Positions 1 to 64,000 of a stretch of 64,000 nucleotides of DNA are shown piece by piece. The translations under genes and the position numbers were made by a program. The number at the start of each line of letters is the position of its first letter. The stretch's first letter is position 1. Source of the stretch: Streptomyces sp. NBC_00414 (GTDB taxonomy: Bacteria > Actinomycetota > Actinomycetes > Streptomycetales > Streptomycetaceae); NCBI RefSeq assembly GCF_036038375.1, contig NZ_CP107935.1:1-64000 (forward strand), read 5' to 3'. The notes under the pieces are model-generated. The model was not told where the DNA came from. It ran no database searches and was given only the letters and a program-made list of their open reading frames with translations.

Positions 1-9
1 CACGACGCG

Positions 10-177
10 ACGACGCTACGCGTCGTTACCATCGCTTCGCGATGGAGCACTGCGCTCCGCGCAGTGCGGCGGAACTCCATTCCGCCTGCCCGGAATCGCT
101 CCGCGATCCGGACGGCTTCGGTACAGGCCTGCTCCGCAGTCCCGTACCGAAGCTGACGCACCCTCCGGGCGCGTCAG
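10..177. repeat. telomere-like array of seven hairpins
   Basis: Seven inverted repeats lie back to back: 10-16/20-26, 29-35/39-45, 47-55/59-67, 68-74/80-86, 90-99/103-111 (one bulged base), 116-124/144-152 (with an inner CTGC-TCC-GCAG hairpin at 129-139), and 153-159/171-177 (with an inner CCC-TCC-GGG). Most stems are perfect and close on 3-base loops (TAC, TTC, TCC) after C and before G. Arrays of such tight hairpins are the hallmark of Streptomyces chromosome and plasmid telomeres, where the 3' overhang folds during end patching. The primary sequence differs from the archetypal end, which begins CCCGCGGAGCGGG, so this would be a divergent telomere type. The first nine bases may be a truncated outermost palindrome. 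That the replicon ends here is inference. Confidence 0.75.
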
Positions 178-189
178 GAAAGAAGCCGA

Positions 190-426
190 CTACATCAGGG
201 GTGACTTGCCTTCCGTCACCGGTTCGCCCAGTTGGAGATCAGTAGGCCGCCGAAGACGGTACCCATGAAAAGCCGGGTAGAGGGCCTGGCCTGTGTCGCC
301 CTCAACTATTCGCCACACCATCCAGGCCAGGCATAAGCCGAGCATCGGCCAGCACGCCCAAGCGACCCAACGGGCCCCTGGCTTGGTCCAGGCCGGCGGG
401 TCGTGCATTTTTGATGATCGGGTCAC
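190..426 (-). CDS. small one-span membrane protein
   Basis: I do not recognise the family. The 78-residue product has one strong hydrophobic, tryptophan-rich segment (about residues 22-43, WVAWACWPMLGLCLAW) and a short polar tail. The open frame runs up to 462, but the GTG at 424-426 is preferred because GGAGG (434-438) sits seven bases upstream of it. It points towards the hairpin array and is the outermost gene. The roughly 290 bases from 427 to 715 show no further gene. Confidence 0.5.
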   Translation of the reverse strand: MTRSSKMHDPPAWTKPGARWVAWACWPMLGLCLAWMVWRIVEGDTGQALYPAFHGYRLRRPTDLQLGEPVTEGKSPLM

Positions 427-715
427 GGGTGCACCTCCCGCCGTACGGGTGCCCGCATTCACCGCAGGCAGGCCGGAGTTCCGGGTCTCTTGTTGGATTC
501 GGTCACCTCCGAACAGTAATATTCACTTCCGGTCAGACCCTGTGCGTCACTTTCACAAGCGGCTTGGTTCTGGGATAATGGCTCGGTACCGATCCCCTTC
601 GATGAAGGGGCAAAACACCACTCTTACCGGATTCAAGTAATTCGTCATTTTGAGCCTGGATGGAATCTGGGTTAAGGGAACATCATCTCTCCGAATATCG
701 AGAATGTGAGGTCTT

Positions 716-1012
716 GTGACTCAGATGGAATTGCGTCCGCATCAGGCTGAGGCGGTCGATAATGTCGTTCATATTCTCGGTGTGCCGCCCGGTGGTCGTA
801 TGCCTCCCGAGGGTCTGCGGACGCAGGTAATCGCCGCTATCGGCTCCGGTAAAACCCTGATCGGTGCGGAGTCGGCGTATCGCAGCCTGGACGCTCGCGC
901 GTCGAAAGCGTGGAATCTCGTGCGCCCCTCTGTCTCCACTTCGCGTCGAAAGCGTGGAATCGGTGCGCACCTGAGAACCGTCGGCCGTCCGGGGCGGGCA
1001 TTTCCACCCTGA
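716..1012 (+). pseudogene. truncated telomere-proximal helicase, N-terminal remnant
   Basis: The first 60 or so codons read as the start of the large DEAD/DEAH helicases that sit next to Streptomyces telomeres (TtrA-like): an RPHQAEAVDNVV Q-motif-type start and then a Walker A, GSGKT, near residue 45. After about position 890 the similarity stops and the frame runs on through unrelated sequence. All remaining helicase motifs and the helicase-associated repeats are missing. GAGG at 708-711 precedes the GTG start. Its place next to the hairpin array supports a true telomere at the left edge. Separate remnants of the same gene family occur at 14660, 21960 and 44255. Confidence 0.7.
898..961 (+). 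repeat. 20-bp direct repeat at helicase breakpoint
   Basis: CGCGTCGAAAGCGTGGAATC occurs at 898-917 and again at 942-961. The following bases are also similar (TCGTGCGCCCCT against GGTGCGCACCT), so the structure looks like a decayed 44-bp tandem duplication. It lies exactly where similarity to the terminal helicase is lost. Confidence 0.6.
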
Positions 1013-1245
1013 CATCTGTCAGGTACCCGCCCGGCAACGCCCCCTGGTAGGCATGCAACATGTCAAAAAGAGCCAGGGCTGAAACGGCCGGACCCCCTAC
1101 CCACCCGGTGGCGGATCGAATCTCCCGCCGAGGACTTTCGGCGTACGACGAAACCGATTGTCGCCGGAACGCGGCCCAGGTGAGTCTTCTCGGCAGGCCC
1201 GGCCCACCCGGCCGGACCACCACCGACAGAGGCGGGGAACTCACC

Positions 1246-1428
1246 ATGCGCACCTCGCGTTCACTGCGGTTGCTCGGCGCGGCGGCTGGCGGCCTGTCGC
1301 CCATCGCACCGGACGCGGCCCACCCGGCCGCCGTGGGCCACGGCACCGGCGACAATCCCGACGGGCGGATGTCCCGTGCTGCGCCGGTGTGCGGCGGCAA
1401 CGTCCTCGACCGTACGAAGCGGTACTGA
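1246..1428 (+). CDS. short peptide upstream of secreted hydrolase
   Basis: A 60-residue product starting MRTSRSLRLLGAAAGG, with a basic N-terminus followed by a short apolar stretch, then a polar tail with a single cysteine. GGGGA at 1234-1238 lies seven bases before the ATG. Only three bases separate its TGA from the ATG of the serine hydrolase at 1432, so translational coupling is likely. No family recognised; the hydrophobic stretch is too short to claim a signal peptide. It may act as a leader cistron. Confidence 0.5.
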   Translation: MRTSRSLRLLGAAAGGLSPIAPDAAHPAAVGHGTGDNPDGRMSRAAPVCGGNVLDRTKRY

Positions 1429-1431
1429 GCC

Positions 1432-2601
1432 ATGTTCCGATGGAGCAGATGGCGTTCCGTAGCAGTGCTGTGTGCCGTGGTCATGGCCGTGATGACCGCC
1501 CTGCTCAGCCCTTCGGCCACGGCGGCAACGAACGCGGCGACGGACGCGGCGTCGTCCGCGCCACGTGACGCGGCCGGTGTCACCGTGCCGGCCGGTGTGA
1601 CGGCGGGAGTCGCCGTCTTCGACCGGCAGACCGGCACCTTCACCGAGCAGCTGAACCCGAACATGCAGTTCCGGTCAGCCTCCGTGGTCAAACTGCTGAT
1701 CGCGCTGGACTACCTCTGGAACCGCGGCCCGAACTACCAGATCCCGTCCGGTGACCAGGCCAAGTGGAACTCCATGCTGCGCAGCAGCGACGACGACGCG
1801 GCCAGCGAATTCTGGGTGCGCAACGGCGGGGGCTCGATCGTCACCCGGATGGCCCGTGAGCTGTCCCTCTCCAGCAACACGACCCCGCCGCCGGCCAACC
1901 AGGACGGCATGTGGGGCTACACAGCCTTGACGGCCGCGGACACGGTGAAGATCTACCGTTACCTGCTGGACACGGCGCCCGCCCGCGTCCGCGAACTGAT
2001 CATGGGCAATCTGAAACAGTCCACACGCTGCTCCGCCACCGATCACTTCGACCAGCACTTCGGTATCGTGGGCGCCTTCAACAAGCCGTGGGCCGTGAAA
2101 CAGGGCTGGTCGGGTTTCGGCGACATCGAGCAAGGTACGTGCCGCCCCGCCACGTCGGCCCTCAACGGCAAGGCAGCGTCCGTCGACCTGACGAAACCGG
2201 CGCTGCACACGACCGGGACGGTGGGTTCCGGTGACCGCTCCATCGTGGCCGTGTACACCCTGCACGACGTCGGCACCTCGTACGGCAAGGCGTACACCGA
2301 CCTGGGCAGGCTGACCCGTTCGCTGAACGTTCCCGGTGGCGTACGACCGGCGGGCACGTGGTTCGGCACCTGGAGCTCCGGTGTCAACGTCCGCCCCGAG
2401 CCCAACACCACCCGCGACCCGCTCCTCCAGCTCCCCGCCGGGGTCGAGGTGCTGGTCGGCTGCCAGACGCGAGGGGAGACCGTCTCGGTCCCGCCCTACA
2501 CCAACGAGTGGTGGGCCTACCTGCCTCAGTACGGGGGCTATGTCAGCAACATCTACATGAGCAGTCCGGACAACCAACTGCCCGGCGTCGCGCAGTGCTG
2601 A
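1432..2601 (+). CDS. secreted serine hydrolase with C-terminal SH3-like domain
   Basis: 389 residues. Residues 1-31 are a classical Sec signal peptide (basic WRSWR-type start, hydrophobic core, ATA cleavage region). The central domain has class A beta-lactamase/penicillin-binding-type motifs: SVVK (S84 to K87, SxxK nucleophile), SDD at about 119-121 (in place of SDN) and KQG at about 223-225 (in place of KTG). The last 65 residues, starting at the NVRPEP segment, resemble a bacterial SH3 domain that could bind the cell wall. Streptomyces has many such secreted beta-lactamase-fold proteins, most without proven lactamase activity; a peptidase or esterase acting on wall peptides is equally possible. 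Confidence 0.8.
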   Translation: MFRWSRWRSVAVLCAVVMAVMTALLSPSATAATNAATDAASSAPRDAAGVTVPAGVTAGVAVFDRQTGTFTEQLNPNMQFRSASVVKLLIALDYLWNRGPNYQIPSGDQAKWNSMLRSSDDDAASEFWVRNGGGSIVTRMARELSLSSNTTPPPANQDGMWGYTALTAADTVKIYRYLLDTAPARVRELIMGNLKQSTRCSATDHFDQHFGIVGAFNKPWAVKQGWSGFGDIEQGTCRPATSALNGKAASVDLTKPALHTTGTVGSGDRSIVAVYTLHDVGTSYGKAYTDLGRLTRSLNVPGGVRPAGTWFGTWSSGVNVRPEPNTTRDPLLQLPAGVEVLVGCQTRGETVSVPPYTNEWWAYLPQYGGYVSNIYMSSPDNQLPGVAQC

Positions 2602-2701
2602 GCAGTGCATCACGGTGCTGCGAAGGGCCTGCGGGAAGAGCCGGGCAGGCACCCGGCACCTTTCGGTCGAACTCGAAAACCAGTGAGAAAAGGACAGGTA
2701 G

Positions 2702-3103
2702 ATGACCAGGACCAGGAAGTATCTCTCCCTCTGGATGGCAGCCCTCGCCCTGACGGCGGGCGGTGTGATCGCCGCCCCTTCGGCCAGTGCCGCTGCCAGC
2801 GCCGAGTGCGGAGTTCGGGCGAGCGACGGCCGGCTGTGGTGCGGGAACGGAGCCCCCGCCATTCTGCGCTCGGGCGCCTACCACGAAGCGAACATAACGG
2901 GGCAGCTCTATTCCACCTTCAGCTGGTTCGACTGCTGGACCTATGGTGGACTGCACGGCGGCGGCAACACCACCTGGTACCACACCAAGGGTGACTGGAC
3001 CGCTCCTGGCTACGACGGGTGGGGCTACGTCCCGGCGGACTGGGTCAACACACCGTCCTCGTTCGACGCCGATCCGAGCGCGCGCGGTCTGCGGCACTGC
3101 TGA
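2702..3103 (+). CDS. small secreted SH3-like protein
   Basis: 133 residues with a clear signal peptide ending around ASA-AAS (residues 28-31). The mature part is about 100 residues and has four cysteines, enough for two disulfides, and many aromatic residues (WFDCWTYGG, GDWTAPGYDGWGYVP). The repeated W/Y-G pattern resembles secreted bacterial SH3-like domains. AAGGA upstream of the ATG serves as the ribosome site. It follows the SH3-containing hydrolase by 100 bases and may share its cell-wall target. Exact function unknown. Confidence 0.7.
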   Translation: MTRTRKYLSLWMAALALTAGGVIAAPSASAAASAECGVRASDGRLWCGNGAPAILRSGAYHEANITGQLYSTFSWFDCWTYGGLHGGGNTTWYHTKGDWTAPGYDGWGYVPADWVNTPSSFDADPSARGLRHC

Positions 3104-3343
3104 GAGCAGCACTGCCGAGCTCGCCGGACCACTCCTTGATGTCGTCGGTCTCATCCACGAGACCGGCGGCATCGTCGTCGTGGCGTCCCATAGCCAACCG
3201 TGCGCTCCATCAACTGCGGATCCGCAGGAAGCTTCGCCATAGGGGGACTACCGCAGGTCAGGGCGAGGTACGGCATACGAATAAGGAGCGAGGGCTCAGT
3301 AGCCGGCCAGAGCATCGCTTGTCATCGGCAGCGGTCAAGGGCG

Positions 3344-3535
3344 TCATTCGGGCCGAGGCGGGCAGATGTGTCTCGGCCAGCGCCACACCGTGCGCTCCGA
3401 AACACCCACCACCTCAGCGACCGCACGCACATGCCGTGTGGCCAGTTCCCCCGCCTGCTGCCGCTCCAGCAGACGACGCACCACCAGCCCTCTGGACGGC
3501 ACAGCCCCACGGCCGGCCCTTACCGCTCGATCCAC
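3344..3535 (-). pseudogene. transposase N-terminal fragment (HTH part)
   Basis: 63 codons ending just after a GVSERTVWRW helix-turn-helix segment typical of the N-terminus of large DDE/Mu-type transposases. The frame then closes within ten codons, so catalytic domains are absent. The flanking stretches 3104-3343 and 3536-3792 contain no gene I can support. Confidence 0.45.
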
Positions 3536-3792
3536 CCCACGATCACACCGACCGAGCAGACCTCACCGCGTGAGAACTCTCGAACCTGAGACAGCATCAA
3601 CTGACATGCGATAAAGCCCCACGACAGTGATCCCACCCATCAATCTCTCACCCCGCGACAGCGCCAGCCCTACCCTCAAGACCCCACTGACCAGCACCAA
3701 AACACCAACCACCAAACCAACACCACCGACCCTCACCACCACCGACCCCACACCGAGAGATCGCAGAAAAGAACCTGACTGAGCCTTTTCCA

Positions 3793-4560
3793 TCATCGGT
3801 CTGATCTGGCCAGATGCAGGGCGAGGACGGCCTGGACGAGGGCGGTGATCCGGGTTGTGGAGCACCGGAGCTTACGCAGGAGCCGCCAGCTCTTGAGGGA
3901 TGCCATAGCCTGCTCGACGAGGGCGCGGATCTTGGCGTGCGAGCGGTTCACCGCCTTCTGTCCTGGGGAAAGCGTCTTCCAGCGTCCCCAGTACGGGACG
4001 CGGACCGTGCCGCCGGCGCCCCGGTAGCCCTTGTCGGCCCAGCAGGTGACGTCGGCCTGAGCAAGGGCGTCGATGATGCCGTGTTCGCGGGCCGCGCGGA
4101 CGTCGTGGACGGCTCCGGGCAGGGCCGGCGAGACCCACAGCAGCCGGCCGAACGCATCGGTGAGGACTTGCACGTTCATGCCGTGTTTCTTGTGTTTGCC
4201 GGAGTAGAAGGGCTGGTCCGCGGCGATGCGGTCGATCGGCAGCAGCGTCCCGTCCAGGAGGACGAACGCCTTCGTCGACGCGGTGCGGACGGCATCGGCC
4301 AAGGTGGGTGCGAGGGCGGCCAGGAGGTCGACGGCCTCGGTGACGTAGCGGTATGCGGTCGTGGTCCCGACGCCGAATCCGGCGGCGAGCTGGGAGTAGG
4401 TGTGCCCCATGCGCAGGTGGACGAGCGCGAGGAGGGCCTGGCGGCCGGCGCTCAGCCTTCGCCAGCGGGAGCTGATCGCATGGCGGTGCCCCCGCAGATG
4501 CTCGGCGAGGAAGCGGAGGGTGGAGCTGGAGACGTCCGCGCCGGACGGGTAGACAAGCAT
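3793..4560 (-). CDS. IS5-type transposase, copy A
   Basis: 255 residues with an N-terminal HTH_Tnp_4-like domain (LAAGFGVGTTTAYRYV, about 58-73) and a DDE_Tnp_4-type nuclease domain: LLDGT (about residue 101), VHDVRA, ADKGYRG (about 174) and a late glutamate in LVEQAMAS. It looks complete. A related copy lies at 57481-58242 on the same strand. Both start immediately downstream of the same long hairpin. I could not define the outer ends of the element with confidence. Confidence 0.8.
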   Translation of the reverse strand: MLVYPSGADVSSSTLRFLAEHLRGHRHAISSRWRRLSAGRQALLALVHLRMGHTYSQLAAGFGVGTTTAYRYVTEAVDLLAALAPTLADAVRTASTKAFVLLDGTLLPIDRIAADQPFYSGKHKKHGMNVQVLTDAFGRLLWVSPALPGAVHDVRAAREHGIIDALAQADVTCWADKGYRGAGGTVRVPYWGRWKTLSPGQKAVNRSHAKIRALVEQAMASLKSWRLLRKLRCSTTRITALVQAVLALHLARSDR

Positions 4561-4619
4561 GCGAAGCCTCTGGTGGACACGTTTCTCTTGGTCGAAGACT
4601 CGTCTACCAGGGGCTTCGC
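4561..4619 (-). promoter_or_regulatory. leader hairpin abutting transposase start codon, copy A
   Basis: On the minus strand, 4602-4619 and 4561-4578 form an 18-bp stem with two mismatches that ends at the base just before the ATG at 4558-4560. Copy B has the same arrangement at 58243-58301 although the loop and flanks have diverged. In RNA the stem would cover the region where a ribosome site should be, and none is visible outside it. This would damp translation of transcripts reading in from outside, a known way in which insertion sequences limit transposase. Confidence 0.6.
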
Positions 4620-4690
4620 CTGGCTGTCAGCTCAACCAGCGGGCTCGCCACACAGGTTGGGCAATACCGTTCACTGGCACACTGGTTGTC

Positions 4691-5260
4691 GTGTCCAACT
4701 CCTACGCGCAGCCCATCCTGAGAACAGCGGACCTCTCCGAGGGGTTGTGCACCGTCGAGAGGTTGCTTGGAATCGCTGACCTGGGAGGCCTTGAAGTCGA
4801 TTTCGATGTGCGGATCTCCTCGACTCGCTCGCTTTCGGCGGTGCTGGCCGTGTTGCCGGATGCCGAATGGTGGGCGGAAGGGGGGAGAAGCGGCTCGTCG
4901 GAGCGTAGGGATGATCCATCCGCCTTCTTGCCCATCCGGCTGCGAGGCTGGGCTGGGGCACCGGAGACGGTGAAGCCATTCCTCCAGGCGGTTGGCGACA
5001 GCCCAGCGACGGTGCGATGGGACTTCAACGCCTGGCCCGAGGCTCCCGAGGTAGGTCTGGGAGTGGGGGGTACCCGCGGAGCATTCGTCACGCTGTGTGT
5101 CCGTGCCCGAGACCTCGACCTCGACCTCGACCTCGAGGAGCCTGCGGCCGACTGCATCGTTTTCGTCCACGTCAAGCAGGTCGAGGCCGAACGTGCACCG
5201 TGGCTAGCAGCCCAAGTCGGGTTGCGGGTGATCGGCGACTTGGTGATGGCGCCGTACTGA
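4691..5260 (+). CDS. hypothetical protein
   Basis: 189 residues from a GTG at 4691; the frame is open back to 4559, inside the IS flank, and no ribosome site is visible, so the true start may have been removed by the insertion. The protein is acidic, with a DLDLDLDLEE run around residues 148-157, and has no membrane segment or motif I recognise. It may be the surviving part of a longer gene. Confidence 0.45.
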   Translation: MSNSYAQPILRTADLSEGLCTVERLLGIADLGGLEVDFDVRISSTRSLSAVLAVLPDAEWWAEGGRSGSSERRDDPSAFLPIRLRGWAGAPETVKPFLQAVGDSPATVRWDFNAWPEAPEVGLGVGGTRGAFVTLCVRARDLDLDLDLEEPAADCIVFVHVKQVEAERAPWLAAQVGLRVIGDLVMAPY

Positions 5261-5454
5261 GAAGCTGTGGCAGAACCGGCAATCCGTGACGCTCTGGAGC
5301 CGGGGGCAGGATCGCCTGACTGGGCGGTCGGTGATGCTCTGACGGATTACACAGCTCTAGGGAGTGTCCGTCCTCGATCACCCTGGGCCGTGTATCGAAG
5401 GCCTTCAGGGGCCGAGCAGGCATGGTGCGGAATTGAGGAGTTGGCCGGAAGGGT

Positions 5455-6108
5455 TCAGCCGGTGAGGGTGGGGCCGATGAGGGGCAGTAGGACCTGGTCC
5501 ACCAGGCGGGCTATTCCTTCGGGGTCGAGAACGGTACCGAGCAGGTCCTCCTGCAGGACCGTCACCCCGATAGCTGCGGCGATCTCCATCCTGCCCGGCG
5601 CCAGCAGCAGCTCGACTCTCTCCGCGGTGATCTCGCCGCGCTGTTGAGCGCGGTGGAGGCAGGCGGCGATGTCCTGGCGCTGTCCGGCGATGGCCCGCTC
5701 GCGCAGGGTGTCGGCGATCTGAGGGTGGGAGGCAGTGGCGGCGGCCAGTACGGCCGAGAAGTTGCGCGCTTGGGGCTGCAGGCACACGGATCTGTGGGTC
5801 AGTGTGCCGATGAGGTCCTCGCGCAGTGTCCCGGCGGCCGTCGCCTCGGCCGGGACGGCGGCGGCAAGCATGAGGCTTTCCAGGGCGTCGGCGACCAGGT
5901 CCTCGCGCGAGGCCCAGCGACGGTAGACGGTGGCCTTGGCCACCCCTGCGCGTGCGGCCACCGCGGCCATGTTGAGACCTGCGTAGCCGCTCTCGACGAT
6001 CAGGTCCAGGACCGCTTCGATGATGCGGGCATTCCGCTTCTCGTCACGGACGGGGCCGAAGGCGCCCCTGGGGCGCTGGCGTCCAGAGGGGAGGGTCGAC
6101 CTGGTCAT
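5455..6108 (-). CDS. TetR-family regulator
   Basis: 217 residues. The N-terminal HTH reads RIIEAVLDLIVESGYAGL, then MAAVAARAGVAKATVYRRW (about residues 45-63), the standard TetR DNA-binding pattern; the rest is a helical ligand domain. The frame extends upstream to 6201, but the ATG at 6106-6108 places the HTH at the usual distance. It diverges from the NmrA-type gene at 6391. The palindrome at 6315-6324 between them is a plausible operator. Confidence 0.85.
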   Translation of the reverse strand: MTRSTLPSGRQRPRGAFGPVRDEKRNARIIEAVLDLIVESGYAGLNMAAVAARAGVAKATVYRRWASREDLVADALESLMLAAAVPAEATAAGTLREDLIGTLTHRSVCLQPQARNFSAVLAAATASHPQIADTLRERAIAGQRQDIAACLHRAQQRGEITAERVELLLAPGRMEIAAAIGVTVLQEDLLGTVLDPEGIARLVDQVLLPLIGPTLTG

Positions 6109-6314
6109 ACGCACGACGGTACTGCATTCGCTTCCCCCGCCATCGGGTTCTCCCGCCCGGCCTGAGGGAAGCCGCGGACCGGGTCGTGGTGCCGTCCGCA
6201 TAGACCGCGGCGCCCAGCAAGAACCCTCAACCGCACCGACTCACGCTGCTCGTGAAGCGCGGGCTACCGGCCAGTCTTTGCCTGACCAGCAACTAGATAC
6301 TCACAAGACTCGAT

Positions 6315-6324
6315 ACTGTACAGT
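6315..6324. promoter_or_regulatory. candidate TetR operator
   Basis: ACTGTACAGT is a perfect 10-bp palindrome, loosely flanked by CAAG and CTTG at 6304 and 6328, in the gap between the divergent tetR (5455-6108) and NmrA-type gene (6391). Position and symmetry suit the local TetR regulator; assignment is inference. Confidence 0.5.
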
Positions 6325-6390
6325 CTCTACTTGTTGAACGCTTGAGCCCAGATATCGAAAAAATAGAACTAATCGAAGGAGAGGCGTGCT

Positions 6391-7314
6391 GTGGCACACA
6401 ACGACAAGGCGAAGGTGCTGATCACCGGGGCGACGGGAATGCAGGGCGGCGCCGCCGTCCAGGCACTTCTGCGCGCGCGACACCCCGTGACCGCGTTCGT
6501 GCGCAACCCCTCCTCCGAGCCTGCCCAGGCGCTCGCCCGGCAGGGCGTCGCCCTCGCGAGCGGAAACATGGACGACCTCGCATCCCTGGAGGCTGCCGGC
6601 GCCGGACACGACGCGGTCTTCTCCGTGCAGATGCCGGGCCTCGACCCGGCCGACCTTGGCGCCGAGTCGCGCAAGGCCCGCAACATCGCCACCGCAGCCA
6701 AGCGGTCCGGCATCACGCAGATCCTCCACACGTCCGTGTCAGGGACCGGATGGCGCAGCCAGCACCCGGGCTACGAGCAGTCCGACCTGTTGAAGGCGTA
6801 CTGGGACGAGAAGGAAGCCGCTGAGGACGCGATCCGGCAGTCGGGACTGGAGGACTGGACGATTTTCAAGCCCGCCTTCTACATGGACAACTTCCTCTCG
6901 CCCAAGCGGGAGTACCTGTCCCCCGACCTGCCTCAGGGCAAGATCTTCACCGCGACGAACCCGCAGACCAGGCTGGCACTCATCAACTCGGACGACCTCG
7001 GAGCAGCGGTCGCCGCCGCCGTGGCCGAGCCCGGAAAGTTCCACGAGGCCGAGATCGAGTTCGCGGGCGACGCGCTGACGTATCCCGAGATCGCGGATGC
7101 CCTCTCCAAGGCCGCCGGCCGCGAGATCACCGCCGTCTCCGTGTCCTGGGAGGAGCAGGCGCAGCGCCTTGGCGCGCCCTCGGCGGACACCGAGATCTGG
7201 TACGACCACGTCGGCTACCCGGCACGCCCCCACGACGCCGCCCGCTACGGCCTGACCACGACTACCTTCGAGCAGTGGGCAGCACAGCAGGACTGGACCA
7301 TGCCGGCCGCCTGA
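6391..7314 (+). CDS. NmrA-type NAD(P)-binding protein
   Basis: 307 residues. A Rossmann fold starts at residue 8 (VLITGATGMQGG, glycine motif GxTGxxG), followed by the NmrA pattern of an early FVRNP cofactor loop and an HTSVSGT segment near 112. NmrA/HSCARG-like proteins bind NAD(P) and act either as redox-sensing regulators or as atypical short-chain reductases. The GTG start has GGAGAGG nine bases upstream. Divergent TetR regulation is likely from the context. Confidence 0.85.
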   Translation: MAHNDKAKVLITGATGMQGGAAVQALLRARHPVTAFVRNPSSEPAQALARQGVALASGNMDDLASLEAAGAGHDAVFSVQMPGLDPADLGAESRKARNIATAAKRSGITQILHTSVSGTGWRSQHPGYEQSDLLKAYWDEKEAAEDAIRQSGLEDWTIFKPAFYMDNFLSPKREYLSPDLPQGKIFTATNPQTRLALINSDDLGAAVAAAVAEPGKFHEAEIEFAGDALTYPEIADALSKAAGREITAVSVSWEEQAQRLGAPSADTEIWYDHVGYPARPHDAARYGLTTTTFEQWAAQQDWTMPAA

Positions 7315-7342
7315 ACTGAGACACCCCTTCGACTTCACCGGC

Positions 7343-7396
7343 GGGAGGTGGTGTTCCCGGCGGCGACCCGCCGCGCTGCCGGGAACACCATCTCCC
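7343..7396. terminator. long hairpin terminator after NmrA-type gene
   Basis: Two 19-base arms (7343-7361 and 7378-7396) pair with one mismatch, and the loop itself is GC-rich. It lies 28 bases after the NmrA-type stop codon and before the convergent transposase, so it can serve both directions. Confidence 0.75.
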
Positions 7397-7434
7397 GGGC
7401 GAAGATGACCGTGTCCGTACGGGCGGCGGCTATG

Positions 7435-8289
7435 TCAGCGCAGGGCGGTTGGGGCGAGACGGACCGTGTGCGGCCTGGCCCGAATCCGGACAGGGGCGGG
7501 CCCGGAGGTCGTCTTCACGGGGGCGAGCGAGTGGGGCACGGTGCGGGGCGGCCGCGGGGGCCGGGTCAGACGGCGGACCATGAGGGTGATGACGGTCCAG
7601 GTGAGGTGGGCCTCGCTGTGGGAGATGAGCCGCTCGTAGTCCCGCACGTTCCTTCTGGCCCGCATGATCCAGGAGATAGCGCGCTCGACGCGCCACCGCT
7701 TCGCCAGGACGGCGAAGCCGTCCTGGTCCTTGCGGCGGGGCACCGTTTTGAGTGTGAGGTCGAGGAAGGAGTGGGCCCAGGCGATGAGGGGTCCGCCATA
7801 GGCGCAGTCGGCCCAGACGACGGTGACCTCGGGATGCGTGAGCCGCAGCCGGAAGAGCAGGTCGCGGGCGGGAACACTGTCGTGCAGTGAGGCGACGCCG
7901 ACCATCACGGCCAGCGGCATGCCGCGCATGTCCACGACCAGATGCCGCTTGCGCCCGTTGATCAGCTTCCCGCCGTCGAACCCGCGGGTGTCCGCGCCCA
8001 CCGTCTCCGCTCCCTTGACCGATTGCGAGTCCAGGATCACCGCCACGGTGCGGGGGTTGAGGCCGTCATGGACACGGAGCCGCTCGTGGAGCTCAGCATG
8101 GATGCGGGCCAGGTCTCCGCTCGCCCGCCACCTGCGGAAGTACCCGTAGAGAGTGCGCCAGGGGATCTTGAAGTTGGTGGAGCGCACCAACCGTTTCAGG
8201 CTCAGACCCGCGGGCCGTGCTTCTTCCAGGGCCCTGCGAACGGCCTCGGCGTGCACATGGGCGGGCTGTCCGGCCGCCCGCCGCGGCAT
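7435..8289 (-). pseudogene. IS5-family transposase with replaced N-terminus
   Basis: 284 codons. From about residue 42 the protein is a typical IS5-family transposase: a WRTLYGYFRRW segment, ILDSQSVKGAETVGADTRG with the first catalytic Asp, VWADCAYGG with the second, and RRWRVERAISWIMRARR with the Glu. The usual first 60 residues are missing. In their place is an unrelated start, MPRRAAGQPAHVHAEAVRRA, that looks like the beginning of an HTH-type protein and begins two bases after the DUF6192 stop codon. This reads as an in-frame fusion between the gene that once followed DUF6192 and a 5'-truncated insertion sequence. Confidence 0.7.
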
Positions 8290-8291
8290 GA

Positions 8292-9239
8292 CTACTGGCC
8301 CCGCAGCAGTTCGGCCAGAGCCTCGTCCAGATCGACCCTGCCGGTCGCCACGGCCGATTCGATCCAGTCGGCGGTGGCGCGGATCTTCTCCAACTGCCTT
8401 CCCACCAGTTCTACTTGCGACTCGGTGAACTCGCGGCCTCGTAAGCGCGGGACCAGGCGGCTGGCGCCGGCGACGAAGCCCTGACACACCCCGACCAAAT
8501 CGGTGAATTCCATCGCCCGGTGGAAGCCCCGCACGATCCGGGCCGGATCAGCGCTGCCCCCGTCCTCTGCGGCGTCCCCCTCACGGGGCTCGTCCCACCA
8601 GTCCTCCCCGCCTTCCTCGACAAGGTCGGCCCGGTCGAACTGGGCCTGGTTCACCCGCTCCCTGGCCTGCCGGTCTCGCATAGCCCGAAAGGCCACCTCG
8701 GGACGCTGAAGCAGCTCACAGGCCGCCAAGGCCGCCACGGTCTCGTCGGCGGCCAGGTCACGGATGCTCTCCACCTTCTCCTGCGCCGTCACCGGCGTGG
8801 CCGTCGACCAGCCCGCGACCCGCTTGGCCGCATCCCCGCTCCACTGGCGCCGCCCCGTGCGCTCGTTCAGCGGCGGGTCCTTGATCTGCTCGAACGCATC
8901 CGGCGCGGAGGCCAGGATCCGGTGCACCTCGAACGACACGCCCTCCTGACGCTGTTCGGCAGGCCACCGGGCAGCCACCCAGCGATACGTGCGGACCGTA
9001 TGGAAAGACAGCCCGATCTCCTCCGCGAAGATCCTGAGCGAGGCTTCCACACTCAGCGTGTCCTCGCCCTCGACGGGCTGGTGACCGCCGTGGCCGCGCA
9101 ACGGCTCGATCTCCAGAGCCATGTCGCCCACCTCGAACTGGCACCGAGTCATTGTGTGCACCAGCTTCACCGACTCCGTCACCAGCTCCTCGAACCGGTC
9201 GCGCAACACGCTGCCGATCGTCTGGGACACGGCACTCAC
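8292..9239 (-). CDS. DUF6192 family protein
   Basis: 315 residues. I recognise the DUF6192 (RacO-like) pattern: CQFEVGDMALEIEPLR near residue 33, VRTYRWVAARWPAEQR near 80 (an HTH-like segment), VSFEVHRILAS, and a conserved C-terminus ending in DEALAELLRGQ. Members are common in Streptomyces accessory DNA and plasmids; function is unknown, with a DNA-binding role suggested by the HTH-like region. The sequence from 9240 to 9634 holds no gene I can support. Confidence 0.75.
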   Translation of the reverse strand: MSAVSQTIGSVLRDRFEELVTESVKLVHTMTRCQFEVGDMALEIEPLRGHGGHQPVEGEDTLSVEASLRIFAEEIGLSFHTVRTYRWVAARWPAEQRQEGVSFEVHRILASAPDAFEQIKDPPLNERTGRRQWSGDAAKRVAGWSTATPVTAQEKVESIRDLAADETVAALAACELLQRPEVAFRAMRDRQARERVNQAQFDRADLVEEGGEDWWDEPREGDAAEDGGSADPARIVRGFHRAMEFTDLVGVCQGFVAGASRLVPRLRGREFTESQVELVGRQLEKIRATADWIESAVATGRVDLDEALAELLRGQ

Positions 9240-9634
9240 CCCCAGCGGGCCAAAACGCCGGCACCTTGCCGAACGGGAGAGGCTCCGGCCCGTACACCGC
9301 AGGCTCCGCCGCGCCTTTCATGGTCACCACAGAGGACCGAAAGCGCCCCCATCCACACGCGAAACGTCCCACCTGCGCCCGAACCCAACCCCACCCCGAC
9401 CTCAAAATGAACGAACCTGCCCAGCCATCACAGCAGGTCACCGATCAAGGGATGTGACACAGCTTCTGAGAAGGCTGTGGCACCGGTGCGTCGCTGCCGG
9501 GATCGTCCCAGTGGGGATGCACGGCGGTCGTCAGAAATGCTCAGGCTCTCCTGATGACAGATCGCCAGTCTCGGATGCAGGAAAGGCGCTGAGCAGCCGA
9601 AACGACAAGTTGGAAAGGCTCACTGGCTACCCCT

Positions 9635-9808
9635 GTGGCAGATGAGATGCTGCGCCTACTGGACTGCCATGACGGTCCGTTCTACGGGCCCATCTCCTTC
9701 TTCGCTGTCGGCTCCCGTGACCCGCGGCCTCGGAGCTTGGACGAAGAACAGCAGGAGATGCTCCGGGCAGCCCACGAGGTAGCCCTGAACCGAGTTGGCC
9801 CGCACTGA
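9635..9808 (+). CDS. small hypothetical protein
   Basis: 57 residues from a GTG, starting MADEMLRLLDCHDGPFYG. Codon use is Streptomyces-like, but no convincing ribosome site is present; GGAAAGG lies too far upstream (9612-9618). The sequence before it is open in this frame, so this may be the end of a longer decayed gene. No family recognised. Confidence 0.3.
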   Translation: MADEMLRLLDCHDGPFYGPISFFAVGSRDPRPRSLDEEQQEMLRAAHEVALNRVGPH

Positions 9809-9843
9809 CCCAACGACATCACGACGCCCATCAATCGTGATAC

Positions 9844-10551
9844 CTACCATTTAGAGTTCCAGGGCCCAAACTCCACATAAAGTGGCGTGCCCAATAGAAG
9901 CTTCATACCGCATTCTTCATTACAGACGGATAGGGCACGCGCCATACCACTCAGTCGAGCCCTGGTGAAATGCACCGCTTCCACCTTTGTCTCCGATGCG
10001 CGTTGTAGCTGCTGCAGGTAAATTGCAGCGGTATGGGAAACTCGGCAGCTCCTCAGACTCGGAGTGGGATGCTCGCGTTCGGGGTCCAGTTGGGTGAGGA
10101 AGTGCATGAGACCAGTGAGAGCCGAGTAGCGGACTTCTCCCTGCTCTCCCGCCCGGTCGGTCAGGTTACTTCCTGTACCGCACAGAATTAGGCCGCCGTC
10201 GCTGGAATCGGTAGCTGAGGGGGCGAAGAAGAACGCGCATCCCCAGTTGTTGGAAGCGCCCGAAATTCCAGGTACGACAGATCCATACTCCAGTTCCTGA
10301 TCAAAATAGAACCACTCGCCTCCGAGCAAGGACGGGTCACCGGAAGCTTTTGCTTTTCTCCGTATTGCTTTGGCAGCTACTGCCAGCATTTGGCCAGCCT
10401 GAGTCTCTGTGTCCAACTCAAGATCGGGACCAAGGTGGAACCCTGTCCCGAGCGCTGTGATCTCTACCTCCCGTCGAAGGAAGGGGAACCTCCTGGGCGG
10501 GATGTGGAGACCTTTCAACTTGTCACGCGACAGGTACAAGAGATCCCTCAT
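9844..10551 (-). CDS. hypothetical protein, SAVMC3_10250-like
   Basis: 235 residues starting MRDLLYLSRDKLKGL, a start I associate with Streptomyces proteins of the SAVMC3_10250 group. No catalytic motif is visible. A middle stretch (GGEWFYFDQELEYGSV) followed by GCAFFFAPS and GGLILCGTGSNL suggests a beta-rich core. Codon use is noticeably less GC-biased than that of its neighbours (many third-position A and T), so it may be a recent arrival. It lies downstream of the tpg-like gene on the same strand. Confidence 0.6.
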   Translation of the reverse strand: MRDLLYLSRDKLKGLHIPPRRFPFLRREVEITALGTGFHLGPDLELDTETQAGQMLAVAAKAIRRKAKASGDPSLLGGEWFYFDQELEYGSVVPGISGASNNWGCAFFFAPSATDSSDGGLILCGTGSNLTDRAGEQGEVRYSALTGLMHFLTQLDPEREHPTPSLRSCRVSHTAAIYLQQLQRASETKVEAVHFTRARLSGMARALSVCNEECGMKLLLGTPLYVEFGPWNSKW

Positions 10552-10710
10552 CCGTCCATCAACTCATATCCAACAGCGCGGGCGTTAGACCCTGGGAACG
10601 GGTTCGCTCTGCCTGCCGAGGTGGGCGAGCTGGTCGTGCAGGGCAAAGCCTCGGGCCACCGCTTCGGCCATCGAACGGATGAGGTAGCGGGCCGCTGTGT
10701 GCAGTGGATT

Positions 10711-11283
10711 TCAGGCGGCGAAGCCGACGTTGGTGACGTACTCGTACTGGCCCCACTGCGAGCCGAGGTCGACGACCTGGTCCACCCACGCATCGTCGAG
10801 CTCCTGGTTATCGTCGGCCGCCCACGCGGCAACGATGCGGTCCCAGCGGCGGACATTCATGGTCCGGAACTCCACCGCGCGCAGGCGGGGCCGGTCGACC
10901 TGCGACTGGTTGAGCGGGTGGATTTCCACGCGGGTGCCGCGGCCTTCGCGGTTGAGGCGGGCGGTCAGGTAGCGGGCGACGTTCTCGCGGCGCACGGTGC
11001 GGTAGGCGCGCTCGATCGCGGCAAGGTTGCGGCGGGAGGGTGTGCGGGTGCCGGCTTGCCAGGCGCGCAGGGTGCGGTCGGTGACGGTCAGTCCGGCCGC
11101 GCGGGCAGCATGGCGGGCGTGGTCGGTGCGTGTGAGGTAGTGCAGGCGGGCGAGCAGGCCTCGCCGTGCGGTGATCGGGGTGGCGATGTAGCCGGCGAGC
11201 GCGTCCAGCTGGCGGGCGACCGCTTCGTGGCCTTTGAGGCCGCGGGCGCCGTACTTGCCGAACTCGATGTTCCGCTCAGGCAT
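10711..11283 (-). CDS. Tpg-like candidate telomere terminal protein
   Basis: 190 residues. An HTH-like segment (VTDRTLRAWQAGTRTPSRRN, about 67-86) is followed by a basic region and a C-terminal alpha/beta part (RVEIHPLNQSQV, then VEFRTMNVRRWDRIVAAW, then EYVTNVGFAA). Size, HTH in the first half and C-terminal layout match Streptomyces terminal proteins (Tpg, about 185 residues), which are linked to the 5' ends of linear replicons and prime end patching. Sequence identity to Tpg as I remember it is low, so this is an inferred analogue. It lies downstream of the Tap-like gene, the same order as tap-tpg. GGAAGAG precedes the ATG. A frameshifted copy lies at 18392-18953. Alternative: an XRE-type regulator. 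Confidence 0.5.
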   Translation of the reverse strand: MPERNIEFGKYGARGLKGHEAVARQLDALAGYIATPITARRGLLARLHYLTRTDHARHAARAAGLTVTDRTLRAWQAGTRTPSRRNLAAIERAYRTVRRENVARYLTARLNREGRGTRVEIHPLNQSQVDRPRLRAVEFRTMNVRRWDRIVAAWAADDNQELDDAWVDQVVDLGSQWGQYEYVTNVGFAA

Positions 11284-11337
11284 GGTCTCTTCCGAATCCC
11301 TCGGGTTGGTGGATCACGGTACGGGGCTGCGGGCGCC

Positions 11338-11381
11338 GTTCTCCCGCCCCGGCGGGGAACTTGGCGCCGGGGCGGGAGAAC
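11338..11381 (-). terminator. hairpin between tap-like and tpg-like genes
   Basis: Perfect 15-bp arms (11338-11352 and 11367-11381) with a 14-base loop, beginning five bases after the tap-like stop codon. It could end most tap-like transcripts or stabilise their 3' end, so that the two products are made in different amounts. The tpg-like gene may then also need its own promoter. Confidence 0.65.
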
Positions 11382-11385
11382 AGCG

Positions 11386-12813
11386 CTAGGAGGCGCTCTC
11401 AGGTGGCTCGTTGGCGGTGCTGGGGTCGATGCCGACGGTGTAGGTGTCCTTGACCTTGACTTCGGTGACGCCCCGGCCTTCGGGGAACACCACCCGCCAG
11501 TCGCCGGCCACATGCAGTTCGTCGGTACCCATCGCCCGGACCACCAGCAGGCCCTCGTCATAGGCGCGGTGGGCCTTCCACCACAGGTTGGCGAAGGCCT
11601 GGGAACGGATGAGGTGCATCCAGTCGGTGCGGTAGAGCTCCCGGTTGTAGTTCGACTCCCCCAACGTGGACACGAACTTCGAGTACATCGCCTTCACGTA
11701 CTCCAGCGTCACCTCGTCGCCGTCGGCGATCGCCCGGTCCCGGGCATCCTTCAAGGCAATGCGGAACTTCTCCAGCAGCCCCTCGGTCGCCCCCGACGTC
11801 CACGACTCGTGAATCTCCGGGGGGTCGCACAGCCCGTACTTCGGGCCCGACACGCGCAGCAGCAGGCGCAGCGTCGGCTCGGTCACCCACAGCGGGCCCG
11901 GTTCGTCGCGGTTGCCGATCGGGTTCGGCAGCACCGCCTCGTGCTCCCATGCAGGTGGGGTGATCAGGTGCAGGCCCGCGCGGCGCCGGTCGTGGTGATT
12001 CCCGGTGGAGTGTTCGAGTTGCCCGAGCGGCAGATGCGTCTTGAGGGCGGAGAGGTAGGCGCCGTTGACGTCCAGCGCCGTGATCTCGTGCACGCCCGTC
12101 GGGAGCTCCGGCCGGCTCCACTTCGGGCGGGCCTCCCACACCTGGTCGGCGCCGCGGGCACTCTGCTTGCGCAGGATGTCCGGCAGCCACGGGTGGGCGA
12201 CGACGTCGTAGCGGCCGCCCTTGCGGGTGTCGTCCAGGAGCGCCATCGCATCCGGGATCGCCCGCTTCACCAACGCCGCCGTCGCCGCGTCGACATCACC
12301 GGCGTGTTCAGTGAGCGCGGCCGCCACCGCAGCGCCGATCCGGTCGGGGGCATCGGCGGTCTGCAGACGGCGGCCGACGGGGACGACCTTCACGCCGGAC
12401 GCCGCGGGGCGCGGCTTCCTGGCGGGCGCCGGCTGCCGCGGTGCCGCGCGGGGCGCGGGCTTCTCTGCCTGCGCAGGGACGGGAGCGGGCGCGGCCGGGG
12501 CGCACTCGGCAGGGTCCAAGTGCTGGGGGAAGCCTTCGACCTGATGGCGGGCCGGCTGCCCGCACAGCACACACGGCTGCGCGACTGCCAGGACGACAAG
12601 GAAGTACGCGTACTTCTCCCGCACCTCCCCGCTCGGGTCCCGCCCGGCCTCCCAGCCCCCGACGGTGGACGGGCCCACTCCGAGGGCCTGCGCGAGCTGC
12701 GCGCGGGACAGGTTCAACCCCTCACGCAGGGCGCGCCGTTCCGCGGCGGGCGGCAGCGGGGTCTCCTGCCCGGCCGCGGCGAGGAGGGCGTCGATCGCGT
12801 CGAAGTCCGCCAT
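11386..12813 (-). CDS. Tap-like telomere-associated protein with polymerase-like motifs
   Basis: 475 residues. The N-terminus (IDALLAAAGQETPLPPAAER, then an XRE-type HTH at about 34-58) matches the start of Streptomyces Tap, the protein that binds telomere overhangs and recruits Tpg. CVLC (81-84) may bind metal, and 105-140 is a Pro/Ala-rich linker. In the C-terminal half DVNGAY (248-253), KAMYSKFVSTLG (374-385) and GTDELHV (429-435) fall in the order and spacing of motifs A, B and C of family-B DNA polymerases, as used in protein-primed replication. It is shorter than Tap (about 740). It overlaps the upstream HTH gene by one base (TGATG) and precedes the tpg-like gene. Family assignment is by recall; polymerase activity is inference. 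Confidence 0.6.
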   Translation of the reverse strand: MADFDAIDALLAAAGQETPLPPAAERRALREGLNLSRAQLAQALGVGPSTVGGWEAGRDPSGEVREKYAYFLVVLAVAQPCVLCGQPARHQVEGFPQHLDPAECAPAAPAPVPAQAEKPAPRAAPRQPAPARKPRPAASGVKVVPVGRRLQTADAPDRIGAAVAAALTEHAGDVDAATAALVKRAIPDAMALLDDTRKGGRYDVVAHPWLPDILRKQSARGADQVWEARPKWSRPELPTGVHEITALDVNGAYLSALKTHLPLGQLEHSTGNHHDRRRAGLHLITPPAWEHEAVLPNPIGNRDEPGPLWVTEPTLRLLLRVSGPKYGLCDPPEIHESWTSGATEGLLEKFRIALKDARDRAIADGDEVTLEYVKAMYSKFVSTLGESNYNRELYRTDWMHLIRSQAFANLWWKAHRAYDEGLLVVRAMGTDELHVAGDWRVVFPEGRGVTEVKVKDTYTVGIDPSTANEPPESAS

Positions 12814-13082
12814 CAGGCCGTCCCGTCCACGGCCGCAGGGCGGGCGCCGGAAGTCGGGGGGCCGGGGATCCGGCGGCGTTCCGCGGGGAGGGCTTCGACG
12901 GCGCGGGTGGGGCCGTCCAGGAGGTCGTACGCGGTGATGCCGTAGTGCGCGGCGACCGCCTCGCAGTCGGCCAGGCTCCAGGCGGCGGTGCCGGCCTGAC
13001 GGCGGCTCACCTGCGCCTGGCTCACTCCCACCGCGGCGGCAAGCGCGGTCTGCGACTCACCGGCCGTTGTCATCACCCACAT
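12813..13082 (-). CDS. HTH (XRE-type) regulator heading the tap/tpg-like operon
   Basis: 89 residues if started at the ATG at 13082. The HTH is ESQTALAAAVGVSQAQVSRR, followed by a Trp-Ser-Leu-Ala-Asp-Cys helix and YGITAYDLLDGPTRA, a pattern frequent in small Streptomyces DNA-binding proteins. No ribosome site is seen, so it may be leaderless or have lost a short N-terminal part; related proteins usually have 15-20 residues before the Met-Trp-Val-Met segment. Its stop overlaps the tap-like start, which implies coupled translation. It probably controls the operon. Confidence 0.65.
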   Translation of the reverse strand: MWVMTTAGESQTALAAAVGVSQAQVSRRQAGTAAWSLADCEAVAAHYGITAYDLLDGPTRAVEALPAERRRIPGPPTSGARPAAVDGTA

Positions 13083-13157
13083 CGGTGAACCCGCGCCAGA
13101 CCGCCGTGCGAGCTCCGAACCACTGGGCTGCCCTCGATGCGTTGGGGGGGCACACTG

Positions 13158-13190
13158 GCAATTGCTTCGTCGGCGATTGCATTGCAATTG
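13158..13190. promoter_or_regulatory. candidate operator upstream of HTH/tap/tpg-like operon
   Basis: The palindrome GCAATTGC (13158-13165) and GCAATTG (13184-13190) repeat 26 bases apart in a locally AT-richer stretch about 80-110 bases upstream of the HTH start. Another perfect copy of the core, TGCAATTGCA, occurs at 62953-62962. Regulation by the local HTH protein is a guess. Confidence 0.35.
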
Positions 13191-13202
13191 AGTTGACGGT
13201 TG

Positions 13203-13433
13203 TTCCCGCGGCTGCTGTTCGTCCTGGACGGCACCGGATCGGCCAGCATCGAGCACCGTGTCCGCGCCCTGAACGCGGCAGCCAAGGACACAGCCGCATC
13301 CGGCTTCCCCTACCAGGTCCCCATCCTGTCGGCCCCGTTGACCGATCTGCTGCGCGAGGGGCCGTCAGCGCCCGTCTGGCGGCCCGTCCAGACACCCACC
13401 CAGAAAGTGAGTTGGATGCACCCTCAGGCGTGA
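13203..13433 (+). pseudogene. replication-relaxation protein, C-terminal fragment
   Basis: The frame reads RLLFVLDGTG, then a helix (RVRALNAAAKD), VPILSAPLTDLL and ends shortly after GPSAPVWRPV. This is the C-terminal end of the replication-relaxation family found on actinomycete plasmids and integrative elements. The N-terminal winged-helix and nuclease-like parts are missing, cut at about 13195 next to the HTH/tap-like operon promoter. Confidence 0.65.
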
Positions 13434-13508
13434 TTCCGCTGACCACCCCTCAGGACCTGGATCAAACTGTCAGCCTGCGTTGTCAGTGAGGGGTGACACG
13501 CTGCGGTT

Positions 13509-13721
13509 ATGACTGAACCTGTGAAGGGCCCGGCCAGCTACTTTCCGTCGATCGAGAAGAAGTACGGCCGGCCCATAGCCGAATGGAAGAACCTGATCCG
13601 TACATCACCCCTGTCCAAGCACATGGAGCTGGTCAGGTGGCTCAAGACCGAACACGGCCTGGGACACGGCCACGCCAATGCGCTTGTCGCCCACACCCTC
13701 GCGGAGACCGACAGAGCGTAG
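13509..13721 (+). CDS. DUF4287 family protein
   Basis: 70 residues. I recognise SYFPSIEKKYGRPIAEW, then HMELVRWLKTEHGLGHGHAN, then VAHTLAE as a complete DUF4287 domain. These small cytoplasmic proteins are widespread in actinobacteria; no activity is known. There is no clear ribosome site near the ATG, and a leaderless start is possible. Confidence 0.8.
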   Translation: MTEPVKGPASYFPSIEKKYGRPIAEWKNLIRTSPLSKHMELVRWLKTEHGLGHGHANALVAHTLAETDRA

Positions 13722-13796
13722 AAACCCGTTGGTCGGCCCCGACAGAAGCCCGACCACGATCTGCGGTGTCCCAGCACTGCGTTTCCTGGGTTCAGG

Positions 13797-13960
13797 ATTC
13801 AGTCGAGCGCGTCGAGTGCAGCAGTGTCCGCGTGACCTTCCCCCAGGCTGCGCCGGGCTCTCGGTGGCGCCGGGGGGAAGGCGCCCCATCACCCCGCGGG
13901 CCCGAAAAGCTCATCGAGGTCTGTGATGCAAACGCCGGGCAGCGCGTCAAGGAGGTCGGC
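13797..13960. repeat. subtelomeric repeat family R1, copy 1
   Basis: About 160 bases here match 42095-42262 in the same orientation. Shared blocks include TCAGTCGAG near the start, GGCTGCGCCGGGCTCTCGG, CATCGAGGTCTGTGATGC, and CGGGCAGCGC. A minus-strand frame reading ITDLDELFGPAG (or ITDLDAL) runs through both, so it may be the end of a decayed gene. Confidence 0.65.
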
Positions 13961-14089
13961 CTGGGTGGCACGGATACCCGGGGCAGGAGCCTCGGGGCCG
14001 GCGCCGAGTGTGCGGCGGGTGGTCACGGAGATCATCGTAGGGGCGCGCCAGGTTCGGTATCCGTTGATTGCCTCGGTCGCGGGCAGCAA
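13889..14089 (-). CDS. possible small hypothetical protein
   Basis: 66 codons; the second half (ATQADLLDALPGVCITDLDE) is conserved in frame in repeat copy 42095-42262, which hints at past coding selection. No ribosome site is clear, and it may be only the 3' end of a decayed gene. Confidence 0.3.
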   Translation of the reverse strand: MLPATEAINGYRTWRAPTMISVTTRRTLGAGPEAPAPGIRATQADLLDALPGVCITDLDELFGPAG

Positions 14090-14217
14090 CCGTCACGCAG
14101 CAAGTGAGCTCGCGCCATGACCGGCGGGCAGGCCCCGGCAGGGTGCCGGGTAGGTTCGAGTGTGGGTCCGTGCCTGTCGGAGCAGGCACGGACCCACCGT
14201 CGCCTTTTGTAGAGCGG

Positions 14218-14735
14218 TCAACAGCGTGTCCAGCCGACGACAGCGTCGTTGACGAAGTAGCGCGCACCCGCTTCCTCACAGCGGGTGCGTAGTCTCCGAG
14301 GGTCCAACTCCCGTCATGGCGTTGGGCCCTCACTCCATAGGCGTCTCCCCCGACGTGACGTCGGACCCAGATCCGACGGAGGTCGGTTCGGCAACTGGGA
14401 CAGTGCTGGCCGTCGGGCGGGGTGAAGGCGTCGCTGTCGCCGAACAGTTCGGTGATGGGCAGCCCGCACCGTTCCACACGGGGGCGGGGCCGGTCATTGG
14501 GGAATGCAGTACCCAAGGCCGTATGCCAGCTGTGGGGCCGGCCCTGTCGCCGTGGGGCGGGCGGCTGCTGACCGCGGTCGAATGCGAGGACTGCGGTCAC
14601 GTCATCCGGCGCGGCACGCTTGAGAGCACGGCAGGCCAGCTGGTACATCCAGAACCGGTGCGGCTCGGGGCGTTCCTCGACAGCACCCGCCGCCGGACCG
14701 CCACGCTCAGCCCCGAACGCCGTGCGCAACTCCAT
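14218..14735 (-). pseudogene. frameshifted hypothetical gene
   Basis: From about 14550 downwards one frame reads WHTALGTAFPND, CGLPITELFGD, FTPPDGQHCPSCR and RHDGSWTLGDY; another frame then continues RTRCEEAGARYFVNDAVVGW and stops at 14218. Together they read as one Streptomyces hypothetical protein with a possible Cys-pair metal site (C-x(n)-CPSC), broken by a one-base indel near 14310. The upstream part of the frame is antisense to the helicase remnant at 14660-14756, so the 5' end is not original. Confidence 0.5.
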
Positions 14736-14756
14736 GAGTTGGGGATGCGCTGGTAG
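14660..14756 (+). pseudogene. helicase-associated domain remnant (C-terminus)
   Basis: The last 30 codons read VRLGAFLDSTRRRTATLSPE, then RRAQLHELGMRW and stop. This is the end of the helicase-associated (HA) repeats carried by terminal helicases, whose repeats finish with an ERRxxLxxLGMxW pattern. Nothing of the catalytic domains is present. Confidence 0.6.
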
Positions 14757-14776
14757 ATGATCCCGTGCGGCTGAAT

Positions 14777-14808
14777 GCCCCGTACCCGTCAGGTGGCGGG
14801 TACGGGGC
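14777..14808. terminator. terminator after helicase remnant
   Basis: Perfect 12-bp arms (14777-14788 and 14797-14808, GCCCCGTACCCG and its complement) with an 8-base loop, starting 20 bases after the stop of the helicase remnant. Confidence 0.75.
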
Positions 14809-14827
14809 GCCCCCGCGCAATGCCGGC

Positions 14828-15070
14828 TGAGGCAGCAGCCGACAAGGTTGCGCAGTGTCCTCCCCCGGCTCCTGACCCTCCGGAGGGGAGAGAGAGGGTC
14901 AGGAGCCGGGGTCCGGGGCCCTGAACCGGCCCCCTCCTTCCTGCAAGGGGGCCGTCCCTGTCCGTGTCTTCCGGTACCGAGTGCGGGCCGGATGCGGCCG
15001 TAGGCGCCATCTACGCCTGCCGCAGGGCCACCTGATACGTCGACGGGCAGAAGCGGCCCGGAGCGTTCTG
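14828..15070. repeat. subtelomeric repeat family R2, copy 1
   Basis: About 240 bases match 44402-44650 in the same orientation. The core is a large hairpin: 14863-14880 pairs perfectly with 14894-14911 (18 bp), followed by GGGGCC/GGCCCC arms. Conservation then continues through CCGTCCCTGTCCGTGTCTTC and ATCTACGCCTGCCGCAGG. No coding function seen. Both copies follow a helicase-associated remnant. Confidence 0.7.
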
Positions 15071-15219
15071 CCGGGCAGCCGCCTGTACAGGGCAGAAGGG
15101 GTGTGGATCTTGTAGGGCGAGGGTGCGGTGACGGCCGGTGTCACAGCTGCCGGTCTCCTGCGCACGCAGGCCAGAGGCGGTTCCGGAAACGGTTGCGCCC
15201 GGCCTGGTCCATCCGTGCC

Positions 15220-15255
15220 GCGGGCTCCCACACCGATTGCGGTGTGGGAGCCCGC
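15220..15255. terminator. 16-bp stem hairpin
   Basis: 15220-15235 pairs perfectly with 15240-15255 around an ATTG tetraloop. It precedes the small membrane protein at 15330. A strong factor-independent terminator for leftward or rightward transcripts of the repeat region. Confidence 0.75.
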
Positions 15256-15329
15256 AGCCCTGGTGACGACGTGATCACGATGGCGGGACGGAGCATTGCC
15301 GGGGGGCGGTGCCGGTCGTTGAGATCGGT

Positions 15330-15584
15330 ATGAGGACAGGAGACCAGCAGAACGTGGCGCCGGTGGCCTTCGCCTCGCTGACGGATGCGTACTGGCTGGC
15401 CCACGACAATGCCGACTTCGGCGGCTGCCGTGAGTTCCCGGGCGCTGATGACAGCGGCAGCCGGGACGGCCGTCCGGCCGCACCGGACAGCAAACCGCCC
15501 GGGCGAATGGAACAGGCCCGGACGATCCTCGTGGCCGTGGCAGCCCTCACCGTGATCGCCGCACTGGTGATGGCCGCGAGTTGA
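15330..15584 (+). CDS. small protein with C-terminal membrane anchor
   Basis: 84 residues if started at the ATG at 15330. A GTG at 15309 is also in frame; a GTG at 15354, with AGGAG 11 bases upstream, is a third option. The soluble part (VAFASLTDAYWLAHDNADF) precedes a polar linker and one C-terminal transmembrane helix (TILVAVAALTVIAALVMAA). Such tail-anchored small proteins are common on actinomycete mobile elements; I cannot name the family. Confidence 0.5.
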   Translation: MRTGDQQNVAPVAFASLTDAYWLAHDNADFGGCREFPGADDSGSRDGRPAAPDSKPPGRMEQARTILVAVAALTVIAALVMAAS

Positions 15585-15898
15585 CCCGCCCGAACGAAAC
15601 GGGCGGCAGCCACGCGCACAACGGTCGCGGGTGAAGACATAGACGTGCAAGCGGGCCATGGCCTGGGCTGGGCCGTGTCTCTCTGATCAGATCAGGCCCG
15701 GGGCGCCCGGCATCGCAGGCTGATCCGAAGGACACCGTCCCAGGCGGACCGAACGCGCGGGCAAGGGCGCCGAGCCAGCCGTTGACAGCCGATTTTCGTA
15801 GGCAAACCGTTGTCGGCGCGTCGTTGCCCGGTGGGCCCGTCACCCGCATCCTGACGGTTGAGCACGATCACGATGAAGAGAATGAGGGTTTCCCGCAC

Positions 15899-16192
15899 AT
15901 GCAGCAGATCCCCGACCTCGGAAAGAACTCGCTCGGCAAGCCGGATCCGTGGGCCAGGGTCCGGGGGCTCGCCTGGTGGCAGTTGGTCCTCTCGATCGTG
16001 CCGATCCTCCTGCTGTCGGTCGGCGGGGCGATGGGCGGGGCCATCGGGACGGCGGGCCTCTTCGCGAACCTCTCCCTCGCCCGTAAGCCGTTCGGGACGC
16101 CGGTCAAGCTCCTGGCGATGCTGGGCGTGGTACTCGCCTCTTATCTGGGGTACCTCCTCGTCGGTCTCGCCTACAACCTGCTCAAGGGCTGA
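15899..16192 (+). CDS. two-span membrane protein
   Basis: 97 residues from the ATG at 15899 (GAGGG ten bases upstream). Two hydrophobic segments, about residues 27-52 (LVLSIVPILLLSVGGAMGGA) and 68-92 (LLAMLGVVLASYLGYLLVGL), with a basic loop between. The Gly-rich first helix is typical of small actinomycete membrane proteins. Function unknown. Confidence 0.55.
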   Translation: MQQIPDLGKNSLGKPDPWARVRGLAWWQLVLSIVPILLLSVGGAMGGAIGTAGLFANLSLARKPFGTPVKLLAMLGVVLASYLGYLLVGLAYNLLKG

Positions 16193-16329
16193 CCCCCTCC
16201 GGCCGGGATTCCTGATCTCGGCGGCCTGGGCGATGGGCCCGGGGCGTCCGGCCCTGATCCGCCGGACCGCCCGTGTCCGACTTGTGGCACAGCCCCAGGG
16301 CGTGGCCCAGTTCGTGTGCCGCGGTCTGC

Positions 16330-16533
16330 CGACGTTTCCGCCAGCGGCGAGGCCGTCACGGCGGCCGCCCACCCGGCTTCGACCGCGAGGCTTACAAGCA
16401 ACGGAACACCGTCGAACGCTGCATCAACGGCCTCAAGCAGTGGCAGGGCCTGGCCACACGAACCGACGAACTCGCCATCGCCCAACAGGCCGCGCTCCAC
16501 CGCTCCGGCATCCTCATCTGGACCCGACACTGA
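16330..16533 (+). pseudogene. IS5-family transposase C-terminal fragment
   Basis: Reads RQRRGRHGGRPPGFDREAYK, then RNTVERCINGLKQW and ends soon after AALHRSGILIW. This is the C-terminal third of IS5-family transposases with the catalytic Glu (NTVERC). The 5' part is absent. It ends 34 bases before the IS701-type element. Confidence 0.7.
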
Positions 16534-16566
16534 CCAACGAGACAGAAACCTAGGGCCTGACAGAAC

Positions 16567-17973
16567 CTAGTACTGCAACGGTGCTTGCTCTGAGTGCTGG
16601 GCAGTTTTCAGGGCCTGTGTCCACGTCGTTTGTAGTGGCTGGTGCGGGCTTGGTGTTGGCGTCGTCGGCGCCATGCCGACCAGTGCAGGATGTGGTCGAC
16701 CGGGGTGGGGCGGCGGTGGGTGAGGCGGGTGATCAGGCGTCGGATTTCGGCGAGGCTGAGGTGGATGAGCTGGGAGGATCCGTTTCTGCTTTGTCCGCGT
16801 CCAGCTGGCGGGCTCGCAGGACGGTCAGGCAGGCGTGGGCGGCCATGGCCAGGGTCATGTGGCGGTGCCAGCCGGGATAGCGGCGGACCTGGTAGTCGTC
16901 CAGGCCGCATTCCTGCTTGGCGCTCTGGAAGCATTCCTCCACCGCCCAGCGGCTGCCCGCGATGCGGATCAGTTCATCCAGCGTGGTGCCGGCCGGGCAG
17001 TAGGCGATGTAGTAGGAGATTTCCCCGGGCCGGCTGACGCTGCGGCGGGCGAGAACCCAGTGCCGGCGGTCTTCGCGGTGCCAGGGCCGCACCTCGACGC
17101 GGGCCCAGTCATAGATCCGCCGGCCATGAGCTCCCTCACCGCACGACCGGCGCTTCCACTTCTGCCGCGGCAGACCGGGAAACAGGTCATGGACGGGGTG
17201 GTCGAGTGCCCAGCGGGTGACGACGGTGTCGTGGCGGGTGGTGGCCAAGACGTGGAAGACATCCGCCTGCTCCAGCTCGAACCGCCAGCCCTTACTGAAG
17301 CCATAGGCGGCGTCCGCCGTCACCCACCGGAACGGGACCTTGTCGGCGATGGCCTTGCGGACCATCGCTTTGGCCATGGCCACCTTCGTGGCGAAGGCGA
17401 CACTGTCGTCGATGCCCGCCCGGCGGCAGCGTTCCCGGTCATCCGTCCAGGACGTGGGCAGATACAGCCGGCGGTCGATCAGCGTGCGCCCGCGGCCACT
17501 CGCATAGGCGACGAAGACCCGATCTGGGAGTTTTCCGTCCGTCCCGCGGTGCCGGAGTACTGCCTTTGCACCCCGGCCGAGCGGATGCCCTTCTTCAGGA
17601 ACCCGGTGTCGTCGACGATCAGGACGGCATCTGGGTCTGCGAGGTGTTCGACGACGTAGTCGCGTACGTCGTCCAGAACCTCGTCAGCGTCCCACTCGAT
17701 GCGGTTCAGCAGCCGGTGAAGGCGATCTGGACCGCCATGGCCGGCCTCCTCCGCCAGCGTCCAGCCGTTCTTTCGCTCCAGCGGAGCTATCAGCCCTCGC
17801 ATGTAAGCAAGCGCCGACTGACGCGGCTCCTCGCGGCTGAACCTGTGCACGAACCGCTCATGTACGGCCTCGAGTTCACCCGCCCACACCCTGACATCAG
17901 CAAGGTCCCCACCCATGACCACACCAACGACCGAACTGGCCAACAGTCACGCCAAGCACCGTTGCAGTACTAG
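16567..17973. mobile_element. complete IS701-type element with CTAG target duplication
   Basis: Perfect 17-bp inverted ends, TACTGCAACGGTGCTTG at 16571-16587 and its complement at 17953-17969, are flanked on both sides by CTAG (16567-16570 and 17970-17973), consistent with a 4-bp target duplication. Length about 1.4 kb. It contains one frameshifted transposase on the minus strand. Intact ends and target duplication suggest a fairly recent insertion. Confidence 0.85.
16733..17943 (-). pseudogene. IS701-family transposase, frameshifted
   Basis: The N-terminal frame (17943-17479) has FSREEPRQSALAYMRGLIAP and AVLIVDDTGFLKKG with the first catalytic Asp; the C-terminal frame (17383-16733) has RWVTADAAYGFSKGWR with the second Asp and RWAVEECFQSAKQECGLDDY with the Glu. 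The join VFVAYASGRG continues in the other frame after TENSQIG, so one base appears to be missing near 17518. Otherwise full length (about 400 residues). A single error in the read could also explain it. Confidence 0.8.
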
Positions 17974-17984
17974 GGCCTGGCCGA

Positions 17985-18165
17985 CGGAGAGGCAGAGGCA
18001 AGCGCTGAAGACGCAGCTGTGGCTGTCGGCCGGCGTGAGCCGCAGGCTGCGTGCGATCGCCGCCCGCACCGGCCTCGCTCCCGGGCAGGTCCTTGCCCAG
18101 CTCGCCGACCGAATCCGCATCGACGACGACGCGCCCTGGCCGTCGACGCCTTCACCCCGCACTGA
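17985..18165 (+). pseudogene. fragment of small DNA-binding-like protein
   Basis: Reads SAGVSRRLRAIAARTGLAPG, QVLAQLADRIRIDDD and then, after a frame change, ALAVDAFTPH and stop. I recognise the C-terminal half of a short Streptomyces protein with a ribbon-helix-helix-like character; the N-terminus is cut by the IS701-type insertion. Confidence 0.4.
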
Positions 18166-18184
18166 CAGGTCGTGCGCATCAGGA

Positions 18185-18227
18185 CGGTGCCCCGCACCCG
18201 CGGTCCCAGTGAGGGTGCGGGGCACCG
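18185..18227. terminator. 15-bp stem terminator
   Basis: 18185-18199 and 18213-18227 (CGGTGCCCCGCACCC and its complement) pair perfectly, 20 bases after the stop of the preceding fragment. Confidence 0.7.
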
Positions 18228-18254
18228 CCGCCAGCAGGTCGCCTGACGGCGCGC

Positions 18255-18345
18255 GGCCCGGCCGCGCTCACACGACCGGGCTCCCACGTGGCTTTTGGCC
18301 GAGCGTCCCGCCAAACCCGCCCGCTGTCGTCACCCACAACGGTGA
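18255..18345. repeat. noncoding repeat family R3, copy 1
   Basis: About 90 bases match 61515-61600 in the same orientation: CCGCGCTCACACG, CGTGGCTTT, GCCGAGCGTCC and a TCACCC-x-CA end are shared. Read on the minus strand, both copies encode a GGxGxTLGxKP-type string and sit just before minus-strand genes, so this may be a transcribed leader or terminator segment. Confidence 0.5.
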
Positions 18346-18391
18346 ACCTGGCCGGGTCGTCATCAAAATGCGTCCTTTGCCATCAAAAAGT

Positions 18392-18953
18392 TCAGGCAGC
18401 ACAGCCAATGGTGGCGACGTACTCGTACGGGCCCCACTGCGAGCCGAGGCCGACGACCTGGTCCACCCATGCCTCGTCCATTTCCTGGTCGTCACCCGCC
18501 GCCCACGCCCCGACGATGCGGTCCCAGTTGCGGACGTTCATGGTGCGGAACTCCACTGCACGCTGGCGCGGCCGGTCGACCCGGGACTGGTTGACCGGAT
18601 GGACTTCCACACGGGTGCCGCGGCCGTCGCGGTTGAGGCGGGCGAGCAGGTAGCGGGCGACGTTCTCGCGCCGCACGGTGCGGTATGCCTGCTCGATCGC
18701 GGTGAGGTTCTTGCGGAAGGGCGTGCGGGTGCCCGGCCTGCCAGGCGCGCACGGTGCGGTCGGTGACGGTCAGGCCGGCTGCTCGGGCGTGGGCGCTGCG
18801 GGTGAGGTAGTGCAGGCGCGCCTGGAGGCCTCGCCGGGCGGTGAGGGGGGTGGTGATGCAGCCGACGCGCGCGAAAGGCCGGCGGGCGACGGCTTCGTGG
18901 CCCTTGATGCCGTGGGCGCCGTACTTGCCGAACTCGATGTTCCGTTCAGGCAT
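18392..18953 (-). pseudogene. second tpg-like gene, frameshifted
   Basis: The first half (MPERNIEFGKYGAHGIKGHE, then HYLTR, TVTDRTVRAWQAG) and the second half (RRENVARYLLARLNRDGRG to YEYVATIGCAA) both match the protein at 10711-11283, but lie in different frames. An extra C at about 18732 (GTGCCCGG against GTGCCGG in the intact copy) causes the shift; about 12 bases are also missing near the HTH. No tap-like gene precedes it, so the operon partner has been lost. Confidence 0.7.
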
Positions 18954-19078
18954 GGAGTCGGGTCCTTCGGGTCGCGTGGATCTGCTTTTCCTGTGCCGGG
19001 CGCGGCTGTTGCCAGCAGGCGGGCGTTTGACCGGTCCGGGTTGCTGGTCAGCTCATGGCTGTGAAGAGGTGGAAGGCA

Positions 19079-19480
19079 TGAACACAGGTGTGGGAAGCCT
19101 TGACGACTGGCTCAGTGAGATCACCGCGCAGGCCCGCAAGGCGAGGCGGAGTCTCGGGTGTCTCCGTCAGCGTGCCGCTGAACAGCCCTCTCACTCCGCA
19201 AGATGCGCCCGAATACCTGGTCGCGGCTGCGATCGAGCATGCCGGAGCCCAGAACTGGCAGCTGGACAGCGTCAGCACGTACGGCTCCACGTACCAAGAT
19301 CGTGGGATCGGCTCCGTTTCCGATGCCTGGGCGCTCCTGTGGTTGCGGTCAACAGTGCTGGATCGCGGCTGGAACAACAGCACCGCCGACAAAGGAGGCT
19401 TCATCCAGGAGGCAACGGGTTGGAAGCCGTCCCCGAAATCGTTCGGGCAGCCGGCCTGTACACACCGGACCTGTAAATGA
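19079..19480 (+). pseudogene. hypothetical gene with frameshift
   Basis: The ATG at 19079 follows GGAAGG and starts MNTGVGSLDDWLSEITAQAR; a different frame from about 19160 continues VSVPLNSPLTPQDAPEYLVA, then HAGAQNWQLDSVSTYGSTY and GWNNSTADKGGFIQEATGW. The two pieces look like one 130-residue protein with a single indel. I do not recognise the family. Confidence 0.4.
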
Positions 19481-19538
19481 CCAGCGGGTGTCGCCCAGCT
19501 GTTGCGTCTTCCGCAACCGGACCAGGGACAGCGCAAGG

Positions 19539-19570
19539 CCGTCGTACGTCACTGCGGTGACGTACGACGG
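19539..19570. terminator. 14-bp stem hairpin
   Basis: CCGTCGTACGTCAC (19539-19552) pairs perfectly with 19557-19570 around a TGCG loop. It lies 60 bases after the preceding pseudogene. From 19571 to 19837 I see no gene. Confidence 0.7.
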
Positions 19571-19837
19571 TTACTGAAGACGTACTCCGGTAAGCGAGCC
19601 CTGCTTCGGCTGAGGCAGCACCGTCGGCGCGTACGGGTGCTCACTGGGAGAGGTGATCGGCCAGGGCGAGTCGGTCTCCTTCGGTCATGTGATCCCGGAG
19701 GATTTGGTTGATCGTCTGGAGGTTCCCCAGGGGAGACCAGACGTACGGGGCCGGGGGACAGCTGAGTCATCTCCCCTGCCACCCGACGGGTTGGGTAGCC
19801 GGGGCGGTCGGGAGCAGGCGGGTGTGTGCAGGTTGGG

Positions 19838-19993
19838 TCAGCGGTGGATAAACAGTGTTACCCCCGTCGATCCGGCAAGGGTGGCCAGGAAGGTGGCAAA
19901 GCGGATGGGAAACCGCTGGAGGGTCAGGTAGAGGGACCCAACGCGTATCTCGATGAGGGGAGCGGGGGCCAGGGGGCGAGGAAGGTGCTTCAT
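19838..19993 (-). CDS. 51-residue hydrophobic peptide
   Basis: MKHLPRPLAPAPLIEIRVGS, then YLTLQRFPIRFATFLATLAG and a short tail. AGGAG lies six bases before the ATG, one of the best ribosome sites in this region. The second half could form a short amphipathic or membrane helix with a basic N-side. No family recognised; diverges from the gene at 20202. Confidence 0.5.
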   Translation of the reverse strand: MKHLPRPLAPAPLIEIRVGSLYLTLQRFPIRFATFLATLAGSTGVTLFIHR

Positions 19994-20201
19994 GGTGTGC
20001 TCCTGTCTGCCGTCTGGACGAGTTGTTCGCAAGCTTCCGCCGCAGGGTCTCTGTCGGGAACGGAAAGACCCGGTGAGGCGGGTCTTTCCGAAGGTGTCAT
20101 GCAGGGGGCTTTTCGACTTACGTCGCGAAGTTGGACAATTAACCTTCCATGGCCTGCCGCATGACGGGGCAAGGTCGCTCAGCTCCTCAGGGGGACGACG
20201 T

Positions 20202-21335
20202 GTGGAAAGCGGCCGAGAACTGGTTTTCCACCAGCGGGCCAGCAGCGGTCCGATCCGTGACTACGCCGCCGCGCTACAAGAGGCGTGGGCTCCCGCCAGG
20301 CAGCGCGGGGCGACCCAAAAAAAACTGGCGCGCTTCAGTCACGTCGCCGAGTCGACGGTGAGCAAGTACCTGTCGGGCGAGCGCATCGCTCCGGCCGAGT
20401 TCGTTGACGCACTGCTGGCGTTCAGGGCCATCGTCACGGACGGCGCAGTGGCCGAGCGCGTCGGAGAAACCGCACCGGTACACGCCTTACGGGCCAAGGC
20501 AGAAGATGTCGGCTCCGCCAAGACACAGCTGAGGCAGGCCAAGGAGCAGATACAAGAGCTTGAGAAGCAGTTGGAAGCCGCCAAGGCTGCTATCAACGCC
20601 GATGCTGCCTATCGTGTGAAAGAGCTTCAGGAACAACTGTCACACAGCAAGAAGGAGATCGACGACCTGTCCAAACAGCTGCACAGGGTGCAGGAGGAAC
20701 TGCAGGCAGAGCGCGACCGCGGCCGCAAGGCCGCGCTGGCAAACTCCGTGGCGAGTACCGCTCTGGTGGTGAAAGGACTCGATGGCGTCACCCGTGCCGC
20801 CCGGCCCACGGAAGAGATCGACGACGAACAGAAGATGGTCAGTGAGCTGTTGGTGCTGGTAACCCAACTACAGCAACAGGCCAGCCGGCTGAGCTCCGAC
20901 GGGCCCGGGAGCCTAGTCACCCAGGAGCGGGACGCGGTTACGCCCTGGCTACGGGAACGCGACGGACTTCTCTTCCGCCACCTTCTGCCCGTGCGGATCT
21001 GCACCGTGTCGGCAACCCTGAGTGCCTGCGTCATCTTGAACGTCGACGTCGCCTCCTTCGTCGTCACCTGGCGCAGCGACGCCGGCCTGACCATCGCCCA
21101 GCTCATCGCCTACATCATCCTGGTCTTCCCTCTCACCCTGATCCTGTCAGGGCTGTTGTTCGGCTTCGGAGTGTTCCTTGCTCACGGACACAGTGACGAC
21201 TTCGGCAAGACCGCCGACAGTCTCGCTCTATGGACTGGTGGGGCGGCCCTGCTGCTGGGGATCAGCGGGCCGTTCTTCCTGCCGCCACTGACATGGGTGG
21301 GGCATGCATGGGCCGTCTACATCGGGATCCTCTGA
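20202..21335 (+). CDS. HTH / coiled-coil / membrane protein
   Basis: 377 residues from a GTG with GGGGGA seven bases upstream. Domains in order: XRE-like HTH (KLARFSHVAESTVSKYLSGE, about 35-55), a long coiled coil rich in Gln, Glu and Lys heptads (about 95-190), then after a linker three hydrophobic segments in the last 130 residues (VSATLSACVILNVDVASFVV, then LIAYIILVFPLTLILSGLLF, then LALWTGGAALLLGISGPFFL). A DNA-binding domain tied to the membrane through a coiled coil could anchor DNA or sense the envelope. The combination is seen in some Streptomyces accessory genes; function unknown. Confidence 0.65.
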   Translation: MESGRELVFHQRASSGPIRDYAAALQEAWAPARQRGATQKKLARFSHVAESTVSKYLSGERIAPAEFVDALLAFRAIVTDGAVAERVGETAPVHALRAKAEDVGSAKTQLRQAKEQIQELEKQLEAAKAAINADAAYRVKELQEQLSHSKKEIDDLSKQLHRVQEELQAERDRGRKAALANSVASTALVVKGLDGVTRAARPTEEIDDEQKMVSELLVLVTQLQQQASRLSSDGPGSLVTQERDAVTPWLRERDGLLFRHLLPVRICTVSATLSACVILNVDVASFVVTWRSDAGLTIAQLIAYIILVFPLTLILSGLLFGFGVFLAHGHSDDFGKTADSLALWTGGAALLLGISGPFFLPPLTWVGHAWAVYIGIL

Positions 21336-21707
21336 CCCGGATCCGCGTCCGTCACAGGGAGCTGCCCCCTACGTGGGCGGCTGCTATGAACTCGTCTGAT
21401 GTTCTTCTCCCACACCGGGGAGCCGAGGACTTCGCCGACCCGGACAACGCCGCCGTGGGTGCCGGGCGGGTCGGTGCGGATCTCGATGTCAGGGAAGGAC
21501 CGTCGAACCCGGAGGCCTTGATCCCCTGGGTGACGAGCCGCCATTCCTCGCTTTGAGGGGCACCGCGGCGGCCGCGATGGCGCGGCCGGCCTGGCTCAGG
21601 CCGTAGAAGGCCTGAACAGGGCGCGTGACGGCACCCACGACGGCGGCGCGGAACATCTGCTCGGTCCGCTCGGACCAGACCGCCGCCCGGCCGGGCGTGA
21701 GGAGCAT
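21317..21707 (-). pseudogene. decayed gene with two frame changes
   Basis: Reading leftwards, one frame gives TRPVQAFYGLSQAGRAIAAA, the next SEEWRLVTQGIKASGFDG and the third FPDIEIRTDPPGTHGGVVRV, then GEVLGSPVWEKNIRRV. Each piece looks coding and they join end to end, so this was one gene of unknown family. The plus-strand frame over 21721-21954 is probably chance. Confidence 0.35.
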
Positions 21708-21959
21708 CGATTTCGGCTACATGCGCGACCTGCTGCGAAGACGTCCGGCGGAACGGCGCGAGGTACGTCTCGGCACCTCGCGGGCCGAGGCCGTGATGGT
21801 CCCGCTGTTCACCACGGCAACCGCCGACGCACCGCCCGCCACGCACCCCGAGGCCGACTGCGACCCACTGCGCAACCTCGGAAAACGCCGGCAGCACCCG
21901 CCCGCCGCCCTGATGAAGGCCAAGCAGCAAAAGAAGGAGACCGCTCCGGCCTGACCTAG

Positions 21960-22160
21960 ATGTGCCACTGGCAGCGCCGCGACCGGCTCGCCCTCGCCCA
22001 CGTGAAAGCCGGCGGCACCCTCCCCGCCGGAGCGGAGCGGGCGAGCTGGCCGTCCAGGGCGAGAACCTCGGAACGTGGATCACCGCACAGCGGGCCGGGT
22101 GGGAGCGGCTGCTGCCCGCACAGCCGTACCCGCTGGAAACCCTCGGCATCGAACCACCTG
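21960..22160 (+). pseudogene. helicase-associated domain remnant
   Basis: RLALAHVKAGGTLPAG in one frame is followed in another by ELAVQGENLGTWITAQRAGW, then ERLLPAQPYPLETLGIEP. This is a typical helicase-associated repeat of the terminal helicases (LGxWITxQRxGW followed by a LxxLGI ending), broken by a frameshift. Confidence 0.6.
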
Positions 22161-22174
22161 CGGACAGGTGGTGC

Positions 22175-22849
22175 TCAGTAGGCACCGACATAGACGGGGG
22201 CCGGCTCCCTGCCTTCGCCGTCGACGCTCACCACGTAGAAGAGCCCGCCGGCCCCCGGGACCCGCACCTCCCCGTCGCGGGGGGAGGAGGCGGCAAGGAA
22301 GGACCATGCGTACGGGTCGGGGTCCCGGGCGTAGACACGGTAGCTCTGGCCCATGTCACCGGAGTGCCCGTCCCACGAGACGAGGACCCCGTTCCCGTCG
22401 CGCCGAGCCATCAACCCGCTGGGCTTCGGCGCGGTGCCCGGCACGGGCCGCGTGGCGTCGACCGCTCCGGAGACGCCGGAACGCTGCCCCGATGTGTCGA
22501 CCGCCTCGACGGTGTAGGTGACGGCCACATCCTGCGGAGCCCGCGGGTCGGTGTAGGCGGCACCGCCCACATCGTCCGGCCCGTCTTCACCGCCGCGCCC
22601 ACCGCCGTCTGGATGACGACCGCCCGCACGGGCCTGGACGCGCAGCCGCGCACGCGCGGCCGACGGCCTGCCCGACCGCGACGTCCAGAACGGATGCCAC
22701 CACAGGCGGGACGACAGCACCACCAGGCGCCGCCGGAGCTCCGCGGTCCCGGCCGTGGGGCGGGTGGCGGCGAGGGCGGCGTAGGTACGGTCCCATGCCG
22801 CTTGACGCTGGATGAGGTCGTGGAGGAAGGGGGTGCGTTCCATACCCAC
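22175..22849 (-). CDS. chimeric ORF: small conserved protein fused to FnIII-like domain
   Basis: 224 codons. Residues 1-75 (PFLHDLIQRQAAWDRTYAAL, RRRLVVLSSRLWWHPFWTSR) are closely related to the whole 78-residue protein at 39398-39634. Residues 95-224 read as a fibronectin type III-like domain from a secreted protein (VAVTYTVEAVDTSGQRSG, VSWDGHSGDMGQSYRVYARD, VRVPGAGGLFYVVSVDGEGR). The join around residues 76-94 is Gly/Arg-rich and not conserved, so this is most likely an accidental in-frame fusion. There is no signal peptide. A box like that at 39647 lies upstream. Confidence 0.6.
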   Translation of the reverse strand: MGMERTPFLHDLIQRQAAWDRTYAALAATRPTAGTAELRRRLVVLSSRLWWHPFWTSRSGRPSAARARLRVQARAGGRHPDGGGRGGEDGPDDVGGAAYTDPRAPQDVAVTYTVEAVDTSGQRSGVSGAVDATRPVPGTAPKPSGLMARRDGNGVLVSWDGHSGDMGQSYRVYARDPDPYAWSFLAASSPRDGEVRVPGAGGLFYVVSVDGEGREPAPVYVGAY

Positions 22850-22855
22850 ATGTTA

Positions 22856-22871
22856 TCGAACTCGTATTCGA
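22856..22871. promoter_or_regulatory. SOS-box-like inverted repeat, copy 1
   Basis: TCGAACTCGTATTCGA, seven bases upstream of the chimeric gene's start codon. The LexA box of actinobacteria is TCGAAC-N4-GTTCGA; this has one change (A for G at the start of the second arm). The equivalent site before the related gene at 39398-39634 has the same change but a different spacer, so the arms have been preserved. Confidence 0.5.
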
Positions 22872-22917
22872 ACATGTGAGTAGCGGGGCCTGCTCGGTCC
22901 CCTCGGAGCAGGAGCTG

Positions 22918-23920
22918 TGACTGAGCGCTTCAGTTGGCCCCTGAGCGTTGTACTTGGCCCGGCTGAGCGTGATGGTTGGCCGGACCGTTTTCTCGTCACT
23001 CCACAGCGCGGCCGATGACTTTGCGGCCCCCGGCCGGTCCAAGCTCGTGACACCCGAGGAAAGGACACCGCCATGTCGGAGCTTCTCGTCGACTTCATCA
23101 CCTCCCTCGACGGCTATGCATCGGGAGAGGGGTGGCCCGGGTTCTGGGGCCTTGAGGGCCCGGAGTACCTCGCATGGCTCGGCGGGCAGCCCGAGGCCGC
23201 CTATCTGATGGGAGCGAACACCTACCGCCTGATGTCGGGCTTCGCCGCAGGCGAGGTCCCCCATGGCCAAGACGAGTTCAGGCCTGAAGAGGAGGCGTCC
23301 GTCGACGAGCTCACGCAGGCTTCCAAGGTGGTGTTCTCCTCCTCTCTCAAGGAGCCACTGGCGTGGGCCAACTCCACGCTCGTCCGCGACGACGCTGTCG
23401 AGGCGGTCCGCGTCATGAAGTCGAGTGGCTCAGGGCTCCTCACCACGATCGGCAGCCTCAGCCTGTGCCGGTCCCTGCTACGAGCCGGACTCGTCGACCG
23501 TTTTCGGGTCGTGATGTTCCCGGTGATCACCGGGGCCACCGGCGAAGAACGCATCTACGACGGTTATCCGGACGTTGCCCTCGAGATGATCGAGCACCGC
23601 ACCTTCGACGGCCGCATCCAGCTGGTCGAGTACAAGCCCCGCGTGCTCGATCACCCGCCGCTCGGCGTCCCTGCTTGACGTTGCCCCGCCCGCCGGTCCG
23701 AACGGCCGCCAGGCCGACGCCGGCGGACAGCCAACGTCAGGGCGCCCGGCCCACCTGGCCCCGAGCCCTCGCAGATCAGCCCAGGCACGCCCTCCCAGGC
23801 CGCGGTCTGCACAAAGAACCACCTTCCGGACACGGATGCGCCGCTGGACGCTTCCCTGGGCAGAGCCTCGCGAGCTGAGCCCTCTCCATGGCCGACGGGA
23901 CCAACTGAAGCGCTCAGTCA
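22918..23920. mobile_element. 1-kb segment bounded by 20-bp perfect inverted repeats
   Basis: TGACTGAGCGCTTCAGTTGG (22918-22937) and its exact complement (23901-23920) enclose one gene, a reductase (23073-23678). Inside the left end the motif CTGAGCG-x(6-8)-TTGGCC recurs three times (22921, 22941, 22963), like the multiple end repeats of IS21-family elements. No transposase is inside and no target duplication is obvious. It looks like a non-autonomous element mobilised by an IS21-type transposase, or an IS21 element whose genes were replaced by cargo. Family assignment is inference. Confidence 0.5.
23073..23678 (+). CDS. dihydrofolate reductase / RibD-C family protein
   Basis: 201 residues. 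LLVDFITSLDGYA at the start, YLMGANTYRLM near residue 44, KVVFSSSL near 85, LLTTIGSLSLCRSLLRAGLV near 122 and a late VVMFPVITG are the conserved blocks of the RibD C-terminal/DHFR-like family, which reduces pterin- or pyrimidine-type substrates with NADPH. Length is normal. GAGGAAAGGA precedes the ATG. It is the only gene inside the inverted-repeat-bounded segment at 22918-23920. From 23679 to 23983 I see only the right end of that segment. Confidence 0.85.
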   Translation: MSELLVDFITSLDGYASGEGWPGFWGLEGPEYLAWLGGQPEAAYLMGANTYRLMSGFAAGEVPHGQDEFRPEEEASVDELTQASKVVFSSSLKEPLAWANSTLVRDDAVEAVRVMKSSGSGLLTTIGSLSLCRSLLRAGLVDRFRVVMFPVITGATGEERIYDGYPDVALEMIEHRTFDGRIQLVEYKPRVLDHPPLGVPA

Positions 23921-23983
23921 TACCAGTCCGTCGGCGGGGAACAGCCGCCCCGTGCGCGCACCAAGGCCCACTAGGGTCCGTCT

Positions 23984-24510
23984 TCAAACGGATCTTGCCC
24001 AGAGCAGGAATGACGCGAGTGTGACCGCTGCTTCGCAGGAGGTGGCGGTCTTGTCGTATCGGGTGGCGAGTCCGCGGAAGCCTTGGAGCCGGTTGAAGCA
24101 GCGTTCGACGACGTTGCGTTGACGGTAGACCTGCCGGTCGAACGATGGTGGCCGCCCGCCGCGACTGCCGCGACTGTGCCGGTGTCGCTGCTGGTCGGTC
24201 TTCTCCGGGATGGTGCATGCGAGGCCGCGTTTGCGCAGGTAGGCGCGGAACCCGCGGGAGCTGTAGGCCTTGTCTGCGATGACCTGGTCAGGCCTGCAGC
24301 GGGGGCGGCCCGGTCCGGTGCGCGGGACATGGATGCGCTCCAGAAGAGGTCGCGCGCAGATGCTGTCGTGGCGTTGCCCTGGGGTCACCAGGACGGCGAG
24401 CGGGCGCCCCTTGCCGTCGCAGGCGAGGTGGATTTTGGTGGTCGGTCCGCCTCGGGACCGGCCGAAGGCGTGATCGTCCGGTTCGTCCGGCCTGTTGATC
24501 GATCGGCAAC
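23984..24510 (-). pseudogene. IS5-family transposase, 5'-truncated
   Basis: Contains GRSRGGPTTKIHLACDGKGR, PLAVLVTPGQRHDS, VIADKAYSSRGFRAYLRKRG with the second Asp, and RNVVERCFNRLQGFRGLATR with the Glu. The N-terminal third and first catalytic Asp are missing. At about 24505 it joins the ISL3 fragment directly. Confidence 0.75.
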
Positions 24511-25029
24511 CGGGTCTCGGCATCCACCAGCAGCGTCCCGTAGACGTCCGCGTACAGCGCGAAGTCGTCCCCGCCCAGAACCCGCGGGATCGCGGCCGGC
24601 GGCAGCGGCAGGCGCATCAAGTGGAACAGCACGCTGGTCCGCGACAGCGGCACTCTCAGGATGTGTAGGAGCCGGGCCCCGCCGCAGCCGGTGAGTAGCA
24701 CCCCGGCCATCTCCACCCGCTGCTGCAGCAGCGGGCTGCGGCGCTGGTAGCGCACAGTCAGCCCCTCGACCTGCTCTGCAAACGTCCGTCTGCCGCACTC
24801 CGGGCTGTCACAGAACAACCGCCGCACCGACAGCCCGGTCATCTCCGGGCGTCCTCCGACAGCGACATCGGCCAGCGCGCGGCCATAGCGACTGTGCACC
24901 CGCGCAGAACCGCAACCGCAGTCCGGACAACACCGCCGTCAACTCGCGGATGCAGGCAGCGATGCGGACCACGCCTCCCACCACCCACACTCGTTCCACC
25001 CGCACCGCATCAAGGTGCGGAGACAGCAT
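24511..25029 (-). pseudogene. ISL3-family transposase, N-terminal fragment
   Basis: PHLDAVRVERVWVVGGVVRI in one frame, then after a frame change HSRYGRALADVAVGGR, VRRLFCDSPECGRRTFAEQV (the Cys-rich N-terminal domain of ISL3 transposases), and PRVLGGDDFALYADVYGTLL with the first catalytic Asp, ending at LVDAETRLPID. The remaining two thirds are missing, replaced by the IS5 fragment. Confidence 0.7.
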
Positions 25030-25270
25030 CCGTACGAGGTCACCACACTCGCTGACAGTACCGCTTCCTGTGACGGAGCGTCACCGGCGCACGGTGGCAC
25101 ACCCCGGGGTTACCGAAATCTTGCCAGGTCCACTTCAGCAAGTACGCCGACACCGCCTGCCGGAGTCACTGGACGAGCTGCGCGGGCCGACCCATGGTGG
25201 CGTGAAGCTGCCGCTGCACATGGCCCGGTCCGGGATCAGGGCCCCTTGCATGATCGACGTCTGTGCGGAT

Positions 25271-25684
25271 TCATCCGGGCCGGACGGTGACGATCTGCCG
25301 CACCAGTGCGCAGAGCTCACCAGCCGGGTCGGTCAGCTCCACGTCGACGACCGTCGATCTTCCGAGGCGAGCAATACGGGCTTCAGCCGTTGCGGCGCCG
25401 TGGACGGGCCGAAGGAAGTTGGTCGAGGACTGCATAGTGGCGGGAGCAGCGGTGGGATCACCGCTCGCGAGGACGGCCACAACGGCGGCGCTGATGTCGG
25501 CAAGCGCCATCAGCGCGCCGCCGTGCACACCGCCGCCGATCGTGGCGAGGTCGCCGCTCTCGGATAGGCGGGCGACGACGCGGTCGGGTTCGATCGTTGA
25601 GAAGGTGACGCCCAGGTACCGGGCGAAGGGCACGAGGTGGTGGATGGTATCGGTGGTGATGGGCGGCGTGATGCTCATGCTCAT
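25271..25684 (-). CDS. PaaI-family hotdog thioesterase
   Basis: 137 residues. The hotdog-fold signature is clear: ATIGGGVHGGALMALADISA (about 46-65, HGG-x(n)-D catalytic region), then STNFLRPVHGAATAEARI and a final VRQIVTVRPG strand. PaaI-type enzymes hydrolyse aryl- or acyl-CoA thioesters. GGAGA precedes the ATG. It is a free-standing gene, with 168 bases before the RraA remnant. Confidence 0.85.
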   Translation of the reverse strand: MSMSITPPITTDTIHHLVPFARYLGVTFSTIEPDRVVARLSESGDLATIGGGVHGGALMALADISAAVVAVLASGDPTAAPATMQSSTNFLRPVHGAATAEARIARLGRSTVVDVELTDPAGELCALVRQIVTVRPG

Positions 25685-25852
25685 GTCTCCAGTGCTGAGC
25701 CGTGGTCGTTGAGGTGTTGCCGAAGGGTCGGTAAGAGGTCCGCGGTGCGTCGCTGGAGGTAGCCGGCGAAGTCAAGTTGGTCGCGGAGGGATCACCCCTG
25801 GTGGACGAGGTCGCCCCTACGCCGTGTCGATGCGTTGGATGCAGCTGGCGAA

Positions 25853-26367
25853 CTAAAAGACTCGGTTGGCCTGCGCTGGTCTGATAAATGTGACGCCGTC
25901 GTCGGCGACGACGGCGTCCCCGATGGCAACGGGAACAGGGTCCAGGGTGGAGGTCCGTACCGGCGGGACTACGGGCGGTACCAGCGCGGCCCGGAAAAGG
26001 CCGATCCGAGACTCAATAGCGGGAGGCCGGTGTGCCGCAATTGCGCGGTGTCCCGGTGGGCGCCCCACAGCACGATTCCGGCGAGCGCGGCTTCCGCAAG
26101 CCACAGATCGGCGATGCGCCTCTCCTCGCGCCTGCCTCCGTTGTCGACGACGAGGACGTCGCCCCTGCCCGACTCAGCGATCACTTCGAGGACCGAGTCC
26201 ACGCTGCCGAGGTGAGTCACGGACCGCGCGGATCCAGAAAATAGTGCGCCCGGCAGGAGCGGCCGAAGCGACGGCGGCGCCCACCTCACGGGGCGATCCA
26301 CACGGACGGACACATCCGCGATCGCGGCCGTCGGCACCTGTTCGTCTCCGGCAGCAATGGTGCTCAT
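25853..26367 (-). pseudogene. RraA-family protein, frameshifted
   Basis: The first 120 residues show VDSVLEVIAESGRGDVLVVD, NGGRREERRIADLWLAEAAL and AGIVLWGAHRDTAQLRHTGL, the RraA/aldolase (DmtH-like) core with the GDVLVVD glycine loop. After SLGSAFSGP the frame changes; the next frame ends PVAIGDAVVADDGVTFI, the matching C-terminal beta hairpin. One indel near 26000 breaks it. Its ATG overlaps the DUF6196 stop. Confidence 0.65.
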
Positions 26368-26723
26368 GACGGGGTCGCTGTGGGGTGGTCGGCGAGCTCT
26401 CGGATGACGCCGGCGACATCGTCCAGCAGATCGACGGGGCAGCCCCAGTAGTCGTAGATCCCACCGTGATCACTGTTGCTGCCGCACACGACGAACAGTC
26501 CGGTCCCCAGACGCTTCTTCAACTCGGTGGCGAGCCAGCCGACGAAGCCGCTGTTGTCGAGGCCGGGTGGGAAGTGGAAGGACAGCAGACCGAATCGTTC
26601 TCTCCCCTTGTCACTCCCGTCGTCCGGGCGAAGGGCGCTCCAGCATTCGTCGTCGCGGATGACCGCGAGGACGTGCTCATCCAAGCGGGGCAGCAGGTAC
26701 ACGCCCGTTGCGTGAATCAACAT
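26364..26723 (-). CDS. DUF6196 family protein
   Basis: 119 residues: RFGLLSFHFPPGLDNSGFVG, then WLATELKKRLGTGLFVVCGS and GGIYDYWGCPVDLLDDV match DUF6196 as I know it. The N-terminus is somewhat shorter than usual. It starts one codon after the TetR stop (TGA then ATG) and its end overlaps the RraA remnant by four bases, so the three genes form one transcript. Function unknown. Confidence 0.7.
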   Translation of the reverse strand: MLIHATGVYLLPRLDEHVLAVIRDDECWSALRPDDGSDKGRERFGLLSFHFPPGLDNSGFVGWLATELKKRLGTGLFVVCGSNSDHGGIYDYWGCPVDLLDDVAGVIRELADHPTATPS

Positions 26724-27323
26724 TCAAGCTCGGCGTTCCAGTCCTGCCAGCAGCGTGAGCCCACCTTCGATCACACGGTCGAACGCTGCCTGGCTCCGGT
26801 CTGCGCGAGCAAGAACGTGCGCTCCTTGCACGATGGCAATGATCGTGGCAGCAACGGCCTCGGCGGAGAAGTCGTCTCGCAGCTCCCCTCGCGCTTGCCC
26901 GTCGATCAGCAGATGTTCGATGCGTCGGCGATACCAGGCCAGGCTGTCCGCCACCGGCCCCCGCAGCCGCTCGTTCTCCAGCACGGCGTTGTCAAGGGTC
27001 ATCCGCCCGAACCGGCAGCCTTTCTGGCCGTCGCGCGGCTTGCTCAGATAGCTCTTGACGCTTCCAGCTGGTGATGGCGTCTGCTTCAGGTAGTCGTCCA
27101 TTGCACGCTCGAGTTCGGCACTGTTGCGGAGCATCGCTTCGGCCGCGACGTCGGCCTTGGTCGGGAAGTGGTGGTACATGCTTCCCTGTCCGACGCCCGC
27201 GCGCGCTCGGATCTCCGCAGGGGTGGTCGATGTGTAGCCCTGCTCCCACAGCAGCTCCCGGGTGGCCTCGACGAGACGCTCTCGTGAGCTGGCAGCCGGG
27301 TGGTGGCGTTCCGTGCTCTTCAC
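26724..27323 (-). CDS. TetR-family regulator
   Basis: 199 residues from a GTG preceded by AAGGAGG at nine bases. HTH: ELLWEQGYTSTTPAEIRARA, then GVGQGSMYHHFPTKADV (about residues 17-53). The remainder is a TetR_C-type helical domain with a conserved single Cys (KGCRFGRM). The start GTG overlaps the stop of the MmyB-type gene by four bases (GTGA). A 22-bp inverted repeat at 27364-27385 is a probable auto-operator. Confidence 0.85.
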   Translation of the reverse strand: MKSTERHHPAASSRERLVEATRELLWEQGYTSTTPAEIRARAGVGQGSMYHHFPTKADVAAEAMLRNSAELERAMDDYLKQTPSPAGSVKSYLSKPRDGQKGCRFGRMTLDNAVLENERLRGPVADSLAWYRRRIEHLLIDGQARGELRDDFSAEAVAATIIAIVQGAHVLARADRSQAAFDRVIEGGLTLLAGLERRA

Positions 27324-28315
27324 CTGGTCGGTCCCTCCTTGCAGGCCGGCAGCTCTTGCCGTTCTGTACCTACCTGCAGGTACAGTATCAGCATGGCAAG
27401 GACGGGACCGGGGGCAACTCCTCGATCGTGCGGGTACCGCGGCTGGACAGGATGAGGCCGGATGCCGTCGCGGGCTTCGGTGGCGGCCCAGCTCTCCAGC
27501 AGCTGCAAACGCTCCCGAGCCGACTCGTCGGCCGGGTAGTAGACGAACAGGCTCAGCGTCGTGGAGTCGGGCAGCGCGAGCGCCTCGAACCCGAAGTCGA
27601 GGTCCCCGACCACCCGGTGGCGGAGGACCTTGCGGCCCGTGCGGTGGTACTTCACGTCGTGGACGGCCCACCGGCGGGAGAAGTCGTCGCTGCGCGTGAC
27701 GAGCTCGCCCACGAGATGGGAGAGGCGCCGATCCGCCGGGTTCGCGCCGACGTCGCCACACAGGACGGCAACGACATCGTTGGCGGTCTGCCCCCAGTCG
27801 ACGTAGAAGTCGCGTGCGAGCGGGTCCAGGAACGCGGACCGGGCATTGCTGCCGTCCGCGATCCGGCTCTGCAAGAGATCGGAGTAGAGGGCTTGCGCGA
27901 GCGGGTTAGTTGCAATGATCTCGAAACAGTGGTTGCGCGCCCACGCCGGAAGTCCCTGCATCGAGTCGATGATGGTCCGCAGTCCGGGGCGCAGAGCCGG
28001 TCGCGTAGCGCGGGCGCCGGATCTACGCGTCGAGCTGCGGGCCGCCCGCGCCAGGTCGTGCAGGTGAGCGGCCTCGGCGTCGTCAAGTTGCAGCGCAGCC
28101 GCGACGGCGTAGAGGACCTCGTCGGAGACGCCGGTGAGGTTGCCGCGCTCGATGCGCACGTACCGGTCCACGGACATGGATGCGAGAACCGCCACCTCTT
28201 CGCGCCGCAGCCCCGGCACGCGTCGTCCGCCGCCCGTACCGAGCCCGGCCTGCTCGGGCGTGATCCGGGCCCTGCGCGTGCGCAGGAACTCGGAAATCTC
28301 GGTCCGAAGGTCCAT
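27320..28315 (-). CDS. MmyB-type helix-turn-helix regulator
   Basis: 331 residues. The N-terminal HTH is VPGLRREEVAVLASMSVDRY, VRIERGN (about 33-59). The C-terminal domain has the MmyB ligand-binding pattern: RNHCFEIIATNPLAQALYSD, RRLSHLVGELVTRSDDFSRR, WAVHDVKYHRTGRK and FVYYPADESARERLQLLESW. The last 40 or so residues after the usual end are an extension that runs over the TetR operator and overlaps the tetR start, probably because the original stop was lost. It diverges from the aldo-keto reductase remnant at 28415, its likely target. Confidence 0.8.
   Translation of the reverse strand: MDLRTEISEFLRTRRARITPEQAGLGTGGGRRVPGLRREEVAVLASMSVDRYVRIERGNLTGVSDEVLYAVAAALQLDDAEAAHLHDLARAARSSTRRSGARATRPALRPGLRTIIDSMQGLPAWARNHCFEIIATNPLAQALYSDLLQSRIADGSNARSAFLDPLARDFYVDWGQTANDVVAVLCGDVGANPADRRLSHLVGELVTRSDDFSRRWAVHDVKYHRTGRKVLRHRVVGDLDFGFEALALPDSTTLSLFVYYPADESARERLQLLESWAATEARDGIRPHPVQPRYPHDRGVAPGPVLAMLILYLQVGTERQELPACKEGPTR
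27364..27385. promoter_or_regulatory. candidate TetR operator inside mmyB-type 3' end
   Basis: CTGTACCT-ACCTGC-AGGTACAG: perfect 8-bp arms with a 6-base spacer, about 40 bases upstream of the TetR start. It shares the GTAC core with the operator candidate at 6315. It lies within the extended coding frame of the MmyB-type gene. Confidence 0.55.
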
Positions 28316-28414
28316 GCCCCACCGCACGCGGCGCCGCCGCCTTGTGGGAGGTAGCACCAGTACCCCGATCAACAGCCACTCCCGCACCACCTCACTCAAG
28401 AGTCTGATGGAGAC

Positions 28415-28729
28415 ATGGACACAATCACTCTCAACAACGGCGTCACCCTCCCGGCCCTGGGTTTGGGTGTCTATCAGAGCTCACCGGAGGAGACCGCCGA
28501 GGCGGTGGCGACCGCGCTCGAGCTGGGCTACCGCCACATCGATACGGCCGCCGCGTACTTCAATGAGAAAACGGTCGGAGACGGCCTGCGCCGAGCTGCA
28601 CTCCCCCGGAATGACGTATTTGCCGAAACCAAGGTGTTCCCGAGCGACTACGGGCTCGATGAGACTGCGGCGGTGCGGAGACCGACTGCTGGGCAGATGC
28701 GGCGCCTGCACGGCACTCCGACGCCATGA
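28415..28729 (+). pseudogene. aldo-keto reductase, N-terminal fragment
   Basis: The first 84 residues (TLNNGVTLPALGLGVYQ, ALELGYRHIDTAAAYFNEKT, then FAETKVFPSDYG) are a standard aldo-keto reductase start with the catalytic Asp and Tyr (DTAAAY). After about position 28665 similarity stops and the frame ends in unrelated sequence, so two thirds of the barrel, including the catalytic Lys/His region's remainder and NADPH site, are missing. Confidence 0.75.
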
Positions 28730-28962
28730 GGTGCAGGAACGTGACTGCACCGTCCCACGCCCCAGAAGAACACGACCTTCCACAGAGGCTGGCCCGGTAC
28801 ATGTCAGCTGATCGTTCGCACGTCGATTCGGCAGAATTCATGACCGATCGAGTTCATATTGTTCCGTTGCAGGGCGGTCGTTGCGTCCCGGGTTGATCAC
28901 CGAGGTGCTGCTTTGGCGTGACGGGCAGCAACTCCGCCGCGCCTGCCGGGGTTGGGGCGGGC

Positions 28963-29241
28963 ATGAGCCAGCATCCGCACCAGCGTGACGAATACACATC
29001 CGGCGTGCGAGCCGAACTCCTCGGCGCCTACTGGCAGGACAGCCCGCCCTCGTGCACTACCGACTGCCGCTGGTGCACCGAGATGCAAGAAGCCGGTCAA
29101 GACGCCGCGCGCGAAGACAGTACCTGCGTTCCCGAGGCCGCCGTCGGGCCGGCTCCCGCCTCCCCTGCCCGGGGCTCCACGGGCATGACCGGCAGTGTCA
29201 CCGGATCGTGCGCCCCGTCTGCGAACCCTCAACGGGAATGA
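28963..29241 (+). CDS. small Cys-containing hypothetical protein
   Basis: 92 residues from the ATG at 28963; a GTG at 28918 is also in frame. The conserved-looking part is YTSGVRAELLGAYWQDSPPS followed by CTTDCRWCTEM, a C-x4-C-x2-C arrangement that might bind metal. The tail is Ser/Pro/Thr-rich and probably disordered. No family recognised. From 29242 to 29475 nothing is supported. Confidence 0.4.
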   Translation: MSQHPHQRDEYTSGVRAELLGAYWQDSPPSCTTDCRWCTEMQEAGQDAAREDSTCVPEAAVGPAPASPARGSTGMTGSVTGSCAPSANPQRE

Positions 29242-29475
29242 CGCGTCGCACCTGGTGCTGAGGGCCGTGGTTCCAGGAGCCGGTGCGCAGGACGGCCGAC
29301 ACCGTCGCAGCGATGATCCTGACGGTGGCGGAGACGATCAGCACCGCTCTCGCCGCGACCGTCCACCGGCTTGTGCCGGGAACGGCAGCCGTGTTCTGTG
29401 CAGTCCGTCTGAGCCCGCTCCTTCAAGCCCGTCTCGCGGAAGAAGTCGGCACTCATCCGGATCTAGTCGCTCTTC

Positions 29476-29847
29476 TCAGGGCATGGCGAGCGAAACGTCG
29501 TCGTAAACGACACGGATCTCTTCCTTTCTACAGAGGTCAGGAACACCCCACAGGGCAGGGTCCCATGATTCCACCCTCCCTACGATCGACCACTTCCCGC
29601 AAATAAGTCCAAGGTCACCGAACCTGCAAACCTTGATGGCGGCACTCGGATTAAGCAACCCTTGCGGCGGGACTTCAGGTGTTTCCAAGCGCGGACCGAA
29701 GAAGTACACGAGCACGATACCCTTACCGTCCGCCCTGGCCGCCACACCCAACGCGTATCCGTGATCGCGAAGAGACACTGCGAAGGTATCCCCCGGGGGG
29801 TATGGCAACTTTCGGGTCACACCCAGCCACATTGCCCTGGGTACCAT
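29476..29847 (-). CDS. Imm26-like immunity protein
   Basis: 123 residues. PYPPGDTFAVSLRDHGYALG, then GKGIVLVYFFGPR, then KVCRFGDLGLICGKWSIVGR and a final RVVYDDVSL match the Immunity protein 26 family, which protects against secreted polymorphic toxins. Codon use is less GC-biased than its neighbours. No recognisable toxin gene lies next to it, so it looks like an orphan immunity gene. The start is uncertain; a later ATG at residue 6 is possible. Confidence 0.65.
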   Translation of the reverse strand: MVPRAMWLGVTRKLPYPPGDTFAVSLRDHGYALGVAARADGKGIVLVYFFGPRLETPEVPPQGLLNPSAAIKVCRFGDLGLICGKWSIVGRVESWDPALWGVPDLCRKEEIRVVYDDVSLAMP

Positions 29848-29941
29848 TTGGCAAAGAATTTGCCAGCGACATCCATGTACTTGTTGTAGTTCCGATTCCT
29901 CACATTAACTCCGGATGCCCTTCTCACACCGGGCAGCGTAG

Positions 29942-30046
29942 GACGCCTATTCTGAATCCAAACGATCTAGGCGTGTCGTTCAGACGAAGGCCAAGGGCAA
30001 CGTCACTTCCATCATCAAGCCGACCCGCCTGAAGCGCGTCCGTTAA
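29942..30046 (+). pseudogene. C-terminal end of an unidentified gene
   Basis: The frame between the TAG at 29939 and the TAA at 30044 ends VVQTKAKGNVTSIIKPTRLK then RVR. A terminator hairpin follows 18 bases later (30065-30096), as expected at a true gene end. The upstream part of the gene is missing. I cannot name the family. Confidence 0.3.
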
Positions 30047-30064
30047 CTCCGTCGGCTCCCGGTG

Positions 30065-30096
30065 ATTGGCGCTGCACCTTCTCGTGCAGCGCCAAT
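30065..30096. terminator. 13-bp stem terminator
   Basis: ATTGGCGCTGCAC (30065-30077) pairs perfectly with 30084-30096 around CTTCTC, 18 bases after a TAA stop codon on the plus strand. Confidence 0.75.
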
Positions 30097-30312
30097 GTCG
30101 TACGTGCTGCACGGACTGCAACAGCCGTGCGTAGATCTCGCCCGGAATGTCGCAGATCTGCGATGTCATGCAACCGCCGTTGCCTCGGCGCTGACCTCGG
30201 TGTAGCAGCTGCTGCACTCGCGGTTGCTGCACGACAGGGCTGGCCTGCTGCCCGTGCCTAATTCCGGGGGGCACGAGGCCCCCCCGGTGCCGTTCAGGTG
30301 TGACCGTCGGCG

Positions 30313-30774
30313 TCATTCGGCCCAATTGTTGCCGCAGGTGGGGCTGGTGACCCAGCGGTGCGAGCTGATGGCGTTGTTCACCGTGACACCACTGCTGAAT
30401 TCGTCGTCGGAGAGGTTGGACGCGAACCACTCGCTGCGGGCCAGGCAGATGTAGCCTCCGGTCCACGTGCTGGTCCCGTTGAAGAACTGGACTTCGAGAT
30501 CGGTGCCCGCGTTGAGGATCGACGTGGCCTTGTTGGTGTCTCCGCCCTGAAAACTCCCTGAGCTGTCGCCCCAGTTGGAGTCCGAACCCTTGGCCTTTCC
30601 GAGGAATCCGATGCAGTTGGCGGAGTCATAGGCGTACATGTAACCGGCATCCGGTTCGCCGTACCACGCGTCGTAGCAATCCGCGGCCGCGGCCGCGTGC
30701 GCGGTAGAGACGGGGAGCGCAGTTCCGAAGGCGGCCATGGCCATGACGGTCAGGGCGGCGGCGAGGTTTCTCAT
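30313..30774 (-). CDS. secreted crystallin-like / peptidase-inhibitor I36-like protein
   Basis: 153 residues with a Sec signal peptide (cleavage near AHA-AAA, residue 27). The mature protein has cysteines at the start and end and repeated aromatic/Gly segments (YMYAYDSANCIGFLGKAKGS, SWTGGYICLARSEWF-type), as in Streptomyces secreted beta/gamma-crystallin-like proteins and I36 inhibitors. AAGGAGT precedes the ATG. It lies 73 bases downstream of the lipoprotein gene on the same strand and may be co-transcribed. Confidence 0.6.
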   Translation of the reverse strand: MRNLAAALTVMAMAAFGTALPVSTAHAAAAADCYDAWYGEPDAGYMYAYDSANCIGFLGKAKGSDSNWGDSSGSFQGGDTNKATSILNAGTDLEVQFFNGTSTWTGGYICLARSEWFASNLSDDEFSSGVTVNNAISSHRWVTSPTCGNNWAE

Positions 30775-30847
30775 GGGGACTCCTTGTAGATTGATGCTCT
30801 CCGTGACCGTCCGGTCACGGGCGTCTGGGCAGGGGTATGAGTAAGCT

Positions 30848-31771
30848 TCAAAGGCTCCGTGCCCGCGCGAGGGCGGACATCCTCATCTGCCGGTACGCGG
30901 TGAATTCCGCCGCGTAGTCGCGTGCCATTTTGTTTCGGTATTCCATCTCCAGGGCACGCGCGGTCTTCCCCAGGGATGTCCGTTGGGCGCACGTGGCCTC
31001 TGTCACGGCCAGAGCGGATTCGGATCGCAGGGCCTGTGACTCGCTCATGCCGCGAATCAGGTTTTCCCGTTCGCGACGGATCGCGTCGGGGCTCTGGAAA
31101 GGCCGGCCAGCTGCCTTCATGCAACGTGACCACGCTGCCACCGTGTTGGTCAGACGTTTGTCCCGGAGGATGCGCGGAACGTACAAGGGCGTCAGCGAGG
31201 TCACGGCCTTCTTGGCGCGGAACCAGGTTGGATAGTCGCCGTAGAGTTCTTCCCTGGCCTGGGCGTAGCAGCCGTCGCGCGGGGTGCGGACCGAACCGCC
31301 GGACGGCAGTTCGGCAGTGATGGTGCCGGTGAAGTTCCCGTCAAGCGCCCTGGAGTATCGGACGCGTTCCTTCTTGGGGAGCGCGTTGGCGTAGGTGATG
31401 TTGGGGTGATCGCTGTGGGTCTTCATGGCTGCGGTGTCGAAAGGCCGACCGTAGCCGTACTGGCGCGCCCAGCTGATGTCGTCCACGACGTAGGCGCCGA
31501 CTTTGCGTTCCGCGACGCTCGCGACTGGGACGGGCCAGTAGCGGAAGCCCTGGCGCTGCATGCACTGCAGGACGAGGTCCTGCTCCGCGCGGTCTATCTC
31601 CACTTCTTCTGCGGAGGTCAGGTCCCGGAGTGGTGCTCCCCGCGCGGAGGCAGCGTCTTTCTGGTGTGGCCGGCCGGCGTCCGCAGGGCTTCCAATGTCG
31701 GTGCTGCTGCACCCGGCAGCCAGACAAGAAAGGAAGGCAACTGAAAGGAGCATTTTTTTCTTCCTGCGCAC
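30848..31771 (-). CDS. lipoprotein
   Basis: 307 residues. Residues 1-21 are a lipoprotein signal peptide with the lipobox LAAGC. The mature part is soluble and charged, with a QCMQRQGFRYWPV segment and a later AAWSRCMKAAGRPFQSPDAI. This paired C-M-x-x-x-G pattern recurs in a family of actinomycete lipoproteins of unknown role. The GTG start and an ATG six codons later (with AGGAAG before it) are both possible. From 31772 to 32434 there is no gene I can support. Confidence 0.65.
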   Translation of the reverse strand: MRRKKKMLLSVAFLSCLAAGCSSTDIGSPADAGRPHQKDAASARGAPLRDLTSAEEVEIDRAEQDLVLQCMQRQGFRYWPVPVASVAERKVGAYVVDDISWARQYGYGRPFDTAAMKTHSDHPNITYANALPKKERVRYSRALDGNFTGTITAELPSGGSVRTPRDGCYAQAREELYGDYPTWFRAKKAVTSLTPLYVPRILRDKRLTNTVAAWSRCMKAAGRPFQSPDAIRRERENLIRGMSESQALRSESALAVTEATCAQRTSLGKTARALEMEYRNKMARDYAAEFTAYRQMRMSALARARSL

Positions 31772-32434
31772 TCCGTGCCCCTCATTCCTTCGGAATGACT
31801 TCTGATTTCTTCTAGGACTTTCTCTGCGGGCGTTCCGCGTTTTCGTTTCAGAAATGTAGAGGGTGGCGAGGGGGCTAACTTTGTCGTCCGTGCAGGGAAC
31901 TTGGTCAGTCGTGCATCACCCTGCGGGTGAGGTCACCGCCACGGCCGGTGTCAGCCCCGCACGACGGGGACAGTAGCCCGGCCCGGTCGCTGAGTGTGCC
32001 GGTCGTTTGACCCACAAAGAACAGCCGCCGGAATACGGGCAAGGCGGCGGTCGAGACCGCCTCTGGTTTACTGCCGCGACCTTGTTGAGCTCGACTGCCG
32101 CTGCCGCGGAAACCACGAGAAGCCGCCCTACGAGTCCGTCAGATCCGTGGCTCGCAGCGAACTCACAGGTCACCGCAGAGCGCGCGATGTTATGCAGCCG
32201 CTGGGACGGTCCCACGGACGTACTGCTGGCCGCGAGCAGCAAGTGTCGGGGAGGCAGTACCGTCCGAGCAGTGTGCAGCAGCTGCCCGTCGCTGCGTGGC
32301 CGAGGCCGGCCTGCTGCCCGTGCAGCACCCGTGTGCCGCCTGGCCCATGCAAATACTGCGCCCCAGTCGCAGCACCACCCCAACCACCATCAGGGATCAG
32401 CTCCGCGACGTCGTCGCGGAGCTGGAGATGGCGA

Positions 32435-32893
32435 TCAGGGCGCGCTGAGGCAGGCCGTAGTCGGGCGCAGCTGCGCCCGGACAGGTATTTCGCGTGCGAG
32501 ACAGCCCGTGCCGGCGTCGACGGCGCCGTGGATCGCGGCCCGGGCGCAGGCGACCTCCAGGAACCAGTACGCCTGCGCGCGGGAGATACCGAACTCCCTG
32601 TCGCAGTACGCCTCCCAGCTCGGGTAGCCGAGGGGTGCCCAGACGCGGGCGGCGAGCACCGCCACAGAGCGCCGTATGTCGTCCATCGCCTCGCGCAGCC
32701 CGGTCGTCATATCCCGGGCGCGGGCCGCGGTGAGCGGCGGTCGCGCCGGTTCGGCAACGTGCTCCTGCTCCTCGTTGTGCTCGCCCACGACTCCATCGTC
32801 CTCGGGGACGGCGGGAGGACCGGGGCGTGCGGAAGCGCGGGCGCGAGTTCCACTGTCATGTTGCCCCAGACCAGCACCACCGACTCTCACCAT
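32435..32893 (-). pseudogene. remnant of a Streptomyces HTH-type protein
   Basis: REAMDDIRRSVAVLAARVWA, PLGYPSWEAYCDREFGISRA, QAYWFLEVACARAAIHGAV is a strongly conserved block in proteins that bind DNA through a Bro/KilA-like or HTH segment in Streptomyces accessory regions. The upstream and downstream parts do not continue the similarity, and the middle seems shortened, so this is a fragment. Confidence 0.45.
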
Positions 32894-33112
32894 TACTGAC
32901 CCCTGACCGAGAGATCGCAGCCACGGGAACAGACGTCACCACCGCGACCGGCTCGAACCGGACTCGCCGCCGTGTTCTCCCAGGTACGGAGTCTCTGAGC
33001 ATTTTCAGTACGACCACCGATCAGGTCACGCCAAGGGGATGCGCAACGCACGAGGCTCCCGTGCCGTTGGGGGAGGTGTTCGAAGTCTCAACCCACAGGC
33101 ACAGGAGCTGCG

Positions 33113-33230
33113 TTGGTTCCCTATTCTGCCGCACTCGACCTGTCCCATGCCCTGGTCGAGTGGGCCACGATGCTCATCGTCACCCGCGAGGGTGACCGCC
33201 GCTGCAAGCTCCCGCCGCAACGGGCCGTGT
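33113..33230 (+). pseudogene. IS5-type transposase N-terminal fragment
   Basis: YSAALDLSHALVEWATMLIV, then TREGDRRCKLPPQRAV is the beginning of an IS5-type transposase upstream of its HTH. The rest is absent. The stretch 32894-33112 shows nothing else. Confidence 0.45.
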
Positions 33231-33291
33231 GCCCCCGGCTGAGGAACGCACAGTTCGCGCTCTCTCGGATACTGGTGTCTTCGCGGGTCGG

Positions 33292-33885
33292 TTACATGTC
33301 GCCTGAATCGTAGGGGCGCAGTGCGTCGGTGTTTTTGTAGGCTCCGAGGGAGACGCAGCCGGCCCGGTCGTTGAGGTGCAGCGTCGTGGTGGTGACACCC
33401 CAGCGCTTCGACTTGGACCACTTGCCGTTCTTGTAGAAGTAGCCGTACCGCTTTGCCTGGCCGCTTTGGCTGTTGAGGGAGTTGTAGGGGTTGTTGCGCC
33501 GGAAGGAAAGGCCTTCCGTTTCCCGGTTTCCCGCGTAGCCGCACTGGTCGTTGTCAGTGAACAGGTAGGCGGTCCAGCCCAGGTTGGGGGCCCTCATGTA
33601 GGCCGAGGAGGGCTTGTCCCGTGCGGCGTGGTTGCGCAGCGGGTGGTCAGTGCGGGCCTCGGTGATGGGGAAGACCCAGACCCTGGCGTCCTTGCCCTTG
33701 TTGAGGCTGACGTCCTCGTACAGGCACAGACTCATGCTCGGACAGTCTTCCGATCCCTGCCCGAGCAGTTCCTTCACTTCCGGGGCCGCTTGTGCGGTGG
33801 CCGGCTCCTGGCTTTCGGCGATGCCCGGCAGGCTGAGCGCGAGGACAGCAGCAGCGATGGCCGTGGTGACCGTGACTCTCTTCAT
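33292..33885 (-). CDS. secreted peptidase-inhibitor I36-like protein
   Basis: 197 residues with a signal peptide (cleavage near residue 25-33). The mature part begins with a CPSMSLCLYEDVSLNKGKD segment, typical of the I36/crystallin-like secreted proteins (C-P-x-G/S-x-x-C-x-Y/F), followed by LNLGWTAYLFTDNDQCGYAG-type aromatic strands. Cysteines are paired. Related in type, but not close in sequence, to 30313-30774. Extracellular; target unknown. Confidence 0.65.
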   Translation of the reverse strand: MKRVTVTTAIAAAVLALSLPGIAESQEPATAQAAPEVKELLGQGSEDCPSMSLCLYEDVSLNKGKDARVWVFPITEARTDHPLRNHAARDKPSSAYMRAPNLGWTAYLFTDNDQCGYAGNRETEGLSFRRNNPYNSLNSQSGQAKRYGYFYKNGKWSKSKRWGVTTTTLHLNDRAGCVSLGAYKNTDALRPYDSGDM

Positions 33886-33954
33886 GATCCACTCAACGTT
33901 CCGGCCGCCGACCAGTCACCGCGCAACCGGATGTACCGCAGGTCCCTCATACGG

Positions 33955-34278
33955 TTAAGACCGCGCCATGACCGGCAGGAATACCCGGCAACGGCAGGCG
34001 CAGCGGGAGGCGTCCCAGGAGAAGACCAGACGCATCGTGGCCTCGCGGCGGTAGTCGCGTTCCACACGGACGGCGCCTGCCGGGATGCCGCGGCTGGCGA
34101 GTTCCTGGTCGACTGCTTGGGCGTAGGGCCAGTGCGGCAGCGAGGCAGGATCCAGCATTCCGGGTGGATGGGGCAGCACCAACTTCTCGCTTCCAGAGCA
34201 GATCGGGCCGGTGTAGCCGATGGGCGGAGGTGGGGGGTCAGGAGGCGCGGCGAAAGGTAGCAGCCGGGCCGATCGCAC
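33955..34278 (-). CDS. hypothetical protein
   Basis: 107 codons. The second half (PHWPYAQAVDQELASRGIPA, then ERDYRREATMRLVFSWDASR) looks like genuine protein; the first 40 residues are Pro-rich and less convincing, and the ATG at 34156-34158 is an alternative start. No family named. The C-terminus has closely spaced cysteines (CACRC). Confidence 0.4.
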   Translation of the reverse strand: MRSARLLPFAAPPDPPPPPIGYTGPICSGSEKLVLPHPPGMLDPASLPHWPYAQAVDQELASRGIPAGAVRVERDYRREATMRLVFSWDASRCACRCRVFLPVMARS

Positions 34279-34400
34279 CGGGCCCGAACTTCCTGCGGAT
34301 GCGGTCGGTTATGGACCGGAGATCGGGGATCGCTGCCGGGCTGCGAAGATTCCTGATCTGCGGGAGTTCGCCATCAAGGGCGACCTCGCAAAAGCGATGG
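34238..34400 (-). pseudogene. possible Y-family DNA polymerase C-terminal remnant
   Basis: IPDLRSITDRIRRKFGPGAI followed by GPAA and a stop resembles the end of Y-family polymerases (the x-DRIRxRFGxxAI segment of the little-finger domain). The upstream sequence to 34605 does not extend the match. Weak. Confidence 0.3.
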
Positions 34401-34605
34401 TCACCCGTTGCCTGGCCGGAGGTTCGCCGGCAGCGTGGGTGACAGCGGAGGATCCTACGGCTAGAAGGCGCTGGCCACTTCGATGAACTGGTCGAGCAAA
34501 TCGTGCACTCACACGTGATCGGCTTCGAGAAATCGGAGTCCTCATAGCCGAGAAGCCGGGGCATAGAGCCGCGATGGACAGGCGTCGCCAGAAGATGATT
34601 CGTTG

Positions 34606-35478
34606 CTACCAGTGCTGCCGGTTCAGCTGGTCCAGCAACGCGCTCTCCGCCCGGCCCGGAGTGCGCCGCACGCCCGCTATCACCGGTGCCGAGAGGGCGG
34701 GGTGCAGGGGGCGGGTCAGCCGTTCGAAGCCGTCGGGGATGGCGGACGACGGCGCGATGGTGACACCCAGGCCTTCCGAGACGAGCCTCACCGCGGTCGA
34801 GATCTGCGAGGCCCGGCCGACCGTTGCTGGAGCGAGCCCGTGGCCGGAGAGCAGGCCTGCCAGATATTCGTCGAGTTTGCTGGTGCGTTTGAAGCGCACC
34901 CACCCCTCGGCGGCGAGGTCTTCGAGGAGGAGCGGCTCGTGCCGGCGAAGTAGCGGGTGGTCCTGCGGCAGGACTGCGACGTACGACTCCGTGCCGAGCG
35001 TGTGGATGTCGAAGGTGCATCCCGGTGGAACGTCGTGCACCAGGAGCATGTCGAGGGTGCCCTGGCGTGCGAGTCGCTCCATGTCCGCGGGATCGGGTTC
35101 CTCGTGGATCGTGACCTGCAGGTGCGGGTGTCGACGGCGTAGCTCGCCGAGCGCGCGAGGCAGCTGACGGGTCCCGAGTCCCATGTGGACAGCGATGATC
35201 ATCTCGCCTGTCAGGTCACCGTCGGCGGCGCGGGCCGCAGTGAACGCGCGCCGGGAGGCGGTGGTGGCGATCTCTGCCTCCGCGAGGAAGGCCCGCCCCG
35301 CCACCGTCGGCGTCATTCCCTGCCGGGTCCGCGTGAACAGACGCACTCCCACCTGCTTCTCCAAGGCGCCGATCTGCTGGGACAGAGAGGGCTGGGTCAG
35401 TCCCAGACGCTCGGCCGCCACCGTGATGCTGCCCTCCTCGGCCACGGTCAGCGCGTACTCGTACTGCCGCACGTTCAT
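34606..35478 (-). CDS. LysR-family regulator
   Basis: 290 residues. HTH at the N-terminus: YALTVAEEGSITVAAERLGL, TQPSLSQQIGALEKQVGVRL (about 8-47). The rest is a LysR substrate domain (GLGTRQLPRALGELRRRHPH, then SEGLGVTIAPSSAIPDGF). Length is normal. It diverges from the SDR at 35608, its probable target, with a LysR-type box between them. Confidence 0.9.
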   Translation of the reverse strand: MNVRQYEYALTVAEEGSITVAAERLGLTQPSLSQQIGALEKQVGVRLFTRTRQGMTPTVAGRAFLAEAEIATTASRRAFTAARAADGDLTGEMIIAVHMGLGTRQLPRALGELRRRHPHLQVTIHEEPDPADMERLARQGTLDMLLVHDVPPGCTFDIHTLGTESYVAVLPQDHPLLRRHEPLLLEDLAAEGWVRFKRTSKLDEYLAGLLSGHGLAPATVGRASQISTAVRLVSEGLGVTIAPSSAIPDGFERLTRPLHPALSAPVIAGVRRTPGRAESALLDQLNRQHW

Positions 35479-35496
35479 TCAGCACCGCCTCGTCAC

Positions 35497-35517
35497 ATAG
35501 AAGCTTCCTATAGGGAA
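35497..35517. promoter_or_regulatory. LysR-type box
   Basis: ATAG-N7-CTAT at 35497-35511 fits the T-N11-A LysR signature (T35498, A35510) and overlaps a second symmetric element, TTCC-TATAG-GGAA, at 35505-35517. It sits between the divergent LysR and SDR genes. Confidence 0.6.
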
Positions 35518-35607
35518 CATACCAAGAAGCTCTTTGCGCCTATGTCTGGCGCATGACTACCTTCTGGACCGCAAGCGGCATGTGTGTACCGACGTGAAGG
35601 AGAGAAA

Positions 35608-36357
35608 ATGCGTCTCGCCGACAAGGTCGCCCTGGTCACGGGCGGAGGAGCGGGCCTCGGCCTGGCGATCGCCGAGAAGTTCGCCGAAGAAGGTGCCCAT
35701 GTCTACATCACGGGGCGGCGTAAGGAAGTTCTCGACGACGCGGTGGCTTCCATCGAAGGCCGTGTCACGGCGGTCGCCGCCGACTCCACGTCGTCGAGCG
35801 ATCTCGACGGTCTGATCGAGACGATCCGCGGGGACCGAGGACGCCTTGACGTGCTCGTCGCCAACGCGGGCATGATCGAGCGGGTCGACTTCGGCGACGT
35901 GACCGAGGCTCACTTCGAGCGCACGTTCGGCATCAACGCGCGCGGGACGATGTTCACCGTCCAGACGGCGCTCCCCCTCATGCCGGTCGGCGGCTCGATC
36001 ATTCTGGTGGGCTCGATCCAGGGCTTCAAGGGTCTCCCCGGATCCACTGCCTACAGCGCCGCGAAGGCGGCGGTGCGCTCCTACGCGCGCGTATGGGCGG
36101 CCGAGTTCGGCGACCGCGGCCTTCGGGTCAACGTGCTGACCCCAGGACCGTTCGACACAGCCATCATCGACGGGCAGGCCGCGTACTTCGGGCAGGACCC
36201 GGCGGTCCTGCGAGCCGGGATGGCCGCACACGTTCCCCTGGGACGCCTCGGGCGCCCCGAGGAACTCGCCAGTGCGGCCCTGTTCCTCGCCTCGGACGAC
36301 AGCAGCTTCATGACAGGGGCCGAGCTCTGCGTCGACGGCGGCATGGGGCAGGTATGA
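35608..36357 (+). CDS. short-chain dehydrogenase/reductase
   Basis: 249 residues. Classical SDR features: TGGGAGLGLAI (cofactor loop, about 11-21), NAG near 88, an active-site Ser around 137 and YSAAK near 150. AAGGAGAG lies before the ATG. Cofactor and substrate cannot be read from the sequence; Arg residues after the first beta-alpha-beta unit (TGRRKE) favour NADPH. Likely controlled by the divergent LysR. Confidence 0.85.
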   Translation: MRLADKVALVTGGGAGLGLAIAEKFAEEGAHVYITGRRKEVLDDAVASIEGRVTAVAADSTSSSDLDGLIETIRGDRGRLDVLVANAGMIERVDFGDVTEAHFERTFGINARGTMFTVQTALPLMPVGGSIILVGSIQGFKGLPGSTAYSAAKAAVRSYARVWAAEFGDRGLRVNVLTPGPFDTAIIDGQAAYFGQDPAVLRAGMAAHVPLGRLGRPEELASAALFLASDDSSFMTGAELCVDGGMGQV

Positions 36358-36483
36358 CCATCGCCATGCACATCCCATATCAGGGGCGCGCAAGGCCGCC
36401 CGTAACCAGTTTGCCTCTGCCCGGGCAGCACCGAGGACTCGTGCCACCACCCGTGATCCGCTCAATGAACAGGAGCAACAAGC

Positions 36484-37290
36484 ATGACAAGTAGGCCAGG
36501 GGTTCGCCACGGTGACGCAGCGCCGCGAAGGAACGCCGACGCGAGACTGGCGGGAAAGGTCGCGCTCGTAACGGGCGCGTCCAAAGGCATCGGGGCGGCC
36601 ATCGCGCGGGAGTTCGCTACGGCCGGAGCGTCGGTCGTCGTCAACTATGCCTCCAGCCCTGCTGACGCCGAGCGAGTGGTACAGGACATCCAGGATCGAG
36701 GAGCGAGCGCAACCGCCGTGCAGGGGGATGTATCGGTGCCGGCGGACGTCGAACGCCTCTTCGCCAAGACCATGGACGCTTACGGCCGATTCGACATTCT
36801 CGTCAACAATGCCGGCGTGTACTACCCACAGCCGCTGGAAACCGTCACGCAACAAGAGATCGACCGACAGCTGTCGGTCAACCTGACCGGGCCGATCCGT
36901 ACGATCCAGGAGGCTCTCAAGTACTTCGGGCCCGACGGTGGCTCCATCATCAACATCGGATCACTGGACAGCGCCCGCGCGGTACCGGGAATGGCGGTGT
37001 ACGCCGCGACGAAGGGGGCCATCGACGCCTTGACACGCGTCTTGGCCGCCGAGCTCGGCCCTCGCGGCATCCGGGTGAACACCCTGGCTCCAGGCGGTGT
37101 TGAGACAGAGGGTATCCACGCGGTCGGCTTCATCGGCAGCGACGCCGAGACAGGCATGATCGAACGCACTCCCCTGGGCCGTATCGGCCAGCCCAGAGAT
37201 CTGGCACAGGTGGCGGTCTTCTTCGCCTCCGACGAGGCCGCATGGGTCACCGGAGAGCGCCTCACCGCCTCCGGAGGCCTGCGAACCTGA
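36484..37290 (+). CDS. short-chain dehydrogenase/reductase
   Basis: 268 residues, with a 20-residue polar N-terminal extension before LAGKVALVTGASKGIGAAIA. NNAG (about 105), INIGS with the catalytic Ser, YAATK and a final VTGERLTASGGLRT complete the classical SDR set (FabG-like). AGGAGC lies nine bases before the ATG. It follows the first SDR by 126 bases in the same direction and may be co-transcribed. From 37291 to 37751 I see no supported gene. Confidence 0.85.
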   Translation: MTSRPGVRHGDAAPRRNADARLAGKVALVTGASKGIGAAIAREFATAGASVVVNYASSPADAERVVQDIQDRGASATAVQGDVSVPADVERLFAKTMDAYGRFDILVNNAGVYYPQPLETVTQQEIDRQLSVNLTGPIRTIQEALKYFGPDGGSIINIGSLDSARAVPGMAVYAATKGAIDALTRVLAAELGPRGIRVNTLAPGGVETEGIHAVGFIGSDAETGMIERTPLGRIGQPRDLAQVAVFFASDEAAWVTGERLTASGGLRT

Positions 37291-37751
37291 TACACCCTCG
37301 ACGCAGGCCATAGGCCCGTGCCGCGAAATCCAGCGGCGCACATCCCTCGTGTCGAACTCGCACTGAAATGACGTCAAAGCCGGAACGTACCAGCACTGCC
37401 AGATGGTGCGGGTTCGGCAAGCGAGACGAAGAGGAGTACGCAAGGAACCGACGTAACTACGTCCTTCAATCCCGACACCTGACCAGATCCGCCAGTGGCT
37501 CTGTCGATGACGAAGAGCAGCACTTCTCTGGCAGGTCAGGAGGTGCTGCCCGCGCCGAACGTCCACGGCATCGGACAGCAAATCGGTGGTGACCGGCGAG
37601 ACTCCGTCGACCGCCCCGTCCGGAGCTCGGGGGAAAAGCGGTGGCTACGGGCGCAGGTGACAGCCGGTACGGTCCGTCGCCGGGTACCGGCAGGTGCCTC
37701 CCGTTCTTGTCGACAACGACATCCCGGCGAAGTAGGTGCCATCCGCGGTCG

Positions 37752-38207
37752 TCAACAACCGCTGTGTGAGACGTCGATAAAGCCAGCCTCGGCCTGGGCA
37801 CCGGGCCAAGGCCGACGCGTGCTGGTCGAGCCTGAGACCCCTGCGGCCTCGCCGGCCGGCCGTGTCGCGCCGAACTCGGCGGAGGCGAGGACAGAGTCCA
37901 GTCGGGCTCGCGTGGTGGCAAGGTCCCGCATGTGCTCGTCGAGGCGGTCCCGCTCCGCACGAAGCCGGGCGATCATCTCCGGGCCGGCGATACCGGTGTG
38001 CACGCACGGCAGGAACTCCACGATCGTCCGGCTGCTCAGCCCGGCAGCGTAGAGGAGCTGGATCCACCGCACCCGCTCGACCGTGTCCGGGGGGTAGAGG
38101 CGCTGCCCGCCTGCGCTGCGGCTCGACGCGATGAGCTGCTGCTGCTCGTAGTAGCGCAGCGCCCGCGTGCTCACTCCCGCGGCCGATGCCACCTCGCCGA
38201 TACGCAT
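37752..38207 (-). CDS. MerR-family regulator
   Basis: 151 residues. MRIGEVASAAGVSTRALRYY then EQQQLIASSRSAGGQRLYPP is the MerR HTH and wing; a coiled dimer helix follows (MIARLRAERDRLDEHMRDLA). The last 30 residues are low-complexity and no effector-binding domain or cysteine sensor cluster is present. The ATG at 38207 has AGGGAG seven bases upstream; the frame is open further back. It diverges from the monooxygenase at 38367. Confidence 0.85.
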   Translation of the reverse strand: MRIGEVASAAGVSTRALRYYEQQQLIASSRSAGGQRLYPPDTVERVRWIQLLYAAGLSSRTIVEFLPCVHTGIAGPEMIARLRAERDRLDEHMRDLATTRARLDSVLASAEFGATRPAGEAAGVSGSTSTRRPWPGAQAEAGFIDVSHSGC

Positions 38208-38287
38208 CCCGTCGCTCCCTCTGCTCCGCATGCCGCTGGGTCCCGATTGCTGCCGGGCCGTCCCGGGGTTCGTCACCCGACTTGCCT

Positions 38288-38303
38288 TTGACGTTAACGT
38301 CAA
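38288..38303. promoter_or_regulatory. MerR operator
   Basis: TTGACGTTAACGTCAA is a perfect 16-bp palindrome in the gap between merR and the monooxygenase gene, matching the TTAACGT-type operators used by actinobacterial MerR regulators. Its left half can also serve as a -35 element (TTGACG). Confidence 0.75.
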
Positions 38304-38366
38304 CTTTTACACTCCGGAAGCCGGGCATCAGCACCGGCGGAACCGACCATGACGGAGTAGGACCTC

Positions 38367-38717
38367 ATGAGCACTGACGACACGACACCCGACGGCCTCA
38401 TCCCCGCCGCCATCCTCGCCTCGGACACGCCGGTCGCGGTATATGGATACGCCCGGGCCAAGGCGGGCGAGGAGGGCCGGATGCTGGGCGAGATCCAGGC
38501 GATCATCGGCCTCACCCGTAAGGAGGACGGATGCGAGCAGTACGTGGTGCACACCACGCCGGACCGGCCGGGCGCCTTCGCCTTCTACGAGCGCTGGTCC
38601 TCCGGCGCCCACCTGCTGGCGCACGTTTCGCAGCCGTTCATGCAGACGTACTTCGCCGCCATCGCGGACCTGGTCGAGGGGGAACTGGAGGCCCACTGGC
38701 TGCACCCCCTCTCCTGA
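38367..38717 (+). CDS. antibiotic-biosynthesis-monooxygenase-domain protein (quinol monooxygenase type)
   Basis: 116 residues. VYGYARAKAGEEGRMLGEIQ, then TRKEDGCEQYVVHTTPDRPG and FAFYERWSSGAHLLAHVSQP make a complete ABM ferredoxin-like domain (YgiN-like), as in cofactor-free quinol monooxygenases. GGAG-type site before the ATG. The divergent MerR gene and the palindrome between them suggest induction by a small molecule. Confidence 0.8.
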   Translation: MSTDDTTPDGLIPAAILASDTPVAVYGYARAKAGEEGRMLGEIQAIIGLTRKEDGCEQYVVHTTPDRPGAFAFYERWSSGAHLLAHVSQPFMQTYFAAIADLVEGELEAHWLHPLS

Positions 38718-38729
38718 CCCACGGCACAC

Positions 38730-38758
38730 GGCTGGCCCCGCGCCACGCGGGGCCAGCC
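38730..38758. terminator. 13-bp stem terminator after monooxygenase
   Basis: GGCTGGCCCCGCG (38730-38742) pairs perfectly with 38746-38758 around CCA, 13 bases after the stop codon. Confidence 0.85.
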
Positions 38759-38953
38759 GCATCCGGATCGCCGTCCGCGGTGGCGCGGCATGCGGGCAGA
38801 GTATGGCTGCTGGCTGGGCGTACGAAAATGCCCCGCCCCCCGGTCGTGCGGGGTAGGGCGGGGCTGTTCGGCTATCTGGTCCACCACCCCGGACGACTGC
38901 ACCGGAGGGGTGGCGGACTGCCGCGAGAATTCCACGTCAGCCGGGCGCGGGCA

Positions 38954-39094
38954 CTACGTCGCGCAGAGCACTTGGATCACGAAGTCCTTGTTCTGACGGA
39001 TGTCGTACTTTTCGTCTCTGACGTCGCCCCAGTGCGGCCCGTCCTGGTGGTGGTACAAGCCGATCTTGTAGGTGCCACACGTCTTGATCCGCAT
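38954..39094 (-). CDS. 46-residue hypothetical protein
   Basis: MRIKTCGTYKIGLYHHQDGP, then HWGDVRDEKYDIRQNKDF and a short end. GGAGG lies seven bases before the ATG. The sequence is polar, not membrane-like, with histidines and two cysteines (one near each end). It is the last gene of a possible operon that starts with the 78-residue protein at 39398-39634. Family unknown. Confidence 0.5.
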   Translation of the reverse strand: MRIKTCGTYKIGLYHHQDGPHWGDVRDEKYDIRQNKDFVIQVLCAT

Positions 39095-39194
39095 AAGGTC
39101 GCCTCCACGGCGGTGCCAGGCCCCGATGTCGTCGCCGTTGGCGAGAGCACCGGTGAGGGTCTGCCCCTCGCGGTGGCCGCACCGCCACCACACC

Positions 39195-39398
39195 GGCCCG
39201 AGCGGCCCCTCGCCCCGTCACGGGCCAGCACACCGCGCTCCTGCAGATTACGCAGGTGGTAGGCGACCGTGCCCTTGCTGCGCAGCCCCACCGCCGCGCC
39301 GATCTCCACCATGGTCGGACCCTCACCGCGCTCCGCGATCGGCAGGCCAGGATCTGCTCCTCCCGCTCAGTCAGGCACCCAGGACGCCCGCTCACCAC
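39195..39398 (-). pseudogene. LexA-like winged-helix domain gene, frameshifted
   Basis: One frame begins LTEREEQILACR; the next continues ERGEGPTMVEIGAAVGLRSK, then GTVAYHLRNLQERGVLARDG. Together these are the DNA-binding domain of LexA-type repressors (GxSKGTVxYHLRxLQxRG). No protease domain follows. The GTG start (39396-39398) overlaps the stop of the upstream small protein. One base is missing near 39335. An SOS-like box stands in front of this two-gene unit. Confidence 0.6.
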
Positions 39399-39634
39399 TA
39401 CGCATCCCCGTGCAGTGCGCGGGCCTGGATGCGCAGCTGCGCACGCGCGGCCGACGACCAGCCCGACCGCGACGTCCAGAACGGATGCCACCACAGGCGG
39501 GACGACAGCACCACCAGGCGCCACCGGAGCTCCGCGGTCCCGACTGCGGGCGGGAGTGCGGCGAGGGCGACGTAGGTGCGGTTCCAGGCCGCCTGCAACT
39601 GGATCAGGTCGTGGGGGAAGGGTGTGGACTGCAC
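39398..39634 (-). CDS. small conserved hypothetical protein
   Basis: 78 residues: PFPHDLIQLQAAWNRTYVAL, then RWRLVVLSSRLWWHPFWTSR and an Ala/Arg tail. It is basic, helical and rich in Trp. A second copy forms the N-terminus of the chimeric gene at 22175-22849, and a 100-bp remnant of the 3' half lies at 44767-44872. The upstream SOS-like box (39647-39662) is conserved with the first copy. Function unknown. Confidence 0.55.
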   Translation of the reverse strand: MQSTPFPHDLIQLQAAWNRTYVALAALPPAVGTAELRWRLVVLSSRLWWHPFWTSRSGWSSAARAQLRIQARALHGDA

Positions 39635-39646
39635 GCCCGCACGTTA

Positions 39647-39662
39647 TCGAACTAGAATTCGA
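39647..39662. promoter_or_regulatory. SOS-box-like inverted repeat, copy 2
   Basis: TCGAACTAGAATTCGA lies 12 bases before the minus-strand small protein and 48 bases before the plus-strand DUF6233 gene. It keeps both outer arms TCGAA/TTCGA of the actinobacterial LexA box with the same single change as at 22856-22871. Confidence 0.5.
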
Positions 39663-39710
39663 ATACGCGAGTGGTCAGCCTGTGCCGCCCGCCGGATCAG
39701 GAGCGAGAAT

Positions 39711-40082
39711 ATGTTCGATGACCTACCCGCTGACCTGAGCCGACTACTTGCGCTGAGGACCTGGCACGCCATGTGGCTGGAGCGCATCGACGCAAAGATC
39801 GCTGCTGTCCGGCAGCGGGAAGCCGAGCGGGAACACCGTCGGCTTACCCGGCCCCCGGGGCCGGAGTGGGTGGTCGAGCTGGGTATCGGTGACGGCCGCC
39901 CGCCCGTGGAAGTTCACGCCGGGCACTGCTACACCATCGGTAAGCGGCGTAAGCCCGTCAGCCGTGACGAAGCCCGCCGGCTCCTCGATGCCGGACTGCG
40001 CGTGTGCAGCCACTGCACCCCAGACACCCTGCTCGACATCCCCTTATCCAGCCGCCCGGCCCTTGCCGCCGCGGCGCACTGA
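39711..40082 (+). CDS. DUF6233 family protein
   Basis: 123 residues. RTWHAMWLERIDAKIAAVRQ at the start, then GPEWVVELGIGDGRPPVEVH, AGHCYTIGKRRKPVSRDEAR and CSHCTPDTLLDI match the DUF6233 pattern common in Streptomyces. A Cys at 'GHC' and the CSHC pair could bind zinc. AGGAGCGAGA precedes the ATG. Function unknown. Confidence 0.75.
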   Translation: MFDDLPADLSRLLALRTWHAMWLERIDAKIAAVRQREAEREHRRLTRPPGPEWVVELGIGDGRPPVEVHAGHCYTIGKRRKPVSRDEARRLLDAGLRVCSHCTPDTLLDIPLSSRPALAAAAH

Positions 40083-40164
40083 CGGCTTCCCGCACCTTCA
40101 CGGCCTGCCACGCTGCACCGCGGTGTCCACCCACTTCCCCGCCCCCGGACAGGACACCCCCGCG

Positions 40165-40377
40165 ATGACCAGCACTCCCCCGCCACCGATCACCGAACCC
40201 GACCCGTCGACCTTCACCATCTCCAGCAGCTACGTCGAGCCGTGTTCCGGCTGCCAACGATCCACGCACAAGTACGGCTCCGGCGGACTGCCCCTGTGTC
40301 AGTGGTGCCTGGCTACCGCCCGGGACAACTGGGGGCCGGCCGTGCGCTTCACCAACACCCGCGCACTGCCGGGATGA
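40165..40377 (+). CDS. small zinc-ribbon-like protein
   Basis: 70 residues with CSGC and CQWC spaced 18 residues apart, enough for a four-cysteine zinc site. The N-terminus is Pro/Thr-rich and the C-terminus reads RFTNTRALPG. AGGACA is the likely ribosome site. It follows DUF6233 by 82 bases on the same strand. Confidence 0.5.
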   Translation: MTSTPPPPITEPDPSTFTISSSYVEPCSGCQRSTHKYGSGGLPLCQWCLATARDNWGPAVRFTNTRALPG

Positions 40378-40525
40378 CAGCCGGGGCGCGCCATCGTCCG
40401 GTCGTGTGTGATGGACAGGCGTCACGCCGTGACGCATACCGCAACGATCGCGCCCACGCATCGCGGGGTGCCAGGAGTTGCTTCGCGGCGCTGTCTCCAG
40501 GCCTTCGTGCAGCACTTGGCAGCCG

Positions 40526-41029
40526 TCAACCGTCTTCATCCGCACCCAGATCTGCCCGCATCGCCGTGTGTACGAGTTGCATGGCCTCCAGGTACTTCCG
40601 CATGCGCTCCCCGCCCTGGCTTTGGATGTTCGTGCCTTCGATGACGATGTCTCGTAGATCCCGAGCGCGCTTGTCGAAGTCCCTGGCAGAAATCAACACT
40701 GCCTGAGGGGCCAGCACTGCGAGCTCGTAACGCGGGGCGTAGCAGGCGGCGTACGCGGTATAGGCCCGGTACCCGCGCTCCTCATCGGTCAAGGCTGCGG
40801 CAACTGAGAGGACCCGCAGTTGGGTGCGAGTCTCGGCATGGGCGGCGAGATAGCGCGCATACACCTCTTGCTTGGTCTTGCGGCGTTCGATGCGATCTTC
40901 CCGGCGTTCTCGGCGCCGCTCGACAAAAAGGGTTGAGCCAAGAGCGATGACACACCTAGAAACGTTGCTAACGAGCTCGTGCACCACAAGCGGTGAGACG
41001 TCGAGAACCTCGGTGGGGCCCGTGCTCAC
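40526..41029 (-). pseudogene. hypothetical protein with IS-derived N-terminus
   Basis: 167 codons. From residue 22 (VSRCVIALGSTLFVERRRER) the protein has one short hydrophobic segment followed by a long charged helix and an all-helical C-terminus. Codons 1-21 (DVSPLVVHELVS) come from the inverted end of the insertion sequence at 40967-42024, so the native 5' end has been replaced. The frame is open across the join, so a chimeric product is possible. Confidence 0.5.
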
Positions 41030-42024
41030 GTCTGCCGTGTCGAGTGCAGGTCCGCGGTCTGCTGGTGAGAGAGCAGGCCGGCGATGGCCTGGACGATGTC
41101 GCTCATGTGCTCGCGGCGGCCGAGGTGCCGGGCCAGAGCCCGCCAGTTCTTCAGATGGACGATGCCGTGCTCGACCCGGATACGACGCGAGGAATGTGCC
41201 TTGCGCTGACGCTCGTACATCTCCTCATACCAGTCGGGGGCGTTCTTCTTGAACTTGCGATGCGGGGGCGTCACCACCCGGCCGCCGGTCTGCGCGCCCA
41301 GGCCCTGGTAACCGGCGTCAGCGAGGATCTCGAGCGCGGGCGCGTCGGCCAGGAGCGTGACCAGCTCCAACTGGCGGACGTGGGTGATGTCCGCGCAGCT
41401 CGCGGGACGAGCGGGGCTGCACCACAGCACGCGCCCCGCGTGGTCCGTGACCACCATGGATTTGACGGCATTCTGCTTGTTCTTGCCAGAGATGAACTTG
41501 TCCCGGTCCTTGCGCCCTGCGGCCGGTCGCCGGACACGGATCTCGGTGCCGTCGATGATGCCGGTCGTCCCGCTCGAGCCGAGGTGATCGACGACCTCGG
41601 CCAGGGTTTGCAGCCGCACGTCGGTGCTGACGGTGCAGCCTCGCTCGGCGAGCAGCGGCCGCACCTCGTTGACAGCTCGTGTGATGGTCGAGCGGTCCAC
41701 TCCGAACCAGCAGGCCAGTACGTCGTGAGTGACTCCGTGCCGAAGATGGACGAGGGTGGCCAGCAGGCGGTCGACGAACACCAGGCGGTGTTTCGGCCCG
41801 CCGCCCACGGTCCGCTTCCGTGGCCGGGAGGCCAGCTTGGTCTGGTGCCGCTCATGCCACAACGGGCCTATCTCGGCTACGAGTTTAGCGATCAAATCGC
41901 TTGTCAGCCCCGTGATCCGACGGTTGCTGATGATCACTGCGCGAGCCCTGTTCTCCACCACCCGACCATGATCAACCATCGCGAGCTCGAGGTCTCACCG
42001 CTTGTCGTGCACGAGCTCGTTAGC
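40967..42024. mobile_element. intact 1.06-kb insertion sequence with 39-bp ends
   Basis: Ends 40967-41005 and 41986-42024 are inverted repeats matching at 37 of 39 positions (outer bases GCTAACGAGCTCGTGCAC). One full-length IS5-type transposase fills the inside. The outer GCTA/TAGC is itself palindromic, so the target duplication (possibly TA) cannot be fixed by eye. Confidence 0.85.
41026..41979 (-). CDS. IS5-type (DDE_Tnp_4) transposase
   Basis: 317 residues. HTH_Tnp_4-like segment DVLACWFGVDRSTITRAVNE (about 85-104). Catalytic residues: IIDGTEIRVRRP (about 142), LADAGYQGLGAQ (about 225) and a late Glu in RVEHGIVHLKNW (about 270). All expected blocks are present and the element has intact ends, so it is probably functional. 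Confidence 0.85.
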   Translation of the reverse strand: MVDHGRVVENRARAVIISNRRITGLTSDLIAKLVAEIGPLWHERHQTKLASRPRKRTVGGGPKHRLVFVDRLLATLVHLRHGVTHDVLACWFGVDRSTITRAVNEVRPLLAERGCTVSTDVRLQTLAEVVDHLGSSGTTGIIDGTEIRVRRPAAGRKDRDKFISGKNKQNAVKSMVVTDHAGRVLWCSPARPASCADITHVRQLELVTLLADAPALEILADAGYQGLGAQTGGRVVTPPHRKFKKNAPDWYEEMYERQRKAHSSRRIRVEHGIVHLKNWRALARHLGRREHMSDIVQAIAGLLSHQQTADLHSTRQT

Positions 42025-42094
42025 CACCGGCCGACGGAGCTCCACTCCCGGGCCCTCACTCGAACTGGGCACGCGCGGGCGCCTGTACCGCCAC

Positions 42095-42262
42095 GTTGTT
42101 CAGTCGAGTGCGTCGGGCGAGGCAGTATCCGCGTGACCTGCACCTAGGCTGCGCCGGGCTCTCGGTGGCGTGGGGCGAAGACTCCCCACGACCCCACGGG
42201 CCCTCAGCGCATCGAGGTCTGTGATGCGGGCACCGGGCAGCGCAAGCAGGTCTGGGTGGGAG
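42095..42262. repeat. subtelomeric repeat family R1, copy 2
   Basis: Matches 13797-13960 in the same orientation (GGCTGCGCCGGGCTCTCGG at 42148 onward; CATCGAGGTCTGTGATGC at 42210 onward). It is followed by the MITE-like element. Confidence 0.65.
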
Positions 42263-42272
42263 TGTCCAACAG

Positions 42273-42493
42273 ACGGCCCTGTCTCACATCCGATAGTAAC
42301 GCAAAGTGAACTTGGGAGCACCGGGTAATATCTGCAGGTCAGGCAGTAATCGAAACTGCCCGAAGGTCCTCGATGACCGTCACGCCGTGCCCCACTGCCC
42401 TGGAGAATTGCCTCTGCGCTGCGAAATCGGCCAGGCCGTGGGCCCTCCTGACGTTATGACAATCAGTTACCACCGGATGTGAGACAGGGCCGT
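42273..42493. mobile_element. MITE-like element with 28-bp inverted ends
   Basis: 42273-42300 (ACGGCCCTGTCTCACATCCG plus eight) and 42466-42493 are inverted repeats matching at about 25 of 28 positions, 221 bp apart. The inside has only a short minus-strand frame (VRRAHGLADFAAQRQFSRAV) and no transposase. This is the form of a miniature inverted-repeat element or a deletion derivative of an IS. Confidence 0.6.
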
Positions 42494-42505
42494 TGACTGG
42501 ACAGA

Positions 42506-42540
42506 CCCCCCGGCCGGGGCTGCAGCGCTTGGCCGGGGGG
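42506..42540 (-). terminator. terminator after F-box-like gene
   Basis: CCCCCCGGCC (42506-42515) pairs with 42531-42540, 14 bases beyond the stop codon of the minus-strand gene at 42554. Confidence 0.7.
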
Positions 42541-42553
42541 ATACCTTGTGGGC

Positions 42554-43102
42554 TCAGGGAGACGGCGGCTTCAGGAGCCCGGACGCGTTCGCCCATTGGC
42601 TCGCTCGTTCGAGGATGTCTTCCTCGGTAGAGTCGAAGAGTGTGCCGTCGTCGTAGTGAAGGTAGTTACCTTCCTCGAGCCACCCGAACGATACTCTGGT
42701 CATCTCCAAGCGGTTAAGCGCGTCAGCGTCTGTGGGGCCTTTGAGCTGATCCCAGTAGATGAGCCAGCCGGCGGTGCGAGCGATGTCCGAGGCTGCGCCC
42801 CAGTTGTTGTTCTGTTCGCCTTGCTGCCGAATGTCCTTTAACAGCGCGTCCACCGGCGTCGTGAGCTTCTTATACATCCCCGATTGCAGGTTTTTCAGGA
42901 CATCCGGGACAGTTGTGCGTACGGGGCGATAGTTCCTGTCGAGGATGTCACCTCGCCTTATCAATCTTTCATAGAAGTCGTCAACGGCCTTCTTCATCGT
43001 CCGTGACGTCTCACGGAGCTTTGCTGCCGCTCGCGGCTCCATGAAACCCACAATTGCATCCAGGACTTCCGGGGCCATTTCTTCGAATGCTGGCTCTGGC
43101 AT
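42554..43102 (-). CDS. F-box-like protein
   Basis: 182 residues. Residues 8-45 (MAPEVLDAIVGFMEPRAAAK, LRETSRTMKKAVDDFY) follow the F-box pattern: LPxExLxxIxxFLxPxxxxxLRxxSRxxxxxxxD. F-boxes bind Skp1 in eukaryotes and are rare in free-living bacteria. The rest is soluble and mixed helical, with NWGAASDIARTAGWLIYWDQ and a polar end. AAAGG lies six bases before the ATG. It follows the gene at 43206 by 103 bases on the same strand and shares its lower GC content. The resemblance is short and may be chance. Confidence 0.5.
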   Translation of the reverse strand: MPEPAFEEMAPEVLDAIVGFMEPRAAAKLRETSRTMKKAVDDFYERLIRRGDILDRNYRPVRTTVPDVLKNLQSGMYKKLTTPVDALLKDIRQQGEQNNNWGAASDIARTAGWLIYWDQLKGPTDADALNRLEMTRVSFGWLEEGNYLHYDDGTLFDSTEEDILERASQWANASGLLKPPSP

Positions 43103-43205
43103 GTCGGGCCTTTCTTGTAGATCGCTTCAGCTCATCCGGGTCGCACAACATGCATCCGGTGGGAGTACGCCCCGGAAAGACGGTGACGGTGTGGGGTGCG
43201 GGTGG

Positions 43206-43991
43206 TCAGTCGGCTGCGGGGATGGTGACGGGGAACTTGTAGGTCCACGTCCAGGGCTTGCGCAGGACGTCGGGCTTGACGACGAAGAGCTCGAAGGTCT
43301 TCTCGATGCGCACGAAGTGGCCGGTGACGGTGACGGCGAGATTGACCGTCGAGGGGCCCAGGATCTTGTCGGTGGCGAAGATGCCGGTGCTCATCAGCGG
43401 CATGTTCGCCAGGGACAGGTCCGGTACGTGGAACAGCGGACAGCCCTCGACCTGCCCCTTGGCGCTCATGTCGATCAGGTCCGTGGGTGTCTCGTAGGCG
43501 GCGCCTTCGGAGGCGGCCATGCGGTAGCTCTGGTTCATCCTCTTGCCGTCGGAGAGGTTGACGGCCTTCCAGTCCTCCAGGCTGCGGCTGAAGGAGGTAC
43601 CGATCACCAGACCGGTGCTGACCCCGGTGGTGGGGACAGGACCGAAGGTGCCGGCGCTGACGTCGAGCTGGAACTGGGAGCTGGAGGTCACCGACGAGAC
43701 ACCCGATGTGGTCTGCGGACTGTCCGTGCGCAGCGTGAACGCGGAGCTGTCCAGGGACATCGTCACGTCGACCTGGTCGCAGAAGTAGCCCCGCAGGTCG
43801 TCCTTGTCGTACTGCATCGTCCCGTCGATGCTGGCCGCGACGTTCGAGCCTTCCAGGCTCACCGACAGGAAGGTGCGCTTCATGCTCTTGATGTTGGTGA
43901 CGACGGCCTCGCCGTTCAGCCGCAGGGCCGCGACCTGCGACTCGTAGCCCTTCTTGTCGTACCTGGCGAACGACGTCGTTTCCTGCGCCAT
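43206..43991 (-). CDS. beta-rich hypothetical protein
   Basis: 261 residues, no signal peptide or membrane helix. It is dominated by alternating Ser/Thr/hydrophobic strands (SGVSSVTSSSQFQLDVSAGT, then STGLVIGTSFSRSLEDWKAV, later STVNLAVTVTGHFVRIEK). Long S/T-rich amphipathic strands occur in aerolysin-type pore-forming proteins, but I see no signature that settles this. AAGGGAA precedes the ATG. Together with the F-box-like gene it forms a two-gene unit behind an AT-rich promoter region. Confidence 0.5.
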   Translation of the reverse strand: MAQETTSFARYDKKGYESQVAALRLNGEAVVTNIKSMKRTFLSVSLEGSNVAASIDGTMQYDKDDLRGYFCDQVDVTMSLDSSAFTLRTDSPQTTSGVSSVTSSSQFQLDVSAGTFGPVPTTGVSTGLVIGTSFSRSLEDWKAVNLSDGKRMNQSYRMAASEGAAYETPTDLIDMSAKGQVEGCPLFHVPDLSLANMPLMSTGIFATDKILGPSTVNLAVTVTGHFVRIEKTFELFVVKPDVLRKPWTWTYKFPVTIPAAD

Positions 43992-44039
43992 GTCAGTTCC
44001 CTTTCACTCTCATGACCTGACAGCCGCCCCTGCGGCAGC

Positions 44040-44220
44040 CACTGGTCCAGGAACGTAACGAGAGCCGATAAACAAAAAATGAAAGGACCCGACAGGGAGA
44101 AAGAAGCGCAAAACCACCAATAAGATCATGTGTTGGCACACGCGATACAGGATGTATAACGAATAGGCTCTCCATTCCGTTTATCACCGGATCGCCCTTT
44201 CTCAAAAAAAGCTCAAGCAA
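44040..44220 (-). promoter_or_regulatory. AT-rich upstream region of two-gene cassette
   Basis: About 180 bases with far more A and T than the rest of the window (AAACAAAAAATGAAAGG, TATAACGAATAG, CTCAAAAAAAGC). It lies directly upstream of the gene at 43991. Such stretches in Streptomyces are usually bound by Lsr2-type silencers and contain the promoter of acquired genes. No coding sequence is visible. Confidence 0.55.
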
Positions 44221-44254
44221 TAGGTTCCGACCCTTCGGGCGCCATCACATTCCG

Positions 44255-44410
44255 GCCGGCCCTTACCCACATGAAGGGCAGCGGCGCCTTCCCAGCGCGC
44301 TGAGTGGGCGACGAGCTGGTACTCCAGGGCCAAGGCATCGAGGTGCAGATCACCGCGAAGCGGGCCGGGCGGAACAAGCTGATCCCCGCGCGCAGCGGGC
44401 AGAGGCAGTA
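44255..44410 (+). pseudogene. helicase-associated domain remnant
   Basis: Reads ALTHMKGSGAFPAR, stop, then VGDELVLQGQGIEVQITAKR, AGRNKLIPA: a degenerate copy of the helicase-associated repeat seen at 21960-22160 (AHVKAGGTLPAG ... VQGENLGTWITAQRAGW). It immediately precedes repeat R2 copy 2, as the remnant at 14660-14756 precedes copy 1. Confidence 0.55.
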
Positions 44411-44650
44411 GCCGGCGAGTTTGCGCGGCGGTCCTCCCCCGGCTCCTGACCCTCCGGAGGGGAGAGGGAGGGTCAGGAGCGGGGTCCGGGGCCCTGAACC
44501 GGCCCCCGTCCTGCAAGGGGCCGTCCCTGTCCGTGTCTTCCGGTACCGGCCCCAGGCCGGATGCGGGCGCAGGCGCCATCTACGCCTGCCGCAGGACCAT
44601 CTCGTACGCCGACGGGCAGAACCACTCCGGAGCCCCCGCACAGGCACCAG
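44402..44650. repeat. subtelomeric repeat family R2, copy 2
   Basis: Same hairpin-centred sequence as 14828-15070, same orientation: GGCTCCTGACCCTC pairs with GAGGGTCAGGAGC, then CCGTCCCTGTCCGTGTCTTC and ATCTACGCCTGCCGCAGG. Confidence 0.7.
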
Positions 44651-44766
44651 CCGGAACGATCTCGAAAACCAGGCCCTGAAGCCTTCCCGTCGCCAGCGCT
44701 GCCGGCTTCACTTCGCAGTCTCTTCGCGATACGACCGGCGAGCACGGATCCGTCCACATCCAGGAC

Positions 44767-44872
44767 CCGGGGCTGGACACGCAGCTGCGCACACGCAGCC
44801 GACGCCCGGACCGGGCCCGAACGGATGCCCTCTCAGGCTCGCCGACAGCACCCGCAGGAAGCGGCCCGTTCA
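44767..44872. repeat. remnant of 78-residue-protein gene, third copy
   Basis: About 105 bases match the 3' half of the gene at 39398-39634 and of the chimeric gene at 22175-22849 (GCTGCGCACACGCAGCCGAC here, GAACGGATGCC shared). From 44873 to 45198 a minus-strand frame is open but has no motif or ribosome site, and I do not call a gene. Confidence 0.5.
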
Positions 44873-45198
44873 TAGTAGGACGGGGCGTGGCCGGCGGGCC
44901 CGGGCGAGGAATACAGCGAGATCGCCGACCGCTTCGGGCGCCGGCGCGGACTGTTCTCCTACCGCCTGGAGTTCATTGGCTCGGGCGGCGATTCGGGTGG
45001 CTTCGCGCAGCTCCGCTTGCCGGACGGCCGAGGCCGCGGCGTCCGTAGCCCGACCTGACGATGCCGTCGGTGCCTGGGGCGTAGACAGTGCCCGGCGGCG
45101 TAGCGACGAGCAGCTGGGACAAGGCGGTCGCCTTTCCACAATGGACGACCGCAGTTGCCACATCATGGTCTGGGCGAACATGCTCGCCTTGACTGTGG

Positions 45199-46177
45199 TC
45201 AGTCCTGGTCCGTGCCTCCTTGGCGTAGGGCCCGCAGGGTCGTGCCCCGGCGGCGGCGGACCAGATTCCGCAGAGTGCTGGTGTTGCGGTAACCGACACG
45301 GTCAGCGATGGCGTCAGGGCTCAGGGATGTGGTGCGCAGCAGGAATGTCGCCTCGTCGAGGCGGATTTCCTGGAGGAAGTCCAGAGGTGACATGCCGATC
45401 ACCGACTGGGTGGTGCGCTGCAGTGTCCGTTCACTTATGCCTAGAGTCTGGGCAGCTGTCCTGAGTGAAGGTGGGTCGGACATGTGATTGCGTGCCCAGC
45501 GCTCGAACGCGGCTACCACAGGATCTGCTTGGGCCAGCAGGGTCGGAGCGGCGAAAGCGGCTTGCGAGGGACGGTCCCCGATCAGGAGATGTCGGGCAAC
45601 TGTATCGGCCAGGGTGGGGCTGTGGCGGTGCACTACGGACAACGCAAGGTCGATGTGCGCAAAGGCCGCGCCGGCTGTGGTGACGGAGCCGTCGTGGACC
45701 AGGGTTCGCGAGTCGTCCAGGTGCACCTTCGGATAGCGGGTGCGGAAGGCCGACCCCGCCCACCAACTGGTGGTGGCACGCCTCCCGTCAAGAACTCCGG
45801 ACTCCGCCAAGAAGAAGCTGCCCGTACACGCAGCTGCGAGTTCAGCCCCGGTCGCGTGTGCCTCGCGTGCGAGCGCCGGAACCCACGCGTTGGCGTCTGA
45901 TCGCACACTCGCGGTGATCCGGTCGACGCTTTCGAGCCCGACCGCAGGCAGCAGCAACAGATCTGGGCTGTCGGCCAGTTGAGCAACGGGCCGGGTTGTC
46001 AGGAGCAGTCCATTGCCCGTGCGGAACCTGAGAACCGACGCCCACCGTGGTTACGGTGAACGGGACAGAAGCCGGCCCATGCTCCCTCACCAGCATGTTG
46101 GCCGCTGCAAGCACATCAAGGACGGCACAGAGTCCGGAGTCGAAAATTCCGTCAACAACAGCAACAGCAATCCGCAT
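45199..46177 (-). pseudogene. GlxA-family AraC-type regulator, frameshifted
   Basis: The N-terminal frame (46177 down to about 46030) has MRIAVAVVDGIFDSGLCAVL, DVLAAANMLV, the start of a DJ-1/PfpI-like domain. The other frame resumes FRTGNGLLLTTRPVAQL, LLLPAVGLESVD, ACTGSFFLAESGVLDGRRAT with the Cys of the nucleophile elbow, then a two-helix AraC HTH (LRTAAQTLGISERTLQRTTQ and PDAIADRVGYRNTSTLRNLV). One indel near 46025 separates them. It is otherwise full length and faces the monooxygenase at 46340, its probable target. Confidence 0.75.
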
Positions 46178-46339
46178 GACGGAAACAGTACTCAAGGAGT
46201 CGCTTCCGCCACTTCAAGACGTGTCACGCTCCCCATACCTTCATCAGCAAGCGGTGCGGAACGACCATCTATCCCTGATCCGCCCACCCTGAACCAAACC
46301 CTCCGGACGAGACGTCCGGGCAGAACGAAGGACAACGAC

Positions 46340-46648
46340 ATGACGCTCAAACTGGGTGTGCTGGCACTGCTGAAGGCCAAGCCGGGCAGCGAGAACGAGC
46401 TCGCGGCATTCCTGGAAGGCGGGAGCAAGATCGTGGCCGACGAACCCGCTACCCGCACCTGGTACGCATTCCAGATCGACGACCACACCTACGGGATCTT
46501 CGACACCTTCGAAGATGAAGCCAGCCGCCAGGAACACCTCAACGGGAAGATCCCCGCCGCCCTCAGCAAGGTCGGCGACTCCCTGCTCGCCGACGCCCCC
46601 GACATCCGCCTCACCACCATCCTCGCCACGAAGAACGACTCCTACTGA
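46340..46648 (+). CDS. antibiotic-biosynthesis-monooxygenase-type protein
   Basis: 102 residues. LGVLALLKAKPGSENELAAF, then TRTWYAFQIDDHTYGIFDTF, EDEASRQEHLNGKIPAAL are the ABM-domain strands and helix. AAGGAC precedes the ATG. Divergent from the frameshifted GlxA-type regulator; probably a small cytoplasmic oxygenase or stress protein. Confidence 0.75.
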   Translation: MTLKLGVLALLKAKPGSENELAAFLEGGSKIVADEPATRTWYAFQIDDHTYGIFDTFEDEASRQEHLNGKIPAALSKVGDSLLADAPDIRLTTILATKNDSY

Positions 46649-46868
46649 AGCCTGCAGAGCGGAGCCGGCGGTGTGAGGGGGTGCTGTTACAGGCTCGGGG
46701 TGGGGGCTGTCCGACCTCTCGTAGATGACTCCGCCGGTCAGCGGGCCAGCGCCGGAGACCTCCTCGGTGGCCCGTCCCTCGTCGTGCGCGCACCTCTGTG
46801 GGTACCTAATCTTAATGCTTTGAGCTGGGATGATTGAGCTCTGGGTACCCCGGCAGTACGCTGGCCGT

Positions 46869-47120
46869 ATGGCAGCACTCAATGTGGATTTCTCCGACGC
46901 GGAACTCGAAGACCTCCGGGCTGCCGCCCGGGAGCACGGCATGACCTTGAAGGCTTTTGTGAAGGCTTCGACGACCGACGCGATCGCACGTCAGCGGAGC
47001 CTGAAGAGGGCGGCGACGGAGTTTCAGCGGGTCTTCGCGGATCCCTCGCTGGCCGAAGCTATCGAGGCGGCAGGCATCGACGACGGCCCGGTGGCGAACA
47101 CGACGGGCAGGGCTGCCTGA
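46869..47120 (+). CDS. antitoxin of Fic-type toxin-antitoxin pair
   Basis: 83 residues. The N-terminal strand and helices (MAALNVDFSDAELEDLRAAA, REHGMTLKAFVKASTTDAIA) are ribbon-helix-helix-like, as in antitoxins that bind their own promoter; the C-terminal half probably covers the toxin. The ATG has no ribosome site but TACGCT (a -10-like box, 46857-46862) lies seven bases upstream and TTGAGC (46834-46839) 17 bases before that, so the gene looks leaderless. The toxin gene starts four bases after its stop. Confidence 0.7.
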   Translation: MAALNVDFSDAELEDLRAAAREHGMTLKAFVKASTTDAIARQRSLKRAATEFQRVFADPSLAEAIEAAGIDDGPVANTTGRAA

Positions 47121-47124
47121 AGCC

Positions 47125-47502
47125 ATGGCGCCTTCCTTGCACATCGACGTGCGCTGGCTCCTGGAGCAGCATGAGACAGCTCTTCCCGACCAGCCCCACA
47201 TCAGCGACTTCTCCGCCATGGTCGCGGCCGTGGCGCGCCATCGTGCCGATCAGCCCCGCCTCGGCGTCGACCCGGACGCGTCCTGGCGTGCTGCCGCGCT
47301 GCTGCACACCCTGCTGCTGCTCAAGCCCCTGCCCTCGCTCAATGTCCGGTTCGCGTGTGCCGTCACCATCGCCTACATGCACGCCAGCGACGAGGGCCTC
47401 GACGTCCCCTACGGCGAGCTGGTCGAACTCTGCAAAGATCTCCTGGCGGGCAAGGACAACGTGTTCGGTGCCGCCGACCGGATCCGTTCCTGGCGCCTCT
47501 GA
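47125..47502 (+). CDS. Fic/Doc-type toxin with degenerate active site
   Basis: 125 residues matching the Streptomyces group called Fic-family toxin component: RWLLEQHETALPDQPHISDF, WRAAALLHTLLLLKPLPSLN, then FACAVTIAYMHASDEGLDVP and AADRIRSWRL. Where Fic proteins have HPFx(D/E)GNxR, this has KPLPSLNVRF: the His is replaced and only the N-x-R end remains. The activity may therefore not be AMP or phosphate transfer. Translationally coupled to the antitoxin at 46869. Confidence 0.75.
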   Translation: MAPSLHIDVRWLLEQHETALPDQPHISDFSAMVAAVARHRADQPRLGVDPDASWRAAALLHTLLLLKPLPSLNVRFACAVTIAYMHASDEGLDVPYGELVELCKDLLAGKDNVFGAADRIRSWRL

Positions 47503-47740
47503 CCGTCCCAGCTCAGAGCTGCAGCAGCGCATCCTGCGCGCAGATCCGGCATTGTTCAAATCCGAGATGTTCCGGGACACTGAAGCCGCTGCGGCTACGG
47601 GTATTCGACCGGCGCAACTTCCGCCAGGCATTCCGGACTTCACGGGACGTGCGGCTGTGGCTGTGGCTGTGGCTGCGGAGCTGGTCGGCGTACTCAGCGC
47701 CGCCACGAACGGGAACATGCCGCTCGTCGCCGTCCCCGGG

Positions 47741-47893
47741 GCCCTTCGACGCTGAGGCGTACAAGCAGCGCAATGCCGTCGAACGGTGCATCAACCGACT
47801 CAAGCAGTGGCGCGGCCTGGCCATGCGAACGGACAAGCTCGCCATCGCCTGCCAGGGCGCACTCCACCTCGCCGCCATCCTTATTTTGGACAG
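47741..47893 (+). pseudogene. IS5-family transposase C-terminal fragment
   Basis: FDAEAYKQRNAVERCINRLK, then QWRGLAMRTDKLAIACQGAL, HLAAILI. Same part of the same kind of transposase as the fragment at 16330-16533, again without the 5' part. From 47503 to 47740 nothing is supported apart from a short GTGGCT run. Confidence 0.7.
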
Positions 47894-47934
47894 CCGCATG
47901 ACTGCTGAAGCACCTTGCCCGCGAAGATGGCCAC

Positions 47935-48171
47935 ATGGACGACCTTGTGGAGTTCCTCATCGCACGCATCAGTGACGGCAACCACGCCTACGCCTACGTG
48001 GCTGGCACCCTGGGCGGCGAAGCCCTTCTCGACAGGCACCTCCCCATGCTCGACCTGATCGAGTAACTGGCGAACGACCACAAAGCCACGGACCCCTCGG
48101 ACTCCCGCTCGGCCGGCTTGGCATACGCGCTGCGAGTCCTTGGCCAGTCATACGCCGAACACCCCGCCTAG
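47935..48171 (+). pseudogene. DUF6221-like gene with internal stop
   Basis: From ATG 47935 the frame reads MDDLVEFLIARISDGNHAYA, then LLDRHLPMLDLIE and a TAA at 48064; the same frame goes on LANDHKATDPSDSRSAGLAY, ALRVLGQSYAEHPA to the TAG at 48169. Ending and start resemble the short DUF6221 proteins. A single base change would explain the internal stop. Confidence 0.45.
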
Positions 48172-48233
48172 CAGCAGGAATGGCGCCCGTGGCCTTTCAA
48201 GGCGACAGGCCCTAGGGCTGGCCTAGGGCACTC

Positions 48234-48413
48234 CTAACCCAGCCTTTCGGAGTCAACACCAGCACCCTCACCAGGGTCGTTCACCAAGTCCAGCCTCTCC
48301 TGGCTGAGCACGGCTGCACGATTCCACCCTCGACAGCCAGGTTCCGCACACCCGCTGACGTCACCGCGTTCCTCGCCAACAGCAACCCCACAAAGATCGA
48401 TCCAGCATGTTGA
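48234..48413 (+). pseudogene. IS5-type transposase internal/HTH fragment
   Basis: PFGVNTSTLTRVVHQVQPLL, AEHGCTIPPSTARFRTPADV, TAFLANSNPTKIDPAC then stop. This is the HTH portion of an IS5-type transposase that normally continues into the nuclease domain; here it closes early. Confidence 0.5.
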
Positions 48414-48459
48414 TTTTCTGCGGGCCCTTGTCAAAGAGGTGTGCCCGGCCGCACGGCGA

Positions 48460-50535
48460 TCAGCCGATGGGCTCGGCCACGATGAGCTGGAACCGCTCGA
48501 AGGACAGCTCCACGGTGTTGTGCTGAGCAGTGGCAGTTCCGAGTGACTTGCCGGTGAACGGGTCGGTCAGGCGGTACCGCGTGCGGCCCAGACCGCGCAG
48601 CTCGACTGTCCCGTCCCACTGGTCGGCGTAGAAGGCGTAGTGGAGGGTCCGCTTCTTGGCCACGACATGTGCCTCGGGCTTGTCGAAACCGATGTCGTAC
48701 AGCTCACCGCGGTACTCGCCGGTGGGCAGCATGTTCTTCTCGTACAGCGACACCCACTTGCGCCACAGGACCTCCTTCTCCGGGGTGAGGTCGGTCGCCT
48801 TGTCCGGGGCTCCGGTTCCGGGGAGGGTGAACTTGGTCGACAGGACCGCTCCGACCCCGTAGGAGGACGCGAAGTCGTCGCCGTTGTCGCTCAGTTCGAC
48901 GTGGTCGCCGGCGTAGCTGCTGCCCTCACCCATCAGCGCCTTCACCGACTTGCCCTTGCTGCGGACCTGGTAGGAGGACTCCGGGTCCGAGCCGGGGTAC
49001 TGGTCGACGTAGGGCAGGTTGTGGAAGGCGAAGGCGGTGCCGCAGGGACAGAGCTCGACGAGGGCGTCGGGGTTCGCCACGTGCGCGGCTTCGTGGATCG
49101 CCTTCCAGAACCGGGCCACGCCCTCGGTGGATTCCTCGGGGCGGGCGTGCCGGTGCCTCGGGTTGTAGCAGGGCGCGACGCTGTTGAGGTGCTGGCCGTC
49201 GATCTTGAGCCCCTCGTAGCCCCAGTCTCCGATGAACCTCTTCGCCTGCTCCACGAAGTAGTCCACAGTCGGCTGGTAGGCCGGGCAGAGCGTGTAGGCG
49301 TCCCACCAGGTGACGTCCTGTTTGTTGCCGTCGCGGTCCAGCAACAGCATGTCGGAGTGGTCCCGGATCAGGTTGCTGTCGGGGTCCGCCGCCAGCGGGG
49401 CCCACCACAGGCGCGGTCGCAGGCCGGCGTCCCGTATCTCCTTGGTGAAGGCCCGCATGTCCGCTTCGCCGCGCGGGAATTTCGCCGTGTCGATTTCCCA
49501 GTCACCCTCATTGGTCTGCCAGCCGTCGTCGAGCGCGGCCCAGCGCAGGCCGACCTCGCGCGCCTTCGGCAGGGCTGCGGTGATCTGCTCGGTGGCGAAG
49601 TCGCGCTCGTAGCCCCAGGCACACCAGATGGGCTCGAAGGCCGAGGCGGGGACCTCGGGGGCGCGCTGGCCGATGTCGCTCATGTAGTCGCGGTACCGCT
49701 GGAGCGGCACGAAGTGGTCGCCCGGGAGGGCGGTCAAGAACGTGGTGCTGGTGCTGAGCCGACGGCCCGGCCTCAGGGTGCGGGCGGTGTCGTCCTGGAT
49801 GGCGATGCTCGCTCCGGCGGCCGTTCTGCGGACCGGCATGCGCAGGATCGTCGCCACGGGCTCGACGTGTCCGACGGAAAGGCCCGCGCCCCGGCGCCAG
49901 ACGGTCGCCAGCGGGGTGCCGCCGCCGTAGTCGGAGGAGTCCATCCCCAGCGAGTTCTCCTGGACGTAGCCGTCCTTCACCGGCATCACCCAGTCGCGTC
50001 GGTCCGTGTGCGTGGTGCCGGAGAAGGTGTAGAAGCCGCTGGGATCTTCCAGGAGTTCGTGGGCTGCGTTGCGCCATCCGGTGACCTTGAGCGCGGTGGA
50101 GGACCTGTTGATGTAGGTCACCTTCATGACGATCATGCCGGCAAGACGCTCGAAGGAGGTCAGCTCGACCGTCTTGTGCACGCCTTCCTTGGACGTGCCC
50201 TCGATCGTCACCCGGATGCCCGCGCCGTGGCGGGTGTGCCGGGTGGCGCGGGTGCGGTGTCCGCGGTAGGCGAACGCCTCGATGGTCCTGTCGCCCACCA
50301 GCAGGGCTTCGCCGGCGTCGAAGCGGGTGAGGTCGACGCCCTTCAGCGCCACGCGGCTGCGCAGTTGGTCGTCGAACTCCAGGGTGATGGAGGTGTCGCC
50401 GACTCCGACGACGTCAGGATCCGAGTTCGGTGCGGCGGCCGCGGGTGAGGCGCCCATGGCCACGGCGGGGAAGGCGGCCAGGCCGGCACCTCCCAGCGCC
50501 ACCTTCAGTACGCTTCGCCGGTTCATGTCCGTCAT
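48460..50535 (-). CDS. secreted alpha-galactosidase / alpha-N-acetylgalactosaminidase (GH36-type)
   Basis: 691 residues from the ATG at 50535 (GAGAG upstream). A Tat-type signal peptide (NRRSVLK, then a Gly/Ala-rich core, cleavage near residue 35). A beta-sandwich domain is followed by a TIM barrel: FEPIWCAWGYERDF, WAALDDGWQTNEGDWE, RLWWAPLAADPDS, and GLKIDGQH with the probable nucleophile Asp. ELCPCGTAFAFHNLPYVDQY and a C-terminal beta domain follow. The order matches GH36/clan GH-D enzymes that remove alpha-linked galactose or GalNAc. Its neighbours handle galactosamine-type sugars, which favours alpha-N-acetylgalactosaminidase. An operator is present at 50887. Confidence 0.8.
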   Translation of the reverse strand: MTDMNRRSVLKVALGGAGLAAFPAVAMGASPAAAAPNSDPDVVGVGDTSITLEFDDQLRSRVALKGVDLTRFDAGEALLVGDRTIEAFAYRGHRTRATRHTRHGAGIRVTIEGTSKEGVHKTVELTSFERLAGMIVMKVTYINRSSTALKVTGWRNAAHELLEDPSGFYTFSGTTHTDRRDWVMPVKDGYVQENSLGMDSSDYGGGTPLATVWRRGAGLSVGHVEPVATILRMPVRRTAAGASIAIQDDTARTLRPGRRLSTSTTFLTALPGDHFVPLQRYRDYMSDIGQRAPEVPASAFEPIWCAWGYERDFATEQITAALPKAREVGLRWAALDDGWQTNEGDWEIDTAKFPRGEADMRAFTKEIRDAGLRPRLWWAPLAADPDSNLIRDHSDMLLLDRDGNKQDVTWWDAYTLCPAYQPTVDYFVEQAKRFIGDWGYEGLKIDGQHLNSVAPCYNPRHRHARPEESTEGVARFWKAIHEAAHVANPDALVELCPCGTAFAFHNLPYVDQYPGSDPESSYQVRSKGKSVKALMGEGSSYAGDHVELSDNGDDFASSYGVGAVLSTKFTLPGTGAPDKATDLTPEKEVLWRKWVSLYEKNMLPTGEYRGELYDIGFDKPEAHVVAKKRTLHYAFYADQWDGTVELRGLGRTRYRLTDPFTGKSLGTATAQHNTVELSFERFQLIVAEPIG

Positions 50536-50886
50536 GTCGAACTCTCTTTCGGTCGTGCGTGCCCGCTTGGGGCAGCCGCCTTTGGTCCGTCGTCGTGGAT
50601 CGTCGGAGTCGAGCAGCGTGCTCGCGACGAAGCGACCGCCTGCAGGGCTGGTCGATGCCTGGTCTGCTACCGGTTGTCGCAGGGGGTCGGATGAGGTTTG
50701 GGGGAAGGCATGTCGTCCGACGGCCACCCCGGTGCGAGGTCGCCTCCGGCGGCAGTGCGCGGCCGTCCTCGGTGAGCTGCGCCAACGCTGCCTCGATCAC
50801 CGGACGGTGCCCCGGGGTGCGACGAAACGGAAGGTCACCCAGGGGCGACTTCCTCATCGCTGGGCGGTCTGCATCGAGAACGTAAG

Positions 50887-50903
50887 TGGTATTCGAGTGG
50901 CAT
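50887..50903 (-). promoter_or_regulatory. GntR-type operator upstream of glycosidase gene
   Basis: On the minus strand ATGCCA and ATACCA repeat 11 bases apart. The two other sites (50952-50968 and 51809-51825) have ATACCA repeated with the same 11-base period. This copy lies about 350 bases before the glycosidase start. The rest of 50536-50886 shows no gene. Confidence 0.55.
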
Positions 50904-50951
50904 GTCAACGGGTGGGCGGCCTGGACGAAGGATTCGCGCCGTCGATCGGAT

Positions 50952-50968
50952 TGGTATCTTTCTGGTAT
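50952..50968 (-). promoter_or_regulatory. GntR auto-operator
   Basis: Minus-strand ATACCAGAAAGATACCA: two ATACCA hexamers with an 11-base period. It overlaps the ATG of the gntR gene, so binding would block its own leaderless or short-leader transcription. Confidence 0.65.
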
Positions 50969-51755
50969 GACCGATGCGAGAACGCCGATGCCCAGAGGCC
51001 TGTTCGGGGACGACGTCCTCCCCTTGTACGAGCGCACCGCCACGCAACTGCTCGACGACCTGCGCGCCGCTGCCGCCCGCCCGGGTGACCGGCTGCCCTC
51101 CGAACGGGCTCTGGTCGACCGGTACGCCGTGTCGCGCGTGACGCTGCGAGCGGCCCTCGCGCAATTGCAGTCGCGGGGCGTCGTGCGGCCGTCGTCGTCG
51201 CGCGGGTGGTTCGTCGCCGAGCTCGGTCTGCTCCCCGAGGCGACCGTGACGCCCGCCTCGACGGCCCCGCAGGTACAGGGGTTCGCCGATTACGCCCAGG
51301 CCAACGGCTTGACGACAGCCGGCAACGTGCTCTCCTCCACCGTCCGCCCGGCCACCGTGTACGAGGCCGAGCAGCTCCGGATCGCTCCGGGCGCCGACCT
51401 CTTCGACCTCCACCGGCTGCGTTTCCTGGACGGCCTGCTGGTCGTGCTTGAGCACAACCGGCTCCCCTTGGCGGCCTGCCCGGCCCTGGCCGAAACCGAC
51501 TTCACCACGGCCTCGCTGTACGCCACCCTGCGCGCCGCCGACCCGCCGCAGCTGCCCCGCGTCGCCGACTATTCGGTCGAGGCCCGCCACCCGACGCCAC
51601 GGGAGATCGAGCTGTTCGAGATCGGGGAGACCATGCCGATGCTGGTCGCGACCCAGCTGACGTCGAACCAGGATTCACGCCCGATCGAACTGACCGTCCA
51701 GGTCTACCGGGGGGACCGCTATCGGTTCCGGGCCTCCATCACCAACCAGACGTAA
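50967..51755 (+). CDS. GntR/HutC-family regulator
   Basis: 262 residues from the ATG at 50967. The winged HTH is LPLYERTATQLLDDLRAAAA, PGDRLPSERALVDRYAVSRV, TLRAALAQLQSRGVV (about 18-72). The C-terminal UTRA domain has the usual LHRLRFLDGLLVVLEHNRLP strand pair and PMLVATQLTS. UTRA regulators of this type (NagR/DasR/AgaR-like) usually sense phosphorylated amino sugars. It sits between the divergent glycosidase gene and the kbaZ-agaS operon, with matching direct-repeat operators at all three promoters. Confidence 0.85.
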   Translation: MTDARTPMPRGLFGDDVLPLYERTATQLLDDLRAAAARPGDRLPSERALVDRYAVSRVTLRAALAQLQSRGVVRPSSSRGWFVAELGLLPEATVTPASTAPQVQGFADYAQANGLTTAGNVLSSTVRPATVYEAEQLRIAPGADLFDLHRLRFLDGLLVVLEHNRLPLAACPALAETDFTTASLYATLRAADPPQLPRVADYSVEARHPTPREIELFEIGETMPMLVATQLTSNQDSRPIELTVQVYRGDRYRFRASITNQT

Positions 51756-51808
51756 ACGCCCACCAACCGGTCTTGAACGATCGCCGCGGACCGCCCGTCG
51801 GCAGCTCA

Positions 51809-51825
51809 ATACCAGATGCATACCA
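51809..51825 (+). promoter_or_regulatory. GntR operator at kbaZ promoter
   Basis: ATACCAGATGCATACCA, again ATACCA repeated at 11 bases, located 12 bases upstream of the -35 box of the promoter at 51837-51865. Confidence 0.65.
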
Positions 51826-51836
51826 GAATAAGACTA

Positions 51837-51865
51837 TTGACGACCCTAAATAAGACCAGTACTGT
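51837..51865 (+). promoter_or_regulatory. promoter of amino-sugar operon
   Basis: TTGACG (51837-51842) and TACTGT (51860-51865) are 17 bases apart, in the expected geometry for the main sigma factor, 65 bases before the kbaZ-type ATG at 51931. AATAAGAC is repeated inside and just upstream (51827, 51849). Confidence 0.6.
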
Positions 51866-51930
51866 CCGAAATGAGCCATAGGCCATGACGGCACATGGGC
51901 TTGAGATGCGCGTCGAGTGAGGGGTTGGCA

Positions 51931-53226
51931 ATGCAGAGCCCATTGAGCGAGGTGGTCCGGCGCCAGAAGGCCGGACAACCGCAGGGCATCACCTCGGTGT
52001 GTTCGGCTCATCCGCTGGTCATCGAGGCAGCCGTGGTGCAAGCACGGGAGACCGGCGGTCATGTACTGGTGGAGGCGACCTCGAACCAGGTCGACCAGTA
52101 CGGCGGTTACACGGGCATGCGGCCCGCGGACTTCCGCGACCTCGTGCACGGCATCGCCGCCGAAAGTGGTCTGTCACTGGACCGCGTGATCCTCGGCGGC
52201 GACCACCTCGGACCGAACCGGTGGCAGTCCCTGACGCCCGACGAGGCGATGGAGCGGGCCGACGCCCTGGTCGCCGCCTACGTGGCGGCAAACTTCACCA
52301 AGATCCACCTGGACTGCAGCTTCGCATGTGCCGGAGAACCCGCACCGCTGACCGACGACGTGGTCGCCGAACGCGCCGCGCGGCTGATCCGGGTGGCCGA
52401 GGAGACGGCCGGCCCCGAGCGGGCCGAGCGGATCCGGTACGTGATCGGTACCGAGGTGCCCACGCCCGGCGGCGCGCACGAGACGCTCGGCGCCCTCGCC
52501 CCGACCACTCCCGAGGCGGCACGCACCACTCTGGAGCAGCACCGCAAGGCGTTCGCCCGACACGGCATCGACGAGGTCTGGCCGCGTGTCATGGCCCTCG
52601 TCGTCCAGCCGGCCGTGGAGTTCGACCATCTTCAGGTCGTCGACTACCGGCGGGAGCTGACCGAGGAACTGCGCAAAGTCCTCGACGACGAGCCCACCAT
52701 GGTCTACGAGGCCCACTCGACCGACTACCAGACCGCCGAGGCGCTCAGCGCGCTGGTCGAGGACCACTGGGCGGTCCTCAAGGTGGGCCCCGGGCTGACC
52801 TTCGCCCTGCGCGAGGCGCTGTTCGCCCTGGCCGCGATCGAGGACGAACTGGTGCCGGCCGCCGAGCGGTCGGGGCTTGCCGAGGTCGTCGAGCGGCGGA
52901 TGCTCGCCGAGCCGGCCAAGTGGGAGGGCTACTACCCGGGCGGCGCCGCCGAGCAGCGCCTCGCGCGCCGCTACAGCTACAGCGACCGGATGCGCTACTA
53001 CTGGCCCGACCCCGAGATCGAAAAGGCCCAGGCCCGGCTGCTGGACAACCTCTCGGCCGTGGACGTCCCCCTGCCGCTGCTCAGCGCACATCTCCCGCTC
53101 CAGTACGCCCGCGTCCGCCACGGCGAGCTCGCCGCCCGGCCGCGCGACCTGGCCGTGGACCACGTCCGCGATGTTCTGCGCGACTACGACCGCGCCTCCC
53201 ACCCGCACCAGAAGGAGCACGTGTGA
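51931..53226 (+). CDS. kbaZ: D-tagatose-bisphosphate aldolase, class II, non-catalytic subunit type
   Basis: 431 residues. GQPQGITSVCSAHPLVIEAA, LVEATSNQVDQYGGYTGMRP, VILGGDHLGPNRWQ, KIHLDCSFACAGEP and VLKVGPGLTFALREALFALA are the conserved blocks of the GatZ/KbaZ/AgaZ family. These proteins support the catalytic aldolase subunit (KbaY, here at 56515) and have also been proposed to act as tagatose-6-phosphate kinases. The ATG at 51931 follows GAGGGG. Its stop overlaps the agaS start (GTGTGA). Confidence 0.85.
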   Translation: MQSPLSEVVRRQKAGQPQGITSVCSAHPLVIEAAVVQARETGGHVLVEATSNQVDQYGGYTGMRPADFRDLVHGIAAESGLSLDRVILGGDHLGPNRWQSLTPDEAMERADALVAAYVAANFTKIHLDCSFACAGEPAPLTDDVVAERAARLIRVAEETAGPERAERIRYVIGTEVPTPGGAHETLGALAPTTPEAARTTLEQHRKAFARHGIDEVWPRVMALVVQPAVEFDHLQVVDYRRELTEELRKVLDDEPTMVYEAHSTDYQTAEALSALVEDHWAVLKVGPGLTFALREALFALAAIEDELVPAAERSGLAEVVERRMLAEPAKWEGYYPGGAAEQRLARRYSYSDRMRYYWPDPEIEKAQARLLDNLSAVDVPLPLLSAHLPLQYARVRHGELAARPRDLAVDHVRDVLRDYDRASHPHQKEHV

Positions 53227-54386
53227 CCACGCCCTTTGGCACGCTGTCCTCGGACGACGGCGCTGCCCACACCGTCCGCGAGATCGCCCAGCAGCCCGCG
53301 CTGTGGCGCGAGGTCGACAAGATCGTCGCGGCCTCCCGGGACTCGCTGGACGCCTTCCTGCCTCCGCTCCTCGCCCGCGGCGACCTGCGCGTGGTGCTCA
53401 CCGGCGCCGGCACCTCCGCCTTCGCCGGCCAGGTGCTCCAGCCCGCCCTGGCCCGGAGGCTGGGACGGCGCGTCGACGCGGTCCCCACCACGGACCTCGT
53501 CGCCGACCCCCGCGGTTGTCTCGCCGAGGACCTGCCCACGCTGTTGGTCTCCTTCGCGCGCTCGGGTGACAGTCCCGAGTCCGTGGCCGCCACCGCCTTG
53601 GCCGACCAGGTTCTCTCCGAGGTGCACCACCTCGTGATCACCTGCAACGAGCAGGGCCGCCTGGCGCGCGAACACGCGAAGCTGCCGAAGTCGCACGTGC
53701 TGCTGATGCCGCCCGAGTCCAACGACCACGGCTTCGCCATGACATCGAGCTTCACCTGCATGACGCTCGCGGCACTGCTCGCCCTGGGCGGCAGCGCCTA
53801 CGACGGCGTCGCCGAACGCCTGGCCCGGGCAGCCGAGTCGATCACCGAGAGCAGCGCTGTCGACCGCACCGTCGGCGCCCTCCTGGAGAGCGCGCCCGAG
53901 CGGATCGTCTTCCTCGGCAGCGGCCCGCTCAAGGGCCTCGCCGAGGAGTCGGCGCTGAAGGTGCTTGAGCTGACCGGTGGGACGCTCATGGCCGTCGCGG
54001 AGTCCGCGCTGGGGTTCCGGCACGGTCCCAAGGCGGTTCTCAACAACCGTTCAGTCGTAGTGGTGTACATGTCGAACGACCCGTACACCCGCAAGTACGA
54101 CCAGGACATCTACGCGGAGCTGTGCGGAAATCTGCCCGCCGGCAGCGTCGTCACGGTCTCCGCGGACTCCGGCGCGGGAACGCAGGGCACAGACGCCGAC
54201 GCCTGGCCGCTGCCGGGCCTCGACGGCGTCGAGGATGTCGCCCTGGCACTGTCCGCCGTGGTGTACGCCCAGCTCATCGCCCTGCGCGCCTCCCTGGCCC
54301 GAGGTCTGCGGCCCGACAACCCGTTCCCCTCGGGGGAGATCAACCGCGTGGTGCAAGGCGTGACCTTGCACTCCTTGCACCACTGA
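53223..54386 (+). CDS. agaS: AgaS-type galactosamine-6-phosphate isomerase/deaminase
   Basis: 387 residues with two SIS domains: VVLTGAGTSAFAGQVLQPAL (about 57-76), FARSGDSPESVAATALAD, and the second with IVFLGSGPLKGLAEESALKV and ALGFRHGPKAVLNNRSVVVV. AgaS converts galactosamine-6-phosphate to tagatose-6-phosphate and ammonia. The start GTG overlaps the kbaZ stop. Length and domains are normal for AgaS. Confidence 0.85.
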   Translation: MTTPFGTLSSDDGAAHTVREIAQQPALWREVDKIVAASRDSLDAFLPPLLARGDLRVVLTGAGTSAFAGQVLQPALARRLGRRVDAVPTTDLVADPRGCLAEDLPTLLVSFARSGDSPESVAATALADQVLSEVHHLVITCNEQGRLAREHAKLPKSHVLLMPPESNDHGFAMTSSFTCMTLAALLALGGSAYDGVAERLARAAESITESSAVDRTVGALLESAPERIVFLGSGPLKGLAEESALKVLELTGGTLMAVAESALGFRHGPKAVLNNRSVVVVYMSNDPYTRKYDQDIYAELCGNLPAGSVVTVSADSGAGTQGTDADAWPLPGLDGVEDVALALSAVVYAQLIALRASLARGLRPDNPFPSGEINRVVQGVTLHSLHH

Positions 54387-54435
54387 TCAAAGGCATCAAC
54401 GGCGCGGATCGAGGGCGCCGGACGGAGGTACAACG

Positions 54436-55428
54436 ATGTTCCTAGGTGTCGACGGTGGCGGTACCAAAACCGCATTCTGCATGGTCGACCGGTCCGGACA
54501 AGTCGTGGCGCGAGCGCAGGCGGCAAGTTCGTACTACTTCTCCCACGGCATCGAGCTTGTCGAACGTGTGCTCAAAGAAGGCGTCGAAGCTGTCTGCACA
54601 GCGGCTGATCTGGCCCCCGCCGACATCGAGTACGCCTTCTTCGGACTGCCCGGCTACGGGGAGGCGGCCCGCGATCTGCCCGTCCTGAACGCGACCCCAC
54701 GAGCGGTGCTCGGGCACGACCGCTACGCCTGTGACAACGACATGGTCTGCGGCTGGGCGGGTTCGCTGGGCGCGGTCGACGGCATCAACGTCATCAGCGG
54801 CACCGGCTCGATGACCTACGGCGAGCGGCTGGGCCGAGGCGTGCGCATCGGTGGCTGGAGCGAGATGTTCGGCGACGAGGGATCGGCGCACTGGATCGCG
54901 ATCCGGGGCCTCAACGCCTTCTCGCGGATGGGCGACGGGCGGCTCCCCGAGGGCCCCCTGGCCGAGGTGCTGCGGCGCCACCTGCGTCTCGCGTCCGACC
55001 TCGACGTGATCGACGTCGTCCACAACCAGTGGCAGGGCGACCGGAGCCGGATCGCCGCGCTCAGCCGCTCGGTGGCCGACGCTGCCGCTCTGGGCGACGC
55101 GGTCGCCACGGAGATCCTCACCGACGCGGGCCGGGAACTCGCCCTGCTCGTCGACGTCACCCGCGAGCGGCTGGAGTTCGGCCCGGACGAGACCGTACCG
55201 GTCTCCTACTCCGGCGGCACCTTCGGCGCCCACATGGTTCTGGAGGCGTTCACCTCCGGACTGAGAAATCGTCCTACCCACTACGAGCTGCGACACCCTC
55301 TCTACGAGCCTGTCGTAGGTGCTGCTCTGTACGCGGCAAAACTCGCTGGAACCGCGCTCGACCAGCCCGCGCTCGACGCGCTGCGGCTGGCCTCCAGGAC
55401 CCCTGCCTCAGGAGAGGACGACCGATGA
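54436..55428 (+). CDS. BadF/BadG/BcrA/BcrD-type amino-sugar kinase
   Basis: 330 residues. FLGVDGGGTKTAFCMVDRSG (phosphate 1 loop of the ASKHA fold), VLGHDRYACDNDM, INVISGTGSMTYG (phosphate 2) and RIGGWSEMFGDEGSAHWIAI, PVSYSGGTFG are the blocks of N-acetylglucosamine-kinase-like proteins. In this cluster it most likely phosphorylates N-acetylgalactosamine or galactosamine after uptake by the non-PTS transporter. GGAGG precedes the ATG; its stop overlaps the transporter start. Confidence 0.85.
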   Translation: MFLGVDGGGTKTAFCMVDRSGQVVARAQAASSYYFSHGIELVERVLKEGVEAVCTAADLAPADIEYAFFGLPGYGEAARDLPVLNATPRAVLGHDRYACDNDMVCGWAGSLGAVDGINVISGTGSMTYGERLGRGVRIGGWSEMFGDEGSAHWIAIRGLNAFSRMGDGRLPEGPLAEVLRRHLRLASDLDVIDVVHNQWQGDRSRIAALSRSVADAAALGDAVATEILTDAGRELALLVDVTRERLEFGPDETVPVSYSGGTFGAHMVLEAFTSGLRNRPTHYELRHPLYEPVVGAALYAAKLAGTALDQPALDALRLASRTPASGEDDR

Positions 55429-56375
55429 ACAGAGGTACGAAGAGCTGGATCGTGTACGCGTCGCTACTGGTCCTGTTCTGGGGTGTGTGGGGTGCCTTCT
55501 CCAGCGAGCCGAACAGCAGGTACGGCTATCCCAACGAGATGATCTACATCATCTGGGCCTGCACGATGCTCATCCCCGCGTACTTCGCGATGCGCGGCAA
55601 CACGTTCGACCGCCGGCCGATCGCCGCGGGGTACGGTTTGATCGCGGGACTGACCGGCGCCGGCGGACAGCTGCTGCTGTTCCACGCGCTCGCCAACGGC
55701 CCGGCGTACCTGATCTTCCCCCTGGTCTCGCTCTCCCCGGTGATCACCGTCCTCATGGCGATGGCGCTGCTGCGTGAACGGATCAACCGGCTCGCCCTCA
55801 TAGGTGTCGTCGCGGCGCTGGCGGCGATCGTGCTGTTCAGCATTCCCAGCAGCAAGGACGACTCGAACTCACACGGCCCGTGGCTGCTGATGGCCATCGT
55901 GATCTGCGTCGCCTGGGGCGTGCAGGCGTTCTGCATGCGCAAGGCCGCTGTGGTCGGGGTCAACGACGCGACGACCTTCGGCTGGATGACCATCAGCGGA
56001 CTGCTGCTGGTGCCGGTGGCGTTCGTGATGATGGGCGATTTCCCGTCCGACGCCCCGTGGCAGGCGCCCGCGCTCACCGCGGTGACGCAGGTCCTCAACG
56101 CGGTCGGCGCGCTGTTCCTGGTCATGGCGTTCAGCCGGGGCAAGGCCACGGTGGTCGCCCCCGTCACCAACGCACTGGCGCCGGTGCTGACCATCGTGCT
56201 GTCCCTGGCGGTCTACCAGAGGCTCCCCAATGTGTGGGGCACCCTCGGCATCGTGCTGGCCCTCGCCGGCTCCACCCTCATGGTCTACAGCGACGAGAAG
56301 AGCGGCGAGAGTGCCGTGGCCCCGGGGGCCGCGGACGGCGGCGCGCACGTGAGTCCGGCCCCGCAGAAGTCCTGA
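55425..56375 (+). CDS. DMT/EamA-family transporter
   Basis: 316 residues with about ten hydrophobic segments, starting SWIVYASLLVLFWGVWGAFS and ending with two EamA-type halves (LIAGLTGAGGQLLLFHALAN, then LTAVTQVLNAVGALFLVMAF). The C-terminus is a short polar tail. DMT proteins move small metabolites and sugars. The ATGA overlap with the kinase stop and the cluster suggest uptake of the amino sugar. No PTS genes or ABC transporter are in the window. Confidence 0.8.
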   Translation: MNRGTKSWIVYASLLVLFWGVWGAFSSEPNSRYGYPNEMIYIIWACTMLIPAYFAMRGNTFDRRPIAAGYGLIAGLTGAGGQLLLFHALANGPAYLIFPLVSLSPVITVLMAMALLRERINRLALIGVVAALAAIVLFSIPSSKDDSNSHGPWLLMAIVICVAWGVQAFCMRKAAVVGVNDATTFGWMTISGLLLVPVAFVMMGDFPSDAPWQAPALTAVTQVLNAVGALFLVMAFSRGKATVVAPVTNALAPVLTIVLSLAVYQRLPNVWGTLGIVLALAGSTLMVYSDEKSGESAVAPGAADGGAHVSPAPQKS

Positions 56376-56384
56376 TCGCCCGTA

Positions 56385-56472
56385 TATCCGTACCGGCCGA
56401 ACCACGTATCCGTAGCGGCCGAACCACATGGTGGTACCGGCCGAACCACATGGCGGTACGGGCCGACACCGG
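56385..56472. repeat. four 22-bp tandem repeats before aldolase gene
   Basis: Units start at 56385, 56407, 56429 and 56451, each close to TATCCGTACCGGCCGAACCA; the period is exactly 22 bases, two helical turns, and CGGCCGAACCAC is perfect in the first three. They fill the gap between the transporter stop and the aldolase start at 56515. They do not match the ATACCA operator. A regulator site, or an RNA structure, is possible. Confidence 0.7.
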
Positions 56473-56514
56473 CCCGTACCCACCGAACCGACATGAAAGC
56501 GAGGGGACACCCTC

Positions 56515-57423
56515 ATGCCCCTGGTTCCCACGCGCGAACTCGTCTCGCAGGCCGCCGCCGCGGGCCGGGCCGTCGCCGCCTTCAACGTGATCACGCTGGA
56601 GCACGCCGAGGCGATCACCACCGGCGCAGCCGCGGCGGGCGCCCCAGGGGTGATCCTGCAGATCAGCGAGAACGCCGTACGGTTCCACGGCGGCCGGGTC
56701 GAGCCGATCGCGCGGGCAGCGGCCGAGGTCGGCAAGGCCTGCGAAGTCGACATCGCACTCCACATGGACCATGTGACGGACATGCGGCTGCTGCGCACGG
56801 CGGCCGACGCGGGGTTCTCCTCCGCGATGTTCGACGCCGGGGCGCAGCCGTACGCCGAGAACCTCGCCGCCACCCGCGCCGCGGTCCAGTGGGCCCACGG
56901 TGCGGGCCTGTGGCTGGAGGCCGAACTCGGCTATGTGGGCGGCAAGCCCGACGCCCCCGCGAGCGCCCACGCGGCCGGGGTGCGCACCGACCCGCAGGAG
57001 GCGGCGCGCTATGTCGCGGACACCGGCGTGGACGCCCTGGCCGTCGCCGTCGGCAGCAGCCACGCCATGACCGAACGCTCCGCGACCCTGGATCACGCGC
57101 TCATCGAACGCCTGCGGGAGGCCGTCCCCGTACCTCTGGTGCTGCACGGTTCGTCGGGCGTCGGCGACGACGATCTGCGACAAGCCGTTCGAGCGGGCAT
57201 CGCGAAGATCAACATCGGTACCGCTCTCAACGTCGCGTTCACCGGCGCGGTCCGCGAGGCGCTGGCGGAGCGCCCCGACCTGACCGACCCCCGCCCCTAC
57301 ATCGACAGGGGTCGGCAGACAATGGCGGAGACGGTCCGGGTCCTGCTCGGTGTGGTGAGTGGCTCAGCCGGGCCCGAAGCTTTCCCCGCACCCGAGGTCG
57401 CCCACCGAGCTGGTCCACAGTAG
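56515..57423 (+). CDS. kbaY: class II ketose-bisphosphate aldolase (tagatose-bisphosphate type)
   Basis: 302 residues. AFNVITLEHAEAITTGAAAA at the start, IALHMDHVTDMRLLRTAADA with the D-H of the zinc/catalytic site (about 82-85), SAMFDAGAQPY, LEAELGYVGGK, VAVGSSHAMT and PLVLHGSSGVGDDDLRQAVR, GIAKINIGTALN are the class II FBP/TBP aldolase blocks in correct order. It would split tagatose-1,6-bisphosphate into DHAP and glyceraldehyde-3-phosphate. GAGGGG nine bases before the ATG. HxDH shows a Met between (HMDH), as in other members. Confidence 0.85.
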   Translation: MPLVPTRELVSQAAAAGRAVAAFNVITLEHAEAITTGAAAAGAPGVILQISENAVRFHGGRVEPIARAAAEVGKACEVDIALHMDHVTDMRLLRTAADAGFSSAMFDAGAQPYAENLAATRAAVQWAHGAGLWLEAELGYVGGKPDAPASAHAAGVRTDPQEAARYVADTGVDALAVAVGSSHAMTERSATLDHALIERLREAVPVPLVLHGSSGVGDDDLRQAVRAGIAKINIGTALNVAFTGAVREALAERPDLTDPRPYIDRGRQTMAETVRVLLGVVSGSAGPEAFPAPEVAHRAGPQ

Positions 57424-57480
57424 GCAGTGAGACGTCGTGGACCTCAGCGGCGCTTGGTGATCACACTTGCCGTACTGGAA

Positions 57481-58242
57481 TCAGGTCCGCGGGCAGCTGA
57501 TGGACAGCAGCCCGGCGACAGCCTGGACGAGGCTGGGGATGCGGGTGGTTGAGCACCGGAGCCTGCGGAGGAGCCGCCAGGCTTCGAAGGTGGCCATGGC
57601 TTGCTCCACGAGTGCGCGGATCTTCGCGTGGGACCGGTTGCCAGCCTTCTGACCGGTGGAACGGGTTACCCAGCGGCCCCAGTACGGGGTGCGGACGGTT
57701 CCGCCGGAACCCCGATATGCCTTGTCCGCCCAGCACTTGATGCCGGCCGCGGCAAGGGCGTCGACGATGCCGTGCTCGCGGGCCGCGCGGACATCGTGGA
57801 CGGCGCCGGGCAGGGCCGGTGAGACCCACAGCAGCCGGCCGAAGGGATCCGTGAGGACCTGCAGGTTCATCCCGTGCTTCCCGGAGTAGAAGGGCCGGTC
57901 CGCGGCGATGCGGTCGATCGGCAGGAGTGAGCCGTCGAGGATCACGAACGCCTTCATCGACGCGACCCGGATCGCGTCGGCCAGAGTGGGCGCGAGACCT
58001 GCCATGAGCTCGACAGCCTCGGTGGCGTAAAGGTAAGCGGTCGTTGTTCCTATACCGAATCCGGCCGCGAGCTGGGCATACGTGTGTCCCATCCGCAGGT
58101 GGGCGAGTGCGAGCAGGGCCTGACGGCCGGCGTTCAGGCGCCTCCAGCGGGAGCCGATCGCCCGACGGCGCCGGCGCAGACGGGCGGACAGGAAACGCAG
58201 GACGGAACTGGACACCTCGACGCCCGACGGGTAAACAAGCAT
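57481..58242 (-). CDS. IS5-type transposase, copy B
   Basis: 253 residues, the diverged partner of copy A (3793-4560): same MLVYPSG start, LAAGFGIGTTTAYLYATEAV HTH, VILDGSLLPIDRI with Asp, WADKAYRGSGG with Asp and ALVEQAMATFEAWR with Glu. It follows the sugar cluster by 57 bases. The frame looks intact. Confidence 0.8.
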   Translation of the reverse strand: MLVYPSGVEVSSSVLRFLSARLRRRRRAIGSRWRRLNAGRQALLALAHLRMGHTYAQLAAGFGIGTTTAYLYATEAVELMAGLAPTLADAIRVASMKAFVILDGSLLPIDRIAADRPFYSGKHGMNLQVLTDPFGRLLWVSPALPGAVHDVRAAREHGIVDALAAAGIKCWADKAYRGSGGTVRTPYWGRWVTRSTGQKAGNRSHAKIRALVEQAMATFEAWRLLRRLRCSTTRIPSLVQAVAGLLSISCPRT

Positions 58243-58301
58243 GCGAAGCCTCTGGTGCAGACGCTTCTCTTGGTCGAAAACCCATCTACCAGGGGCTTCG
58301 C
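58243..58301 (-). promoter_or_regulatory. leader hairpin abutting transposase start codon, copy B
   Basis: 58243-58256 and 58288-58301 pair over 14 bases with one mismatch and touch the ATG at 58240-58242, as in copy A. The loop (GCTTCTCTTGGTCGAAAA) also resembles copy A. From 58302 to 58518 no gene is seen. Confidence 0.6.
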
Positions 58302-58518
58302 CACGTTGTCAGCCCAACCGGCGTGCTTCTGCTACAAGTTGGAAAGGGCTCACGGTAGAGGTTGTCCCGTATGGGGGTTAACCCGTGAGGGCTGGCGGCG
58401 GCCACTGGAAATTCCCCACGTACGGCCAGATGTGGATCTAACCGTTTGTGATCATTCACAAGACTGGGGCCGTACTCGAAGGCTGGTGCGTGGTGGGCGA
58501 GTTCAGTAGACGTCAGCC

Positions 58519-59338
58519 CTATGCGGCCTGAGTGTGGTGGGGCGCGGGAGGTGTGCCGATGCCGGTGGTATCGGTGAGGTCCGCGCCGGTGAGGTTCGCG
58601 TCGGTGAGTGTGGCGCCCGTCAGGTTGGCGTTCTTCAGGCTGGCGTCGGCGAACGTCGTGTGGGAAAGGTTGCAGCCGGTGAGGTTGGCTCCGTCGAGGT
58701 TGGATCCGGCGAAGCAGAACCTGCTCAAGTCGCGGTCGACCAGCTCGGCGCCGCGCAGGTCGACCTTCTCCAGCTCGATGTTGTCTCCCGGCAGAATCAT
58801 GCTGCGTCGGCTCAGCGCCGCAATGGCTCCGCCGACGTCGTCACGGAGCCCTCCGGTGTAGCGCGACCGTTCGGCATCCACCTCACCGGGCGGACGGGTC
58901 GGTGGCCAGGGGGCCCGTTGCCTGACGAAGGAGGCCAGGAGTGCGGCCACGTGGCCGCGGTAGTGCGGTGCCGCGTCGGCGATCTGCTCCATGGCATACA
59001 CGCCGCCGTGCCGAACGGACACCTGCTCGCTCGACAGTTGCTCGATGGCCCGCGCGAACAGCTCGATGAACTGCCCCTCCCTGCTCGCGGATCTGCCGCA
59101 GCGTCATCACCGCACCCAGGCCGATGCCGCCCACCGCAATCAGGCCTGCCGCACCTTGCAGAAGCACCACGCGTACGTCGTTCACCGTTCTGAGCCGGTC
59201 GGCCGCCGATATCTGGAACCCGCCCTGGACGCCGACGTCGTGCCGCACGATCCACGCGGGCGCAAACACCACGCACCAGCCCAGCAGCACACCAAGCCCC
59301 ACCGTGATCACCACTGCCAGCACCACAGTTCGCCGCAT
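58519..59338 (-). pseudogene. membrane pentapeptide-repeat protein, frameshifted
   Basis: The upstream frame (from ATG 59338) has two hydrophobic segments (VLAVVITVGLGVLLGWCVVF and AAGLIAVGGIGLGAVMTL) and reaches LRQIREQGG; the next frame continues QFIELFARAIEQLSSEQVSV, RHGGVYAMEQIAD and a C-terminal pentapeptide array (NLDGANLTGCNLSHTTFADA, SLKNANLTGATLTDANLTGA). One extra G in the GGGG run at about 59080 separates them. Same architecture as the intact gene at 61557-62924. The G run makes a sequencing or slippage error plausible. Confidence 0.75.
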
Positions 59339-59678
59339 GCCCAGAGCATGAAGGCCGTACCCAGCTGCTGACAAGAACGGGGCCGACTGACAGTGCGCCG
59401 TATCGATCACACGTTGTGACACTCACCGCCAGATAGTTCCCCACTAATCTTGCCCTTTACCTTCGGACGTCACGCAGGGCAATCGATTGCTCGTCTGCGT
59501 CAGGCACATGGTTTGTCGCCGCCGGAACGGGCCGGATGTCGCACACGAGCCGTGTGCGACGGGGGTTCAGAAGGTACCGACATGAGTTCTGGCACCTCTT
59601 CGAGTGTCCGGTCAGCAACGAGACGAGACGAGTCGTATTGCATCACTCCGGAGGTATGCGTCATGATGACGACACAAC

Positions 59679-59703
59679 ATGACGAGACGGCTCGTCTCGT
59701 CAT
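59679..59703. promoter_or_regulatory. 25-bp inverted repeat upstream of hydrolase
   Basis: ATGACGAGACG-GCT-CGTCTCGTCAT: perfect 11-bp arms with a 3-base centre, 28 bases before the hydrolase ATG at 59731. A related half-site (ACGAGACGAGACGAGTCGT) lies at 59617. The size and symmetry fit a TetR-family operator, but no TetR gene is adjacent. Confidence 0.65.
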
Positions 59704-59730
59704 CGAGTCGTGGATGTGGAGAACGGTTCC

Positions 59731-60636
59731 ATGAATCAGCGGTTTGTCCAGGTTGACCCGGCGGTGCGGCTGTGGTCCGAGGTGCGCGGCGACCCCCGGG
59801 ATTCCACCCTGTTGCTGATCATGGGGGCCGGGGCGTCCGGGCTGGGCTGGCCGGAGGGACTGGTTGATGCGTTGGCCGTGCGCCACCGCGTCATCCGCTA
59901 CGACCACCGGGACACCGGCCGCTCCAGCTTCAGTTTCGACACGCACCCGTACCGCATCGTCGACCTCGCCTCGGACGCGCTCGCCGTCCTCGACGCGTAC
60001 GAAGTGGAGCGGGCGCACATCGTCGGCCACTCCCTGGGCGGCATGCTCACCCAACTGCTGATCGCCGATCACCCCGAACGACTGCTCAGCGCGACAGTGA
60101 TGGGCACCGGCGCTCTCAGCAGCACCCCACTGGCGCACCTGGACGGCTCCCGAACTCCCGTAGACCAACTCCCGTCCATCGACGCACGGGTGCTCGAATT
60201 TTGGTCCCGACCCCACGAGGACCGCGGCCTGGAGGGCGAACTGGACCACCGCGTGGAGCACTGGCGGCTGCTCAACGGCGATCAGATCCCCTTCGACTCC
60301 GAGGAGTTCCGGGCCTCGGAGCGCCGCATCATCGAGCACGCCGGGCGCTACGAGGCGCCCATGACCCACGGGCGCGCGGACCACTCCAGCATGGACCGCA
60401 CCGAGGAACTCGCGCGCACCGAGGTGCCGACCCTGGTTATCTCCGCCCCGGCCGAGCCCGTCTTCCCACCGCCGCACCCCGAACATCTCGCCCAAGTGAT
60501 CGCCGGGGCACGGCTGGTGGAGGTACCGGGCATGGGGCACGCCCTGCCCCGCGCCGTCCACGCACCCCTGGCCGCGGCCGTTCTCGACCACACCCTGGCC
60601 ACGGACGCCGGCGCCCGACCCGAGGCGGGGACGTAA
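59731..60636 (+). CDS. alpha/beta hydrolase
   Basis: 301 residues from the ATG at 59731 (GGAG upstream; an in-frame GTG at 59710 is less likely). VRYDHRDTGRSS-type oxyanion region (VIRYDHRDTGRS), AHIVGHSLGGMLTQLLIADH with the nucleophile GHSLGG (about residue 98), and a late GMGHALP with the catalytic His. Length and order are typical of the alpha/beta hydrolase fold (esterase, epoxide hydrolase or related). Confidence 0.85.
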   Translation: MNQRFVQVDPAVRLWSEVRGDPRDSTLLLIMGAGASGLGWPEGLVDALAVRHRVIRYDHRDTGRSSFSFDTHPYRIVDLASDALAVLDAYEVERAHIVGHSLGGMLTQLLIADHPERLLSATVMGTGALSSTPLAHLDGSRTPVDQLPSIDARVLEFWSRPHEDRGLEGELDHRVEHWRLLNGDQIPFDSEEFRASERRIIEHAGRYEAPMTHGRADHSSMDRTEELARTEVPTLVISAPAEPVFPPPHPEHLAQVIAGARLVEVPGMGHALPRAVHAPLAAAVLDHTLATDAGARPEAGT

Positions 60637-60665
60637 CCTCGATCTGCGGGTCGGCCAAGCGCGGC

Positions 60666-60885
60666 ACCGGGCGAGGAAGGCCTGGAAGTGGCGCTTGCCT
60701 TCGGCGCACTCGCGTTCGTGAAACCGGCGGGACTCATCGCAGTATCGGAGGCTGAACAAGGCGGAGATGCAGAAGACGCGTTGAAGTGGGCGCTTGTAGC
60801 GCCGCGGCCGGCGAAGATTGCCGCTGATCTTGCCGGAGTCGCGGGGAACAGGTGCGACGCCGCCGAAGCCGGCGAAACGGTCTGC
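60666..60885 (-). pseudogene. IS110-family transposase C-terminal fragment
   Basis: DRFAGFGGVAPVPRDSGKIS, GNLRRPRRYKRPLQRVFCIS, CDESRRFHERECAEGKRHFQ AFLARC is the C-terminal Transposase_20 segment of IS110-family DEDD transposases with its conserved Ser. The N-terminal part is missing. The frame runs on, antisense to the hydrolase, without meaning. Confidence 0.7.
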
Positions 60886-61052
60886 GGTCCGTTCACACCT
60901 TGGCGCACGCCCCGCCCCCTTCCCCGCGTGTCCCCCACGCATCATGGGCAAAGTACCGAACTACTGTTCGCCGTAACGCCGGGGCAGGCTTTCAACGCTG
61001 ATCGAACCGAGCCCCTTCTCATCAGCAAGCACAGCCGAGGAAACGGAACACG

Positions 61053-61418
61053 GTGACAGGCACCCAGGAACCAGCTCGCCCCGGCCGGCTAGCAGCCGAC
61101 CACACCACCCTCAACGGCATCCTGGTGGTCACCCTGAGCGGCGAGATCGACCACACCGTCAAAGACCAGTTCAGTAACGCCCTGCTCTCCCGTGACGGTG
61201 CGGCGCCCTTGCGGATCGTGGCAGACCTCAGCGAGGTGACCTTCATGGACTCCAGCGGCATCAACATCCTCCTCACCACCCACCAGAAGGCCGTCAGCAA
61301 GCAGGGATGGCTGCGCATCGCCGGCGCCCAACAAGCCGTCCAACGCGTCCTGCACATCGTCGGCGTGGACCAGTTCATCGGCTGCCACCCCACCCTCGAA
61401 CAAGCCCTGACCAGGTGA
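61053..61418 (+). CDS. STAS-domain anti-sigma-factor antagonist
   Basis: 121 residues. ILVVTLSGEIDHTVKDQFSN, IVADLSEVTFMDSSGINILL, VLHIVGVDQFIGCHPTLEQA is a complete STAS domain; DSSG carries the Ser that anti-sigma kinases phosphorylate. Streptomyces has many such partner-switching proteins. GAGGAAACGG lies before the GTG start. No anti-sigma kinase gene is adjacent. Confidence 0.85.
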   Translation: MTGTQEPARPGRLAADHTTLNGILVVTLSGEIDHTVKDQFSNALLSRDGAAPLRIVADLSEVTFMDSSGINILLTTHQKAVSKQGWLRIAGAQQAVQRVLHIVGVDQFIGCHPTLEQALTR

Positions 61419-61514
61419 CGAAGGCGCGGGACAACTCACCGCACCGACAGTGCCGCGTACCGCCGGTAGAGAGGAAAAAACGTCCCCCGGTCACAACGGC
61501 GCGCTGCCCTGCCG

Positions 61515-61600
61515 CGCTCACACGCCGGGTCCCAACGTGGCTTTCTGCCGAGCGTCCTACCGATCCCACCGACTGCCATCACCCCCACGGGTAACACCGC
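61515..61600. repeat. noncoding repeat family R3, copy 2
   Basis: Matches 18255-18345 in the same orientation (CCGCGCTCACACG, CGTGGCTTT, GCCGAGCGTCC). It overlaps the 3' end of the minus-strand pentapeptide gene by about 45 bases, so the end of that protein may be encoded by the repeat. Confidence 0.5.
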
Positions 61601-62924
61601 GCCATGCCGGCAAGATGCCCGGCGAAGGCCCGGGTACATGCGCCACATGCGCCCGTGTCCCCGGCACTCCGACTGAAGCGTAAAACCAGGCCGGCAGCTC
61701 GGTCTCTTCGTCCGGCACCGCTGAAATGACCTGCCCAAACGTCAGGCGACGTGCACTCGACAGATCGGTCACGGACAGGTTGGCCTTCGTGAGCGTCGCC
61801 CCGCGCAGGTTGGCCCCCGTGAACGTCGCCCGGCGTAGGTCGGCCTTCGTGAGCGTCGCCTCGCGCAGGTTGGCCTCCGTGAACGCCGCACCGACCAGGT
61901 CGGTCTCCATGAACGTCGCATCGCGCAGGTTGGCCCCCGTGAAGATCGCCTTGTGCAGGTTGGCCTCCGTGAACGCCGCCCCGCGCAGATAGGCCTCCGT
62001 GAACGTCGCGCCGACCAAGTTGGCCCCCGTGAACGTCGCTCTGGGCAGGTGGGCCTCCGTGAAGGTCGCCTTGTACAGGTGGGCCCCTGTGAACGTCGCC
62101 TTGTACAGGCGGGCTTCCGTGAAGGTCGCCTTGTACAGGTAGGCCCCTGTGAAGGTCGCCCCGGACAGGTCCGCTCCCGTGAGGTCGGCTTCGTTAAGTT
62201 GGACGCCGGCCAGGTGGAGGCCGTTGAGGTCGAGGCGTTCACGGCGGTCGACATGGGTGCGGGACTCGCGGCGGGTGAGAGCTGTAAGCGCGGCCTGTAC
62301 ATCGGCAGCCGGCTTGGGGGGCAGCGGGTCGGCGTGCGGACCGCGGTGGGGATCGTCAGGGTCGGGCGGGGGGACGGCGTGAGGGGCCCGGTGGCGGATG
62401 AAGTGTCCGAGGACGTGAGCGGCGTCGGTGGCGGCCTGTTCAGGAGCGTCCTGCACGATCTGTTCGAGGGCGAGGATGCCGCCGATGCGGACGTAGATCT
62501 CGCCGGAGCCGAGGCGTTCGAGGGCTTTGGTGAAGCGGTCGGTGATCTGCCCGCGGCGGGTGAGGCGGTAGGTGCGGGCGGTGTAGAGCAGAGCGATGCC
62601 GGCCCCGAGGGCGGCCGTGAACGCGACCACGGCGGTACGCAGGCCGGTCACGAGGGCCGCCGACCCCTTCCTCGCCTCAGCCTTGTCGATGGGGTCGGGG
62701 CCAATGACGTAGGGACCCCACCAGATCAGCCAGGGCAGCACCATGAACAGCACGAAGGCTCCGGCCACCATCAGAGCAGTCGTTGCCCATCGCCGGTTGC
62801 GTGCCTTCTGCCGGACCCGCAACCGACACTGATCCAGCTCGGTCATGGCCTCCCATGCGGCCTGACGCTGCAGACGGCGCTCTCGCTGCTCCTGGAGGAC
62901 GCGCAGGGGGTGGAGTGTTCTCAT
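61557..62924 (-). CDS. membrane pentapeptide-repeat protein
   Basis: 455 residues. An N-terminal basic region, two membrane segments (TTALMVAGAFVLFMVLPWLI and LRTAVVAFTAALGAGIALLY), a linker with TDRFTKALERLGSGEIYVRI and GGILALEQIVQDAPEQAATD, then about 30 pentapeptide repeats of the A(D/N)Lxx type in which ATFTGA/ATFTEA units alternate (GATFTGAYLYKATFTEARLY). The repeat forms a right-handed beta helix. The pattern before it resembles the N-terminal part of 58519-59338. The last 60 residues are not repeats and run into repeat R3. Role unknown; not a clear gyrase-protecting Qnr/Mfp type. Confidence 0.85.
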   Translation of the reverse strand: MRTLHPLRVLQEQRERRLQRQAAWEAMTELDQCRLRVRQKARNRRWATTALMVAGAFVLFMVLPWLIWWGPYVIGPDPIDKAEARKGSAALVTGLRTAVVAFTAALGAGIALLYTARTYRLTRRGQITDRFTKALERLGSGEIYVRIGGILALEQIVQDAPEQAATDAAHVLGHFIRHRAPHAVPPPDPDDPHRGPHADPLPPKPAADVQAALTALTRRESRTHVDRRERLDLNGLHLAGVQLNEADLTGADLSGATFTGAYLYKATFTEARLYKATFTGAHLYKATFTEAHLPRATFTGANLVGATFTEAYLRGAAFTEANLHKAIFTGANLRDATFMETDLVGAAFTEANLREATLTKADLRRATFTGANLRGATLTKANLSVTDLSSARRLTFGQVISAVPDEETELPAWFYASVGVPGTRAHVAHVPGPSPGILPAWRGVTRGGDGSRWDR

Positions 62925-63493
62925 GCCCTATATATATGCCGGTCGGACAGCATGCAATTGCAACCGAACATCCGACGGACCAAGCCGCGAGCAGCGAGCT
63001 GCTGAATTGAATTCGTCGAGCCGGTCACGGAACTGTTCCTGTGCTTCGTCGAAGCCGTCCCGAGCCTGCGGTTTCGTCTGGCCGCCGACGACACCGAACT
63101 CACTGCCCTCCACGACATCGCCGACGGTTGTTCGCTGGCGACCGTGACGTAGGAACCTGTCGTGTAGCTCTGGCCGTGAGGCGCCGAGTGGTGCGTCTCG
63201 TGCAGTGGGAAGGCGAGGCGTCTGCCCCGCGCGTTGGTTGGTCAACCGCTGGAACCGCCGAAGAAGCCACTGTCGTCTCCGCCGTTGCCGCCTCCGTTGG
63301 CTCCGTTCGCTCCAGTCATGGGTCAGGATCCGCCGATGGTTGGAGAGCAATGCCGCTGCCAGTGCGCAAGCACTCAACTCCCCGGCCGCCGACGCGGACA
63401 TCCAGCATCTGAACGACTCACTCGACTTCCGCATACCCCACGGTCGGGTGATCTGGGACTGACCGGCATTCGTTGCCGTTCGGAGTAAGCCGC
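62925..63493. other. no supported gene; palindrome TGCAATTGCA
   Basis: TATATATA at 62930 and the perfect palindrome TGCAATTGCA at 62953-62962 lie just upstream of the pentapeptide gene and may form its promoter and operator. A plus-strand frame at 63006-63153 ending RFRLAADDTELTALHDIADG could be the end of a decayed gene. Otherwise nothing is recognised. Confidence 0.4.
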
Positions 63494-63740
63494 TCATGCA
63501 GCGACGCTCGTTGTTGGCCTTGGCTTCGCCGCGTTGGGAAACACTGGCCGCCGGGTGAGCCGACGAGTCATGAGCGTGACGGTGAGGGTGAGCATCGCTT
63601 CGGAGTGCTCGGGCCGGGTTTCGTAGTCGCGCACGTTCCGGCGGGCGTGAAGCCACCACGCCAGCGATCTCTCCACCACCCACGGACCCTTACACGGTCC
63701 GGAAGGGGGACAGTCCTGCGGCAGCTCCCGACGGTCATCG
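63494..63740 (-). pseudogene. IS5-family transposase C-terminal fragment
   Basis: GPWVVERSLAWWLHARRNVR, DYETRPEHSEAMLTLTVTLM, TRRL is the C-terminal end of IS5-family transposases (catalytic Glu in VVERSLAW). Everything before it is missing. Confidence 0.65.
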
Positions 63741-63761
63741 GTCTCCGGTGTCCGGCCGTTT

Positions 63762-64000
63762 TCAGGTGGTGCGGATCGGCGCCGGGTTCTCGGGGAGTTG
63801 CCAGCTGCCGCCGCGGTCCTCCTTCGAAAAGCGCGCGGCGAGATCGGGGACGTGCAGGAAGCAGGCCAGTGCGGTGGCGGCTTGGAAGGCGTCGATCGCA
63901 CGCTGGGTCATCGGCATGCCCAGGCGTAGGAGACGCGGATTCACCTGGCCGTGGATCTCGTCGACGAAGGGCCGCAGCACGCTGTCGTAGTTCGCCAGTG
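63762..64000 (-). CDS. partial gene, 3' end of an unidentified protein
   Basis: The frame is open through the window edge (LANYDSVLRPFVDEIHGQVN, PRLLRLGMPMTQRAIDAFQA, ATALACFLHVPDLAARFSKE) and ends at 63762. The helical pattern looks like genuine coding sequence. No family recognised; the start lies beyond 64000. Confidence 0.45.
   Translation of the reverse strand, partial: LANYDSVLRPFVDEIHGQVNPRLLRLGMPMTQRAIDAFQAATALACFLHVPDLAARFSKEDRGGSWQLPENPAPIRTT

Follow-up and report, generated by a model that had tools for sequence, protein, structure and literature searches.

A widespread telomere-associated and terminal protein module, mostly called regulators in databases, is the likely end-patching machine of Sg2247-type Streptomyces telomeres

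Introduction

The described systems closest to the locus analyzed here are the pairs of a telomere-associated protein (TAP) and a terminal protein (TP), namely Tap-Tpg of archetypal Streptomyces telomeres, Tac-Tpc of SCP1 and GtpB-GtpA of Streptomyces griseus IFO13350, together with the phi29-type protein-primed DNA polymerases. A 2015 study found polymerase activity in Tap and Tac and stated that both are devoid of a DNA polymerase motif and that Streptomyces has no family-B polymerase (PMC4513846). Apart from this denial, no paper linking Streptomyces telomere proteins to family-B polymerases was found in the literature searched, which comprised neither bioRxiv nor most subscription journals, and the terms "Tap" and "protein-primed" do not occur in the main text of a 2026 census of bacterial polymerases (PMC12926913). 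Regarding telomeres of the Sg2247 type, their end proteins were called elusive in a 2021 telomere survey (PMC8743542), which is the sole match to a literature search for "Sg2247", and a novel, unidentified pair has been supposed for S. albus J1074 (PMC3937824).

Here, we analyzed bases 1-64000 (hereafter the window) of the single-contig genome of Streptomyces sp. NBC_00414 (10,350,652 bp), in which a sequence-only reading had pointed out a three-ORF unit, composed of a helix-turn-helix (HTH) gene, a Tap-like gene and a Tpg-like gene, as a candidate non-archetypal end-replication module. We propose that this unit is quite probably the end-patching operon of Sg2247-type telomeres, in which a TAP combining an HTH with a phi29-type polymerase fold would act with a 190-aa terminal protein.

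Results

The three-gene unit is conserved and widespread

The three ORFs of the sequence-only reading are all present on the minus strand (Table 1), and the one-base overlap it described between the stop of the HTH ORF and the start of the 475-aa ORF is found in the sequence as TGATG. The gene order, which had been likened to that of tap-tpg, is conserved among relatives: in 60 of the best 80 of 206 relatives' loci, the Tap-like ORF is immediately followed by a codirectional Tpg-like ORF, and in 55 of these 60 cases the two overlap or are within 100 nt of each other. A relative of the HTH gene immediately precedes the Tap-like ORF in at least 36 of the 80, a count restricted to ORFs of 100 aa or more. 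The likely role of the small HTH gene is to regulate the operon. The two protein families of the pair comprise 1791 and 922 relatives at E <= 0.001, and most of those listed are annotated as helix-turn-helix protein, transcriptional regulator or hypothetical protein. The family is thus large and widespread, which rules out a module unique to this strain or a local oddity; the non-archetypal character that had been proposed is supported.

Table 1. Positions of the features described in the window.
Feature	Position	Strand	Description
Left telomere, Sg2247-type	1..180	.	seven 3'-strand hairpins; same sequence at the right end
Terminal inverted repeat	5..26339	.	26,335 bp, 100% identity to the right end
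Tpg-like protein, candidate terminal protein (protein primer), 190 aa, pI 10.9	10711..11283	-	ORF, family profile
475-aa Tap-like protein, predicted to be a phi29-type protein-primed family-B DNA polymerase with a linked HTH and no exonuclease domain	11386..12813	-	
Polymerase-like core, about residues 176-461	11431..12288	-	motif A D248, motif B 373-380, motif C-like GTD 429-431
Tap-type N-terminus spanning residues 4-152, with the HTH around 27-64	12358..12804	-	NCBIfam telomere_Tap
Small HTH protein, likely operon regulator or accessory	12813..13082	-	ATG start; ORF reaches 13256 from GTG
Frameshifted second Tpg-like relic in the terminal repeat	18395..18953	-	77-81% identical

The unit lies near an Sg2247-type telomere at both chromosome ends

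Bases 5-26339 of the window recur inverted at the opposite chromosome end with zero mismatches, indicating that the chromosome is linear with a terminal repeat of 26,335 bp. The three-gene unit, being inside this repeat, is therefore present in two copies, each 10.7 kb from a chromosome end. The 3' strand of bases 5-180 folds into seven hairpins (z = -9.4) whose loops are GGA (four times), TGGAG, GAA and GTA, and it thus displays the GGA, GAA and GTA loops of the Sg2247 type. Over 119 bp, this telomere shares 70-71% identity with the pSCAT left end, listed as an Sg2247-type member (PMC8743542), and it gave no match in the same comparison to pSGZL, the second Sg2247 member tried. No archetypal telomere was found, the window telomere matching the Sg2247-type member and similar plasmid ends. 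The non-archetypal telomere that had been suspected near the unit is real and recurs at the other end, with the amendment that it belongs to a named class.

Matches to the window telomere occur in 20 of 392 genomes, this genome included, and 12 of the 21 matches outside it span about 50 bases or fewer; these genome matches do not enter the association described below.

A third Tap-like/Tpg-like pair, also open, is located at 461-464 kb (Tap-like 81% and Tpg-like 90% identical to the window pair), and no Tap-like match was found beside the Tpg-like relic of the terminal repeat (Table 1). Searching the genome with the NCBIfam Tap profile returned, short-form HTH aside, profile positions 408-695 only, in two frames, at 1.566 Mb; compared with intact Tap, residues 423-732 alone remain there, in two frames, so that no complete archetypal tap was found in the genome. 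The sole archetypal tap found is thus a relic, which argues against the earlier proviso that another tap-tpg pair might serve these ends. One could still suppose that the telomeres are served by the archetypal tpg of the 1.566 Mb locus with an unrecognised partner, or solely by the 461-464 kb pair, the terminal-repeat copies being passengers, since this tpg is open (279 bits), as is the 461-464 kb pair. We consider this unlikely: the tap beside this tpg is reduced to the two-frame remnant, the telomere is not archetypal, and the pair of the terminal repeat is open and identical at both ends, while the neighbouring Tpg-like copy has decayed.

The core of the Tap-like protein is predicted to fold as a phi29-type polymerase

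The N-terminus of the 475-aa protein is Tap-like, as had been noticed: NCBIfam telomere_Tap matches it with 69.8 bits, far under the equivalog cut-off of 600 bits. Residues C81, C84, H98 and C104 are invariant in 50 family sequences and possibly form a zinc site. The largest conserved part of the protein is not the HTH but the polymerase-like core. In the AF2 model (mean pLDDT 72, pTM 0.57, with segments under pLDDT 50 that include 108-153, 200-208, 217-222 and 385-393), this core adopts a predicted family-B palm fold, phi29-like over about 250 residues, with Foldseek TM-scores against phi29 of 0.31-0.42 only. The N-terminal 3'-5' exonuclease domain is absent, the five best alignments starting at phi29 residue 134-189, and upstream of the core the model has the HTH plus a disordered linker. 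Curated libraries give the core no polymerase name: the Pfam search of the 475-aa protein (E <= 10) returned HTH-type families only, the NCBIfam search did not name the core a polymerase, and no curated polymerase HMM was found for 50 family members, judged on the 25 listed of 43 matching Pfam families. The family profile gave HTH matches at best against PDB sequences (E 0.002 and above), and, when viral contigs were scanned, Tap had one short HTH-region match and the short family had no match. From the model, we predict for the core the fold of a phi29-type protein-primed family-B DNA polymerase that lacks the exonuclease.

We then compared the core profile to a reference profile of seven phage protein-primed polymerases (phi29, Av-1, Evcara, Cp-1, BadAztec2, SYYB1 and PRD1). 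The hhalign alignment covers 183 collinear columns (E 2.7e-3 at 11% probability; score 32.3, with a maximum of 25.2 among 40 column-shuffled controls), a match that is weak if taken alone; when the single phi29 sequence was used, E was 0.88. In this alignment, motif A (ALDVNGAYLSALKTHLPLG vs VFDVNSLYPAQMYSRLLPYG) and motif B (VKAMYSKFVS vs LNSLYGKFAS) are in register. Note that K374, invariant in 50 sequences, is put opposite the Asn of phi29 motif B, not the Lys, and the motif-B lysine is thus not placed. Motif C (GTDELH vs phi29 DTDSIH) is outside the hhalign alignment and was matched by eye; it reads GTD here, without the first Asp of phi29 DTD. The aspartates of motifs A and C, which bind metal ions in family-B enzymes, are present as D248 and D431 (motif C by eye). 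Among 200 close relatives (120 best proteins and 80 loci), the motif A pattern is found in 200 and motifs B and C in 199 each. In phi29, Asp249 of motif A is critical for the synthetic activities (PMC6921018).

The 190-aa protein shares an HTH core with Tpg

The 190-aa protein is basic (pI 10.9), and one checked relative is acidic (pI 5.6), unlike Tpg. Its library matches are weak (HTH_3, E 0.033), with no NCBIfam family at E <= 1, where the Tpg equivalog cut-off is 90 bits, and BLAST against Tpg gave no match. At the profile level, the family aligns with Tpg over the HTH core only, with E 1.7e-3 for Tpg alone and E 2.8e-4 (score 32.4; best of 40 shuffles, 19.9) when the Brachybacterium partner described below is joined to Tpg. 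The hydroxyl residues Y49, T51, Y94, T117, S175 and Y180 are invariant in 40 Tpg-like sequences; the Tpg-like protein of pSGZL, outside these 40, reads Thr at 175 by eye. The 190-aa protein is likely the terminal protein that would supply the priming hydroxyl.

One bridging protein links the short family to archetypal Tap

In a first profile comparison, of the full short family with the full Tap family, the HTH region only was aligned. A linear plasmid of Brachybacterium avium encodes a 1694-aa protein that resembles Tap in residues 1116-1669 (NCBIfam E 5.3e-38, 131 of 600 bits; BLAST E 7e-27) and the short family in residues 1408-1630 (E 4e-12); the partner encoded downstream of it has a weak Tpg match (E 1.7e-6, 28 of 90 bits). 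When the 1694-aa protein is included in the Tap profile alone, the hhalign comparison between the short family and Tap gives E 7.8e-13, vs 0.092 without the bridge. In the short family, in Tap and in the Brachybacterium protein, the Asp of motif A, a Lys and GTD occupy the same places. Compared to the phage polymerases, the Tap core gave E 0.38, which became 0.04 once the Brachybacterium protein was included. For archetypal Tap, the AF2 model was not usable (pLDDT 31, from 74 sequences 85-92% identical to the first), and a phi29-like fold of Tap is therefore suggested by sequence bridging only. On this bridge through one protein, we take archetypal Tap to have the same core as the short family.

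Overall, common descent is found for the HTH of the TAPs, for their core via one bridging protein only, and for the TPs remotely and over the HTH region only, consistent with the original Tap- and Tpg-like reading of the two proteins. The Tap-like protein is indeed shorter than Tap (475 vs ~730 aa), though it lacks the middle region of Tap rather than being a truncated Tap; the latter candidate was rejected, the core being a homologous short form and not a directly matching piece of Tap.

Telomere subtypes track Tap-like subfamilies on plasmids

Using blastn with the end of pSGZL, a listed Sg2247 member, 35 plasmids were found, all with matches at record ends, and the pSCAT and window ends together gave 32 plasmids with end-located matches (40 of 44 pSCAT-end records listed, with 12 internal matches set aside; one internal window-end match, NZ_CP108294, set aside). 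Among plasmids with a Tap-like protein of the pSGZL subfamily (the best 28 of 60 listed matches, 468 records matched), 23 have the pSGZL-type end and none the pSCAT/window type, vs none and 22, respectively, among plasmids of the window subfamily (57 of 60 listed, 146 matched; three under 60% identity were dropped, two of which are pSGZL-subfamily plasmids), giving a Fisher p of 2e-13 for subfamily vs end type, which, like the p-value below, is too small since best listed matches only were used and related plasmids were counted separately. Either end is present on 45 of 85 listed pair plasmids vs 1 of 59 listed Tap-only plasmids (p 2e-12; Tap set, all 60 listed of 138), and 40 of these 85 show neither end. 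The two telomere subtypes track the two Tap-like subfamilies, in line with the suggestion that telomere and proteins go together. As pair plasmids often have the matching end type, the pair likely finishes the copying of such ends.

Among plasmids with these ends, 12 of 35 with the pSGZL end and 10 of 32 with the pSCAT/window end have no listed Tap-like match, and 5 of those 10 have a listed Tpg-like match (60 listed of 155 records). On the NBC_00490 plasmid, the Tpg-like gene adjoins parAB and primase genes, and neither a Tap-like protein nor Tap was found. Lone tpg genes have been published for the archetypal system, one of which needs a tap elsewhere (PMC3572947). Of the seven records matching the window telomere, six have a Tpg-like gene and four a Tap-like gene; the seventh, NBC_00289 plasmid 1, combines the window telomere with a full archetypal Tap and itself lacks a Tap-like protein, the pair being present on its sister plasmid. 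The 15-kb NBC_01506 plasmid speaks against the association: it carries a Tpg-like gene as well as a fused relative, and its ends are unlike all others compared.

These data also bear on whether the three proteins are ordinary plasmid-derived HTH transcription regulators. HTH regions are present in all three, and most listed relatives are named accordingly ("helix-turn-helix" or "transcriptional regulator"); we nevertheless find this very improbable, and rejected plain regulators as a candidate, because the polymerase-like core outweighs the HTH in the 475-aa protein, and neither a subtype-specific telomere association nor lone Tpg-like genes on matching-end plasmids are expected of regulators. 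Nor are the families confined to circular replicons, as the sequence-only reading had envisaged for regulators: the pair-bearing plasmids whose labels were inspected are linear, except pSGZL, which is labelled circular, yet has a listed telomere.

Another explanation, compatible with the end-patching operon, is that the pair belongs to the GtpB-GtpA family. GtpB-GtpA operons are present on all 11 chromosomes of one Streptomyces population, telomeres have GGA loops where GtpB-GtpA is the only system, and GtpA is 18% identical to Tpg (PMC7205883); the loops of the window telomere are mostly GGA, and the 190-aa protein is about as remote from Tpg. The same study describes the RLB1-9 plasmid (named pRLB1-9.1 there, the linear one being pRLB1-9.2) as having no Tap or Tpg homologue, yet linear pRLB1-9.2 (NZ_CP041652.2) carries relatives of the window pair, 77% and 83% identical, plus a matching end. 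GtpB and GtpA were among the queries of that homologue search, at 50% identity and 98% coverage (PMC7205883), and relatives below these cut-offs would be missed. We regard membership in this family as possible, leaning slightly against it; if it holds, the role as terminal protein has already been described, and the novelty is limited to the polymerase identity and the Sg2247-type link.

Discussion

We propose the following scheme for the end-patching operon. Bidirectional replication from the middle would leave the 3' ends single-stranded, folded into seven hairpins. The Tap-like protein would bind these hairpins through its HTH and zinc-like region, hold the 190-aa terminal protein, and, by means of D248 and D431, join the first nucleotides to a hydroxyl of the latter, the remaining gap being left to another polymerase. 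Note that the polymerase fold is predicted, and that the catalysis, the priming steps and the identity of the protein primer are those that we infer.

The module is widespread, and this TAP/TP pair, mostly called regulators in databases, likely serves to patch the ends of replicons with Sg2247-type telomeres; we predict that its TAP is a stripped-down protein-primed family-B polymerase. Beyond this, we are inclined, by a little, to the view that Streptomyces telomere-associated proteins, Tap included, form a hidden branch of protein-primed family-B polymerases that would have lost proofreading and gained a telomere-binding HTH, with the short form and its partner as the missing end-replication machine of the Sg2247 type. 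If true, linear Streptomyces chromosomes would be completed by a domesticated phi29-like enzyme. Both published questions, the polymerase motif of Tap and the end proteins of Sg2247-type telomeres, would then have a candidate protein, of a given family and fold and with candidate catalytic residues; a large family mostly annotated as HTH protein or transcription regulator would be re-labelled; and it would help to predict which linear plasmid maintains which kind of end.

Compared with phi29-type polymerases, the Tap-like protein has the predicted fold over about 250 residues, a DVN-x-x-Y motif A followed by LP-x-G, a similar motif B, the motif C Asp, and a small candidate terminal protein encoded next door. 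It differs in having no exonuclease domain, GTD in place of DTD, a motif-B lysine that is not placed, an HTH fused in front, and a polymerase gene placed before that of the terminal protein; its task, by analogy with Tap, would be to patch ends and not to copy the whole molecule. Tac-Tpc of SCP1 is, by description, also a TAP/TP pair, which works without another polymerase (PMC4513846) and differs by a Tpc of 259 aa (PMC3572947). GtpB-GtpA resembles the present unit in its published description, as a two-gene TAP/TP operon with GGA-loop telomeres, and differs in that the study describing it did not include the pair of the RLB1-9 plasmid among the homologues (PMC7205883). Archetypal Tap-Tpg (NCBIfam NF047542 / NF047541) differs by the size of its TAP, about 730 aa with a region between HTH and core that is missing here, by the lack of a significant direct core match, with neither equivalog cut-off reached here, by another telomere class, and by the extra HTH gene found here in front. 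It is alike in the order of Tap then Tpg, the N-terminal HTH of Tap, the HTH core of Tpg (remote), a terminal protein of about 185-190 aa, and Tpg-like genes that stand alone on plasmids, as published for tpg.

Outermost bases and genes just inside the telomere

Alignment of the ends showed that base 1 of the window is the partner of base 22 of the end of pSCAT, a plasmid with a listed Sg2247-type end, so that ~20 outer nucleotides, including a palindrome, seem to be absent from the deposited left end. The deposited chromosome end (1-40) is thus probably too short. When both chromosome ends were compared, the left one was longer than the right by 4 nt.

On related plasmids, the telomere is followed by a terminal helicase gene (ttrA-like). 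In the window, just the first 57-60 residues of such a gene are left, and the relic ends at an 18-bp direct repeat (copies at 900 and 944). A small ORF adjoins the window telomere; DUF6199-annotated ORFs of two plasmids with similar ends (L116, 207-455; L115, 4025-4240) occupy the same place, a likeness of position. Further into the terminal repeat, a cluster of putative transposase ORFs and fragments surrounds the Tap-like/Tpg-like operon.

Features located in the window and on other replicons (window positions unless stated)
Feature	Location	Remark
Small ORF adjoining the telomere	190-462	minus strand
Relic of terminal helicase gene (ttrA-like)	716-898	69-74% identity
Transposase-like ORFs and fragments	3793-4560, 7435-8487, 16733-17943	by eye
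Intact archetypal tpg and truncated, frameshifted tap	L026 (G000:C1:1565822-1567307)	
Fused relative, 1073 aa	L019 1877-5098	15-kb Streptomyces plasmid
Fused relative, 1694 aa	L023 3298-8382	Brachybacterium linear plasmid
Stretch matching Tap N-terminus (HTH) only	W07 (NZ_CP041652.2) 73160-73588	

Archetypal genes and plasmid relatives

Because an intact archetypal tpg adjoins a tap relic in the Streptomyces sp. NBC_00414 genome, the end-replication system was probably swapped in the past.

Stretches with internal stops that match only the Tap N-terminus were observed at other sites on several of the linear plasmids (W07, and similar places on W01-W04); one such stretch overlaps an annotated MqsA-family antitoxin gene.

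The predicted polymerase-like core of the Tap-like protein is placed behind a long N-terminal region in the proteins of L019 and L023, and on both plasmids a Tpg-like gene comes next after the fused gene. The N-terminus of the Brachybacterium protein weakly matches a primase-like zinc finger, and the two fused proteins share 24% identity across ~550 residues.
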